Shown here: positions 1-42,807 of the stretch, piece by piece
How positions within the stretch are numbered: the stretch's first letter is position 1
How the letters are laid out: every line of letters starts with the position of its first letter
From: Candidatus Poribacteria bacterium
GTDB taxonomy: Bacteria > Poribacteria > WGA-4E > WGA-3G
Reading direction: 5' to 3'
Assembly (NCBI GenBank): GCA_022823085.1
Contig: JAJDXV010000076.1
Coordinates: forward strand, 1 to 42,807
DNA: 42,807 nt
Notes under the pieces: model-generated
What the model was told of the DNA's origin: nothing
Database searches by the model: none
What the model saw: the letters and a program-made list of their open reading frames with translations, nothing else
Program-made: the position numbers and the translations under genes

Positions 1-1
1 C

Positions 2-132
2 ATTCAATTGTACCTATTCACTTTATATATATGGATACGTCTTCCTCTGTAGGAGCGAGCTGCGCTCGCGATCTTTCCTAAGAACGGGCACATATGTAAA
101 GCAAAACCATGATCCAAATCGTACAATTGAAT
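2..132. repeat. Nested palindromic repeat with a GAGCGAG...CTCGC core hairpin
   Basis: A 12-base inverted repeat (ATTCAATTGTAC at 2-13, its complement at 121-132) encloses a core hairpin at 48-72 that reads TGTAGGAGCGAGC, a TGC loop, then GCTCGCGAT. The same core with a TTTT loop occurs twice near 36.5-36.7 kb, where it is again flanked by inverted arms. This is seen directly. That it is a dispersed family is inference from the three copies in this window. Confidence 0.7.
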
Positions 133-160
133 ACCCCTGCAAAAGGAGAAAATTTATTTT

Positions 161-1342
161 ATGTCTACGAGAATTTTTATCTTAATTTCAGTTATCCTGC
201 TCACTGCTCTGACAGGGTGCGAACGCGTGAATCAAGTGGTTCAACCCGATGCTACCACCACCCCAACAGAAGCGACATTAAAAATTGGCGTGATCCAACC
301 CTCCAATACCTTTACGACCTTTAGCCAAGGGGCTGAAACTGCTCGTGCCCAAATTAATGAAAAAGGTGGCGTGCTGGGTATGGAAATAGCGTTTATCAGT
401 CGAGACAATCAACCCGTGGCGAGTGAACCGCCAACACCAGAAGCCAGCGTCACTGCCGCAAAAGAACTCATTGAAGTCGAAGATGTCTTTGCACTATTGG
501 GTCCCGTTTACTCCAGCAACTCCGTCGAAGTCGGTCCGATCGCGCAACAGGCGCAACGACTTATGCTTCCGGGTTCCAGTGGTTCAAACGTCCCAGAATC
601 TGGAGATTATGTATTTCTGATTACAGTGCCAAACCCATTTCAAGGGAAAGTGATGGCGGGTTTCGCTATGAACCCTGACGAACTTGGAGCTAAAACGGCA
701 GCAACGATTATCGAGGAAGGCGATCCCTATACGATAGATCTTGTCCATGCGTTCGAGGCGGCTTTTCAGGCAAATGGTGGAGAAATCGTTTATAGTGGTG
801 CCTATTCCGTAGGTGAGACCGCCTTTACCGCACTGCTCACAGAAATTCATAAGGTCCAACCTGACGTTATTTTTTGCCCCGGTTTTCAGCCAGAAGTACC
901 ATCACTAATAAAGGAAGCGAGACAAATCGGTATCACAGGAGCTTTTCTTGGCGGCAGCGCGTGGGATGATAGAGAACGATTTCTCAGTATCTTAGACGAT
1001 AACAGTGTGTTGGATGACAGCTACTATCCAACCAATTTCTCGGTTGCGACACAAGACCCCGATGTACAGGAATTCGTAAGTGGTTACACCGCACAATTCG
1101 GAAGTCCACCGGATGGAATCGCCGCGTCGGGCTACGATGCGATGCGACTCTTGGCGCGGGCAATAGAAACAGCAGGTTCGCTTGATCCGATAGCTGTTCG
1201 TGATACGTTCGCAAAGGTTAGCGATTACAAAGGGGCGACAACCATTTCGCATTACGATGCGAACCGACACCCCGTCAAAAGCCTCGCAATCCAAGTGATC
1301 CGAAACGGACAGGTTGAACACTACAAAGTTGTAGAACCCTAA
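161..1342 (+). CDS. ABC transporter substrate-binding lipoprotein (branched-chain amino acid/amide type)
   Basis: The 393-residue protein fits the periplasmic binding-protein family of Leu/Ile/Val- and amide-type ABC transporters. It has an N-terminal lipoprotein signal with lipobox LTGC (Cys20), then the family opening LKIGVIQPSNTFTTF and segments such as ALLGPVYSSNSVEVGPIAQQ and SGYDAMRLLARAIE, which recall type I periplasmic binding folds. It should bind a small ligand outside the inner membrane. No permease or ATPase genes lie beside it, so the ligand cannot be assigned and the rest of the transporter must be encoded elsewhere. The start at 161 follows AAAGGAG with good spacing. A HAD phosphatase begins 23 bases downstream. 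The mature N-terminus CERVNQVV resembles other lipoproteins in this window. Confidence 0.85.
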   Translation: MSTRIFILISVILLTALTGCERVNQVVQPDATTTPTEATLKIGVIQPSNTFTTFSQGAETARAQINEKGGVLGMEIAFISRDNQPVASEPPTPEASVTAAKELIEVEDVFALLGPVYSSNSVEVGPIAQQAQRLMLPGSSGSNVPESGDYVFLITVPNPFQGKVMAGFAMNPDELGAKTAATIIEEGDPYTIDLVHAFEAAFQANGGEIVYSGAYSVGETAFTALLTEIHKVQPDVIFCPGFQPEVPSLIKEARQIGITGAFLGGSAWDDRERFLSILDDNSVLDDSYYPTNFSVATQDPDVQEFVSGYTAQFGSPPDGIAASGYDAMRLLARAIETAGSLDPIAVRDTFAKVSDYKGATTISHYDANRHPVKSLAIQVIRNGQVEHYKVVEP

Positions 1343-1365
1343 CGCACCGAGGGCAATAGCAGAAA

Positions 1366-2136
1366 ATGACACCAACACCGCCTAAGGCTTTCTTAATCGA
1401 CTTGGATGGGACGCTCTACTTTAAAGGTGAACCTTATCCCGGCGCAATTGAGACCGTCAACTATCTACGGCAGAAAAAGTATCAACTCCGATTTTTGACA
1501 AACACGACTGCCAAAACGCCAAAGATGCTTCACGCGCAGATGCAGGCACTCGGTTTCGATATCTACGAAGATGAGATTTTCAATGCAACTTATGCCTGTC
1601 TCCAATACCTACACGCGCAACCAAAGAACCGTTGCCATTTCATGGTCGATGATGCCGTCAAAGCGTTCTTCAAGGAGATACCAATAGATGACAATGCACC
1701 TGATTTTGTCGTTGTTGGAGACTACGGCGAAGGGTTTGATTTTCACGCTTTAAATCACGCCTTTCGCTTGTTGATGAACGGTGCCGAACTGATAGCGTTA
1801 CAGAAAAACCTCTATTGGCTCTCTGCTGAAGGCATGTTCTTGGATTGTGGTGCGTTCGTGACACTTTTGGAGGCAGCCGCAGGCACAACTGCCAAAGTCA
1901 TGGGCAAACCGAGTGAAACGTTCTTCAACATTGCCCTTGAAAGCCTTCAACGCTCTCCAAGTGAAGCAATTGTGGTCGGCGACGACATCACTTCCGATAT
2001 CCTTGGTGCCGATAGAATGGCGATGCGGAGTATCCTCGTTAAAACCGGGAAATTTAAATCGGATCAATTGGAGCACCGAGTTGCAAAACCGACGTGGGTG
2101 CTTGAGAGCATTTCCGCGTTAGGACAACTTTTTTAA
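1366..2136 (+). CDS. HAD-superfamily hydrolase, subfamily IIA (LHPP/NagD-like phosphatase)
   Basis: All four HAD motifs are visible in this 256-residue protein: motif I DLDGTLY (nucleophile Asp12 and Asp14), motif II around TNTT (45-48), motif III Lys181 in GKPSETFF, and motif IV GDDITSD (205-211). The long C2 cap between motifs II and III and the GKP-x-x-x-F segment place it in subfamily IIA, with NagD, 4-nitrophenylphosphatase and LHPP-type phosphatases. A soluble cytoplasmic phosphatase acting on a phosphorylated sugar, nucleotide or protein residue is likely; the substrate is not decidable here. It starts 23 bases after the substrate-binding protein gene and may be co-transcribed with it. 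Confidence 0.88.
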   Translation: MTPTPPKAFLIDLDGTLYFKGEPYPGAIETVNYLRQKKYQLRFLTNTTAKTPKMLHAQMQALGFDIYEDEIFNATYACLQYLHAQPKNRCHFMVDDAVKAFFKEIPIDDNAPDFVVVGDYGEGFDFHALNHAFRLLMNGAELIALQKNLYWLSAEGMFLDCGAFVTLLEAAAGTTAKVMGKPSETFFNIALESLQRSPSEAIVVGDDITSDILGADRMAMRSILVKTGKFKSDQLEHRVAKPTWVLESISALGQLF

Positions 2137-2210
2137 CCAAAGGGTTTGGAACAACAAGATAACGGCGAGGATTTTTATGTGGGATGTTACCGACAAATGG
2201 GGTAACCAAG

Positions 2211-2471
2211 ATGAGTAACCACCAAAGCAAAATTAAAATCTTCTATGACCAAGAGGTTGATGTCCTCTATGTAACACGTGGCAACCCTGAATACACAGAC
2301 TATGTTGAATACGCGGAGGATATTATACTACGTTTCCATCCAGAAACAAAGGAGTTAGTCGGATTCACGCTCATTGATTTTTCACTGCACTTTGCCAACA
2401 AAGAATCGGACATCTCACTCCCCTTTAATATTGATTTCCACATGTCTGATACAGTAGATATCTCTTATTAA
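2211..2471 (+). CDS. DUF2283 family protein
   Basis: The short protein matches the DUF2283 pattern: an opening beta strand KIKIFYDQEVDVLYV, then YAEDIILRFHPETKELVGFTLID. Family members are about 60-90 residues, of unknown function, and common in cyanobacteria and archaea. I chose the ATG at 2211 (MSNHQSK) because GGGG lies about 8 bases upstream and homology begins right after it. An in-frame ATG at 2184 would add nine residues with no family resemblance. It lies between a HAD phosphatase and an oxidoreductase with no obvious functional link. Confidence 0.75.
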   Translation: MSNHQSKIKIFYDQEVDVLYVTRGNPEYTDYVEYAEDIILRFHPETKELVGFTLIDFSLHFANKESDISLPFNIDFHMSDTVDISY

Positions 2472-2507
2472 AAATCGCTTCCACAGAAGAAGTAGAAGGA
2501 CTTCCTC

Positions 2508-3548
2508 ATGACAAACCAATTCATTCAACTCGGAGTCGTTGGGTGTGGATGGGCAGGCAACCAAGCGATTCTCGCTGCCAATGCGACCTCTCGGTTGAAC
2601 GTCATTGCGATTGCAGAACGCGACCCAACTCGCCTAGCACAGGTAGGCGATGACAACGCGGTGCCACACCGATACGCCGACTATCACGAGCTTCTGGACA
2701 ATTCTGCTGTTGAAGCGGTTTACCTCGCGACTTCTCCTGATGGTAGATTGCAGCAAGTCTTGGATACGCTCAACGCGGGCAAGCATGTCTTGGTGCAAAA
2801 ACCGCACGCCATCCGCGCGCCTGAAATTTTAGAGATGGAGGCAGCCGCACAACAATCCGGTAAAACGCTTCAATTCTGTTATTTTATGCGTCATTTCCCG
2901 AACAACCGAAAAATTCGGCGTGCTGTCCTGAACGGTGCAATCGGAGACCTCTATCACGCCCGCGTCTTCGGGAAATACAACTTCATTCCAACCTTTGATG
3001 CGAATAGTCGTTGGCTGCATGTCTACGGGCAAAAAGGCGGTTCATTAGGGCAACACTACTCGCACGAACTCAACCTGACGTGGTGGTGGATGGGATGCCC
3101 GAAACCGGAATGGGCGTTCGCTGCGAAGCACGTGCTTTACCCGCAATACGACGGACCCGAAGGCGCAGCGGAGGACTATTTCACGGGTCTCCTCGGATGC
3201 GAAGGTGGGAAAACGATTCAGATCGACTGCTCTCGGATGAGCCACTCGGACGCCGCGAGTGTTGTGGAACTTTACGGCACGACCGGTGCAATCACAAATG
3301 GTGGTATCGCCCGATTCAAAGATGGCGAGTTCATCCGAGAGGCGATTGATGAACCGCTTGAGATTGACCACGGTGAGCTGCCTGAAGAGGTGCATGTCTT
3401 CTACTACGAACTCAATCACTTCGCAATGGCAATCGCGGGTGAGGTCGTACCCGATGTCGCTGCGCCAGATGCCTATACCTTCATGCAAATCTTAGATGCA
3501 CTTTACGACAGCGCGAAGAGCGGCGAGAAAGTCTATATATCTTCGTAA
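2508..3548 (+). CDS. Gfo/Idh/MocA family oxidoreductase, QKP variant
   Basis: The 346-residue protein has an N-terminal Rossmann dinucleotide-binding motif GCGWAG (12-17). A C-terminal alpha/beta domain carries the usual segments NAGKHVLVQKP, FCYFMRHFPNN and GGSLGQHYSHELNL. The signature EKP, whose Lys is catalytic in the family, reads QKP here (97-99), so the Lys is kept and the Glu is changed. Family members oxidise or reduce sugars, inositols and related polyols with NAD(P). The sequence is clearly different from the four tandem paralogues downstream. It is followed by a 274-base gap carrying a MITE-like element. Confidence 0.88.
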   Translation: MTNQFIQLGVVGCGWAGNQAILAANATSRLNVIAIAERDPTRLAQVGDDNAVPHRYADYHELLDNSAVEAVYLATSPDGRLQQVLDTLNAGKHVLVQKPHAIRAPEILEMEAAAQQSGKTLQFCYFMRHFPNNRKIRRAVLNGAIGDLYHARVFGKYNFIPTFDANSRWLHVYGQKGGSLGQHYSHELNLTWWWMGCPKPEWAFAAKHVLYPQYDGPEGAAEDYFTGLLGCEGGKTIQIDCSRMSHSDAASVVELYGTTGAITNGGIARFKDGEFIREAIDEPLEIDHGELPEEVHVFYYELNHFAMAIAGEVVPDVAAPDAYTFMQILDALYDSAKSGEKVYISS

Positions 3549-3637
3549 AAGCGATTCCGAAGTAACGCTTGACAAAATCAGTCTCTGTTGTTAACCTATA
3601 CAATCTGTCATTTTTTCTGATGCGGTTGATTTGTTAT

Positions 3638-3802
3638 ATCAAACAGGACTTACGCAACTTTGACTGTAAGTCGGTTCTGTTAGATGAAATTTTTCTGTAA
3701 ACACAGCGTTCTGATAGCACAAACTAACAGTTTTGCGGTGTACTCACCCAGATGCGAAGTGCATCGTGGTACAAAAGAGCAGCATGCGTAAGTCCTATCA
3801 AA
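3638..3802. mobile_element. MITE-like element with 12-bp terminal inverted repeats and target duplication
   Basis: AGGACTTACGCA (3645-3656) and its exact reverse complement TGCGTAAGTCCT (3785-3796) bound a 150-base segment with no plausible gene. The six bases ATCAAA occur at 3638-3643 and again at 3797-3802, as a target-site duplication would. A small internal hairpin (GATGC-GAAGT-GCATC) lies near 3751. It fits a non-autonomous element moved in trans by a transposase that is not in this window. The remaining intergenic bases, 3549-3637, hold nothing I can assign. Confidence 0.65.
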
Positions 3803-3822
3803 GATACTAAGGAGGCCGTCCA

Positions 3823-4869
3823 ATGTATAAAACTGCGATGTTGGGATGCGGTGGGCGCGCCCGTGGGCACGCAGATGCGTATCGCTTCGTCAAACGCGGT
3901 AAACTCGCGGCGATCTGTGATATGAACGCAGAACGCCTCAACACGTTCGGAGATGATTTCGGTATCGCATCACGCTACACCGACTTGGATGAGATGCTCG
4001 AAAAAGAGAAGCCGGATGTGCTGCATATCGTCACAAGTCCTGTGGTTCCGAATAGCAACGAACGGATCCGTTATCCGTTGATGAAACAGGCGTCCGACCA
4101 CGGTGTGCCTGCGGCAATCATCGAAAAACCTGTTGCTATTGAAGGCGAAGATTGGAAGCAGATTGCGGGGTTAGCAGAAGAGACAGAAACGAAATTTGTC
4201 ATTAACACACAACTCAACTTCCACCCAAAAAATTTGGAACTCAAAAACGATGTCGTAGAAGGACGGATCGGCGAGATTAAGTTTATTGATGCCAGTGCGC
4301 GGAGTAGACCCTCCGAGCAGGGGGGACATGTACTGCAGTTGGTGTCCTCCTACATTGATGACGCACATCCAGTGCGGGTGCTTGGACAGATCGCTGGCAG
4401 CGAGCATTTAAATTCTGCTCCCGGTGGGCATCCGTCCCCTACGCATGCTGCCGCGCAGGTTTTGTATGAGAATGGTGTCCACGTCTCTATCGCATTTGGA
4501 ACAGAGCTCGGACAAATGGCATCCGATGATCCGGGTATCTACGGTCACAAACGTGTCTTTGTTGTCGGTACGAAGGGTTTCGTGCATTGGCGTTTCAGCA
4601 GTTGGGAACGTTTAACACTGGATGGCGGCTATGAGGGCGGTCCTCTGAACTATGGCGAGCAGGATGTCGTTGCACAGGCTAACTTCACCGAAGCCATCTT
4701 TGATTGGTTAGAAAATGAGAGCAAGGTACACCCGACGCATCTCAAGCAATCCCTCGTTGAGAATAACCTCATCTTAGGGATGTACTACAGCGGGATAACA
4801 AACGAGATTGTGGACCTTCCATTTGAACCACCCGATGGGTTAATGGACTTGCTCCGAGAAAAGTTGTAA
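3823..4869 (+). CDS. Gfo/Idh/MocA family oxidoreductase, tandem paralogue 1
   Basis: First of four adjacent, strongly similar genes. The 348-residue product begins with the dinucleotide-binding motif LGCGGRARGH (7-16) and has EKP at 101-103, the signature with the catalytic Lys. It shares long identical stretches with copies 2-4, for example SRYTDLDEMLEKEKPDVLHI, and ends with DLPFEPPDGLMDLLREKL. It is most different around residues 190-225 (SEHLNSAPGGHPSPTHAAA), which lie in the C-terminal substrate domain, so the copies may differ in substrate. AAGGAGG precedes the ATG. The gene starts just after a MITE-like element. Substrate unknown. Confidence 0.88.
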   Translation: MYKTAMLGCGGRARGHADAYRFVKRGKLAAICDMNAERLNTFGDDFGIASRYTDLDEMLEKEKPDVLHIVTSPVVPNSNERIRYPLMKQASDHGVPAAIIEKPVAIEGEDWKQIAGLAEETETKFVINTQLNFHPKNLELKNDVVEGRIGEIKFIDASARSRPSEQGGHVLQLVSSYIDDAHPVRVLGQIAGSEHLNSAPGGHPSPTHAAAQVLYENGVHVSIAFGTELGQMASDDPGIYGHKRVFVVGTKGFVHWRFSSWERLTLDGGYEGGPLNYGEQDVVAQANFTEAIFDWLENESKVHPTHLKQSLVENNLILGMYYSGITNEIVDLPFEPPDGLMDLLREKL

Positions 4870-4885
4870 TTTGAGAGGAGATTTC

Positions 4886-5923
4886 ATGTATAAAACTGCG
4901 ATATTAGGGTGCAGGGGGCGCGCCCGTGCACACGCAAACGCTTACCAGTTTGTCAAAGGCGGCAAACTCGCCGCAATCTGTGATATGAACGCGGAGCGGC
5001 TCAACGAATTTGGAGAAGAATTCGATATATCTTCACGCTACACCGATTTAGATGAGATGCTTGAAAAAGAGAAACCGGATGTCCTGCATATCGTCACTGC
5101 CCCCGTGTTGCGCGGGACGAGCGAACGCATCCGCTATCCACTGATGAAACAGGCTTCTGATGCCGGTGTCCCTGCAGTGATTATCGAAAAACCGATTGCT
5201 GTGGAAAGTGAAGATTGGAAGCAGATTGCAGGGTTAGCAGAAGAGACGAAAACGAAGTTCGCCATTAATACACAACTCAACTTTCACCCGAAAAATCTGG
5301 AATTAAAACAGGATGTCGCCGAAGGACGGATCGGCGAGATTAAGTTCATTGATGCAAGTGCGCGTAGCACGCCGGTCGATCAGGGGCCGCATGTGCTTCA
5401 ATTAGTGTCCTCATACATTGACAACTCGCGGCCAGTGCGAGTGCTTGGGCAAATCGCTGGAAGCGAGGGCTTAGATTCAGATCAACCGTCTCCGATGCAT
5501 GCCGCTGGACAGGTTTTGTATGAGAACGGTCTCCACGTCTCTGTCGCATTCGGGACAGGTATGGGGACGATGGCATCCGATAACCCAGGTATTTATGGTC
5601 ACAAACGCGTCTTTGTCGTTGGGACGAAAGGCTTCGTACATTGGCGGTTCAGCAGTTGGGAGCGCGCAACAGCAGAAGGCGGCTATGAAGGCGGTCCACT
5701 CAACTACGGCGAACAAAATAGCGTTGCACAGACGAACCTCACCGAAGCCGTCTTTGATTGGCTCGATGATGAGAACAACGTGCATCCGACACATCTCAAG
5801 CAGTCGCTCGCGGAATTCAATCTACTTTTGGGAATTTACTACAGCGGGGTAACCAATCAGATTATTGATCTTCCGTTTGAACCGCCCGATGGCTTGATGG
5901 ATCTACTCCGAGAGAAATTATAA
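4886..5923 (+). CDS. Gfo/Idh/MocA family oxidoreductase, tandem paralogue 2 (altered glycine motif)
   Basis: Second copy of the array, 16 bases after copy 1. The ATG at 4886 (MYKTAILGCRGRARAH) is preferred over an in-frame start at 4871 because GAGAGGAG sits upstream of it and the protein then aligns end to end with its paralogues. The second Gly of the nucleotide-binding loop, GCGGRA in the other three copies, is Arg here (GCRGRA). That is unusual in a Rossmann loop and may change cofactor binding. The EKP motif is kept, and the C-terminal half is close to copy 3. The short spacing suggests co-transcription with copy 1. Confidence 0.87.
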   Translation: MYKTAILGCRGRARAHANAYQFVKGGKLAAICDMNAERLNEFGEEFDISSRYTDLDEMLEKEKPDVLHIVTAPVLRGTSERIRYPLMKQASDAGVPAVIIEKPIAVESEDWKQIAGLAEETKTKFAINTQLNFHPKNLELKQDVAEGRIGEIKFIDASARSTPVDQGPHVLQLVSSYIDNSRPVRVLGQIAGSEGLDSDQPSPMHAAGQVLYENGLHVSVAFGTGMGTMASDNPGIYGHKRVFVVGTKGFVHWRFSSWERATAEGGYEGGPLNYGEQNSVAQTNLTEAVFDWLDDENNVHPTHLKQSLAEFNLLLGIYYSGVTNQIIDLPFEPPDGLMDLLREKL

Positions 5924-5984
5924 AAAGTTAATCTGTATTTTTCTTGTTAACATCTAACTATATAGTATTGAAGGAGATATTTTT

Positions 5985-7022
5985 ATGTATAAAACTGCGT
6001 TCTTAGGATGTGGCGGTCGCGCTCGCGCCCATGCCAGTGCCTACCGTTTTGTCAAACGTGGCAAAATCGCCGCAATCTGCGATATGAACGAAGAGCTGCT
6101 CAACAACTTTGGAGACGAATTTGATGTGTCTTCGCGTTACACCGATTTAGACGAGATGCTTGAGAAAGAGAAACCGGATGTTCTCCACATCGTCACCGCA
6201 CCGGTGCTACGTGGGACAAGTGAACGCATCCGCTATCCGCTGATGAAGCAAGCCTCCGATGCAGGGGTGCCTGCAGCAATTGTTGAGAAACCGATCGCTG
6301 TGGAAAGTGAAGATTGGAAACAGATTGCAGGGTTAGCAGAGGAGACGAAAACGAAATTTGTCGTCAATACGCAACTTAACTTCCATCCACAAAACTTAGC
6401 GTTGAAGCGGGATGTCGCGGAAGGCAAAATCGGCGAGATTAAGTTCATTGATGCCAGCGCGCGCAGTACACCGGTCGATCAGGCACCGCACGTGTTGCAG
6501 TTGGTGTCCTCCTACATCGACAATTCTCGTCCGGTACGCGTGTTGGGTCAAATCGCTGGCAGGGAGCAATTAGACTCTGCACAACCATCTCCGATGCATG
6601 CCGCCGGACAAGCCATATATGAAAACGGTCTCCATGTCTCCCTCGCATTTGGTACCGGCATGGGTACATTGGCATCTGACAGCGAGAGCAGAGTTGCACA
6701 CAAACGCGTCTTTGTCGTTGGAACAAAAGGGTTTGTGCATTGGCGGTTTAGCAGTTGGGAACGCGCAACACCGGAAGGTGGGTACGAAGGTGGACCGCTG
6801 AACTATGGCGAACAAGATATCGCTGCACAGGGGAACCTCACGGAGGCAGTCTTTGATTGGCTCGACGATGAGAACAACGTGCATCCGACGCACCTTAAGC
6901 AGTCGCTCGCCGAGTTTAATCTGCTCTTAGGACTGTATTACAGTGGGATAACGAACGAAATTATTGATCTTCCGTTTGAACCCCCTGATGGGTTGATGGA
7001 TTCGCTCCGAGAGCATTTATAA
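5985..7022 (+). CDS. Gfo/Idh/MocA family oxidoreductase, tandem paralogue 3
   Basis: Third copy of the array (345 residues), with MYKTAFLGCGGRARAHASAY at the N-terminus, an intact GCGGRA loop, the EKP motif and the common ending PFEPPDGLMDSLREHL. GAAGGAGA precedes the ATG. The intervals before and after it (61 and 211 bases) are longer than that between copies 1 and 2, and the downstream one holds a MITE-like repeat, so this copy may have its own promoter. The variable segment is SESRVAHKRVF near residues 218-230, against PGIYGHKRVF in copies 1 and 2. Cytoplasmic NAD(P)-dependent sugar or polyol dehydrogenase by family; substrate unknown. Confidence 0.88.
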   Translation: MYKTAFLGCGGRARAHASAYRFVKRGKIAAICDMNEELLNNFGDEFDVSSRYTDLDEMLEKEKPDVLHIVTAPVLRGTSERIRYPLMKQASDAGVPAAIVEKPIAVESEDWKQIAGLAEETKTKFVVNTQLNFHPQNLALKRDVAEGKIGEIKFIDASARSTPVDQAPHVLQLVSSYIDNSRPVRVLGQIAGREQLDSAQPSPMHAAGQAIYENGLHVSLAFGTGMGTLASDSESRVAHKRVFVVGTKGFVHWRFSSWERATPEGGYEGGPLNYGEQDIAAQGNLTEAVFDWLDDENNVHPTHLKQSLAEFNLLLGLYYSGITNEIIDLPFEPPDGLMDSLREHL

Positions 7023-7075
7023 ACCGACAAACATAGCGGCAGGCGAATAGTTTTCAAGCTTGTTGTTCTATGTTT

Positions 7076-7179
7076 TATAGTAAATTCTAAAAATAAATAC
7101 ACACTTTCAACCCCCCGGTAGGTGCGGTTTCCTAACCGCACCGATGCTAAGTGTATAAGTAATTGCAGGATCTACTATA
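7076..7179. mobile_element. MITE-like element, TATAGTA/TACTATA ends, GTGCGG hairpin core
   Basis: Imperfect terminal inverted repeats of about 28 bases run from TATAGTAAATTC (7076 onward) to GGATCTACTATA (ending 7179). The centre is a strong hairpin, GGTGCGGTT-TCCT-AACCGCACC (about 7119-7143). A second element with nearly the same ends but a different core hairpin lies at 27634-27758. No coding capacity is seen. Confidence 0.7.
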
Positions 7180-7233
7180 TTATTAGTTTTCATCTATTTG
7201 CTGAGTATTTTAAATATTAAAGGAGACATTTCT

Positions 7234-8271
7234 GTGTATAAAACCGCAATGTTAGGCTGTGGTGGCCGCGCCCGCGCACACGCAGATGCATACCGTTTCG
7301 TCAAAGGCGGAAAACTCGCCGCAGTCTGCGATATGAACACCGAACTGCTTAATAAGTTTGGAGATGACTTCGGCATCTCATCACGCTACACCGACTTGGA
7401 CGAGATGCTTGAAAAAGAGAAACCGGACGTTCTCCATATCGTCACCGCACCCGTCCTTCGAGGTAGCAACGAGCGTATCCGGTACCCGTTGATGAAACAG
7501 GCATCCGATGCCGGGGTGCCAGCAGCGATCGTCGAAAAACCGATTGCCGTTGAAAGCGAGGACTGGAAACAGATCTCTGAACTTTCTAAAGAGACGAAAA
7601 CAAAATTTGTCGTCAATACGCAGCTCAACTTCCATCCGCAGAACCTCGAATTGAAGCGGGATGTCGCGGAAGGCAAAATCGGTGAGATTAAATTCATCGA
7701 TGCCAGTGCACGCAGCACACCTGTTGACCAAGGTCCGCATGTGTTGCAGTTGGTGTCATCTTATATTGACAACTCGCGTCCCGTCCGCGTCCTCGGTCAA
7801 ATCTCTGGTGGCGATCACTTGGATTCAGCACAACCGTCTCCGCAATACGCGTCCGCGCGCGTCCAATACGAGAACGGACTGCACGTCTCTGTGGCATTCG
7901 GGACAGCCATCGCACCGACAGCGTCCGATGATCCGGTCGTCTTTTTTCACAAACGGGTTTTTGTCGTCGGAACGAAAGGCTTTGTACATTGGCGGTTCAG
8001 CAGCTGGGAACGTTCAACCCCGGAAGGCGGCTATGAAGGCGGACCCCTCAACTACGGTGAACAAGATGTCGCTGCACAAGGCAACCTCACAGAAGCGGTC
8101 TTCGATTGGCTTGATGACGAAAGCAAGGTACATCCGACACACCTTGAACAATCGCTCGCGGAGTTCAATCTGCTTCTCGGAATCTATTACAGCGGTATCA
8201 CCAACGAGGTGATTGATCTCCCGTTCGATCCACCTGATGGATTGATGGATCAATTGAGAGCCAAACTGTAA
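7234..8271 (+). CDS. Gfo/Idh/MocA family oxidoreductase, tandem paralogue 4
   Basis: Fourth copy. The start is taken as GTG at 7234 because AGGAGA lies eight bases upstream and the protein then begins VYKTAMLGCGGRARAH like its paralogues. An upstream in-frame TTG at 7198 would add twelve unrelated residues. The GCGGRA loop and EKP motif are intact. The C-terminal domain is the most divergent of the set in the variable segment (GGDHLDSAQPSPQYASARV, then PVVFFHKRVF), and the last residues are PFDPPDGLMDQLRAKL. The retained reading frame and catalytic motifs argue that all four copies are functional and not decaying duplicates. Confidence 0.88.
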   Translation: MYKTAMLGCGGRARAHADAYRFVKGGKLAAVCDMNTELLNKFGDDFGISSRYTDLDEMLEKEKPDVLHIVTAPVLRGSNERIRYPLMKQASDAGVPAAIVEKPIAVESEDWKQISELSKETKTKFVVNTQLNFHPQNLELKRDVAEGKIGEIKFIDASARSTPVDQGPHVLQLVSSYIDNSRPVRVLGQISGGDHLDSAQPSPQYASARVQYENGLHVSVAFGTAIAPTASDDPVVFFHKRVFVVGTKGFVHWRFSSWERSTPEGGYEGGPLNYGEQDVAAQGNLTEAVFDWLDDESKVHPTHLEQSLAEFNLLLGIYYSGITNEVIDLPFDPPDGLMDQLRAKL

Positions 8272-8318
8272 CACAAACGCCTGTCCTTCTGTCCATCTTG
8301 TCCTCCGCTTACTGTATG

Positions 8319-8383
8319 GTGAGGTATCGCGCCTCACCATCTCTATACTGTAAAGTGCCCACATATTTTCAAATTGTACTATA
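8319..8383. repeat. Intergenic hairpin and partial MITE end
   Basis: A perfect hairpin ATGGTGAGG-TATCGCG-CCTCACCAT lies near 8318-8342. It may end transcription of the oxidoreductase array, though no T run follows. Bases 8352-8383 read on the minus strand as TATAGTACAATTTGAAAATA, very like the end of the element at 27634, so this looks like one surviving end of the same MITE family. No matching second end was found upstream. Confidence 0.45.
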
Positions 8384-8390
8384 AAAAGTG

Positions 8391-8418
8391 TTGTATTTAT
8401 TTTTTTTTATGTTATAAT
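8391..8418 (+). promoter_or_regulatory. Candidate sigma70-type promoter for the secreted LamG gene
   Basis: TTGTAT (8391-8396) and a perfect TATAAT (8413-8418) are separated by 16 bases. They lie 85 bases before the start of the first LamG gene, and no other gene starts in between. Confidence 0.55.
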
Positions 8419-8502
8419 CCTTGTTTAAAATTAGGCTACAAAGCGAATACGTGTCGCGCAGAGGTCAGGGAATACATATCTGACAACACATAGGAGGTTA
8501 CT

Positions 8503-9261
8503 TTGTTAAACACAAGAATTATAACAATTACCCTCAGTTTGATGTTTACGTTGGGCATCACTTTAACTGGCTTCGCTGAGATTACCGAAGATATGATTGC
8601 AGCAGCATGGCTGTTTGACGGTGATGCTGCAGACGTTTCTGGAAACGGATTTGACGGGGAATTAAAAGGTGGTAAATTTGCCGCTGGCAAAATCGGGGAT
8701 GCCCTTGAACTCAACGGTACAACCGACTGGGTCGAAATCCCGAAACGGATCGGCGAATTTGAAGCAATTACCTTCGCACATTGGGTCAAATCCACTGGAC
8801 GGGAAGCGCAATGGCGTGTCTTCTTCAACGTCAACGGTTGGAAAGCTGGGGACATCCATTACCAAATGCACCCGAATAATAAGGTTGAGTTCTCCATTCA
8901 CAGTAACCCGGGGGGCAATGATACCTTCGCAAATTATATGTTGGCAGGCGATCAGATGGATAAGTGGGTCCACATCGCAACGGCTTATAGTGCAAAAGAA
9001 CAGAAAATCCGCTTTTACATTAACGGTGAACTCGATGTAGAAAATGATTGGGGCGGTAACCCGGGTGTCCTTGATCCTGCCCGAATCGGCGACTGGGGTC
9101 AATCGAGACAGTGGGAAGGATTGATAGATGAATTCATCATCTTCAACACCGCTCTTAGTGAAGACGATGTTCAATCCGTTATGAACGACGGTTTTGAGAC
9201 AACGCTCGCTATAGATGCCAAGCAGAAATTGGCTGTCACATGGGGAAGTTTGAAAAAATAA
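8503..9261 (+). CDS. Secreted LamG-domain protein 1 with a C-terminal WG-x-LK tail
   Basis: The TTG start at 8503 follows AGGAGG by five bases. The 252-residue protein has a Sec signal (LNTRIITITLSLMFTLGITL...GFAE), then one concanavalin A-like LamG/laminin-G domain. Recognisable pieces are AAWLFDGDAADVSGNGFDGE, GDALELNGTTDWVEI, ITFAHWVKS, KIRFYINGELD and LIDEFIIFNTALSEDDVQ. Such domains bind glycans or protein ligands at or outside the cell surface. It ends LAIDAKQKLAVTWGSLKK, a tail shared by the next two secreted proteins and the CBM9 protein. The next gene starts 14 bases later. Confidence 0.85.
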   Translation: MLNTRIITITLSLMFTLGITLTGFAEITEDMIAAAWLFDGDAADVSGNGFDGELKGGKFAAGKIGDALELNGTTDWVEIPKRIGEFEAITFAHWVKSTGREAQWRVFFNVNGWKAGDIHYQMHPNNKVEFSIHSNPGGNDTFANYMLAGDQMDKWVHIATAYSAKEQKIRFYINGELDVENDWGGNPGVLDPARIGDWGQSRQWEGLIDEFIIFNTALSEDDVQSVMNDGFETTLAIDAKQKLAVTWGSLKK

Positions 9262-9275
9262 GGGAGATTTTCAAG

Positions 9276-9983
9276 ATGAACCCTCAAAGAATATGGATTG
9301 TGAGCGTTTGTGCCGTTCTGTTGTTGCTCGGAAACGCGACAGCGAAAACACTGTTTTTTGACGATTTTGAGGGAAATGCTGAACTCGAGTGGCCCGACAT
9401 GCCGACGCTATCAGTTGAGAAAGACCCAGACAACGCAGATAACAGTGTCCTTGTCTTCGACACAACGAACGACAACAACAACGTCGATGCGCTCTTCCTT
9501 GAAGGGTTCGAGGATTTGACAGATTACACGATGCGGGCGAAATTCAACATCGTTGGCGAGACAGCAAATTTTGCAGCATTTGGTCTGATTGTACGCGCAG
9601 AGTTGGCGACGAAATACATGCTCGTCGAACCCGCACATAAGCGGTTATGTTGCGGCGATCCACGCGAAAACGTTCTCAATGTTTTTGAACGCGGTGAGGC
9701 TTGGCCCATTGTCGCTCAGGCAGATATCAATGTTGACCTCAATGAGTGGCATGAACTGTCGGTCACTGTCGAGGACAAGAAATTAACAATCTCACTTGAT
9801 GGTAAACAGATTGCTGAGTACGGTAAAGTCCCGTATCCGAAAGGTGGGTTCGGCATCCGAGAGTGGCAGTCGAAAACGCTCATCGACGATGTGGAAATCT
9901 TTGATAAGGGTGGTTCAAGCCTCGCAGTGGCACCCCACGATAAACTGACCGTTACATGGGGACTGTTGAAGTCAGCTCAATAG
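9276..9983 (+). CDS. Secreted DUF1080/3-keto-disaccharide hydrolase-like protein with WG-x-LK tail
   Basis: I start this gene at the ATG at 9276 (MNPQRIWIVSVCAVLLLLG), with AGGGAG upstream, because that gives a clean signal peptide; the open frame reaches back to 9240 inside the previous gene. The mature part (LFFDDFEGNAELEWPDM..., YTMRAKFNI, FGLIVRAE, ADINVDLNEWHELSVTVEDK, LIDDVEIFDKG) has the layout of DUF1080/3-keto-disaccharide hydrolase-type jelly rolls, which bind or cleave carbohydrate. No catalytic residues can be assigned. The tail is SLAVAPHDKLTVTWGLLKSAQ minus its last residues, the same motif as in the neighbouring LamG proteins. Probably exported and co-expressed with the gene upstream. 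Confidence 0.75.
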   Translation: MNPQRIWIVSVCAVLLLLGNATAKTLFFDDFEGNAELEWPDMPTLSVEKDPDNADNSVLVFDTTNDNNNVDALFLEGFEDLTDYTMRAKFNIVGETANFAAFGLIVRAELATKYMLVEPAHKRLCCGDPRENVLNVFERGEAWPIVAQADINVDLNEWHELSVTVEDKKLTISLDGKQIAEYGKVPYPKGGFGIREWQSKTLIDDVEIFDKGGSSLAVAPHDKLTVTWGLLKSAQ

Positions 9984-10141
9984 CCTCTAAAAACTGGATA
10001 CAGCGTAAGGACCGTAACACAACATTCTTAGCCTCTGAAGCCTGTTCCTACATGTTTGGAACCGCATTGTATATGGATGGCGGCAAACGCCGCGCCACAC
10101 CATAAACGTACACTTTCACACCCGAAACCTATAACCAGCGT

Positions 10142-10264
10142 ATGGGAAGCACCTTACTTACTGTTTTCGGGATATTCATCTTTATTGTGGGTGTCCTGAT
10201 TCTGTTCCAATTTCCCATACCTTCAACCGATCACAGGAGATTTAATTGTGTTAAGAAAAGTTAA
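10142..10264 (+). CDS. Possible 40-residue single-span membrane peptide
   Basis: The interval 9984-10247 holds this short open frame, MGSTLLTVFGIFIFIVGVLI... followed by LFQFPIPSTDHRRF. It is one hydrophobic helix with a short polar tail, and it overlaps the start of the next gene by 17 bases. No clear ribosome-binding site precedes it, so it may not be translated. The same interval also holds a GGCGG-CAAA-CGCCG hairpin near 10081. Confidence 0.25.
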   Translation: MGSTLLTVFGIFIFIVGVLILFQFPIPSTDHRRFNCVKKS

Positions 10265-11036
10265 CTTTGTGCTATTAATTTTCGGTATCACGCTCATTGC
10301 TGCGAATCTCTCTGCCCAAATCGTTGAAGACGGATTGGTCAGTTACTGGAGTTTCGACGCAGACAAAATCAGCGGAAAAAAGGTCACAGACGGAACCGGT
10401 AATTATAACGGAACTATCGGCGGTAATCTCAAGAAGGTCACTGGTAAAATCGGTGATGCGTTAGCGTTTGATGGAGACGAGACGAACTTCGTCGAAATTG
10501 ATAAACCTGAAGAGTTTGACTTCAACAGCGATTTTACATGGTCGGCATGGATTAAGACCGATAGTTCAGGTCCCGGTGTAATTTTCGCGAAAACCGGCGG
10601 TCCTGGCACTGATGATAAGGGTCCCAAAACCTTATGGGTTCGCAACGGTGTCCTTAACCTGGATACCGGTTGGGTCGGCAACGTCGCAGACACAGAAAGC
10701 ATTGCTGATAATAAGTGGCACCACATCTCTGTTGTCGGCATTCCCGAAGATAGTGCAGTCCAATACTATGTTGACGGTAAAGCGACAGGTAAAGGTGTAC
10801 TTAATCTTGCCCAATTCCCAGAAGATGACTGGGAAAACCACATTTTTATCGGCTTAGATGGCAGAGCGGATGGTGAATTCGGAGTATTTACAGGTATTAT
10901 TGACGAATTCAGCGTCTACAACCGGGTCCTCGAGGAAGCCGAAGTCAATCAGAATTTCAACGCTGACACGGGGTTGGCAGTCGATCCGAACGGGAAACTC
11001 GCTGCGACATGGGGTGCTATCAAAGCCCAACGATAG
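10248..11036 (+). CDS. Secreted LamG-domain protein 2 with a C-terminal WG-x-IK tail
   Basis: A GTG start eight bases after AGGAGA gives a signal peptide (LRKVNFVLLIFGITLIAANLS, cleavage near AQ) and one LamG domain of about 200 residues. Its segments are VSYWSFDADKISGKKVTD, DALAFDGDETNFVEI, FTWSAWIKTD, KWHHISVVG, VQYYVDGKATG and GIIDEFSVYNRVLEEAEV. The C-terminus is LAVDPNGKLAATWGAIKAQR, the tail shared with its neighbours. LamG1 and LamG2 share fold and tail, but their LamG sequences are only moderately alike. The gene lies 66 bases upstream of a DNA methyltransferase, after a GCGCGCTT-CCG-AAGCGCG hairpin near 11057. Confidence 0.85.
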   Translation: MLRKVNFVLLIFGITLIAANLSAQIVEDGLVSYWSFDADKISGKKVTDGTGNYNGTIGGNLKKVTGKIGDALAFDGDETNFVEIDKPEEFDFNSDFTWSAWIKTDSSGPGVIFAKTGGPGTDDKGPKTLWVRNGVLNLDTGWVGNVADTESIADNKWHHISVVGIPEDSAVQYYVDGKATGKGVLNLAQFPEDDWENHIFIGLDGRADGEFGVFTGIIDEFSVYNRVLEEAEVNQNFNADTGLAVDPNGKLAATWGAIKAQR

Positions 11037-11102
11037 AAACAGCAATATTCCGAATAGGCGCGCTTCCGAAGCGCGTCTACACACCGGACTATAGGAGATA
11101 GA

Positions 11103-12488
11103 ATGAAGGTTGAGAACCGAACCATCTTTGAAAACGATAACCTTCATGTACTTCGCGGGCTTGACACAAATTCTATCGACCTGATTTATCTCGATCCGCC
11201 TTTCAATTCCAACCGAACCTTTGCGGCATCAATAGGCAGTGAAGCCGCAGGGGCAACATTCAAAGATTTTTGGACACTGGAGGACCTTGACGATACGTCT
11301 CACGGTGAACTTGCAGATAGGAAACCTGAACTCTATCAAGTCATCAGTGCTGCCGAGTTTAGTCATGGGAAATCCATGAAAGCCTATCTCATCATGATGA
11401 GCATCCGGATGCTGGAGATGTTCCGAATCCTGAAACCGACGGGGACGCTTTACCTTCATTGTGATGATAACGCCAGTCATTACCTCAAAACTGTGATGGA
11501 TACCGTCTTCGGGAAAGATAACTTCAGAAACGAGATTATTTGGCAACGGGCGGCAACCACCAAAGGCAATCTCAAAAAGGGGTTGGCACGGGATTCCGAT
11601 AGTATCTTCCGCTACTCGAAAAGTGATACATACATCTGGAACGTTGAGGCGGTCACGATCCCTTACGATATGGCGAATTTGGACGCGAAAACGAAACGCC
11701 AATATTATTGTGTCGAACCGGAAACCGGACGCCGGTTCTCACTCACTTCTGTAACCGCGCAGACCCACGATCCCGATTCTCATCTGACTTATGATGTGAT
11801 GGGAATCGTCAGAACGTGGCGTTGGGCGGAAGCACGGATGCGCAAAGAGATAGAAGCCGGACGCATCGTTCAGACGCGCCCCGGAAATGTACCCCGCTAT
11901 AAACGGTATCTTGATGAACAAAAAGGGAAACGACTGAACAATATTTGGGTCGATATTCCAAATTTGACCGCCAGAAGTAAAGAGCGGATCGGATACCCTA
12001 CGCAGAAACCCATCGCTTTGTTAGAACGCATTGTTGGGGTGAGCAGCAACCCTGGCGATAGGGTACTGGATCCGTTCTGTGGGTGTGCCACAACGTGTGT
12101 GGCCGCCGAGCGGCTACAACGCCAATGGATAGGTATAGATTTAAGTCCCAAATCTTATAAACTGGCGCAGTCCCGTCTCCGACAGAGCGGTGTTGACGAA
12201 CGAATCATCCATCGGAAGGACAATCTTAAACTTTACAAACAGAAAAAAAACGATAAACACATACTCTTCGGTATTCAGGACGGTAAATGCAACGGCTGTC
12301 AAGCCGTGTTTCCGTTTCGTAGTATGAGCGTCGATTACATTGTCGCAAAATCGAAAGGCGGCACCGATGCCGCTGACAACCTTCAGTTGTTATGCAGTGC
12401 GTGCAGTTCAATCAAGAAAAATCGCACACAGAAACAATTGATTCAAAAATTAGAAAACGAAGGAGTTCTCAAATGCCAAAGGTTATGA
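11103..12488 (+). CDS. Site-specific DNA adenine methyltransferase with a degenerate C-terminal HNH domain
   Basis: The 461-residue protein has the beta-class N6-adenine or N4-cytosine methyltransferase order: motif IV DPPFNSN (31-37) near the N-terminus and motif I DPFCGCATT (323-331) near the end of the catalytic part, with YPTQKP at 298-303. A C-terminal zinc-finger HNH-like module follows: Cys396/Cys399, SVDYIVAKSKGG (409-420), NLQLLC (426-431) and Cys434. In active HNH nucleases the VDY position is normally VDH, supplying the general base, and the segment after CxxC usually has Asn; here these are Tyr412 and Ser. Methylation is probably retained while cleavage is probably lost. AGGAG precedes the ATG. 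The 3' end overlaps the CBM9 gene by 16 bases. Confidence 0.85.
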   Translation: MKVENRTIFENDNLHVLRGLDTNSIDLIYLDPPFNSNRTFAASIGSEAAGATFKDFWTLEDLDDTSHGELADRKPELYQVISAAEFSHGKSMKAYLIMMSIRMLEMFRILKPTGTLYLHCDDNASHYLKTVMDTVFGKDNFRNEIIWQRAATTKGNLKKGLARDSDSIFRYSKSDTYIWNVEAVTIPYDMANLDAKTKRQYYCVEPETGRRFSLTSVTAQTHDPDSHLTYDVMGIVRTWRWAEARMRKEIEAGRIVQTRPGNVPRYKRYLDEQKGKRLNNIWVDIPNLTARSKERIGYPTQKPIALLERIVGVSSNPGDRVLDPFCGCATTCVAAERLQRQWIGIDLSPKSYKLAQSRLRQSGVDERIIHRKDNLKLYKQKKNDKHILFGIQDGKCNGCQAVFPFRSMSVDYIVAKSKGGTDAADNLQLLCSACSSIKKNRTQKQLIQKLENEGVLKCQRL

Positions 12489-13252
12489 AGTTTAAAATCA
12501 CAGTAGGGATAATAACAGCAGTCGCGCTGTTGCTCTACACAACAAGCGTCCCTGTTGATGCAAAACGTGATAAGGAATACGTCGCAAAACAGCTGAAAAA
12601 CCTCAAGATAGATGGAAATCTTGACGAATGGGAGCGCGCTGAAATCGTTGCTTTTGACGAATTGAAAGATGTCGGTGAGGGGATCCCAAAAGCTAAGGAT
12701 TTTACCGGTCAAGGTAGAGTCGCATGGAATTCGCAAGACCCGACCCGTATCTACTTCGCCGTCGAAATCACTGACGACGAACTCCAAGACGTTAATCCTC
12801 CTGATGCCAGATGGTGGGAAGATGATAGCGTTGAGTTTATGTTTGATTTTGATAACGGCATGGTCCGCGACAGTCTCGTTCAGTGGACGCTCGGTGCCAA
12901 CGGTAAGGACCTATCCGCTGCGGCATCAAAGGAAAACACCGAATGGGTACTTATCAAGAATGGGAACGATTATATCTACGAGGTCGCGATTGACCCGACG
13001 AAGCCGCGCGGTAACCCGCAGTTCGCAAATCCCGGGGTCGGCGATAAATTCAAAGCGAAACACGGGTTGACAATCGGACTCAGTTTCCACATGAACGATT
13101 GTGAGAACGGCAAACGCGAACACCAGATAGGATGGACACCGGGTGGCGCATGGGATGGTCTCTCCTATGGAGACCTCACTTTTGACGACGAGATATTAGC
13201 CGTTGAGCCTTCAGGGAAACTCGCAGTTGTTTGGGGCTCCCTGAAACAGTAG
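12473..13252 (+). CDS. Secreted CBM9-like carbohydrate-binding protein with a WG-x-LK tail
   Basis: The start is the ATG at 12473, seven bases after AAGGAG, giving a signal peptide (MPKVMKFKITVGIITAVALL, cleavage near VDA-KR). An upstream in-frame ATG would lie deep inside the methyltransferase gene. The mature protein has the family 9 carbohydrate-binding (DOMON-like) pattern LKIDGNLDEWERAE, RVAWNSQDPTRIYFAVEITD, WWEDDSVEFMFDFDNG and YIYEVAIDPTKP. Such modules bind reducing-end sugars, usually as part of glycosidases, but here the module is nearly the whole protein. It ends LAVEPSGKLAVVWGSLKQ, the same tail as three unrelated secreted proteins upstream. Confidence 0.82.
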   Translation: MPKVMKFKITVGIITAVALLLYTTSVPVDAKRDKEYVAKQLKNLKIDGNLDEWERAEIVAFDELKDVGEGIPKAKDFTGQGRVAWNSQDPTRIYFAVEITDDELQDVNPPDARWWEDDSVEFMFDFDNGMVRDSLVQWTLGANGKDLSAAASKENTEWVLIKNGNDYIYEVAIDPTKPRGNPQFANPGVGDKFKAKHGLTIGLSFHMNDCENGKREHQIGWTPGGAWDGLSYGDLTFDDEILAVEPSGKLAVVWGSLKQ

Positions 13253-13257
13253 AGAGG

Positions 13258-13470
13258 TTATCAGTTGTCAGTTGTCAGTCATCAGTTAAAGAGGTTCGTA
13301 AAGTCCGTAAAGTGTTCCTAAAGTGTTTTGCTTAGGTGTTTCGATAGTAAAGTTACTCTCACTGCGAGACATTCGCAACTTTAGGACACTTTGAAACTTT
13401 AGCGCACTTTCAAACATTGATAACCAATAACTATTCCCTCTGATGACTGATGACTGATAACTGACAACTA
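13258..13470. repeat. Foldback repeat built from two nested inverted repeat families
   Basis: The outer arms are heptad-like runs of CAGTTGT/CAGTCAT: left TTATCAGTTGTCAGTTGTCA from 13258 and, inverted, CTGATGACTGATGACTGATA from 13440. The inner arms are a second family: GTAAAGTGTTCCTAAAGTG on the left (near 13305-13325) against ACTTTAGGACACTTTG on the right (13378-13393). The whole can fold on itself. It ends nine bases before the start of the next gene, so its outer arm sits where the ribosome-binding site would be. Confidence 0.7.
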
Positions 13471-13478
13471 CTTAACAC

Positions 13479-15407
13479 ATGCCAGAATCTCGTGCCTCCT
13501 TCACATCTGGAATCACATTCCGTGCGCTCCTGATCGGTACACTCCTCGTTATCGGGAACGCCTATTGGCTTGCCTACGCTGCGGAGATGATTCAACCGCA
13601 GTTTCTCCTGAACTTCGTCTCCCTTTTCTTCAACGCTATTTTCACCCTTTTTGTTGTCATCGGGTTCAACCTCGCGTGGAAAAAAATCTCGCCTCGCAAC
13701 GCGCTCACCACACAAGAACTCCTCGTTATCTACATTATGGTCGTCATGGTATCCACAATCGGTGGACATTCGATGATGACTTTCCTCATCGGAACACTGG
13801 CACACCCGTTCCGATTTGCGACCCCCGAAAACGAGTGGTCATCTCTCTTCTGGCGTTATATTCCGACATGGTTCGTGCCTGAAGATTACGCATTGGATGC
13901 CTACTTTAAAGGCGGTTCGACCTTCCATCTACCAAAACATCTACGCGGCTGGTTGGTGCCGATCCTTGTCTGGACGGGGTTTGTCACACTGGTCTGGTTC
14001 ACGCTAATCTGTTTCATTACAATTATCCGAGTCCAATGGACTGAGCGTGAAAAGTTGGCGTATCCGATCATCCAATTACCGCTTCAGATGGCGCAGGGTC
14101 GGAAAAGTTTTTACAGAAACAGCACCATGTGGATAGGCTTTTCGGTTGCTGCGTTCATTGAAATCCTTGCAGGATTGAGCCATCTATTTCCGCAAGTCCC
14201 AGCTATCCGACTCAGTTCTTATTCTATTACACATCTGTTCACAGACAAACCGTGGGATGCTGTCGGGTGGGTACCTCTGTCGATTTACCCCTTTATTATC
14301 GGACTCACATTCTTCGTGCCGTTGGACATCTCGATGTCGGCGTGGTTCTTCTATCTGTTTGGCAAAGCGGAGCGCGTCGTGCGTATGGGGATGTTGGGTG
14401 AAGGTGAACTCTATTTCGCCGAACGAGCAGGCGGCGCATGGCTCGCTGTCGGCGTACTTGCCTTGTGGGGCACCCGGAGACACCTCCGGGATGTCATCCA
14501 AAACTGTTTAACAGCAAAAAAGGCGTTCGACGATTCAAATGAACCGATGCCTTATCGCGTTGCCGTCGTCGGGATAATCTTCGGGACGATCGGACTCACG
14601 CTATTCTCGATAAAGGCAGGGATGTCTTTAGGCGGTGTGTTCGGTTTTATCGTCATTTTCATTGTGATGGCACTCGGTGTAACCCGCGTCCGTGCTGAAT
14701 TCGGACCGCCATCGCACGAAATTCTCGCGCTCGACCCCGCACGGTTGATGGCTGTCACTTTCGGACCGCGGTTCGTCGGCACCGGCAATCTCACGATTAT
14801 CTCTTTCTATTACTGGCTTAATCGACTCAACGTTTCACATCCGATGCCGAACCAGTTGGAGGGGTTCAAACTCGCCGAGCGTGCCGGCATAAACAGCCGA
14901 AGACTCGTCTGGGTGATGATGTTCGCTATTGTCATCGGTACCCTCGCATCGTTTTGGGCGTTCCTCTATCTTCTTTATGAGACAGGGGCATTCGCTGTAC
15001 ACGGCTACATCGTCGGTATCGGTGAAGAGGTCTTCGGTAGACGTTTAGAACGGTGGATTAATAACCCTACGGGCCCGAATTGGGACGGCACACAATCTAT
15101 GGGGATCGGCGCAGCGATGACCTGGATCCTCTATTTCCTACGGCATAAATTTATGTGGTGGCCCTTCCATCCGATCGGGTACGTGATGACAGCAGCAACG
15201 TGGGGCGGCCTCGCGGATTTCTGGTTCTCTGTCTATATCGGTTGGATGATAAAGTTCATTATCGTCGCAATCTTCGGGTTACGGGCGCACCAACGCGCAA
15301 TCCCGTTCTTCTTAGGATTGGTGATGGGTGATTACGTGTTTGTAGGGTTCTGGGCATTGGTCGGAACGCTATTTGATCTTCCGACGTACGTCCTCTGGTC
15401 CCCTTAG
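13479..15407 (+). CDS. DUF6785/DUF6784 family multi-pass membrane protein
   Basis: The 642-residue, strongly hydrophobic protein has about twelve or more membrane spans. It shows landmarks I associate with DUF6785 (N-terminal) and DUF6784 (C-terminal): LTTQELLVIYIMVVMV, HPFRFATPENEWSSLFWRYI, a cytoplasmic-type segment RVQWTEREKLAYPIIQLPLQM, and a C-terminal block with MWWPFHPIGYVMT. Function is unknown; the topology recalls oligopeptide-type transporters. Upstream there is no recognisable ribosome-binding site because the foldback repeat abuts the ATG, so translation may depend on RNA structure. The neighbouring secreted sugar-binding proteins make uptake of a carbohydrate-related compound possible, but that is inference. 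Confidence 0.8.
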   Translation: MPESRASFTSGITFRALLIGTLLVIGNAYWLAYAAEMIQPQFLLNFVSLFFNAIFTLFVVIGFNLAWKKISPRNALTTQELLVIYIMVVMVSTIGGHSMMTFLIGTLAHPFRFATPENEWSSLFWRYIPTWFVPEDYALDAYFKGGSTFHLPKHLRGWLVPILVWTGFVTLVWFTLICFITIIRVQWTEREKLAYPIIQLPLQMAQGRKSFYRNSTMWIGFSVAAFIEILAGLSHLFPQVPAIRLSSYSITHLFTDKPWDAVGWVPLSIYPFIIGLTFFVPLDISMSAWFFYLFGKAERVVRMGMLGEGELYFAERAGGAWLAVGVLALWGTRRHLRDVIQNCLTAKKAFDDSNEPMPYRVAVVGIIFGTIGLTLFSIKAGMSLGGVFGFIVIFIVMALGVTRVRAEFGPPSHEILALDPARLMAVTFGPRFVGTGNLTIISFYYWLNRLNVSHPMPNQLEGFKLAERAGINSRRLVWVMMFAIVIGTLASFWAFLYLLYETGAFAVHGYIVGIGEEVFGRRLERWINNPTGPNWDGTQSMGIGAAMTWILYFLRHKFMWWPFHPIGYVMTAATWGGLADFWFSVYIGWMIKFIIVAIFGLRAHQRAIPFFLGLVMGDYVFVGFWALVGTLFDLPTYVLWSP

Positions 15408-15425
15408 CACCTGAAGACAAAAGAG

Positions 15426-15938
15426 TTATCCGTTGTTTGAAGAAGTGGACTCGTCCCCGTCGTTTTTACCGTTTTTGGCATCGTGTGCTTTCAGCAACTC
15501 TTCCAGCGTTATGCCTTTTCTTATTGCTTCCTGCAACTCGCGATACACTTCTGCTCTACCTTCTGCCCTACCTTCTGCTTTACCTTCTGCTTTACCTTCT
15601 GCTCTGCCTTGTGCAAGGATTTTGTCTCTGAATAGTTTTGCATACCCTAACATGATAAACTCCCATATATGTGCGAAGATGAAGAACCAGCCGACTATTA
15701 ACGTCATTAGCACCGCCGTTCTTGTTGATAACGTTTCACCTAAATGTTTCCAAGCCCAACCGGTGAAAAATTCAATTAAAACATTGGCAATGACTAAACT
15801 TGAAAAAATCCAGACAAATACATTAAACCACTTACGCGGGATTCTTACTAACGATACATAGTCGTTTTCGTTTTGATTCATAAGTGAACTCAGCTCTAAA
15901 CACGTAGTCTTATATTCTGAACATAGACAACCGTTCAT
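15426..15938 (-). CDS. Small membrane protein with (G-R/K-A-E)n coiled tail
   Basis: The predicted protein (170 residues from 15938, or 151 from an in-frame ATG at 15881; neither has a strong ribosome-binding site) has two membrane helices (FNVFVWIFSSLVIANVLIEF and TAVLMTLIVGWFFIFAHIWE). A charged helical tail follows, made of the tetrapeptide GKAE/GRAE repeated about five times, then RKGITLEELLKAHD. The repeats are encoded by tandem 12-base units near 15550-15612. I do not recognise the family. Tails of this kind also occur on some transposase-like nucleases, but no nuclease domain is present. It lies tail-to-tail with the DUF6785 gene, 18 bases apart. Confidence 0.6.
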   Translation of the reverse strand: MNGCLCSEYKTTCLELSSLMNQNENDYVSLVRIPRKWFNVFVWIFSSLVIANVLIEFFTGWAWKHLGETLSTRTAVLMTLIVGWFFIFAHIWEFIMLGYAKLFRDKILAQGRAEGKAEGKAEGRAEGRAEVYRELQEAIRKGITLEELLKAHDAKNGKNDGDESTSSNNG

Positions 15939-16067
15939 TTTCCATCCGCTATAGAAATTGTTTAACGCTGAAACGGTCTTTTTCCAATTATACTTTAAAA
16001 GTTGAATGAAATCAAATTAAATTGAACCGTCAAAGGTTTTAGCAGAATCCCCTGCAGAAGCTAACGC

Positions 16068-19000
16068 CTACAATTCGGGCAAACCTTCAACAATCTCCAC
16101 TGTCTTTAGGCTGACGGTGATAACACGCGCAATCAAATCCACAATATATCGCGGTGCATCGGCGCGGTTCGGATCGTTGACGATGCCGCTGCGTTTGTCT
16201 GTCTTGACACGATACTGATCCACCACCCACTCCAAAGCAGAACGTGTGCCTAACCGATAGTCATAAACCTCCCCAGGAATACCATCCAACGTTAGGAAGT
16301 CGTTATATGTCAACTGCGTCTTGTCTTTAGAGAGTTTCATCTTCTCCACATCCCAATTGACCTGCATGCCGGGGGTTTCAACCTTTCGGAGTTTATCGTA
16401 TTTCGGCACGGATTCGTAATTGACGTGGAGATCTGCTAACGCTGCACCTGCTTCGGAAAAACCCCAGAAGTCCGCCGCAACCCCCCTGTCAAGAGGGGCA
16501 AGCGGGGTTGGGATATGCGGTAGGTCGCGCTTGAGGTTCATCTCGTATTTCTCGCGATAGGTGGGATGGTGCAAGAGCGCGTAAGTATAGTGGAAAATGT
16601 CCCACTTGGTGATAGTATCATCGCTGTAGTGCGTCCGAAATTCTGCCAATGCCCAATTAGTGATGTTCTCTTGTCGGTTCGTGCCGTCCTCATCGTAGGT
16701 GTAGAAAGGGAAGCATTGAAAACTGTCACTTGCTGCAAGCGCGTGAAGGTCGGGAATCAGGTTTGTCATCAGGGCATTGAAACCTGACCGGAAACCGTGA
16801 TCACTGACGATTATCACCCGATTTTCTGCTTCAGTCTCTGGTGTAGGAAAAAATCGATATTGTTGATAACGCCTTTCATTCCAGACGTGATCGAAGTAGA
16901 GATATTGCTGGCAGAACGGACGGTACAACGCGGTGCGAAAGTGAGTATCTTCGTAGGTACTTAACGTTAAACTCTGCAATGATGTCTTAACACGATGACT
17001 CCACTTGATACGGGAATCAGTTGTATCAATGAAGTTTTCAACTGGCACCTTAGGATCATGCCTGCGCTTTCGATCAACCGCGGTGTTGTATATTTCAATA
17101 AATGTATGGACTCGTTCTTGTAGCAGCGCAAGATCAAAGGCGTATACTAAATTATCTCTGCTGGTAACAACGCCATAAGAATAAAGGTTAAAAATCGTTT
17201 CCGCGTCTCCATCCTTCGCGTTTTTCGCTTCCTTGTTTCCCATCGGAATAAAAGTTTCAAATTCGGGATCAAGTCCTTCGGTCAACCATGTATGTCGGCT
17301 ATCCGGTTGAATGGATTTCCACTCAATACTACCTATGTGTTGACAGGCATTCAGAAATTCCAATTTCTGTTGTCTGTTCCACAGTTCATCAGTACGATGG
17401 TAAAAAATACAAGGCTTTTCTGATGATTTCTGTTTTGTCTTAACAAACAAATTGATGCTCACACCGACCCGAATGCCGAATACATTGGCGCCAGAAACCT
17501 TTAATCCTTTCCGTGCATTCCCTCCTAAATCAAGAATGTAAATAGCGTCGAAATCTTCAGCGAGGTGTTTTCGCATGCCATCAAACGCGACGCTATCAAC
17601 AAAACTGTTATTCGTTACGAAAGCAACAACGCCTTCATCTCCAATCCTATCGGATGCCCACCGAATCGCCTTCACATACGGATCGTAGAGTTTGTTTCTC
17701 AGTGTAGCTGTGGAATCTTTTACATACGTCTCTGCAACCCGTTCATCCATCGTCTCATACTTCCGGTTTTTATTGTTGTCGTTTTCATTAATCTGCCCCA
17801 TGTTATAGGGTGGATTGCCAATAACAACAAACATATCCGCGCCTTTCTGTCTCTTCACACGTTCTGTATTCTCACGCGTGAAGAGTTCGCCTTGCTGCTG
17901 CTCAAGCAACTCAAACGTATCAGCAAGCGCGATACCCTCAAATGGCAGATACGTCCCCGTGCGTTGAAAATATTCCTGCTCGATGTTCAGACTGGCGATA
18001 TAGTAGGGTAGGAGCATCACCTCATTACAATGCAGCTCGTGGCGGTATTTCTCCTCCAACGCTGTGCCTTGGATGTCCTGCATGAGCCGGACGATGAAGT
18101 TGCCAGTGCCGACGAACGGATCGATGATATGCACGCCGGTATCTGAGAGCGATCGGTCGAACTCGGTTTTCAAGATGTGTTCAACGCTATTCACCATGAA
18201 ATCGACGATCGGTTGCGGTGTATAGACGATGCCGTGTGTATCTGCCACATCTTCAGAGAACCCTTGAAAGAATTTTTCATAGAACGCGTTAAGGAAATGC
18301 TGTTTCTGAGAGAAGTCTTTACAGAGCGTTGCTGCCTGCTCGATAGCAACGTAAAACCGGTCTAAGGGTTCAAGAAACACGTCGCGACTCACTTCATGCC
18401 GCATGAGGGTGTAGCTGACGTTTTCAATCTCGCGGGCGATAATGTTCCGGTGGGTAAAGTCTGATCTATTGAAAACGGTACGGAAAATGCGTTCAGTGAG
18501 GATATGTTGAATGAGCATCTCTTCGACGGCATCTTGTGAGAGTTCCGGGTTAATGGAGGTTCGGCAGATGTCATAAAAATCGGTGAACGCCTCCTTGAAC
18601 GCCGGATCCGTTTCGTGGCGTTGATCAATGAGTGCCTTCAACGCGCTTGCGAGGTCAGGGACATACCCCCTGAAATCGGAGACAGCCGTTTGCCAATTGT
18701 CGAGTGCGGGCGGCACATAAGCGAACAGATATTGAAGTGCAGCAATCAGGCGTGCCGGTTCAGTGATGTCCACATCTAACGCCACCTGTCCATTCTGATA
18801 TAGGATGGCGCGCTGTGGTGTTTGGAAGAGGATATTGTCGAGTGGATAACCTCTGTCCCGCTTTTCCGCTACTGCTTTAAGGAGGTCGTCATCTATATCC
18901 TTTGCTTCCCAATAAGCGAAGGGGAGTCCGTATTCGTCGAGGACTGCGCCATCAATGACGATCCGGTTGCCCTTTGGCGTGTGCATCCCATATTGCGGGA

Positions 19001-19160
19001 TGAGCGTAGCGTTCAATTGTTTTGCACAGGTATCCAATAAGAAAGCAAAAGGATTGCTAACCGCGCCTTCGTGTGTCGCATTGTGCTGGTCGTATTGCTG
19101 GAGCGTAGTGTAATAGTCTCGGATCGGTTTGTGGGTGGGTTTTAGATTCAGTTTCGGCAT
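16068..19160 (-). CDS. Single-polypeptide restriction-modification enzyme (type IIG / ISP-like, no helicase)
   Basis: The 1030-residue protein combines three parts. The N-terminal PD-(D/E)xK nuclease has Asp70 and WEAK (Glu85, Lys87). A helical linker follows. The gamma-class N6-adenine methyltransferase has motif X GIVYTPQPIV (311-320), motif I DPFVGTGNF (348-356) and motif IV NPPYN (450-454). The C-terminal third should carry the target-recognition domain. Classic type ISP enzymes place a helicase between nuclease and methylase; none is present, so it is closer to a type IIG enzyme. A G/C palindrome at 16478-16510 adds about eleven residues (TPLAPLDRGVA). No good ribosome-binding site precedes the ATG, which lies 47 bases beyond the start of a toxin remnant. 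Likely a defence enzyme. Confidence 0.85.
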   Translation of the reverse strand: MPKLNLKPTHKPIRDYYTTLQQYDQHNATHEGAVSNPFAFLLDTCAKQLNATLIPQYGMHTPKGNRIVIDGAVLDEYGLPFAYWEAKDIDDDLLKAVAEKRDRGYPLDNILFQTPQRAILYQNGQVALDVDITEPARLIAALQYLFAYVPPALDNWQTAVSDFRGYVPDLASALKALIDQRHETDPAFKEAFTDFYDICRTSINPELSQDAVEEMLIQHILTERIFRTVFNRSDFTHRNIIAREIENVSYTLMRHEVSRDVFLEPLDRFYVAIEQAATLCKDFSQKQHFLNAFYEKFFQGFSEDVADTHGIVYTPQPIVDFMVNSVEHILKTEFDRSLSDTGVHIIDPFVGTGNFIVRLMQDIQGTALEEKYRHELHCNEVMLLPYYIASLNIEQEYFQRTGTYLPFEGIALADTFELLEQQQGELFTRENTERVKRQKGADMFVVIGNPPYNMGQINENDNNKNRKYETMDERVAETYVKDSTATLRNKLYDPYVKAIRWASDRIGDEGVVAFVTNNSFVDSVAFDGMRKHLAEDFDAIYILDLGGNARKGLKVSGANVFGIRVGVSINLFVKTKQKSSEKPCIFYHRTDELWNRQQKLEFLNACQHIGSIEWKSIQPDSRHTWLTEGLDPEFETFIPMGNKEAKNAKDGDAETIFNLYSYGVVTSRDNLVYAFDLALLQERVHTFIEIYNTAVDRKRRHDPKVPVENFIDTTDSRIKWSHRVKTSLQSLTLSTYEDTHFRTALYRPFCQQYLYFDHVWNERRYQQYRFFPTPETEAENRVIIVSDHGFRSGFNALMTNLIPDLHALAASDSFQCFPFYTYDEDGTNRQENITNWALAEFRTHYSDDTITKWDIFHYTYALLHHPTYREKYEMNLKRDLPHIPTPLAPLDRGVAADFWGFSEAGAALADLHVNYESVPKYDKLRKVETPGMQVNWDVEKMKLSKDKTQLTYNDFLTLDGIPGEVYDYRLGTRSALEWVVDQYRVKTDKRSGIVNDPNRADAPRYIVDLIARVITVSLKTVEIVEGLPEL
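16478..16510. repeat. Palindromic repeat inside the restriction-enzyme coding frame
   Basis: CAACCCC (16478-16484) and GGGGTTG (16504-16510) form outer arms around CCCC-TGTCAAGA-GGGG. Read on the coding strand it yields TPLAPLDRGVA in frame, between HIP and DFWGFSEAG. The surrounding protein is continuous without it, as expected of a mobile palindrome that inserted without breaking the frame. Confidence 0.55.
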
Positions 19161-19185
19161 GAGGATATGATAGCAGATTTGAGGG

Positions 19186-19209
19186 ATTGGTATCCAGGAC
19201 GATACGCAT
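19186..19209 (-). pseudogene. Remnant of a PIN-domain (VapC-like) toxin gene
   Basis: The antitoxin stop and an ATG overlap as TGATG, the usual coupling of antitoxin and toxin genes. The eight codons that follow read MRIVLDTN, the standard N-terminus of PIN-domain toxins, whose Asp is an active-site acid. After that the reading (PSNLLSYPHAETESK...) has no PIN character, and within 26 bases the restriction-enzyme ATG begins in another frame. The toxin body is gone, so the remnant marks a recombination junction near 19185. Confidence 0.6.
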
Positions 19210-19508
19210 CAGGAAGACAACTTACTCCTTTTATGTAGTTTCTCGGCGCGTGCCTCGGCAATTGCCTGTTCAATATCGTCTTGTGCTTCTTCCTCACTCA
19301 CGCCTGGCACTTTTTCCCATATTCTATCCAGGACCGAGAAAACTTGCTCTCGCTGTTGAAGCATCTCTTGATATGCTTCGATTGGAACAATCGCGGCGAG
19401 TGGTGTGTCGGCGCGTTTGATTATCAGCCGATCCCCGTTACGGTAGACTCCGTCGAGCAATTCACCAAGTTTCTGATGCAATTCGGTTGCTGAAACTTCT
19501 TTTTTCAT
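19209..19508 (-). CDS. Type II antitoxin, Phd/YefM family
   Basis: The 99-residue protein has the Phd/YefM N-terminal DNA-binding fold: MKKEVSATELHQKLGELLDG, then DRLIIKRADTPLAAIVPIEAYQ split across the beta hairpin. A longer charged helical C-terminus would wrap a toxin. GGAGAGG precedes the ATG. Its expected partner is missing: only the first eight codons of a PIN toxin remain directly downstream, and the next gene on the strand is a restriction enzyme. Phd/YefM proteins repress their own promoters, so this orphan may now set the level of the restriction enzyme. That last step is inference. Confidence 0.85.
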   Translation of the reverse strand: MKKEVSATELHQKLGELLDGVYRNGDRLIIKRADTPLAAIVPIEAYQEMLQQREQVFSVLDRIWEKVPGVSEEEAQDDIEQAIAEARAEKLHKRSKLSS

Positions 19509-19531
19509 CGTCCTCTCCTGTTAGTGTTATT

Positions 19532-19560
19532 AGTATACAAAGCGGGAAGTGTATTACAAA
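19532..19560 (-). promoter_or_regulatory. Candidate promoter for the antitoxin / restriction-enzyme genes
   Basis: On the minus strand TTGTAA and TATACT are 16 bases apart, 24 bases upstream of the antitoxin start. It could also drive the restriction-enzyme gene, which has no clear promoter of its own. Confidence 0.4.
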
Positions 19561-19625
19561 GTATATCATAGATTCCCCGAAAAATCAAAGGTTTTTGGGC
19601 TGTCTACGCTTCCTGACTCGTCAAT

Positions 19626-19654
19626 TTGACATCGTCTCAGAAATCTGCTACACT
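19626..19654 (+). promoter_or_regulatory. Candidate sigma70-type promoter for the SDR gene
   Basis: A perfect TTGACA (19626-19631) and TACACT (19649-19654) are separated by 17 bases, 84 bases upstream of the SDR start. Confidence 0.6.
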
Positions 19655-19738
19655 CTACACAGTTCAATAAACACTGCAAATCAAACCTTATATGCATAAA
19701 CCTATAAAAAATATTACAAGGCAAGGAGCTATATCCCA

Positions 19739-20575
19739 ATGTACAACTTAGATGGAAAAATCGCCTTGGTAACAGGCGCGGGGGGTAAAAACGGCATCGG
19801 ACGTGCGATTGCGACGCGCTTGGCGAAAGAGGGTGCCGATGTCGCTGTCAACGACATTGCCGAGCATCCGTACGCAGCAGATCAAGCAGACTGGCAAGGC
19901 TTACCCGATGTCGTCCGCGAAATCGAGGCGATGGGACGCCGCGCGATCAGTGTCGTAGCGGACGTTTCGGATGCGGAACAGGTTACCGAGATGGTAGCCA
20001 AAACCGTTACACATTTCGGTAAAATCGATATTCTCGTCAACAATGCTGGAACGAAAGCCGATAAAGATCGGGTACTTGTCGTTGACTTAACTGAAGCGGA
20101 TTGGGATCGGGTACAACGGGTGAATGTGAAAGGCGTGTTTCTCTGTTGTCAAGCAGTCGCACGCCATCTCGTCAAACAGGGAACGGGTGGTAAGATTATC
20201 AACATTTCCTCAATCACCGGTAAACAGGGCTCGGCACGCTACGCCGCATATAGTGCCTCAAAATTCGCCGTGATCGGTTTCACACAGTCGCTTGCGCATG
20301 AATTAGCACAGTATCATGTTAATGTGAACGCAATCTGTCCGAGTCTTGTGGATACGGAGCGCGTCGGACATTTGGCAGCCGCCTTGATGCCGGAGGACCT
20401 CTCACCCGACGAACAACGCGCCGAATTCGCACGACGCGCCGAAGCATCGGTCCCGTTAGGACGACTCGCTGAAGGCGAAGATGTCGCCAAAATGGCAGCG
20501 TTCCTCGCTTCAGACGAAGCCGCGTATCTAACAGGACTCGCCGTCACTGTCTCAGGCGGTTCAATGATGTACTAA
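19739..20575 (+). CDS. Short-chain dehydrogenase/reductase (SDR)
   Basis: The 278-residue classical SDR has the cofactor loop TGAGGKNGIG (12-21, slightly longer than the usual TGxxxGIG), the NNAG motif (101-104), a catalytic Ser in INISSITG and YSASK (171-175) with catalytic Tyr and Lys. The C-terminus (VSGGSMMY) also fits the family. It should catalyse NAD(P)-dependent oxidation or reduction of an alcohol or ketone in the cytoplasm; the substrate is not evident. AAGGAG precedes the ATG. It is tail-to-tail with an acetoacetate decarboxylase-like gene, overlapping it by four bases. Confidence 0.92.
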   Translation: MYNLDGKIALVTGAGGKNGIGRAIATRLAKEGADVAVNDIAEHPYAADQADWQGLPDVVREIEAMGRRAISVVADVSDAEQVTEMVAKTVTHFGKIDILVNNAGTKADKDRVLVVDLTEADWDRVQRVNVKGVFLCCQAVARHLVKQGTGGKIINISSITGKQGSARYAAYSASKFAVIGFTQSLAHELAQYHVNVNAICPSLVDTERVGHLAAALMPEDLSPDEQRAEFARRAEASVPLGRLAEGEDVAKMAAFLASDEAAYLTGLAVTVSGGSMMY

Positions 20576-21420
20576 CGTAGAATCCGCTGATCGCTCAGGT
20601 CCTTCCCGCCGACGGTTTTCACAATAGATGCGCCACGCCACTCCTTGATTTCCAGTTCATGGAAGGCGTTGACGATGTTGTATTGCGTTGGCAGGTCTTC
20701 CCAACGCGCTTTGTGGAATTGTACCGTGCCTTCACCGCGCCAATGCGCTTTCACGACTCGGTTCGGCGCGCTTGCCGGTGTTAGCACGGCATAAGCGACA
20801 TCGGCGACACCCCATTCACCAGTTCTCGGCATATATTTATAATGAAGTGTGCCGGTAAGCCGTTGCTCACCGCTCGGTTGTTTTCGAGGCGCAGATGCTG
20901 GTTCGACCTGGACCTGCTCCGTCGCTCTTACGTGCATATCCATAAACTTAAAGCCGAGCCAACTCGCGGTGCAGTGCGTCTCGCCATTGAAAGTTACCGG
21001 TTCCGGCAACGCACAATAGATTTTGGAGAACCCTAACTCTTCGCGTCCTGTCAGAATCGGATCCGTCAAATTTTCCCAGAGTACCGTCAAGAACGATCCG
21101 GTCGCGCGGTCTACTTCACCGTTAAAAATCGCCGGGAAACTCACCCCAAGCGTATTATAGCCGCGCCCTGCCAGCCACTCAATTTCTTTCATATAACCCC
21201 CAGACACGGATACGACAGGTTCACCGTTCAGCGAGAACCCTGGCGGCAAAAAAGCCTCCAATTGCTCGCTATTTGTTAGGAAGCTTACCGTGATTGAGGT
21301 CGATTTCGGGTTATCTTTACATTCAAATTTTCTGCCATCGGGTCCGTATCTCGGTCCTGTTCTCGGTCCAAAGTGCGTCGGCATCCGGTACATCGCCTTC
21401 GGGTCAAACTTGTATCCCAT
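20572..21420 (-). CDS. Acetoacetate decarboxylase-like protein
   Basis: The 282-residue protein shows the acetoacetate decarboxylase fold signatures GYMKEIEWLAGRGYNTLGVS, LTVLWENLTDPILTGREELG and FSKIYCALPEP. The Lys in GFSK corresponds to the region that supplies the Schiff-base lysine in true decarboxylases. Many members of this superfamily have other, unknown activities, so the reaction is uncertain. GGAGGGG precedes the ATG, with a good promoter just upstream. It converges on the SDR gene with a four-base overlap. Confidence 0.75.
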   Translation of the reverse strand: MGYKFDPKAMYRMPTHFGPRTGPRYGPDGRKFECKDNPKSTSITVSFLTNSEQLEAFLPPGFSLNGEPVVSVSGGYMKEIEWLAGRGYNTLGVSFPAIFNGEVDRATGSFLTVLWENLTDPILTGREELGFSKIYCALPEPVTFNGETHCTASWLGFKFMDMHVRATEQVQVEPASAPRKQPSGEQRLTGTLHYKYMPRTGEWGVADVAYAVLTPASAPNRVVKAHWRGEGTVQFHKARWEDLPTQYNIVNAFHELEIKEWRGASIVKTVGGKDLSDQRILR

Positions 21421-21454
21421 CTAATCCCCTCCACTTTTTTCTAATGATGCTCCA

Positions 21455-21482
21455 ATTGTATCAGTATGCGTTGAAATGTCAA
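21455..21482 (-). promoter_or_regulatory. Candidate sigma70-type promoter for the acetoacetate decarboxylase-like gene
   Basis: On the minus strand a perfect TTGACA (21477-21482) and TACAAT (21455-21460) are 16 bases apart, 34 bases upstream of the start codon. Confidence 0.6.
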
Positions 21483-21529
21483 GTACGAATCGGGTGCCAC
21501 CCTGTCTGCTCATAGGGTCAATTTTCGAG

Positions 21530-21559
21530 TTGCACATCCGAACTTCTGTGTGATATTAT
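21530..21559 (+). promoter_or_regulatory. Candidate promoter for the outer-membrane protein gene
   Basis: TTGCAC (21530-21535) and TATTAT (21554-21559) are 18 bases apart, about 50 bases before the start codon. Confidence 0.4.
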
Positions 21560-21608
21560 ATATCCAACACCTTAATTAAACATTTCAAAAAACAAGAAAG
21601 GGAAATCT

Positions 21609-22781
21609 ATGAAAATAGGAAAGAAGGTATGGGTTGCTTTTCTCGTTCTCTTTTTCTGCGGGAACGCCGTAGGTGTATTTGCGAATGGAACCCACACGTC
21701 TTCAGAAGAAACATCCACCGACCAAACAGCATCGACTCGACCGGACAGCCATGCGCCGATCGGTGTTATGGGAGACCATGCACACGGTGCGGGAGAATTG
21801 ATGCTCTCGTACCGATTCATGGCGATGGCGATGGAAGGACTCCTCGACGGGACAGACACCGTCTCAACCGAAGATGCCCTCCTCCACTATCAGATGGTGC
21901 CAACCACTATGCGGATGCAGATGCATAGTTTCGGCGCAATGTTCGCACCGCATGACAGCGTTACGCTTATGGCGATGACCAGTTATCGTCGCAACTTCAT
22001 GGAGATGGAAGGCGCGCATACACACGCCACTGGCGGACACGACCACCCCGTAGGACACCAAGAGATGGAGAGCACCGGACTCGGCGACCTCAGACTTTCC
22101 GCGCTCGTTCCACTGCTCAACGCTTCAAATGTTGATCTTATCCTCAACGCGGGTGTCTCTATACCGACCGGTGCGATCGATGTGGAAGGCACGCACGGCG
22201 GTGATGAACTGATCGTTCTGCCCTATCCGATGCAATTGGGTTCAGGTTCCTTTGAACTAAGACCAGCAGTAACCTTTGCCGGAACGAATAAGTCTTGGTC
22301 CTATGGCGCACAAGCACACGCCGCGATCCCGCTCAACCATAACAGCCGGGATTACAGATTCGCACCCACCGTCGGTTCGACGTTGTGGGGTGCGCGTAAA
22401 CTCAACGACTGGCTCAGCATCTCCGTTCGCGGTTCGATTCAAAATTGGGGAAACATTACCACGTCTGCCGAGCACACAGAGATGGAATCTTCCGAAGGTG
22501 AACACGACCACACCGCACACGACAGCCACGCTGCACCCGTCGCACCTACACAGACAATCTACATGTCACCAACGATGGACCCGAACCTTCAAGGCGGAAC
22601 ACGCGTGAACTTAGCCGCGGGTGTCAATTTCATCGTGCCGGACAGGTTCGGCAGTATTCTGGCGGGGCAACGGTTCGCTGTCGAATTTCAGACCCCTGTC
22701 TATCAGAACCTTGACGGACCACAGATGGCGTTAGGCTGGACAATCGTTGCCGGTTGGCAGTACGCTTTTGGATTGTGGTAA
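21609..22781 (+). CDS. Outer-membrane beta-barrel (MetA-pathway/transporter-like) with His-rich loops
   Basis: The 390-residue protein has a signal peptide (MKIGKKVWVAFLVLFFCGNA) followed by segments typical of the Phenol_MetA_deg-like transporter family: APIGVMGDHAHGAGELMLSY, VPTTMRMQMHSFGAMFAP, LGDLRLSALVPLLNA and a final barrel strand ending in an aromatic residue (GWQYAFGLW). Two hydrophilic loops are rich in His with Glu and Asp: GAHTHATGGHDHPVGHQEME (about 135-154) and EGEHDHTAHDSHAA (about 295-308). These suggest binding of a soft or borderline metal such as copper or zinc. The gene downstream encodes a SOD-like lipoprotein that is also His/Met-rich, supporting a metal role. GAAAGGGAAA precedes the ATG. 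Confidence 0.75.
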   Translation: MKIGKKVWVAFLVLFFCGNAVGVFANGTHTSSEETSTDQTASTRPDSHAPIGVMGDHAHGAGELMLSYRFMAMAMEGLLDGTDTVSTEDALLHYQMVPTTMRMQMHSFGAMFAPHDSVTLMAMTSYRRNFMEMEGAHTHATGGHDHPVGHQEMESTGLGDLRLSALVPLLNASNVDLILNAGVSIPTGAIDVEGTHGGDELIVLPYPMQLGSGSFELRPAVTFAGTNKSWSYGAQAHAAIPLNHNSRDYRFAPTVGSTLWGARKLNDWLSISVRGSIQNWGNITTSAEHTEMESSEGEHDHTAHDSHAAPVAPTQTIYMSPTMDPNLQGGTRVNLAAGVNFIVPDRFGSILAGQRFAVEFQTPVYQNLDGPQMALGWTIVAGWQYAFGLW

Positions 22782-22806
22782 ACATTAGCGTATTTACACA
22801 GATACC

Positions 22807-22838
22807 TTGCTGGTGAAGTGATGAAATTTCGCCAGCAA
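22807..22838. repeat. Intercistronic hairpin between the outer-membrane and SOD-like genes
   Basis: TTGCTGG (22807-22813) pairs with CCAGCAA (22832-22838), with further pairing of GAA and TTTC inside. No T run follows, so it is not a standard terminator. It may stabilise or attenuate a shared transcript. Confidence 0.45.
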
Positions 22839-22899
22839 CACAATACAGTGTGGTTCATCGGAGAACCGCACTCTCACTGGAAGGAGAATGGATCTACCT

Positions 22900-24084
22900 A
22901 TGTTTGTCAAATATAGTATGTCTGCAGCATTAATAATTTTCATTATCATAGCATGCCTCACGAGCGGTTGTGAAAGAATACCGACACAGGTTATTGTAAC
23001 GGAAGTACCCGACGAAAAAATCGCAGTTGCCGTTATCTCTGAGAAAGATGGGAGCGGTGTAACGGGTAAAGCCACATTCGTCGAAACGGATGGAACGGTT
23101 CACGTTAAGATTGAAATCCAGAATGCGACACCCGGTTTGCATGCAACGCACCTTCATGAAGGCACCTGCACTGACGTGGGACCCCATTGGCATCCTACAG
23201 AAGTTTCGGCAGGCATGGTCGGTGTTCCCGTCGCCGAGGCGACACCTGAAATTCCGCCTATCGGTGTCGGCGAAATCGGCAACATTTCGGTCAGTGAAGA
23301 TGGGACAGGGGTCTTAGAATTTAAAACGCCGCTCTGGTCTCTTGGCGGCGATCCGAGTACCGACATCCTTGGTAAACTACTACTTATCCACGAAACAGGC
23401 GACACGTTCCAGACCCATCCGCATGCAGGCACAGCCGCGCATACGCACAATATGGCACAGATGCAGATGGAAACGGAGATGGCGATGGTGGAAACCGCAC
23501 ACGTCTGTACGTTGACAGCACTTAGTCAACAGATTGATTTGGAACTTGATCACCATCTTCCGGGTCAGATGCTGGATCCGCATAGCCATGACCCGTTAGA
23601 GTTGCTGCTGAGTTGTTTTTTTTATACCGAACAACTGCTGGATCTGGAATTTTTGACTGTGATTCAGATGACGGAATCGCCGGAGTTTCAAGCACTTTTG
23701 GGGAGTAGATCGAGCGGCTTGGCTGCTTACCACGAATTTTTTCTCTCTCAAGGTGTCCCTATTGATCCCGATTTCTTCACCAATCAGTATCAAGATACCT
23801 TTCCCACTGGAGCACCTGAAGCATTTGAGCAGGAGATGCGGATGCGGTTAACACACCTCTACATTACGTCAGGGATAGATTTTGAAAATCCTGCTGATAT
23901 TGTTGGCTATAACCACCTTCTCACGACTTTTCTGGATGCTCGGACGACTGCATGGGTGTTAGGCTATTTCCAAGGGGACGATACGGCGTTCGGCGCGTGG
24001 ATTGTTGCGGTGCTTAGAGACGTGCAAGTAAGCGCAGGTGGCGGCGCACGCATCGGCTGCGGTGTGATTGCATTGATGCAATAA
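22900..24084 (+). CDS. Cu/Zn superoxide dismutase-like lipoprotein split by a ~200-residue insert
   Basis: The start at 22900 (MFVKYSMSAAL) is favoured because the ATG at 22888 sits only one base after AAGGAG. A lipobox LTSGC follows. Numbering from 22900, the SOD copper ligands are present: His84 and His86 in ATHLHEG, His96 in GPHWHP and His164 in LLIHET. The disulfide cysteines are Cys90 and Cys387 (GARIGCGVI). The zinc-site segment usually written HVGDLGN reads GVGEIGN, so zinc ligands appear lost. Between about residues 178 and 380 a helical insert with a His/Met-rich start (HTHNMAQMQMETEMAM) separates the last SOD strand from the rest. It may be a copper-only SOD or a copper-storage protein. 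Anchored in a membrane facing the periplasm or outside. Confidence 0.75.
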   Translation: MFVKYSMSAALIIFIIIACLTSGCERIPTQVIVTEVPDEKIAVAVISEKDGSGVTGKATFVETDGTVHVKIEIQNATPGLHATHLHEGTCTDVGPHWHPTEVSAGMVGVPVAEATPEIPPIGVGEIGNISVSEDGTGVLEFKTPLWSLGGDPSTDILGKLLLIHETGDTFQTHPHAGTAAHTHNMAQMQMETEMAMVETAHVCTLTALSQQIDLELDHHLPGQMLDPHSHDPLELLLSCFFYTEQLLDLEFLTVIQMTESPEFQALLGSRSSGLAAYHEFFLSQGVPIDPDFFTNQYQDTFPTGAPEAFEQEMRMRLTHLYITSGIDFENPADIVGYNHLLTTFLDARTTAWVLGYFQGDDTAFGAWIVAVLRDVQVSAGGGARIGCGVIALMQ

Positions 24085-24098
24085 ACAATTCAATTTTC

Positions 24099-24127
24099 TT
24101 CAATTAAACGCCACGTTATGGTATTAT
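24099..24127 (+). promoter_or_regulatory. Candidate promoter for the SurA-like/TPR gene pair
   Basis: TTCAAT (24099-24104) and TATTAT (24122-24127) are 17 bases apart, 28 bases before the SurA-like start. Confidence 0.4.
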
Positions 24128-24154
24128 GCCACAAACCCTAAACGGAGTAAGTGC

Positions 24155-24865
24155 ATGAAAATCAAAGATATACAGACCGTCCGAGATAATATGCGCTGCT
24201 CTATACTCTTTTTCTTTTTACTCTATATCAGTGCTAACGCCTCCGCGCAGGTACTTATTGATTCTATCGTTGCCGTTGTCAACACGGAGGCTATCACACG
24301 CAGCGAACTCGAAAACGAGTTCAGAATTTCCGCTATCGTAGGCAAACCTGCTGCTGAACCTTTGACCCTTACTCAGAAACGTGCCGTCCTTGAAACCATC
24401 ATCAACCGCAAATTTGTCTTGCAGGAATCGAAACGGATCGGCATCGTTATCGCTAAGCGAGATGATCGGATTACAGAAAAGATCACAGAGATTCGCACAC
24501 GATTCGCTTCCAACACAGATTTTCAAAACGCTTTACAGCAGTATCAGTTAGAAATTGATACCTTGCGTGTCTGGGGTTATGAACAACTCATTTATGACGA
24601 ATACTTCCGGCGTAACTTTTTCAACACTGTCAGCAGTGCGGAGGTCGAAAGGTTAGCCAAATTATACTACGAGAAAAATAAAACAGAATTCACTGACTCG
24701 GAACGTCAGAAAGAATATTCTGAAGTCCGCGAGGCACTTATAGAACGGATTCGACAAGCGCAAGCGGAAAAGGAATTTGCAGTGTGGTTAGATAAACAGA
24801 AAGAAGAAGGGACGTGGCATATCTTGGACGATGAACTCGCGCGAGCAGAAAACGAGCCGAGGTAA
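24155..24865 (+). CDS. SurA N-terminal-like periplasmic chaperone without a PPIase domain
   Basis: The 236-residue protein has a signal sequence (core CSILFFFLLYISANASAQ) and then the SurA/PpiD N-domain pattern: DSIVAVVNTEAITRSELENE, LTQKRAVLETIINRKFVLQE, RIGIVIAKRDDRI and a C-terminal helix REALIERIRQAQAEKEF. No parvulin domain follows, so it is a chaperone-only form. It would help unfolded outer-membrane or secreted proteins cross the periplasm. The ATG at 24155 is preferred, eight bases after CGGAG; an ATG at 24191 lacks a ribosome-binding site. The TPR gene begins three bases after its stop, so the two are surely co-transcribed. Confidence 0.8.
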   Translation: MKIKDIQTVRDNMRCSILFFFLLYISANASAQVLIDSIVAVVNTEAITRSELENEFRISAIVGKPAAEPLTLTQKRAVLETIINRKFVLQESKRIGIVIAKRDDRITEKITEIRTRFASNTDFQNALQQYQLEIDTLRVWGYEQLIYDEYFRRNFFNTVSSAEVERLAKLYYEKNKTEFTDSERQKEYSEVREALIERIRQAQAEKEFAVWLDKQKEEGTWHILDDELARAENEPR

Positions 24866-24868
24866 CAC

Positions 24869-26527
24869 ATGTTGGATTATCAAGCCCTGAACTGGCGCGG
24901 AAATCGACCCGCGCGAAGCACGGTATTTCGATCCGTTGCCGTTGGTGTATCTCTATTTCTGTTTGTTGTATCGGTGTCAGTGGACGTTTTTCCAGCGGAT
25001 ATGACAGGCTATCCAGAAACGTTTCAGAAACAATTGAAAGACGCGCAGCGCGCGTTTCAAACCGAACAGTGGAGAGAAGCACTCCGTTTGTATCGCGAAC
25101 TTGCCAAAGCGGCACCTGAATTACCGATCGTTTACATCGGTGAAGGCGATGCCGCCGCAAAGTTGAAAGACTATCCCGCCGCGATTACAGCCTTCCAGCG
25201 GGCTTTGGAACGCCTGGGAAATGAAAAACAGACCGACATTACGATCGCTCGCCTGCAATCCGTTGTACAAGCCAAACTCGCGACCGCGTATCACCGTAAC
25301 AAGCAGCTTGATGAAGCCGATATGTGGTTCCAAAAAGCCGTCAAAGGTGCTGGTGAGGAGACACCAGCGGCGTGGTATGTCGCTTTAGGGCAGATTGAAA
25401 CTGAACGCGAGAACTTAGAACAGGCGCGCAGATATTACATCGTCGCCGTGCAGCTACACCCAGACACAACCGCTGCTTATAACAACCTCGGACACGTCCT
25501 TCTCAAACTCAACCGTACCGACGAAGCCGATGCCGTATTTCGGGAGGCACTTGTGCAGGATGAAACACTTGCGAGCGCGGCGTTCGGGCGCGGCGAAGTA
25601 GCACTCAGGCGCGGGCAACTCGATGTCGCCAAACATTTTTACGAACGTGCCATCCAGCAAACACCACAAGAACCGGTATTCCACAAATCACTCGCGCGGG
25701 TCTTACGCGATATAGGTAGCGTTGAAAAAGCCGAAGTAGCCGAAGCGCGCTATCGCCGAACGCTTGCCCAACGCTACCTCCGTCAGGCGCATTGGTTCAT
25801 CGAGCAACAGCAGCTCCAGCGGGCTTTGGAGCCTCTCAAAAAGGCACTCGAAACAGACGCGACGTTTGCACCCGCATTGAAAGATTACGCTTATGTTCAG
25901 ATGCAACTCGGTGAATTGGGATCCGCCAAACAGATGTATCAGCGTGTGCTAACGATAGAGCCGACATCACGTCAGGCACTTTTGCATCTCGGCACGATTG
26001 AAACCAAACTCGGCGACCAACAAGCCGCTGCAGCACACTATCTGACACTCATCAAACACGATCCAGACTTTATGGATACCTATGTACAACTCGCCAATTT
26101 ACACGAGAGGTCAGGCGACTTGGCAGCTGCTGAACAGGCGTTTACGATGGGGATACAACACCAGCCGAGATGGGCACCCGGCTATTTATGGCGTGGAAAA
26201 ATCTACCAGAAACAGGGCGCATCTGATATGGCAGAGACCGATTTCCGGCAGGCGATCCGACTCGCCCCGGATGTACCGTTCCCGAAAGAGGCGTTAGCAT
26301 CTCTGCTCGTAGCAGAAAACAGACAACTTGCCGAGGCACGCTCCCTTGCTGAAGCTGCTGTTGCAAGTGATAAACGTCCGGTGCACCGTGCGACGCTCGC
26401 CTTCGTTTATTATCGTCTCAATCGTCCCTCCGACGCGCGACGTGAAATTGAAGCCGCTTTCGCCGAATCACCTAAGCATCCTTATGTCCTAAAAATTCGC
26501 TCACAAATCCTGAAAATCGATAGATAG
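24869..26527 (+). CDS. Exported tetratricopeptide-repeat protein
   Basis: The 552-residue protein has an N-terminal hydrophobic segment (VFRSVAVGVSLFLFVVSVSV; signal or anchor) followed by about a dozen TPR units. Examples are AFQTEQWREALRLYRELAKA, AAYNNLGHVLLKLNRTDEAD, RQALLHLGTIETKLGDQQAA and RATLAFVYYRLNRPSDARRE. TPR arrays bind proteins; here the periplasm is the likely location. With the SurA-like gene three bases upstream, a role in envelope protein assembly is plausible but not shown. GAGGTAAC precedes the ATG. Confidence 0.85.
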   Translation: MLDYQALNWRGNRPARSTVFRSVAVGVSLFLFVVSVSVDVFPADMTGYPETFQKQLKDAQRAFQTEQWREALRLYRELAKAAPELPIVYIGEGDAAAKLKDYPAAITAFQRALERLGNEKQTDITIARLQSVVQAKLATAYHRNKQLDEADMWFQKAVKGAGEETPAAWYVALGQIETERENLEQARRYYIVAVQLHPDTTAAYNNLGHVLLKLNRTDEADAVFREALVQDETLASAAFGRGEVALRRGQLDVAKHFYERAIQQTPQEPVFHKSLARVLRDIGSVEKAEVAEARYRRTLAQRYLRQAHWFIEQQQLQRALEPLKKALETDATFAPALKDYAYVQMQLGELGSAKQMYQRVLTIEPTSRQALLHLGTIETKLGDQQAAAAHYLTLIKHDPDFMDTYVQLANLHERSGDLAAAEQAFTMGIQHQPRWAPGYLWRGKIYQKQGASDMAETDFRQAIRLAPDVPFPKEALASLLVAENRQLAEARSLAEAAVASDKRPVHRATLAFVYYRLNRPSDARREIEAAFAESPKHPYVLKIRSQILKIDR

Positions 26528-26641
26528 TTATAATCGTATATAGGGCATTAATTAGTTTTAATTTGACTAATGTTTCAATATGTCGTATCATAACTTAAGG
26601 ATTATTTAATTTTAGGCTATTTACCGCATGGTGTCGGACAA

Positions 26642-26893
26642 ATGCGCGACGACGAACTGATTTTTCGCGAATCAGAAGGCGTTATTCAGAAATGGTATGA
26701 CGATACCTGCGATAAGGATGCGGAGAAAATGTATTGTCCAAAGTTTAGGAAATTAAAAAAAATGTCCTATTATTCAAACAGGTTGTGTATACATGAACCG
26801 GAAGAGTTGGATGAGCGAATCGGTTTATCGAAAAACCACCACTCTTCACTGTTTTTTATTTCAATGACACATAAGGAGCATTATAATGCTTAG
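26642..26893 (+). CDS. Hypothetical 83-residue ORF, possibly a decayed gene
   Basis: An open frame starting MRDDELIFRESEGVIQKWYD has no recognised family and no ribosome-binding site. The frame stays open upstream to 26594 (…DYLILGYLPHGVGQ-M), as if the N-terminus of a longer protein were lost. Composition shifts to very A-rich after residue 32. It overlaps the start of the next lipoprotein gene by eight bases. It could be a gene remnant or chance. If it is not a gene, 26528-26885 holds only promoter-like A/T-rich sequence. Confidence 0.25.
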   Translation: MRDDELIFRESEGVIQKWYDDTCDKDAEKMYCPKFRKLKKMSYYSNRLCIHEPEELDERIGLSKNHHSSLFFISMTHKEHYNA

Positions 26894-27551
26894 ATTTCAG
26901 ATAACCTTAGTTGCTATTTTATTAGCCTGTTGTACCATTTTTGTATCCTGTGGACGCGATCATGGGATGTTGGAAACAGTTGTTGATGACATGACGGATC
27001 CCTCTGGCGACATGCCGATGAGTATGATGCCAATGATGGACTCGACGATGTATATGTCGTGGATGCACATCGCGCTGCCCGCCCCCACCGTCTCCGTGGC
27101 TGATGCTACGAGCCCCGCTGAGACAGGTGCAGCCCACAATCCAGGCAGTGATGTTTTTACCCCACGCACCGTCTATATCAACGATATCGGTGTCATGGCA
27201 AACAAAGAAGAGACAATGTACCCCGCTGGGACCATGATCGTCAAGGAAATTATGGATGAGACGAACATGTTTGTCGACAAAGTCGCCATGATGATGAAAT
27301 CTGACGACCCGATGTATGCCAGTCACAATGGATGGATGTATGCCAAGTATGCCCGTGCCAGTGAAGATGCCGAGTATATGCAGGTCAGAGGGTCTAACCT
27401 TGAAGATGCAGGGAATGGCTGCCACGGTTGCCACGCACAAGCCGATAACGATAGCGTCTTCGTATCGCTCTCTATGGATACCGGTGATACCGGTGACACT
27501 GGCGGTATGAATGGTGCCGGTAATAGCGACGGTGGAGCTGGAGCTCAGTAG
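26886..27551 (+). CDS. Cytochrome P460-like c-type heme lipoprotein with a Met-rich N-terminus
   Basis: The 221-residue lipoprotein (leader MLRFQITLVAILLACCTIFVSC) has a Met-rich stretch (MPMSMMPMMDSTMYMSWMH, about residues 43-61). Then comes a cytochrome P460-like domain, with YPAGTMIVKEIMDE, GWMYAKYA and a C-terminal heme c site CHGCH (179-183) followed by AQADNDSVFVS. P460-type proteins are periplasmic redox or nitrogen-oxide enzymes, and the CxxCH close to the end with a following D-x-VF segment is typical. The tail repeats GDTGDTGG. Its leader is nearly the same as that of the dockerin lipoprotein 450 bases downstream. AAGGAG precedes the ATG. Confidence 0.7.
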   Translation: MLRFQITLVAILLACCTIFVSCGRDHGMLETVVDDMTDPSGDMPMSMMPMMDSTMYMSWMHIALPAPTVSVADATSPAETGAAHNPGSDVFTPRTVYINDIGVMANKEETMYPAGTMIVKEIMDETNMFVDKVAMMMKSDDPMYASHNGWMYAKYARASEDAEYMQVRGSNLEDAGNGCHGCHAQADNDSVFVSLSMDTGDTGDTGGMNGAGNSDGGAGAQ

Positions 27552-27587
27552 CCTCATCTCATAACGCTTACATAACGTTTAAAAGAA

Positions 27588-27634
27588 AACGGATGAGTTG
27601 CCACATTTCGTGGCGACCTATCCGTTCTTGTTTT
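27588..27634 (+). terminator. Rho-independent terminator after the P460-like gene
   Basis: AACGGAT (27588-27594) pairs with ATCCGTT (27620-27626), and TTGCCAC with GTGGCGA inside, followed by CTTGTTTT. It lies 37 bases after the stop codon. Confidence 0.7.
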
Positions 27635-27758
27635 ATACTAAATTCCGAAAATATGTTTACACTTGTAGCATAGGCTGTTAGCCTGTGCCTCCTTGAGACA
27701 CACATTCACAAGTTCACATAACGAGGCAAGTGTATAAGTAATTACGGGATCTACTATA
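27634..27758. mobile_element. MITE-like element, TATACTA/TACTATA ends, AGGCT hairpin core
   Basis: The ends TATACTAAATTCCGAAAATA (27634 on) and GGGATCTACTATA (to 27758) match the element at 7076-7179 nearly base for base, including AAGTGTATAAGTAATT on the right. The centre differs: a GCATAGGCT-GTT-AGCCTGTGC hairpin replaces the GTGCGG hairpin. The element starts at the terminator of the upstream gene. The rest of the 445-base interval, 27759-27996, holds one promoter and nothing else I can assign. Confidence 0.7.
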
Positions 27759-27882
27759 AGAAAGTAATTGATTCAAAATGCCTGAATCGTTGTCTGACTC
27801 AATTTCGTCCTGAAAAAAATAACTTTGACTTTTTTTACTAAATGTTTTATCATTTTAACAACAAGATTGCAGTAGCACGCGT

Positions 27883-27911
27883 TTGAAAGGTTATCGCGGC
27901 TTCTGTATAAT
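27883..27911 (+). promoter_or_regulatory. Candidate sigma70-type promoter for the dockerin lipoprotein
   Basis: TTGAAA (27883-27888) and a perfect TATAAT (27906-27911) are separated by 17 bases, 85 bases before the start codon. Confidence 0.65.
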
Positions 27912-27996
27912 ATCACTTCACGACTCAGACAACCCCTAAATAGATTGACAACGCTTTGTCAGCTTAACTTCAAATATAGAGGAAGGAAAAACTATA

Positions 27997-28506
27997 ATGG
28001 CTAAATTTCAGATAACTCTCATTGCTATTTTGATCGCTTGTGTCGCCTTTGTATCCTGCGAGCGGGTACAAAAAGTGATAATCGATGACATGCCTGCGGA
28101 AGATATGCCTGCCGACGATGGCATGACCGACGATGGTATGACCGACGATGGTATGACCGATGACGGCATGACCGATGACGGCATGACCGACGATGGCATG
28201 ACAGGTGATATCAATCTTGACTTGAACGGTGATGGAGTTGTCAATACTCTGGACCTAACCATAGCCAACGCTGCGATAGGCCAGCCAGTAACTGCAGATA
28301 ACATGCATCTTGACTTGAACGGTGATGGCGTTATTGACCAAGCGGATGTTGAGGCTTTAGCAGCAGCCTTTGGTGATGGTGATACATCTGAAGGTGAAAA
28401 AATGCCTGAAGGGACTGGCGATGGCGATGGGGACGGAAACGGCAATGGCAACGGTAATGGTACTAATGGTAACGGTGACGGAAATGGTGGTGTTCCTCCG
28501 CAATAA
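27997..28506 (+). CDS. Dockerin-like lipoprotein with DDGMT repeats
   Basis: The 169-residue lipoprotein (leader MAKFQITLIAILIACVAFVS, mature start CERVQKVIIDD) has six copies of DDGMT (about 41-69), encoded by tandem 15-base units. Then comes a type I dockerin-like pair of calcium loops, DLNGDGVVN (75-83) and DLNGDGVID (106-114), and a low-complexity Gly/Asn/Asp tail. Dockerins bind cohesins to build surface complexes, but no cohesin is visible in this window, so its partner is unknown. The repeat number is likely to vary between strains. AGGAAGG precedes the ATG. Confidence 0.78.
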   Translation: MAKFQITLIAILIACVAFVSCERVQKVIIDDMPAEDMPADDGMTDDGMTDDGMTDDGMTDDGMTDDGMTGDINLDLNGDGVVNTLDLTIANAAIGQPVTADNMHLDLNGDGVIDQADVEALAAAFGDGDTSEGEKMPEGTGDGDGDGNGNGNGNGTNGNGDGNGGVPPQ

Positions 28507-28528
28507 TTCCCTTTCGTAACATCTATAA

Positions 28529-28577
28529 GAAGGGGACCGGTAACAATACTCTATAGTTGCCGATCCCTTTCTTCTTT
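28529..28577. terminator. Bidirectional terminator between convergent genes
   Basis: AAGGGGACCGGTAAC (from 28530) pairs imperfectly with GTTGCCGATCCCTTT (to 28570), followed by CTTCTTTTTTT. It lies between the dockerin gene and the convergent GH13 gene and could serve the plus-strand gene. Confidence 0.7.
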
Positions 28578-28584
28578 TTTTATC

Positions 28585-30345
28585 TTAGGCAATAAAAGCG
28601 CTACTTTGTGCTGGAAGTGAAACCTTTACTAAATCCGTTGATACCGTTACGCTGTTTCCGTTGAGTAAGTCTTTTGCAGAAGTTTTAAACGATGAAATCG
28701 GTATGTTGATTGTTTCAGAACGTCTACTTGTGTTCAGGACGATCAAGACAGACTTATCTCCTAAAGTGCATAGGTAGGCGTAGGTTCCGTTTTGGACATT
28801 TAGATGGACAACCTCTCGTTTACCCGAAGCGAGTAGCGGAAACTGCTTTCTTAATGTTCCTAACCGGCGAAAATAGGTCAGCAAATTCTTGTCCTGTTCA
28901 TCTCCCCATAACATCGGCAAACGCGCTTCCTCAAAACGCCCAAGCGGATTCCGCTGTGAAATGCCGACTTCAGTGCCGTTGTAAATTATAGGGGGCGCAG
29001 CAAGTGTGAACAGCACCAGTGCCGCTAATTTGACCTTCGCCTTATTTTCACCTGCTAAGTAGAGGATGCGCGTCATATCGTGGTTGTCCAAAAACGCTGG
29101 CAGTAAAAAATCCGACGAAAAGTAAGCCTCGTGTGCTGCTAAAAACGCCTCAAATTCCAGGAGTGTTAAAGTTTCGAGAACAAAAGTTCGCCGTAGGGCA
29201 TCCGCCAACAGAAAATCGAGACACCCATCAAAGTGCGGAACATAGGACGCAACTGCTTCCGCGTGACCGACCACCTCCCCGAATAGAAAGACCTCAGGTT
29301 TCACGGCTTTACATGCTTGGCGGAAGTCTGCCCAGAACGTCTGTGGGGGGCCTGGGGCATAGTCGAGCCGGTAACCGTCAACGCCGTTTTCTAACCAATA
29401 CCGAGCACTCGCTAAGAGATAGTCACTTGCCGGTTTGTGTTTGAGGTTCAGTTGCGGCATCCCCTTTACACCAAAGAAACTTGTGTACGTGTCGGGCCAC
29501 CGCTGCCATGTGTACCATGCCCGATATTCGCTATCCTTATCCCGTTGTGCCGTTTGAAATGTCGGGTGCTTGTTCGACCAGTGGTTCGCGACAAAATCCA
29601 AGATAACCCGTATCCCAGACGCATGCGCTTTTTCAATCAATTCTTTGAGTTCTGCGTTGGTGCCGAACCGCGGCTCAACGGTGTAGTAATCTGTTGCGTC
29701 GTAACCGTGATGCGATGGACTCGCGAAAAGTGGTGAGAGCCAAATAGCGTTGCATCCGAGAGATTGAATATAGTCGAGTTTCTGAATCACACCGCGCAGG
29801 GTGCCGCCGAAAAAACCGGAGAGGCTTGTCGGTTTTTTCCACGGTACACCGTCTCCCGGATAGAACCGATCCAAGAAGATGTGGTAAATAACAGCATCGC
29901 GTGCCCAAGTGGGTCGGTCATAATCGTCAACCGAGACAGCGAATTCGGTTGCCTCCGATAACACGCGTGCCTGGTTATCCGCGAAGATCCATCTGTCCGA
30001 CCCCATAACGCGCCCGCCAATCTTGTAGCGCACGATTGTACCGTTTGCTTGTGGTGGGATTGCTCCGAACCAGTGGCGAACATATCGCCATTCGAGCGTA
30101 TTCCATACGGATTCCGTTGGCGTAAGTTCAAACACTGTTTCTTTCCCGTCTATGTTCATCCAACAACGAACCAAATCGTAAGCGATACCGCCAGAGGTGG
30201 TCGTATAAAGCGTGATCGGCATATTCGGTTGAGGGCGCGAGGCATAAACAGACGGTGTTTTCAATCGATGCAGGTGCTTAATACCTGTTAAACTGCTGCG
30301 GTATTCAACGAGGCGATTCTCAAAATCTCTTTGTGTGCCAAACAT
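28585..30345 (-). CDS. Alpha-amylase family (GH13) glycoside hydrolase, cytoplasmic
   Basis: The 586-residue protein starts with a starch-binding-type N-domain (about 40-130) and continues with the GH13 barrel beginning at DAVIYHIFLDRFYPGD. The four conserved regions are DFVANH (250-255), GYRLDYA with nucleophile Asp328, FGEVV with acid/base Glu357, and FLDNHD with Asp423. A C-terminal beta domain ends SLPAQSSAFIA. The N-domain plus this order recalls neopullulanase or maltogenic amylase types acting on maltodextrins. There is no signal peptide, so it acts inside the cell. It is tail-to-tail with the dockerin gene. Confidence 0.9.
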   Translation of the reverse strand: MFGTQRDFENRLVEYRSSLTGIKHLHRLKTPSVYASRPQPNMPITLYTTTSGGIAYDLVRCWMNIDGKETVFELTPTESVWNTLEWRYVRHWFGAIPPQANGTIVRYKIGGRVMGSDRWIFADNQARVLSEATEFAVSVDDYDRPTWARDAVIYHIFLDRFYPGDGVPWKKPTSLSGFFGGTLRGVIQKLDYIQSLGCNAIWLSPLFASPSHHGYDATDYYTVEPRFGTNAELKELIEKAHASGIRVILDFVANHWSNKHPTFQTAQRDKDSEYRAWYTWQRWPDTYTSFFGVKGMPQLNLKHKPASDYLLASARYWLENGVDGYRLDYAPGPPQTFWADFRQACKAVKPEVFLFGEVVGHAEAVASYVPHFDGCLDFLLADALRRTFVLETLTLLEFEAFLAAHEAYFSSDFLLPAFLDNHDMTRILYLAGENKAKVKLAALVLFTLAAPPIIYNGTEVGISQRNPLGRFEEARLPMLWGDEQDKNLLTYFRRLGTLRKQFPLLASGKREVVHLNVQNGTYAYLCTLGDKSVLIVLNTSRRSETINIPISSFKTSAKDLLNGNSVTVSTDLVKVSLPAQSSAFIA

Positions 30346-30373
30346 AGTATTCCTCTACCATTTTTCTGACAAT

Positions 30374-30405
30374 AAAAAAAGCCGTGTTACGTGTACACGG
30401 CTTTT
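30374..30405 (-). terminator. Rho-independent terminator for the TIG/LysM lipoprotein gene
   Basis: AAAAGCCGTGT / ACACGGCTTTT form an 11-base stem with a short loop. On the minus strand the stem is followed by a T run (GGCTTTTTTTATT), placing it 24 bases after the lipoprotein stop codon. Confidence 0.75.
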
Positions 30406-30428
30406 CTGTTTTCGATTCTGGGTTTTGG

Positions 30429-31355
30429 CTATTTATCGCCCCAGGCAGGGCCACGTGGTATCCATAAACGTTGTCCGACACTCAGCCTCGTCCGGTCAAA
30501 GATGTAGTCGTCCTGGTTCGCTGCGACCAATCGTTCCCACATCTCTGGATTGTCAAAAATTTCAGGACGTGCGGCGATGCGTTTGAGTGCAGCTTCACCA
30601 TTTTCTTCCTGAATGTCCTCTTGCTGGACGCGGTATCTGTCGAGTCTCTCAGGACTGGTTATGCTGAAACTGAAGCTGTGCGGGTTCACAAGCACATTGC
30701 CAGCCATGTCCGCGGCACCGGAGACAGTGACGGTATACATACGTCCTGCACGCATCGGCATATCGGATGTGAAGGTCACAGAATCACCGCTTCCGCTCAC
30801 TGTACCCGCCAGCGTCGCTTCCATCGGTTCGCTCATCGAATCTTCCGTTTTCGCAACTGCGACACTGACAGAGACGCTATCGCTATTGATCGCTTCACTA
30901 AACGAAACAGACACGCTGTTCATCACATTAAGGGAATCTTCGTATTCAGAGATGACTGTCCCATCAGCCGGTTCGTTCATCGTCACAGTTGGCGGTGTCG
31001 CGTCGGTGTAGGTAAACTGTTGCGAAAGTGTGACAGGGATTTCAGGTTTTCCGTTATTGGTAACAACGACACTGACAGATTGTCCTGCCATACCGGCTGG
31101 CGTTACTGCTGTAATTTGGGTCTCACTCGGAACGGTTACACTTTGTGCATTTTTCCCACCGAACGTCACGGTTACACCGTTTTTCATATCAAATTTTTCG
31201 CCGCTAATTTGAACGGTTGTTCCGCCGGTTTCGGGACCTTGCGTCGGATTCATTCCCGTTGGTACCGGTTCCGGATTACAGCCAGCACAACCCGCCATCC
31301 ACGCGCAGACAATCGTGAGGGCAGCCAGTACCGCTATGTTTCTGGGTTTTTGCAT
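30429..31355 (-). CDS. TIG/Ig-like lipoprotein with a C-terminal LysM-like domain
   Basis: The start is the ATG at 31355 (MQKPRNIAVLAALTIVCAWM), because AAGGAGACTG lies just upstream and the lipobox MAGC (Cys23) follows. An open frame reaching 31454 has no leader logic. Domains in order: an IPT/TIG fold (MNPTQGPETGGTTVQISGEK), an Ig-like Big_5 domain (PPTVTMNEPADGTVIS...VSFSEAI...MYTVTVSGAADMAGN, in pieces), and a degenerate LysM (IAARPEIFDNPEMWERLVAA, then LSVGQRLWIPR). LysM modules bind peptidoglycan, so the protein may link the outer membrane or surface to the cell wall. Confidence 0.78.
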   Translation of the reverse strand: MQKPRNIAVLAALTIVCAWMAGCAGCNPEPVPTGMNPTQGPETGGTTVQISGEKFDMKNGVTVTFGGKNAQSVTVPSETQITAVTPAGMAGQSVSVVVTNNGKPEIPVTLSQQFTYTDATPPTVTMNEPADGTVISEYEDSLNVMNSVSVSFSEAINSDSVSVSVAVAKTEDSMSEPMEATLAGTVSGSGDSVTFTSDMPMRAGRMYTVTVSGAADMAGNVLVNPHSFSFSITSPERLDRYRVQQEDIQEENGEAALKRIAARPEIFDNPEMWERLVAANQDDYIFDRTRLSVGQRLWIPRGPAWGDK

Positions 31356-31404
31356 TAATTCAGTCTCCTTATCGTCAAAAAGTCTCATTCTGTACCGCGG
31401 TTTT

Positions 31405-31476
31405 GGCGCAGCTCGCTGGTTCCTAAAACGTGTTATGCTATAAGGCAGTGGCACAGCTCGCTGGTTTCCAAAACGT
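31405..31476. repeat. Two 27-base direct repeats upstream of the TIG/LysM lipoprotein gene
   Basis: GGCGCAGCTCGCTGGTTCCT (31405 on) and GGCACAGCTCGCTGGTTTCC (31450 on), each continuing AAAACGT, differ at about three positions and are 45 bases apart. They lie 50-121 bases before the lipoprotein start on the minus strand, so they could be part of its leader RNA or an operator. No other copy was noticed in the window. Confidence 0.6.
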
Positions 31477-31594
31477 ACTCTATATAGGATATTGTGGATT
31501 AGAAGGGAACCTCTAAATTAAACCTTAAATTATTATACACATAATTAGAGGGCGTTGTCAACACTTTTTTCTTTCACCTGCATCCCACAAATTG

Positions 31595-32443
31595 TTAACC
31601 GCGCCAACTCGTCCGCTTTAATGGGTCTTGAACAGAAACCGCCAATTCAGGACCGAAGCCTTCTATGGACAACCGGACTGTATCACCGTCGCCAACCGCG
31701 GTGAGTGCTTCGTGGTGTGTTCCTGTGGATACAACATCTCCAGGTTCCAGTGTTAGAACGTTGGTTACCTCAGCAAGCAGTTCCGGAATAAAACGTGCCA
31801 TGGAATTGGTCGAGAAATCGTGTTGCAGACCGTCGTTAATCCAGAGTTGGACACCGAGCGCGTTCCCATCAGCAACTTCGTCAGCGGTAACAAGTGCCGG
31901 TCCCATCGGTGCAAATGTATGCCAACTTTTTCCTAAGAAGAAGCCACCGGGTAGACCCCGCGCCGATACGTCAATAAATTGCGTGTAACCGAACACACAG
32001 TCCAACGCATTCTCTTCAGAGAGGTGTTTTGCTGTTTTACCGATAACGATCGCTAATTCAGGTTCAAAATGGAACACAGTCACATCTGCTTCAGGAAGTT
32101 GAACCGTCTCTTTTGTAGAGATGATACCGGTTGGCGACTTCAGAAATGCGTTGAATTCACCGCGGGACGGACTGTCTGGTTCAATGTAATTACCAGCAAG
32201 ACACACGAGTTGACCTGGGCGCGGTAGCGGTGCTTTGAAGTTGACACTGTCCAAAGCAGTCGCAGGACCATTTTCAGCTGCATCCGTTATCGCCGGACGT
32301 AGGTTGTCAAAGTCCTCAATCACCATGCGTATCAGCTCTTGTGGCGTGTGATACGAAATACCGCTCAGTGCGTCGCTGATGTCAACAACACCGCCTTCTG
32401 TGATTACACCGAGTTGGTAGTCGTTAAAGAACGCAAGTTTCAT
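31595..32443 (-). CDS. Fumarylacetoacetate hydrolase (FAH) family protein
   Basis: The 282-residue protein shows the FAH fold: LVCLAGNYIEPDSPSRGEFN, the metal-binding pair Glu127 and Glu129 in HFEPELAIVIGK, Asp158 in FIDVSARG, GKSWHTFAPMGPALV, and the closing LEPGDVVSTGTHHE. Family members cleave carbon-carbon bonds or hydrate/decarboxylate 2-keto acids with a divalent metal. It is the last gene of a minus-strand run with sugar dehydrogenases, fitting a step in sugar-acid breakdown such as 2-keto-3-deoxy acid handling. AAAGGAG precedes the ATG. Confidence 0.85.
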   Translation of the reverse strand: MKLAFFNDYQLGVITEGGVVDISDALSGISYHTPQELIRMVIEDFDNLRPAITDAAENGPATALDSVNFKAPLPRPGQLVCLAGNYIEPDSPSRGEFNAFLKSPTGIISTKETVQLPEADVTVFHFEPELAIVIGKTAKHLSEENALDCVFGYTQFIDVSARGLPGGFFLGKSWHTFAPMGPALVTADEVADGNALGVQLWINDGLQHDFSTNSMARFIPELLAEVTNVLTLEPGDVVSTGTHHEALTAVGDGDTVRLSIEGFGPELAVSVQDPLKRTSWRG

Positions 32444-32527
32444 CTAAATTTTGCTCCTTTTTAAGGCATTTTCGGCGTAATTTGCAACGCCGATACCCCA
32501 TCCGTTGCTCGAATAAGGGGAAGCCTG

Positions 32528-33634
32528 CTATGACATTACAAGCGGATGGCTCCGCTCCTCCAGCGGCAATTTCACTCTCCCGCCGCTGAAATGAGAGACA
32601 TAAGTCGCGCTCACACACTCAAGCGATGTGAGTGCTTTACGCCCGCCGAGTTCAGGTTGATTACCGTTAAGAATTGCGTCTCGTATATTTTTCGCACTCC
32701 ATATCGTGTGGCGAGACTGCCACGCTTTTCCTGAGATAAGAAATGCCGATGGGTCAAGTTCTATCCGTTCCCATTCCGGTGTATGGGCTGCAAACGAAAC
32801 ATCAAACGGACAGTACCACATCTCATCTACGCCTGTGTCTGGGTTCGGTTTAATCATGAGCTGCCCATCTGAACCCAGCAGATGGGGTCCCATCATCCAA
32901 CCGTGTCTCGGTTCACGGCAGTAAAGTTCCATAACACCGTAAGCACCTTGCGCACCGCCGACATGTACAAGCATCGTATCGCCAGCGACAATACCGTTAT
33001 CGCGCCGGTCGGTTTTGCACAGTTCGCTGCTGTGCATAATGTCGGCTTCCGTCACATCGTGCCCTTGATACGTAATATGCGCTTGAATCCAAGAGATACC
33101 ATCCAAGAAGAAGTCCATCTCATCAAAATAGTGTACCCCCATCTCCATCAACTCGAAACCTGCTTCCCGTCCTTTGCCAACTTCTCGGATTGAACGGAGT
33201 TCACCGATTTTGCCTGCATCAATCAAGGCTTTCGCGTGTCGAAAAAGCGGCGTGAATCGGAATTGATGACTCACCGCTAAGTGAACTCCTGATGCTTGAC
33301 ACGTCGCGAGCATCTCATCTGCCGTCTCTAAATCGACAGATAACGGCTTTTCAGATAAGACATGGACCCCCGCTTTCGCGGCGGCGATCGCTATCGGTGC
33401 GTGTAACGGGGCATGTGTACACACACTCACAAGATCCAGTGCCTCCCACGCAAACATCTCCTCATAGTCGGTATATCGTTTTGAAACACTGTATTCATCG
33501 GCACGATTGTTGAGGGCATCGCGATTGATGTCGCACATCGCAACGAGGTCAATACCTTCAAGATTCGCGTGCGCGGCGGCATGGCTCCGACTAATCCCAC
33601 CGCAACCGACAATCCCTACTTGTAACGTCATCAA
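32528..33634 (-). CDS. Gfo/Idh/MocA family oxidoreductase (catabolic run)
   Basis: The 368-residue protein has VGIVGCGGISRSHAAAH with the dinucleotide loop at 10-15, EKP at 95-97 and AVSHQFRFTPLFRHAKALID, typical of sugar and inositol dehydrogenases. It is not close to the four tandem paralogues at 4-8 kb. The gene starts 12 bases after the dehydroxy-gulonate-type dehydrogenase gene and is followed, after 84 bases, by the FAH gene, so it is probably co-transcribed with both and works in the same pathway. A second in-frame ATG one codon later is equally possible as the start. Confidence 0.88.
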   Translation of the reverse strand: MMTLQVGIVGCGGISRSHAAAHANLEGIDLVAMCDINRDALNNRADEYSVSKRYTDYEEMFAWEALDLVSVCTHAPLHAPIAIAAAKAGVHVLSEKPLSVDLETADEMLATCQASGVHLAVSHQFRFTPLFRHAKALIDAGKIGELRSIREVGKGREAGFELMEMGVHYFDEMDFFLDGISWIQAHITYQGHDVTEADIMHSSELCKTDRRDNGIVAGDTMLVHVGGAQGAYGVMELYCREPRHGWMMGPHLLGSDGQLMIKPNPDTGVDEMWYCPFDVSFAAHTPEWERIELDPSAFLISGKAWQSRHTIWSAKNIRDAILNGNQPELGGRKALTSLECVSATYVSHFSGGRVKLPLEERSHPLVMS

Positions 33635-33646
33635 TTCACCCCAAAT

Positions 33647-34666
33647 TTAGTTTGTGCTTGTTTTATTCATTTCAAGCAATGCCCGCCACTGCGTCTCGTC
33701 CACAAGGACCCCTTTTTCGAGACTTTCTTGCCGTATCCGCAGCATACCTTCCCCGGGATACCGTACCTTCTCATTTTCATCTAAAGGGGTGGCTGTATGG
33801 AAATCGTTGACAATCGCTGCCACTGTCTCATCCAACATCGCTTGCCCCATCAATCCAGTGGCGTTGATAGCGATGTAGACCTGCGAAACGGCGTATTCGG
33901 ATCCTTGCTTTCCGATTTGGTGTGTCGCTTGTCCACCTGAGATAACAGCTGCCATTGTATCAAGGACGAGTGCCAATCCTGAGCCTTTCCAATAGCCGAT
34001 AGGAAGTGCTCTTTTAGAATCAAGAATCTCACCCGGATCAACGGTTAGTTTACCTTTGGTGTCGTACCCGCCGGGTAGCGGTAATTCTTTTTCTTGTAAT
34101 TTCAGGACTTCCAATTTTCCGTTTGAATACTGGCTCATCGCCATATCGAGTAAGATGTGTCCGTCTTTTCTCGGAATGCCAATCGCCATCGGGTTGTTCC
34201 CGATAATCTTTTCCGCCGAACCCCACGGCGGCATCAGTCGTGTTGTGTTCGTCCAGCAGATGCCGATATATCCGGCTTCCGCTGCATGTAGTGCGTAAGC
34301 ACCGGCACGCATCCAGTGGTTTGTATTTGAGAGCCCGACGCACCCGATCCCGTGAACTTCGGCAAGTTCTGTTGCTCGGTGCATGCAGATATGCGCGTTG
34401 ACAAGCCCGACTCCCATCTTACCGTCCCAGCGTTCTAACGCCCCGAAGCTCTCGGTTTTTTCAGGTCGCGATCGGAAATTGATCTGTTTGCTCCCCAATC
34501 CTGCGACGAACCCAGGGAAACGGTTGAGTCCGTGTGAGTAGACACCATCGCGCTGGTTCTCTGCAAAAAGCCGAGCACATAACACGGCTCGCTCGTCGGT
34601 AAAACCTACCGAAGCGAGCACACGATAAAATTCGTCCTGTAAAGTTTGAAAAGGTATACGTATCAT
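33647..34666 (-). CDS. dlgD: Ldh2-family dehydrogenase, 3-dehydro-L-gulonate 2-dehydrogenase-like
   Basis: The 339-residue protein matches Escherichia coli DlgD/YiaK along most of its length from memory. Matching segments are FAENQRDGVYSHGLNRFP, GCVGLSNTNHWMRAGAYA, GYIGICWTNTTRLMPPWGS, NNPMAIGIPRKD and LPIGYWKGSGLALVLD. The family is the malate/L-lactate dehydrogenase 2 fold, using NAD(P)H. E. coli DlgD reduces 2,3-diketo-L-gulonate to 3-dehydro-L-gulonate. The neighbours (Gfo/Idh/MocA, FAH, PhyH) support a sugar-acid pathway, although other Ldh2 substrates are possible. The gene symbol is therefore given by similarity only. Confidence 0.8.
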   Translation of the reverse strand: MIRIPFQTLQDEFYRVLASVGFTDERAVLCARLFAENQRDGVYSHGLNRFPGFVAGLGSKQINFRSRPEKTESFGALERWDGKMGVGLVNAHICMHRATELAEVHGIGCVGLSNTNHWMRAGAYALHAAEAGYIGICWTNTTRLMPPWGSAEKIIGNNPMAIGIPRKDGHILLDMAMSQYSNGKLEVLKLQEKELPLPGGYDTKGKLTVDPGEILDSKRALPIGYWKGSGLALVLDTMAAVISGGQATHQIGKQGSEYAVSQVYIAINATGLMGQAMLDETVAAIVNDFHTATPLDENEKVRYPGEGMLRIRQESLEKGVLVDETQWRALLEMNKTSTN

Positions 34667-34719
34667 ACGCTATAACAGACTCTCGTTCCTGTATTCGCTC
34701 CTTTTGATGTGCCTGTTCG

Positions 34720-35577
34720 CTACCACATCTCAAGCCACTGTTCTAAGGGCGTTAAGGGTTGCGTTTGGCTGCGGATGACCCACTTGAAATCGGGGTCCTT
34801 CCAATAAATTGTGCCTGGATGGTCGCCGTCCCGGAGATAGCGGATGTCAATCGCCCAACGGACGATCTCGCTTGTCGTGTGCGGTAGCGACCGATGAAGC
34901 GTAAGATTGTGGAAAACCAAAGCGTCGCCTATCTCCATAGGACAGGTGAAAATACGAGAATCATCCACAAGTTCATCTAAGACTTCGAGGAACCTGCCTT
35001 CCCGTTCTTCCGTCCGATGATCAATCACACCCAACCGATGTGAACCGGCGACAACCTGTAAGCAGCCGTTTGTCTCATCTACTGGCACCAGCGGTATCCA
35101 TGCCGTCGGGATGAGCGAATCTTCACTCACTGTGCCGAAATAGCCGCTGTCCTGATGCCACGGTACTACGGTTAACTGCTGACCGGGGAGTTTCGGACGC
35201 GCGTTAAAAACGGGATGTCCAATCACATCTGTACCTGTGAGTTGACCGATTGCATCCACGAGGCGCGGCGCGCGATGGATCTCGAAAACTTCAGGTGTCG
35301 CAACTTGGTTCCGCCAAGAACGACCGAAGCGGCTGGCATGTTCACCAGCGACTTGCGCGAACCGCGTCTCAAACGGGAGTTCCACCCCTTCATCTTCGAT
35401 AATCCCATCTTTCTTCAACTCACGAATGATGCCATCTACGACATGCGCGAAACTGTCGCGTACGCCATTGATGGCAGATTCCGGGACAACGTCTTTTAGC
35501 AATAAATACCCATCATTTTCCCATTGTTCGATCTGTTCACGTGATAATGGGACTGTTTGTTTTTCATTGGTGCTCAT
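34720..35577 (-). CDS. Phytanoyl-CoA dioxygenase (PhyH) family oxygenase
   Basis: The 285-residue protein has the Fe(II)/2-oxoglutarate facial triad: His141 and Asp143 in WHQDSGY, and the distal His228 in LTLHRSLPH. Arg240 in VRWAIDIRY is the 2-oxoglutarate anchor. Other family marks are NDGYLLLKDVVPE and NGCLQVVAGSHRLG. Such enzymes hydroxylate diverse small molecules, and poribacterial genomes carry many; the substrate here is unknown. The gene begins three bases after the Uma2-type gene, so the two share a transcript. It is also followed, 53 bases on, by the Ldh2-family gene. Confidence 0.9.
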   Translation of the reverse strand: MSTNEKQTVPLSREQIEQWENDGYLLLKDVVPESAINGVRDSFAHVVDGIIRELKKDGIIEDEGVELPFETRFAQVAGEHASRFGRSWRNQVATPEVFEIHRAPRLVDAIGQLTGTDVIGHPVFNARPKLPGQQLTVVPWHQDSGYFGTVSEDSLIPTAWIPLVPVDETNGCLQVVAGSHRLGVIDHRTEEREGRFLEVLDELVDDSRIFTCPMEIGDALVFHNLTLHRSLPHTTSEIVRWAIDIRYLRDGDHPGTIYWKDPDFKWVIRSQTQPLTPLEQWLEMW

Positions 35578-35580
35578 CTG

Positions 35581-36405
35581 TCAATTACTCCGTGTTTGCA
35601 GACGTTCAAGTTCCGCTCGGAGTCGCGCAGCTTCTGCCTCAGCGGTTTCGGCGCGTGCCTCGGCGGTTTCGGCGCGTGCCTCAGCAGCCTCAGCACGGGC
35701 AGCTTCCTGCTGTCGTGCGATAGTTTCTACTTCGGCGCGTGCGAATGCTGACTCGGCAGGTGTCTGAAGCCAAGCCTCTCCAATTGGATCGTAAATACCT
35801 AAACCCGCAACACCGGCAGGAAAACCCGAATCGAGGGCAGAAGCGTACAGATCAGCCTCCAAGTCATCAACATGGAAATCTAAATTCAGGGCAGGGGAGT
35901 GCAGACCACCATCCACATTTTCAGCAATCGGAACGTAGAGACCATCAACCAACGTAAACGCCATCAGCGGCGTTGGCAAATACAACCCCTCAATATCACA
36001 TAAAAAGTAGTCTTGGATACCCAATGAAGCATAGAGCTCCATTTTGTGCCCTAAGTCGTTTCGGTATGTATTTTTGCTGGAGAACTCCATCACGAAATCA
36101 GGCACCTTGCCCTCTTCCCAGACGAGATAGTTCTGTCGGCGTTTCTTGCCTAAACCGAAAGCAACCAGCACATCGGGTGAAACCGATTTACGGGGGTCGC
36201 CTTCTACGTAATATAGCAGTATATCGCCGGAGACGTAGACACCCGGATCTTGTTTGAAATGTTCGTCAATGACTTGCAATGTCCAAAAAAGGATAAGTCT
36301 GTGAAGATCACTCACTGCCATCGGCTCTCCGTCTTCTTCAGGATAAAATATTGACACCTCTGTAGGAGCAGAAGGGATATGCCCCTCTTTTTTATGGATT
36401 GCCAT
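35581..36405 (-). CDS. Uma2-family (DUF820) PD-(D/E)xK nuclease-like protein with Ala/Glu coiled tail
   Basis: The 274-residue protein shows the Uma2 core: SVSPDVLVAFG with Asp78, VPDFVMEFSSKNT with Glu107 and Lys111, and KMELYASLGIQDYFLCD. These residues form the PD-(D/E)xK site of the restriction-like fold. Its function is not established; the family is abundant in cyanobacteria and related phyla. The C-terminus is a long helix of near-repeats (EARAETAEARAETAEAEAAR), probably a coiled coil, encoded by short tandem DNA repeats near 35640-35700. It is the first gene of the minus-strand run. AAAGGAGAAA precedes the ATG. Confidence 0.85.
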   Translation of the reverse strand: MAIHKKEGHIPSAPTEVSIFYPEEDGEPMAVSDLHRLILFWTLQVIDEHFKQDPGVYVSGDILLYYVEGDPRKSVSPDVLVAFGLGKKRRQNYLVWEEGKVPDFVMEFSSKNTYRNDLGHKMELYASLGIQDYFLCDIEGLYLPTPLMAFTLVDGLYVPIAENVDGGLHSPALNLDFHVDDLEADLYASALDSGFPAGVAGLGIYDPIGEAWLQTPAESAFARAEVETIARQQEAARAEAAEARAETAEARAETAEAEAARLRAELERLQTRSN

Positions 36406-36526
36406 CGCTATTTCTCCTTTTCCGTGAGATGCGTGAAAATAGGTGTTAAGCGTCTAAACCAAAGTCCGTTTAAGTATACCCGCACATCAAGATGTTGTCA
36501 AACAATTTTATTCCTATATGTGTGTA

Positions 36527-36658
36527 GTTATTTTTCGCCTGTAGGAGCGAGTTTTGCTCGCGATACTCGGTAAGACTGTTCACCTCTGTCAATCAGAACG
36601 AATATCCAAATCAAGAATGGTTATTTTTCGCCTGTAGGAGCGAGTTTTGCTCGCGATA
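36527..36658. repeat. Exact 39-base direct repeat containing the GAGCGAG-TTTT-GCTCGCGATA hairpin
   Basis: The same 39 bases, beginning GTTATTTTTCGCCTGTAGG, occur at 36527-36565 and 36620-36658. Each contains a GAGCGAG/CTCGC hairpin with a TTTT loop. The second copy is enclosed by an inverted pair, AATCAGAACGA (36591-36601) and TCGTTCTGATT (36676-36686), as in the element at the left end of the window. The interval 36406-36745 holds no gene; apart from these repeats and a promoter-like site I see nothing in it. Confidence 0.75.
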
Positions 36659-36694
36659 TGAATTGAATAACCCTGTCGTTCTGATTCAATAGTG

Positions 36695-36723
36695 TTGACA
36701 TTTCATCTAAAAAGTGATACCGT
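36695..36723 (+). promoter_or_regulatory. Possible promoter for the dimethylformamidase-like gene
   Basis: A perfect TTGACA (36695-36700) is followed after 17 bases by TACCGT, a weak -10, 23 bases before the start codon. The site touches the right arm of the palindromic repeat. Confidence 0.35.
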
Positions 36724-36745
36724 ACATATCAAAGGAGGACGCACA

Positions 36746-38119
36746 ATGGCAACTTTAACACAGACCGAAAACCGAATCAGACCGCTCTATATTGATGGAT
36801 ATACCGATCAGTTGAGTTATACCCCCGGTGAGGAAATTGCATTCCACATCTCAACGAGTGCTGGCAGCTACTCACTTGAGATTGCACGTATCGGGGCGAC
36901 GCGCGAAGTCGTCTGGAGCCAAGCGGAACTTCCCGGTGAAGCACAACCGATCCCCGCGGATGCGTCATCGCAGGGATGTGGATGGTCACCCGTTTTTAGG
37001 CTTGAAGTCCCTGAATCCTGGCAGAGCGGTTATTATGAAGGCACACTCCGCGCAACGGACGGTGGCGGTGATTTTGTCTATCGGAACCATCGTACCGCCG
37101 AAAGCACACTTTTCTTTATTGTCCGTCCCGCGAAACCGGGGGCAAACACGCCGATTCTGCTCCAACTCTCTACCAATACCTATAACGCTTACAACAACTG
37201 GGCGGGCTTCAGTCTTTACGGATATCACGGCGCAAGTAAGATACAAGGAAACCGCGTCTCATTTGACCGACCCACTCGCGGCATTTTCGCTAACTGGGAA
37301 GCGGCTTTTGTCGTCTGGGCAGAAAAGAACGGATATACGCTGGATTACGCTGCGAACTCCGATTTGGAATTCCACCCTGAAATGTTGGAACACTACAAAC
37401 TTGTGTTGAGTGTCGGACACGATGAATATTGGTCTGCCCCGATGCGCGATCATCTTGAAGCGTTCATCGCCAATGGTGGGAACGCTGCCTTCTTTAGCGG
37501 GAATTCCGTCTGCTGGCAGGTACGTTCGGAAGATAACGGTAGGGCACTCGTCTGTTGGAAACAGACTTACAATCAAGATCCCGTCTACAAGACCGATGAT
37601 CACAGTACCCTCAGCACCCTCTGGAGCCACTATCTGGTGGATCGCCCTGAAAACCAATTGACAGGTGTCGGTTTCCTTCAAGGCGGTTATCATCTGAGTC
37701 ACGGGCAGTTTATGGATGGTGCAGGCGAATACACAGTCCATCGTCCGGAGCATTGGGTCTTTGAAGGGGCGAATCTCTCGCAAGACGACACTTTTGGTGG
37801 CGCAAATACGATTGTCGGCTACGAATGCGACGGGTGTGAGTGGACCCTTGAAAACGGTTTACCGGTACCGACCTATCGTGACGGCACACCTGAAAGTTTC
37901 ACGATCCTCGCGACCGCGCCCGTCCGATGGCATCCTGATGATTGTGAGTGGTATGAACGCTGGGAGAGAGGGAGAACCGGTGCCGCAACGATGGGCATCT
38001 ACACACAAGGCGGGACAGTCTTCACCGCCGCCACAACTGATTGGTCACACGGGTTGGCAGGTGGCGATGCCGTGGTTGAGCAGATTACCCATAACGTTCT
38101 GCAACGGCTTGTGGAATAG
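36746..38119 (+). CDS. N,N-dimethylformamidase beta-subunit-like protein
   Basis: The start is the ATG at 36746 after AAAGGAGG; the open frame extends upstream to a GTG at 36692 without a ribosome-binding site. The 457-residue protein has an N-terminal beta sandwich (YIDGYTDQLSYTPGEEIAFH) followed by the segments typical of the dimethylformamidase large subunit C-terminal domain: PILLQLSTNTYNAYNNWAG, GIFANWEAAFVVWAEKNGYT, LVLSVGHDEYWSAPMRD and NAAFFSGNSVCWQVR. The last of these belong to a glutamine-amidotransferase-like fold. True dimethylformamidase hydrolyses N,N-dimethylformamide with an iron centre; most homologues are uncharacterised. There is no signal peptide. Its 3' end overlaps a minus-strand gene by 35 bases. 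Confidence 0.8.
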   Translation: MATLTQTENRIRPLYIDGYTDQLSYTPGEEIAFHISTSAGSYSLEIARIGATREVVWSQAELPGEAQPIPADASSQGCGWSPVFRLEVPESWQSGYYEGTLRATDGGGDFVYRNHRTAESTLFFIVRPAKPGANTPILLQLSTNTYNAYNNWAGFSLYGYHGASKIQGNRVSFDRPTRGIFANWEAAFVVWAEKNGYTLDYAANSDLEFHPEMLEHYKLVLSVGHDEYWSAPMRDHLEAFIANGGNAAFFSGNSVCWQVRSEDNGRALVCWKQTYNQDPVYKTDDHSTLSTLWSHYLVDRPENQLTGVGFLQGGYHLSHGQFMDGAGEYTVHRPEHWVFEGANLSQDDTFGGANTIVGYECDGCEWTLENGLPVPTYRDGTPESFTILATAPVRWHPDDCEWYERWERGRTGAATMGIYTQGGTVFTAATTDWSHGLAGGDAVVEQITHNVLQRLVE

Positions 38120-38669
38120 GTATGCCTGTTTGTAATTTGTTATCCAGTTTCTTTTGACCAAACTTTCGTATAAGTTGAGCATGGTGAAAATCGTGACATC
38201 CACCACTATTAGTTGTATCTGTGTCCTGATCATTAGTGGACAGGCTTATATTCTGATTTATTTTTTCAGGTGTTTCCATGCGAAATCCAATCCCATAAAT
38301 TCCATGAGGTTTGCGATTCTCATCAAGACGAATTAACAAAACTCTGAGTTTTGCGATACTTTGATTTTCTTTTAACTTGAAATATAGAGATAAGATTGGT
38401 ATGCAGTCGGGGTCTTTTTCCAGTGGTGGTAAGTATATCACTTTTCCGCGTTCAGATTCTGAAAAATCCATCTCAATAGGTTCACACTTCGTTCTCGCTT
38501 GCCTAAACAACACCTCAATATCTTCACATGCCAAAGGAGGCCACTCCGCGAATATATGCTGCCAATCTTCGTTAGCCCATATATCCTTTTGACTTTTACA
38601 TAGTGGTGTGAGAATATCTTTCAAGGTGGTAATAACTTTCTGCATTGTATCTTTGTATAAAAAATTCAC
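38085..38669 (-). CDS. Unknown protein, third gene of the GHKL/receiver operon
   Basis: The GTG start at 38669 overlaps the stop of the upstream gene as GTGA, indicating translational coupling; an ATG eight codons later is an alternative. The 194-residue product is not a family I recognise. It has an N-terminal helical part (MQKVITTLKDILTPLCKSQ), a central beta part (GKVIYLPPLEKDPDCIPILS, LRVLLIRLDENRKPHGIYG) and a C-terminal HDFHHAQLIRKFGQKKLDNK. No signal peptide or membrane helix. The frame runs 35 bases into the convergent dimethylformamidase-like gene, so the original C-terminus may have been lost at the island edge. Probably an accessory or effector component. Confidence 0.65.
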   Translation of the reverse strand: MNFLYKDTMQKVITTLKDILTPLCKSQKDIWANEDWQHIFAEWPPLACEDIEVLFRQARTKCEPIEMDFSESERGKVIYLPPLEKDPDCIPILSLYFKLKENQSIAKLRVLLIRLDENRKPHGIYGIGFRMETPEKINQNISLSTNDQDTDTTNSGGCHDFHHAQLIRKFGQKKLDNKLQTGIPIPQAVAERYG

Positions 38670-39973
38670 ATTGAAAATCGGACTCGAGGGCGGTAATCAA
38701 CTTCATCAAAATATCTTACAAACCTTTGAGTGAATGGAGAGGCAGTATCAGCAAGAAACTCTTTACAATCTTCTCGATTATAGAAATAAGAAGTATCTTC
38801 ACAAAATACCCAATCCGGTTTTACAGTCAACCAAGGCTCTATTATCTCTCTAATGTGTTCACATTCGCGCAATTTATCCCAAAACCAGACAGGCCGGGAA
38901 ATCCAGTGATCTCTTGGAAATTGATAATTTTTTAGCAAGTTCGCATTAAGTTCTAATTCATTGTAACTTACCAATTGTGCTATTCTATTCCAAGTTTCGA
39001 TTTGCGTTTTGTCACCAGTAATTAAACTTGGGTACCTTGAAATCAAATGTGGGGCATCTACCAAGATGTCTTGCTCCGGCAGAACAAGATGCTCCAACCA
39101 TTTTGATATTCTAGCGGCACCAACTCTGGCTAAAACGTGATTATTAATGTCACTGTCTAAATCTTTTGCATCTTTAAGTCTCAACCCGTTTCCAGATTTT
39201 GTTATAAACTCCCGAAACGTAGTTTGAAAATGTTCTTTTTCTTTGTCTTTCCAGATAAATTGAACAATCTCCCGAGGGAGTAGTTCAAACAATTCTTTGT
39301 CAAAACCGAGAAATTCGCTAATGGATGTATCTAGCTTTCTTTGGACATCCTCTACCCTTTCGTCAAAGTCACGGAGCAAATTACATAAATTCGGCCAGTT
39401 CCAAGGTCTGAACTCTTGTTCGGAATCCTTCCAATCGCCTTTCCAGAGATTAGGGTTGTCTAACTGGTCTTCTCCTAAATTCAAATCCGCGAATGAATCC
39501 AGATCGCCTTTCAGCGTCAAATCAAAAGGATTACTACCATACTGGTTCAACCCAACAATCAACTTGCATTTTGAAAAGCATCGAACAAGATAAGCGACGA
39601 TTTCACCGGTTAAAGATCCCGTAAAGAATTCCTTCGTTTTTTCTTCTCCCCCTTTCTTTTTTTTCTTTTGACTATCCAACAGATCATAATCAATGATGAA
39701 AATTGATGCGTTATCAATTTGTTCCGCATCATCCTTTTGTTCTGCATCATCCTTGGGCATATTTTCAAGGTCTTTTTCTCCTTTCCGAAACTCAACTCGC
39801 CTCTGCTCCAACGCTTTTATTGCGTTTTGAAAATCATTATCTTTTACGAGTATAATATCAAACTTATCGCTTTGATTTGCCTGATTAAGACCCTTGTCTA
39901 ATTTTTCCTCAAATTCCTCTGGACGTCCCTGTTCATCATCGTATATCAGAATTGTAGGATTTTTCTTACTCAC
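38666..39973 (-). CDS. Receiver-like protein with an uncharacterised C-terminal domain
   Basis: I place the start at GTG 39973 (VSKKNPTILIYDDEQ): GGAGGAAA lies upstream and GTGA overlaps the stop of the ATPase gene; the open frame begins at 39988. The first ~150 residues look like a response-regulator receiver: acidic pair Asp12-Asp13 after a beta strand (PTILIYDD), a candidate phosphoacceptor Asp in IFIIDYDLLD (about 95-97), and TGEIVAYLVRCFSKCKLIVG. A charged low-complexity insert (KKKKKKGGEEK) follows the Asp. The remaining ~290 residues, with GAARISKWLEHLVLPEQDIL and VDAPHLISRYPSL, are unknown to me. No DNA-binding domain is obvious, so the output may be enzymatic or protein-protein. Confidence 0.6.
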   Translation of the reverse strand: MSKKNPTILIYDDEQGRPEEFEEKLDKGLNQANQSDKFDIILVKDNDFQNAIKALEQRRVEFRKGEKDLENMPKDDAEQKDDAEQIDNASIFIIDYDLLDSQKKKKKGGEEKTKEFFTGSLTGEIVAYLVRCFSKCKLIVGLNQYGSNPFDLTLKGDLDSFADLNLGEDQLDNPNLWKGDWKDSEQEFRPWNWPNLCNLLRDFDERVEDVQRKLDTSISEFLGFDKELFELLPREIVQFIWKDKEKEHFQTTFREFITKSGNGLRLKDAKDLDSDINNHVLARVGAARISKWLEHLVLPEQDILVDAPHLISRYPSLITGDKTQIETWNRIAQLVSYNELELNANLLKNYQFPRDHWISRPVWFWDKLRECEHIREIIEPWLTVKPDWVFCEDTSYFYNREDCKEFLADTASPFTQRFVRYFDEVDYRPRVRFSM

Positions 39974-42123
39974 TTGTCTTTCCTCCACCGAATTGAGAAT
40001 GCAGTTTTAAATCCGCGTTCTGGCTCAACAAATTGAACGCGACATCCAATATTATTTGCAAGCAGCCGAACGATCGTAAGTCCAAGTCCGGTGCCACCGT
40101 AGCCAAGAGCTTTTCTTTCAGCTGATACCTTTGATGCCCTCTGAAAGGGTTCAAAAAACTTGTCTGCATCTCTGAGGTTAATTCCATGTCCAGTATCCTG
40201 AATGAGAATTTCTTGGAATTTTTCATGGGGACGAAAACTGATGTGTAACTGGCGTTTAGGCGAATCAAGCATTGCAGTGAAAGCATTGATGAAAACGTTT
40301 TGAAAGATGGCACCCCATTCAGCGAATGAAGCCTTAGGAAGACGTAAGCGGTCATCAATTTGACTATAATCAATCTCAGTACCCCTTGCCAAGAAACTTG
40401 TTTGATCGGTAATTTCTTCAATCACTGGTCTTGCACGTAAGTTCTGCTGTAGTGTATTCTCGGTATCGGCAATGTAGTCAAACAGAAGATTCGTCGCTTT
40501 TGCTCTTTTGAGCCATGATGCTAAGCCTGCACCCAGCGATTGCAGGTTTTTCTGGAGTTCCGGATTTACTGTCTCAATCTTTGCCATTCTATCAATTGTG
40601 TCTTCAATGTAGGCAAATTGCTTTTTCAATTCATGCTGATAAGACAACGCAGAGATACCAGCTGTGGCAAGTGGAGCGAAAAGGCCCATTTGTTCAAGAG
40701 CAAGCTCCTGATCTTTCTTTGCTGCTATTGTCGCTTCTTGGACTTTTTTATAAATTTTTTGATAGACTTTTTTAGGAATTTCAGGTTCGTACTCTTCTAA
40801 CACTTGTTCAACACGCTCGAATTTTAATGATGCAGGTTCAGGTGATACTTCTTTTTCTTGAATCTTTCGCCGAGCAGATTCGTTAGCATACCAATCAAGT
40901 GCGTAACGAATTGTCTTCACAAGATCTTCATAAGCGATTGTCTCGGCTAAACGATCACGCGTGATCATAATTTTGAGATTCGGTTCATTGGAAGTGTTGA
41001 CATCAACAAATCCAAGTACACGTCCAAGGGTTGGTAAATCGTTTAAGGCTCTGAAGACTTGGATTTCCTCTGGAAGGAGTTTGGAAACATTTTGTCGATG
41101 CGAATGGTCATACTCAAGCTTCAGCCAGTCACTCTCTGATAAACCGTAATAAGGTAGGCGAAAACCTCCATCATAAACATGGACACCACCATGGTTCCTG
41201 AAATATTCCCGCGCTTCACTGACCTTGATTCCAAATTTTTGCCTGCCTGATAAGTTATAGATTCGAATCTCAAAACGACAACTATTGAGGTTCTTCGTTT
41301 TTCTGAATCCCCCATTATTATGGATAAAGTCCGCAATTTTATATTTATGAACGATTGGTTGCTCACCCACAAATTGCAAAGAAAACGTTACTTTCCCATT
41401 GTTGAGCACTCCAACAAGGCGAGCAATCCAAATGCTCTTTATTGCATTCATCTGTTTCACAAATGTCGTTGTATAGTCTCGGTGCGTTGATTGGAAGTGT
41501 ATCTTAAAAAGATCTTTTGAATCGTCCGCAGACGGAGAGGAACGGAAAGGCGGTTGGAGCCACCAGACTTCTGAAGCCAAATTGCTAATTGAATCCTCAT
41601 TCCACTCATCTTTAAGGCCATTCAAGAAAATCATCGTGCCTTGTGGAAAGGGTGGCGACGATAAATCACGGTCATACTCGTTGTAAGAAACCTCCACTTC
41701 TGTAAGTTCTTTAACTTTCATAGCTCTTTCCCAATCAACTTGGGCTTTGAGCCATTTACGGCTTTCATCTTCTGAAACTGTTTGAATCGTTAGACTCCCA
41801 GCGAGAAATTGAACCGCCAACCGCCCGACCCCTTTTGAACCTGTCATTGGCCGTTCTAAGTTTTTGGATTGTCTTTTCTCCTTTTTATGGGTTGTCCCAA
41901 TCCGCATCCAAAAGTTTTTAAACTCTTCAAAAGTCATACCGTGACCATTGTCTATAATTTCAATACGGTCTGCATTTGGCAAAAACTTAATTGTTACTTC
42001 TGTTGCATCAGCATCGTAACTATTCTTAATCAACTCAGCCAACGCTATATGAGGTTTACCAACAAGTCTTTCGCCAAGTTCTCTTAGGAGTTCAGCATCA
42101 ATTGTAAAAGGAAGTGTAGGCAT
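39970..42123 (-). CDS. Double GHKL ATPase with a histidine-kinase-like C-terminal half
   Basis: The 717-residue protein has two GHKL nucleotide-binding domains. The N-terminal one is of the Hsp90/MutL/MORC-like type: ALAELIKNSYDADA (27-40), DNGHGM (58-63) and GSKGVGR (95-101). The C-terminal one is of the histidine-kinase type: N-box NVFINAF (609-615), DTGHGI (643-648), FFEPF (655-659) and GYGGTGLG (674-681). Between them helices carry SYQHELKK with His497, placed like a phosphoacceptor H-box ahead of the kinase domain. No membrane helix or signal peptide. Such GHKL ATPases are known next to restriction-modification genes. It is coupled by GTGA to a receiver-like gene and lies 21 bases after a cytosine methyltransferase gene. 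Confidence 0.85.
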   Translation of the reverse strand: MPTLPFTIDAELLRELGERLVGKPHIALAELIKNSYDADATEVTIKFLPNADRIEIIDNGHGMTFEEFKNFWMRIGTTHKKEKRQSKNLERPMTGSKGVGRLAVQFLAGSLTIQTVSEDESRKWLKAQVDWERAMKVKELTEVEVSYNEYDRDLSSPPFPQGTMIFLNGLKDEWNEDSISNLASEVWWLQPPFRSSPSADDSKDLFKIHFQSTHRDYTTTFVKQMNAIKSIWIARLVGVLNNGKVTFSLQFVGEQPIVHKYKIADFIHNNGGFRKTKNLNSCRFEIRIYNLSGRQKFGIKVSEAREYFRNHGGVHVYDGGFRLPYYGLSESDWLKLEYDHSHRQNVSKLLPEEIQVFRALNDLPTLGRVLGFVDVNTSNEPNLKIMITRDRLAETIAYEDLVKTIRYALDWYANESARRKIQEKEVSPEPASLKFERVEQVLEEYEPEIPKKVYQKIYKKVQEATIAAKKDQELALEQMGLFAPLATAGISALSYQHELKKQFAYIEDTIDRMAKIETVNPELQKNLQSLGAGLASWLKRAKATNLLFDYIADTENTLQQNLRARPVIEEITDQTSFLARGTEIDYSQIDDRLRLPKASFAEWGAIFQNVFINAFTAMLDSPKRQLHISFRPHEKFQEILIQDTGHGINLRDADKFFEPFQRASKVSAERKALGYGGTGLGLTIVRLLANNIGCRVQFVEPERGFKTAFSIRWRKDK

Positions 42124-42144
42124 GGTTTTTATCCTTTACATTCG

Positions 42145-42639
42145 CTAAGGGACGTTTTGAAGATGGAGTTTGATGCTCTTTGCAATAACTCGGGCAAGTT
42201 TAACAGGCACTGCATTTCCGATGAACCGACTAATAGTTGTGATAGAATGTGGTTCGTCTGGGTGAACAAATTCATAGTCATCTGGAAATGTTTGGATCCG
42301 TGCAGCCTCTCTTAACGAAATTGCTCGATCCTGTTCAGGATGCCCGAATCTACCATTTCCAAAGCCACAACACTGGGTTGTGATTGTCGGAGCTGGGGCA
42401 CGCCATATCATTCTTCCATAAATAGATGAATAACTGTTGCCGCTTTCCTGTTTGTGACATCGGGCGACAAGTTCGTCGGGCCAGTCTCTCCAAGTACCGC
42501 CCTGCTTTGATGCTTTAATCCTGCGTAAGTTCAGTTCAGATAGACCAGCAGCCTTGTGATAGGGATCGTGCCAGCTTGTTTTGCCAGCCTTAAGTGCTCC
42601 TAAACCCCAAATCACATCTCCAACTCTCTTGTATTTGTT
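42145..42639 (-). pseudogene. DNA (cytosine-5) methyltransferase, C-terminal half only
   Basis: The frame encodes the target-recognition and C-terminal part of a Dcm-type C5 methyltransferase: TWRDWPDELVARCHK, APTITTQCCGFGNGRFGHPE, AISLREAARIQTFPDDY and motif X SRFIGNAVPVKLARVIAKSI. Motifs I-VIII, including the PC catalytic loop, are absent. The frame is open upstream to a stop at 42685-42687, but homology ends near 42639, where sequence resembling a transposon right end begins. A GTG at 42615 could start a 156-residue protein, which would be inactive alone. The missing half may lie beyond the window on the other side of the insertion. Confidence 0.75.
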
Positions 42640-42665
42640 TTGATGCCTATTTGAGCGTTTTTCCC

Positions 42666-42806
42666 TTATTGACCGCTCTCCGCCCTAAAGGACGGAGATT
42701 CTTCTCTGTCCAAGATATTAGGGTTTAGCGCGACTGCCATCTGCAGTTTCTCGCTATGGAGCCATCTCCAACCACTTGGCGTTGGTTCTCCGATCAAGTC
42801 GGAGCA
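42666..42806 (-). CDS. C-terminal end of a TnpB-like protein (IS200/IS605 family), partial
   Basis: A minus-strand frame open at the window edge encodes 46 residues, CSDLIGEPTPSGWRWLHSEK...ending DREESPSFRAESGQ, with the stop at 42666-42668. The last residues are read across a CTCCG...CGGAG hairpin, as happens at the 3' ends of IS605-type tnpB genes, whose transcript end also makes the guide-RNA scaffold. This is inference from the tail and hairpin; the catalytic RuvC part lies outside the window. Confidence 0.45.
   Translation of the reverse strand, partial: CSDLIGEPTPSGWRWLHSEKLQMAVALNPNILDREESPSFRAESGQ
42678..42697. mobile_element. Right-end hairpin of an IS200/IS605-type element
   Basis: CTCCGCCCT and AGGACGGAG (42678-42697) form a stem with one mismatch and a two-base loop. 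Hairpins reading CTCCGTCCTTTAGGGCGGAG are characteristic right ends of IS200/IS605 elements. The element boundary should lie between here and about 42640. Confidence 0.5.
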
Positions 42807-42807
42807 A

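What the first reader, a model, noticed from the sequence alone, without database searches (positions are those of the whole stretch)
38085..42639. Two-component-like GHKL/receiver operon beside a cytosine methyltransferase
Three genes are joined by two GTGA overlaps: a soluble protein with two different GHKL ATPase domains and an H-box-like His497, a receiver-like protein with an unknown 290-residue output domain, and a small unknown protein. They follow a Dcm-type methyltransferase by 21 bases, and the block is visibly A+T-rich compared with its surroundings. Sensor kinases and receivers are known in some anti-phage systems, and MORC/Hsp90-like ATPases occur in restriction operons. I do not know a described system in which both ATPase types are fused in one protein coupled to this receiver and methyltransferase.
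Basis: partly seen in the sequence, partly recalled or inferred. Interest (0 to 1): 0.88.

Follow-up and report, generated by a model that had tools for sequence, protein, structure and literature searches.

The report
Phosphorelay-wired restriction-type defence operon
A DNA-methylating gene stands beside a predicted sensor kinase, its predicted receiver partner and a small unknown protein; the same gene set recurs in distant bacteria and an archaeon and would likely act as a signal-relay form of virus defence, although the methylating gene and the small gene are both incomplete in this genome.

Summary
The genes are real: a 717-aa protein with two different GHKL ATPase domains and an invariant His-Glu, a receiver-like protein, and a third, short protein (SMALL). 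The kinase-receiver-methyltransferase-Vsr association was published in 2021 (HEF_HK/Response_reg_2; PMC8011034), so the headline novelty is lost. The window's set is a divergent branch of that kind: Response_reg_2 is not detected, HEF_HK is below cut-off, the receiver has Asn where Thr is usual and no conserved Lys, and SMALL is always present. The trio recurs in 12 of 12 related loci from seven phyla, archaea included; a cytosine methyltransferase accompanies 9 and Vsr 6. SMALL has invariant P, R, E, H and Q, a fairly confident model and no fold match.

The block adjoins a gene carried by 37 of 38 genomes of the genus; 16 flanks examined lack it, so it looks inserted. Best reading: a methyltransferase-linked defence module in which a MutL/MORC-like ATPase likely drives a His-Asp relay. 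Phosphotransfer, effector and defence are untested.

The parts
42669..42807 (.). End of a repeated, probably IS200/IS605-type element that interrupts the methyltransferase gene; the contig ends inside it
   Evidence: 139-140 bases at 97-100% identity at 4 other places in the genome; weak sub-threshold Rfam sot0042 match at 42677-42727 (28 bits, cut-off 88). The element type is recalled from the hairpin; no call names it.
42145..42668 (-). C5 cytosine methyltransferase, C-terminal part only (ORF 42145-42615; homology from about 42642)
   Evidence: PF00145 64.3 bits, profile 218-323 of 324; 79% identity to residues 187-350 of the intact L010 protein; in-frame stop upstream
39970..42123 (-). 717-aa GHKL/histidine-kinase-like protein
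41701..42051 (-). N-terminal GHKL (HATPase_c_3, MutL/MORC/HgiDII-like), residues 25-141, with invariant Glu30, Lys33, Asn34, Asp58, Gly60, Gly62, Lys97, Gly98
   Evidence: PF13589 103.6 bits; BbrUII/HgiDII family match over residues 6-182, 98.1 bits; invariant columns
40528..40659 (-). H-box (HEF_HK-like) segment, residues 489-532; His497 codon at 40633-40635
   Evidence: PF19191 18.1 bits, cut-off 24.1; His497-Glu498 in 16 of 16 rows
39982..40308 (-). C-terminal kinase-type HATPase_c, residues 606-714
   Evidence: PF02518 69.2 bits; N609, N613, D643, G647, G677, G679, G681 invariant
38666..39973 (-). Receiver-like protein (435 aa from GTG 39973; 440-aa ORF from 39988). Residue numbers here follow the 440-aa ORF: D17, D18 and D100 invariant, N148 in place of Thr, no conserved Lys at 149-200
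38085..38669 (-). SMALL, third gene of the module, 194 aa here (listed relatives mostly about 220-260 aa); C-terminal ~50 residues missing, divergence from relatives at about 38130
   Evidence: model positions 1-170 of 232 matched
38175..38195 (-). SMALL motif His-x3-His-x-Gln (residues 159-165)
   Evidence: HxxxH[AV]Q in 112 of 120 listed relatives, 0 of 240 GHKL/receiver relatives; H163 and Q165 invariant

Best explanation
This is an incomplete, apparently inserted copy of a recurring three-gene module (a predicted kinase with two ATPase domains, a predicted receiver, and SMALL) that usually travels with a cytosine methyltransferase and likely works as a restriction-type defence in which recognition of DNA would be passed to an effector by a His-Asp relay. 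Proposed steps. (1) The methyltransferase would mark self DNA (inferred from the family). (2) The N-terminal GHKL domain, of the MutL/MORC/HgiDII type and with its ATP-site residues intact (shown), would close on DNA or a protein-DNA complex and sense an unmarked or foreign state (inferred). (3) This would drive autophosphorylation of His497 by the C-terminal kinase-type ATPase (residues shown, activity inferred). (4) The phosphoryl group would move to Asp100 of the receiver protein (acid triad shown, fold predicted, transfer inferred). (5) The receiver's output half and SMALL would carry out the response; SMALL, with its invariant Arg, Glu, His and Gln, is my candidate for a catalytic effector (weakest step). 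In the window itself the kinase and receiver genes are open, but the methyltransferase and SMALL are incomplete, so this copy probably does not work as a full system.
For: Gene order GHKL-receiver-SMALL in 12 of 12 loci that a receiver or kinase search brought in, from Poribacteria, WOR-3, Chloroflexota, Pseudomonadota, Aenigmatarchaeota, Elusimicrobiota and Actinomycetota; the kinase or receiver is there by selection, the other genes are not. C5 methyltransferase with 9 of 12 and Vsr with 6 of 12. One group in the kinase tree, 100/100. His497-Glu498 and both sets of ATP-binding residues invariant in 16 of 16. D17, D18, D100 in 66 of 66. Predicted receiver fold. N-terminus matches a restriction-enzyme family, and an HgiDII-like GHKL gene beside a methyltransferase lies in the same genome. 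Sporadic distribution: 4 of 84 genomes of the phylum, own included; 1 of 301 in a Chloroflexota sample, the hit being L014's own genome. Block A+T-rich and absent from the same flank in 16 of 16 relatives examined. Published enrichment of R-M genes around the related HEF_HK/Response_reg_2 pairs (PMC8011034).
Against: No protection, phosphotransfer or nuclease activity is shown for this clade in anything I read. The receiver has Asn for Thr and no conserved Lys, which usually take part in the phospho-switch (recalled; PMC8011034 reports both as kept in its family). The receiver fold rests on a model; Foldseek gave no match at E 0.001 or better. No Pfam nuclease match in the three proteins (SMALL of L014). 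SMALL has no fold match. No methyltransferase was found in the held flanks of L011 and L012 (both flanks are short on one side). SMALL is not universal in the wider family: L052, L053, L054 and L056 have none.
Confidence: 0.45

Rival explanations
1. Regulatory two-component system: the kinase and receiver control the expression of the neighbouring methyltransferase or R-M genes rather than acting on invading DNA, as the CapK/CapS kinase-repressor pair does for other immune operons.
For: PMC8011034 speculates about signalling that controls R-M systems; CapK/CapS is a tested GHKL-kinase precedent, with 88 of 443 capKS loci downstream of a predicted R-M system (PMC13373217, passages seen); methyltransferase position varies around the constant trio.
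Against: No recognised DNA-binding domain in the receiver protein (20 members, E up to 10) or in the window's SMALL; an intact MutL/MORC-type ATPase seems unneeded for simple transcription control; the trio also occurs without a visible methyltransferase (L012).
Confidence: 0.22
2. Pseudo-receiver machine: the protein works as a MutL/MORC-like DNA clamp with two ATPase domains, and the receiver protein is a non-phosphorylated adaptor; no relay occurs.
For: The Thr position is Asn in 66 of 66 rows and no position from 149 to 200 has Lys in more than 22 of 66 rows (strand order); no Response_reg or Response_reg_2 profile match; high conservation of the whole receiver protein (67% mean column identity among 34 rows) suits a fixed complex.
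Against: His497, Glu498 and the acid triad D17/D18/D100 are strictly invariant; the C-terminal ATPase matches sensor kinases such as PhoR and PnpS (44.1 and 43.5 bits, below their cut-offs).
Confidence: 0.22
3. Repair system: the MutL-like ATPase with Vsr and a cytosine methyltransferase repairs T:G mismatches from deaminated 5-methylcytosine, without any defence role.
For: Vsr with 6 of 12 loci, in three of them in one gene with the methyltransferase; MutL match on the N-terminus.
Against: No Vsr seen in the other 6 of 12, some of them contig-limited; a kinase and receiver are not part of known very-short-patch repair (recalled); sporadic, apparently inserted distribution is unlike a housekeeping repair gene.
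Confidence: 0.06
4. Selfish remnant (may hold together with any of the others): in this genome the block is a decaying mobile R-M cassette with no present function.
For: Methyltransferase cut by a repeated element; SMALL truncated; no near-identical 5' half of the methyltransferase found in the assembly.
Against: Kinase and receiver frames are open and their key residues are kept; the missing halves may be an assembly matter (181 contigs, 91.8% complete).
Confidence: 0.3

Closest known systems
HEF_HK / Response_reg_2 two-component-like pairs (Bellieny-Rabelo et al. 2021, PMC8011034; PF19191, PF19192)
   Same: HATPase_c_3 + H-box + HATPase_c in one protein, next to a receiver-like protein; C5 methyltransferase and Vsr nearby
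   Different: PF19192 not detected in any of 20 members at E up to 10; PF19191 below cut-off in the window protein; receiver protein 392-440 aa here against 555-617 aa in the PF19192 loci L052-L054; Asn for Thr and no Lys; extra third gene SMALL; separate kinase group at 100/100
paraMORC / MORC ATPases of R-M operons (Iyer et al. 2008, PMC2292703, passages seen)
   Same: N-terminal MutL/MORC-type GHKL in an R-M-like setting with cytosine methyltransferase and Vsr
   Different: fused to a kinase half with its own GHKL and His, not to a nuclease or TIR domain and not with a helicase gene
BbrUII/HgiDII family restriction enzymes (NF050001)
   Same: N-terminal GHKL (98.1 bits over residues 6-182)
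   Different: only the first ~180 of 659 profile positions match, far below the cut-off of 550 bits; the rest of the enzyme is absent. A fuller HgiDII-like gene (339.6 bits, residues 38-669, also below cut-off) is elsewhere in the same genome, L008
CapK/CapS and VapK/VapS/VapC (PMC13373217, passages seen)
   Same: GHKL kinase + phosphorylated partner, with an immune operon or toxin downstream
   Different: STAS/serine substrate, not His-Asp; no second GHKL described in the passages
GHKL-Shedu VcSduA, formerly paraMORC3 (PMC12137116, passages seen)
   Same: N-terminal GHKL; a variant meant to stop ATP hydrolysis (E27A) lost phage defence
   Different: nuclease DUF4263 in the same chain; no such match here
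Detocs (recalled; the papers listed were not opened)
   Same: kinase and receiver proteins in defence, as recalled
   Different: no methyltransferase, MutL-type GHKL or SMALL, as recalled; not compared here

Membership tests
HEF_HK / Response_reg_2 pair | N-terminal HATPase_c_3 and C-terminal HATPase_c in one protein | tested here: met
   103.6 and 69.2 bits
HEF_HK / Response_reg_2 pair | HEF_HK (PF19191) over its curated cut-off | tested here: not met
   18.1 bits against 24.1; Paraburkholderia relative 17.1
HEF_HK / Response_reg_2 pair | Core His followed by an acidic residue before HATPase_c | tested here: met
   His497-Glu498, 16 of 16 rows
HEF_HK / Response_reg_2 pair | Adjacent protein with Response_reg_2 (PF19192) | tested here: not met
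   none of 20 members at E up to 10; no match in the whole genome at E up to 1
HEF_HK / Response_reg_2 pair | Receiver fold with acid pair and phospho-Asp | tested here: met
HEF_HK / Response_reg_2 pair | Conserved Thr (strand 4) and Lys (strand 5) of the receiver | tested here: not met
   Asn148 in 66 of 66; highest Lys count at any position 149-200 is 22 of 66; strands assigned from the model
HEF_HK / Response_reg_2 pair | C5 methyltransferase nearby | tested here: met
   9 of 12 related loci, two of them by annotation only; in the window only a fragment
HEF_HK / Response_reg_2 pair | No transmembrane segment | not tested
   no topology tool run
BbrUII/HgiDII restriction enzyme | Full-length match over the curated cut-off | tested here: not met
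   98.1 bits of 550, residues 6-182 only
paraMORC | GHKL followed by S5 domain in an R-M operon | tested here: inconclusive
   GHKL met, methyltransferase context met; S5 not tested
Shedu (VcSduA type) | C-terminal DUF4263 nuclease | tested here: not met
   no such Pfam match at E up to 1
CapK/CapS | STAS domains in kinase and substrate | tested here: not met
   no STAS match at E up to 1 in kinase or receiver protein
Functional two-component relay | Phosphotransfer from His to Asp | not testable with these tools
   needs biochemistry
Anti-phage defence system | Protection against phage | not testable with these tools
   needs plaque assays. PADLOC gives the kinase protein only weak matches (REase_II 38.2 and 36.3 bits, MzaB 15.9, PbeC 6.6) and none to the receiver protein or SMALL

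The most novel reading that the evidence does not exclude
A cross-domain (bacteria and archaea) restriction-type immune system in which the usual direct coupling of a MutL/MORC-type DNA-sensing ATPase to a nuclease has been replaced by a His-Asp phosphorelay that fires a new enzyme family, SMALL (invariant Arg-x-Glu ... His-x-Gln, on two strands of an unmatched fold).
Probability: 0.25. Interest if true: 0.85.

Novelty: new variant of a known kind. Interest (0 to 1): 0.55.

Why it matters
The 2021 report left open what the HEF_HK/receiver pairs do beside R-M genes and which protein carries out the response. This branch adds a conserved third protein with an invariant residue set, an altered receiver and a spread into candidate phyla and an archaeon. 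That gives a compact set of three genes plus methyltransferase with point mutants that separate the relay, scaffold and regulation models. If the relay model held, it would be a restriction-type system wired through two-component signalling.

Tried and rejected

The L010 methyltransferase as a tblastn query did not find the methyltransferases of L024 and L025 at E 1e-5, so these two rest on their records' annotation.

Literature searches behind 'not found in print': (held open library only). PMC8011034 was read in parts 1-5 of 7 plus a term search ('phage' 0, 'third gene' 0 occurrences in the main text). PMC2292703, PMC12137116, PMC13373217 and PMC13092281 were seen as passages only. The last has a figure legend that lists HATPase and REC among abbreviations of predicted defence systems; I could not see which genes, so it may or may not be this kind.
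Full report
What is there. The window is one whole contig of a 5.2-Mb draft genome. Its closest named relatives are Candidatus Poribacteria. On the minus strand, in reading order, lie: the end of a repeated element (42669-42807), a C-terminal part of a C5 cytosine methyltransferase, a 717-aa kinase-like protein, a receiver-like protein and a 194-aa protein. I call the last SMALL. The first of them implies that the receiver gene starts at 39973, which agrees with the starts of most relatives in the alignment.

The kinase protein. Its first ~180 residues match the HATPase_c_3 domain and, in NCBI's models, restriction enzymes of the BbrUII/HgiDII family and MutL. Its last ~110 residues match sensor-kinase ATPases such as PhoR. 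Between them is a weak HEF_HK match, below that family's cut-off. In an alignment of 16 proteins, the other 15 being 22 to 73% identical to ours, His497-Glu498 and the ATP-binding residues of both domains are invariant, including Glu30 of the N-terminal domain. That Glu30 is the catalytic base of hydrolysing GHKL ATPases is recalled from MutL and gyrase. I take it as the counterpart of E27 in VcSduA, whose E27A variant lost phage defence (PMC12137116, passage); I did not align the two.

SMALL. The protein search found 143 relatives, 120 of them listed. Of those 120, 112 carry H-x3-H-[AV]-Q, against 0 of 240 listed kinase and receiver relatives. In 93 aligned rows two P, one R, one E, one H and one Q are invariant. 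The model is fairly confident (pLDDT 81.1), but fold searches found nothing convincing. In the model, R122-x-E124 and H155-x-Q157 (P0242 numbering) lie on strands 116-124 and 155-159. An active site there is a guess.

Recurrence. A pattern-based scan of 84,980 species genomes found 10 loci (a lower bound), and plasmid records gave two more. All 12 have kinase, receiver and SMALL in this order. SMALL is found by BLAST in 7 of the first 10. In L015, L016 and L018 it rests on position and on the invariant residues in the alignment. In the two plasmid loci a profile that did not contain them finds it (E 2.4e-7 and 1.7e-15). L013 and L011 are cut by their contig ends. The Ornithinimicrobium copy (L025) is in pieces in its record and was read as pieces; in L024 the receiver is taken from the record's annotation and. 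A C5 methyltransferase accompanies the trio in 9 of 12: L010, L014, L015, L016, L017, L018 and L019, and by annotation L024, two small genes away, and L025. None was found in L011, L012 or L013 with the L010 protein as query; L013 is too short to judge, and the flanks of L011 and L012 are short on one side. Vsr is seen in 6 of 12: L014 and L015 separate, L016 and L019 in one gene with the methyltransferase, L025 by annotation, and L024 inside its annotated dcm gene (tblastn E 2.3e-20).

Relation to what is known. PMC8011034 (2021) described this kind of kinase with a neighbouring receiver-like protein (Response_reg_2), 91.6% linkage in 644 regions, and enrichment of C5 methyltransferases, type II R-M genes and Vsr. 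In what I read it states no phage test and no third component (parts 1-5 of 7). I searched its receiver family in 369 genomes around the Accumulibacter relative and found four matches, three over cut-off. Those three loci (L052-L054) have methyltransferase, kinase (991-1003 aa) and receiver (555-617 aa), L054 also Vsr, and no SMALL. The fourth (L055), below cut-off, lies next to another kinase-like ORF that matches our profile only at 50.5 bits. A second Accumulibacter locus, L056, has a kinase, a protein that reads like a receiver, Vsr and a methyltransferase, again without SMALL. In a tree of 22 kinases the 12 rows of our branch (window, L010-L019, L024) form one group at 100/100; all 200 bootstrap trees hold it. 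The next rows, with weak support and long branches, are Paraburkholderia and Hymenobacter. Their third genes carry H-P-[IL]-[FY]-H-[AV]-Q, although sequence comparison gives no significance. I therefore do not file the window's set as a member of PF19191/PF19192, but as a new variant of the kind they describe.

State in this genome. The methyltransferase keeps only residues matching 187-350 of 351. Its 5' side runs into a repeat with four more copies. No near-identical 5' half was found in the assembly; the best other match is a full paralogue at 52%. SMALL diverges from its relatives at about residue 180 and lacks the last ~50 residues. Its end overlaps the 3' end of a gene (36692-38119) that 37 of 38 genomes of the genus carry, own included. 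I looked at the 3' flank of that gene in 16 of the 36 others; none of the 16 holds the trio (about 6 kb each, one only 1.5 kb). In L012, which matches genome G043 of another genus (L020), the trio also sits convergent to this gene. A conserved ~455-aa gene that follows the first gene directly in four empty flanks (L109-L112) lies on the other side of the trio there, one gene further (read by eye). G057 and G077 carry the trio on other contigs than this gene. The block thus looks like an insertion, in keeping with its A+T-richness and its rarity: 4 of 84 genomes of the phylum, own included.

Mechanism. Shown: domain make-up, invariant residues, gene linkage, the two breaks, absence from related flanks. 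Predicted: receiver fold and SMALL fold. Inferred: insertion, DNA sensing by the first ATPase, His-to-Asp transfer, effector role of SMALL, defence. I favour the relay-effector model because His497, the acid triad and both ATPase sites are kept through wide divergence and across archaea and bacteria, because the trio is constant while the methyltransferase's place and form vary, and because the N-terminal domain is the one used by GHKL restriction enzymes. The main result against it is the altered receiver switch, which keeps the pseudo-receiver rival alive. The same genome also holds an HgiDII-like GHKL gene overlapping a methyltransferase gene (L008) and a distant kinase-receiver pair beside ORFs that by eye resemble type III R-M genes (L007), so several solutions to the same coupling problem may coexist there.

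Noticed in passing
L007 (G000:C12:28000-47000), ORFs 8078-10252 and 10249-11304: A second, distant two-ATPase kinase (724 aa) overlapping a 351-aa protein with a weak Response_reg match (18.5 bits, below cut-off), followed by ORFs that by eye read like type III Mod and Res; its nearest relative in the tree is an Enterobacter mori plasmid copy.
   Followed up: partly
L008 (G000:C77), 4232-7298: C5 methyltransferase overlapping a 679-aa HgiDII/BbrUII-like GHKL gene (339.6 bits, below the 550 cut-off).
   Followed up: partly
L009 (G000:C173): A 529-aa GHKL gene near ORFs that by eye resemble DndC/DndD-type phosphorothioation genes and a PLD-like protein (names recalled, not tested).
   Followed up: no
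L010 10969-12638: Directly after SMALL, with overlapping ends, come a 236-aa protein without a significant Pfam match and an N4/N6 methyltransferase (101.8 bits): possibly a second R-M pair added to the operon.
   Followed up: no
L024 4092-5756: The annotated dcm gene of the Mycolicibacterium plasmid locus contains a Vsr-like stretch at 4176-4496 (tblastn E 2.3e-20), so methyltransferase and Vsr seem fused there too, in the other order than in L016 and L019.
   Followed up: no
window 35581-36405: Uma2-family protein (57.7 bits) with a C-terminal Ala/Glu/Arg-rich heptad-like tail.
   Followed up: no
window 42669-42807 and G000 C55, C72, C60, C160: Repeated element end, 97-100% identical in five places; around the C60 copy no ORF recognisable to me as a transposase was seen, so it may be a short non-autonomous element.
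   Followed up: partly
L026 9277-9954 and L028 9342-10211: Third genes of two distant kinase-receiver loci carry H-P-[IL]-[FY]-H-[AV]-Q like SMALL; H-x3-H-x-Q occurs in 5 of the 161 ORFs listed, four of them third genes.
   Followed up: partly
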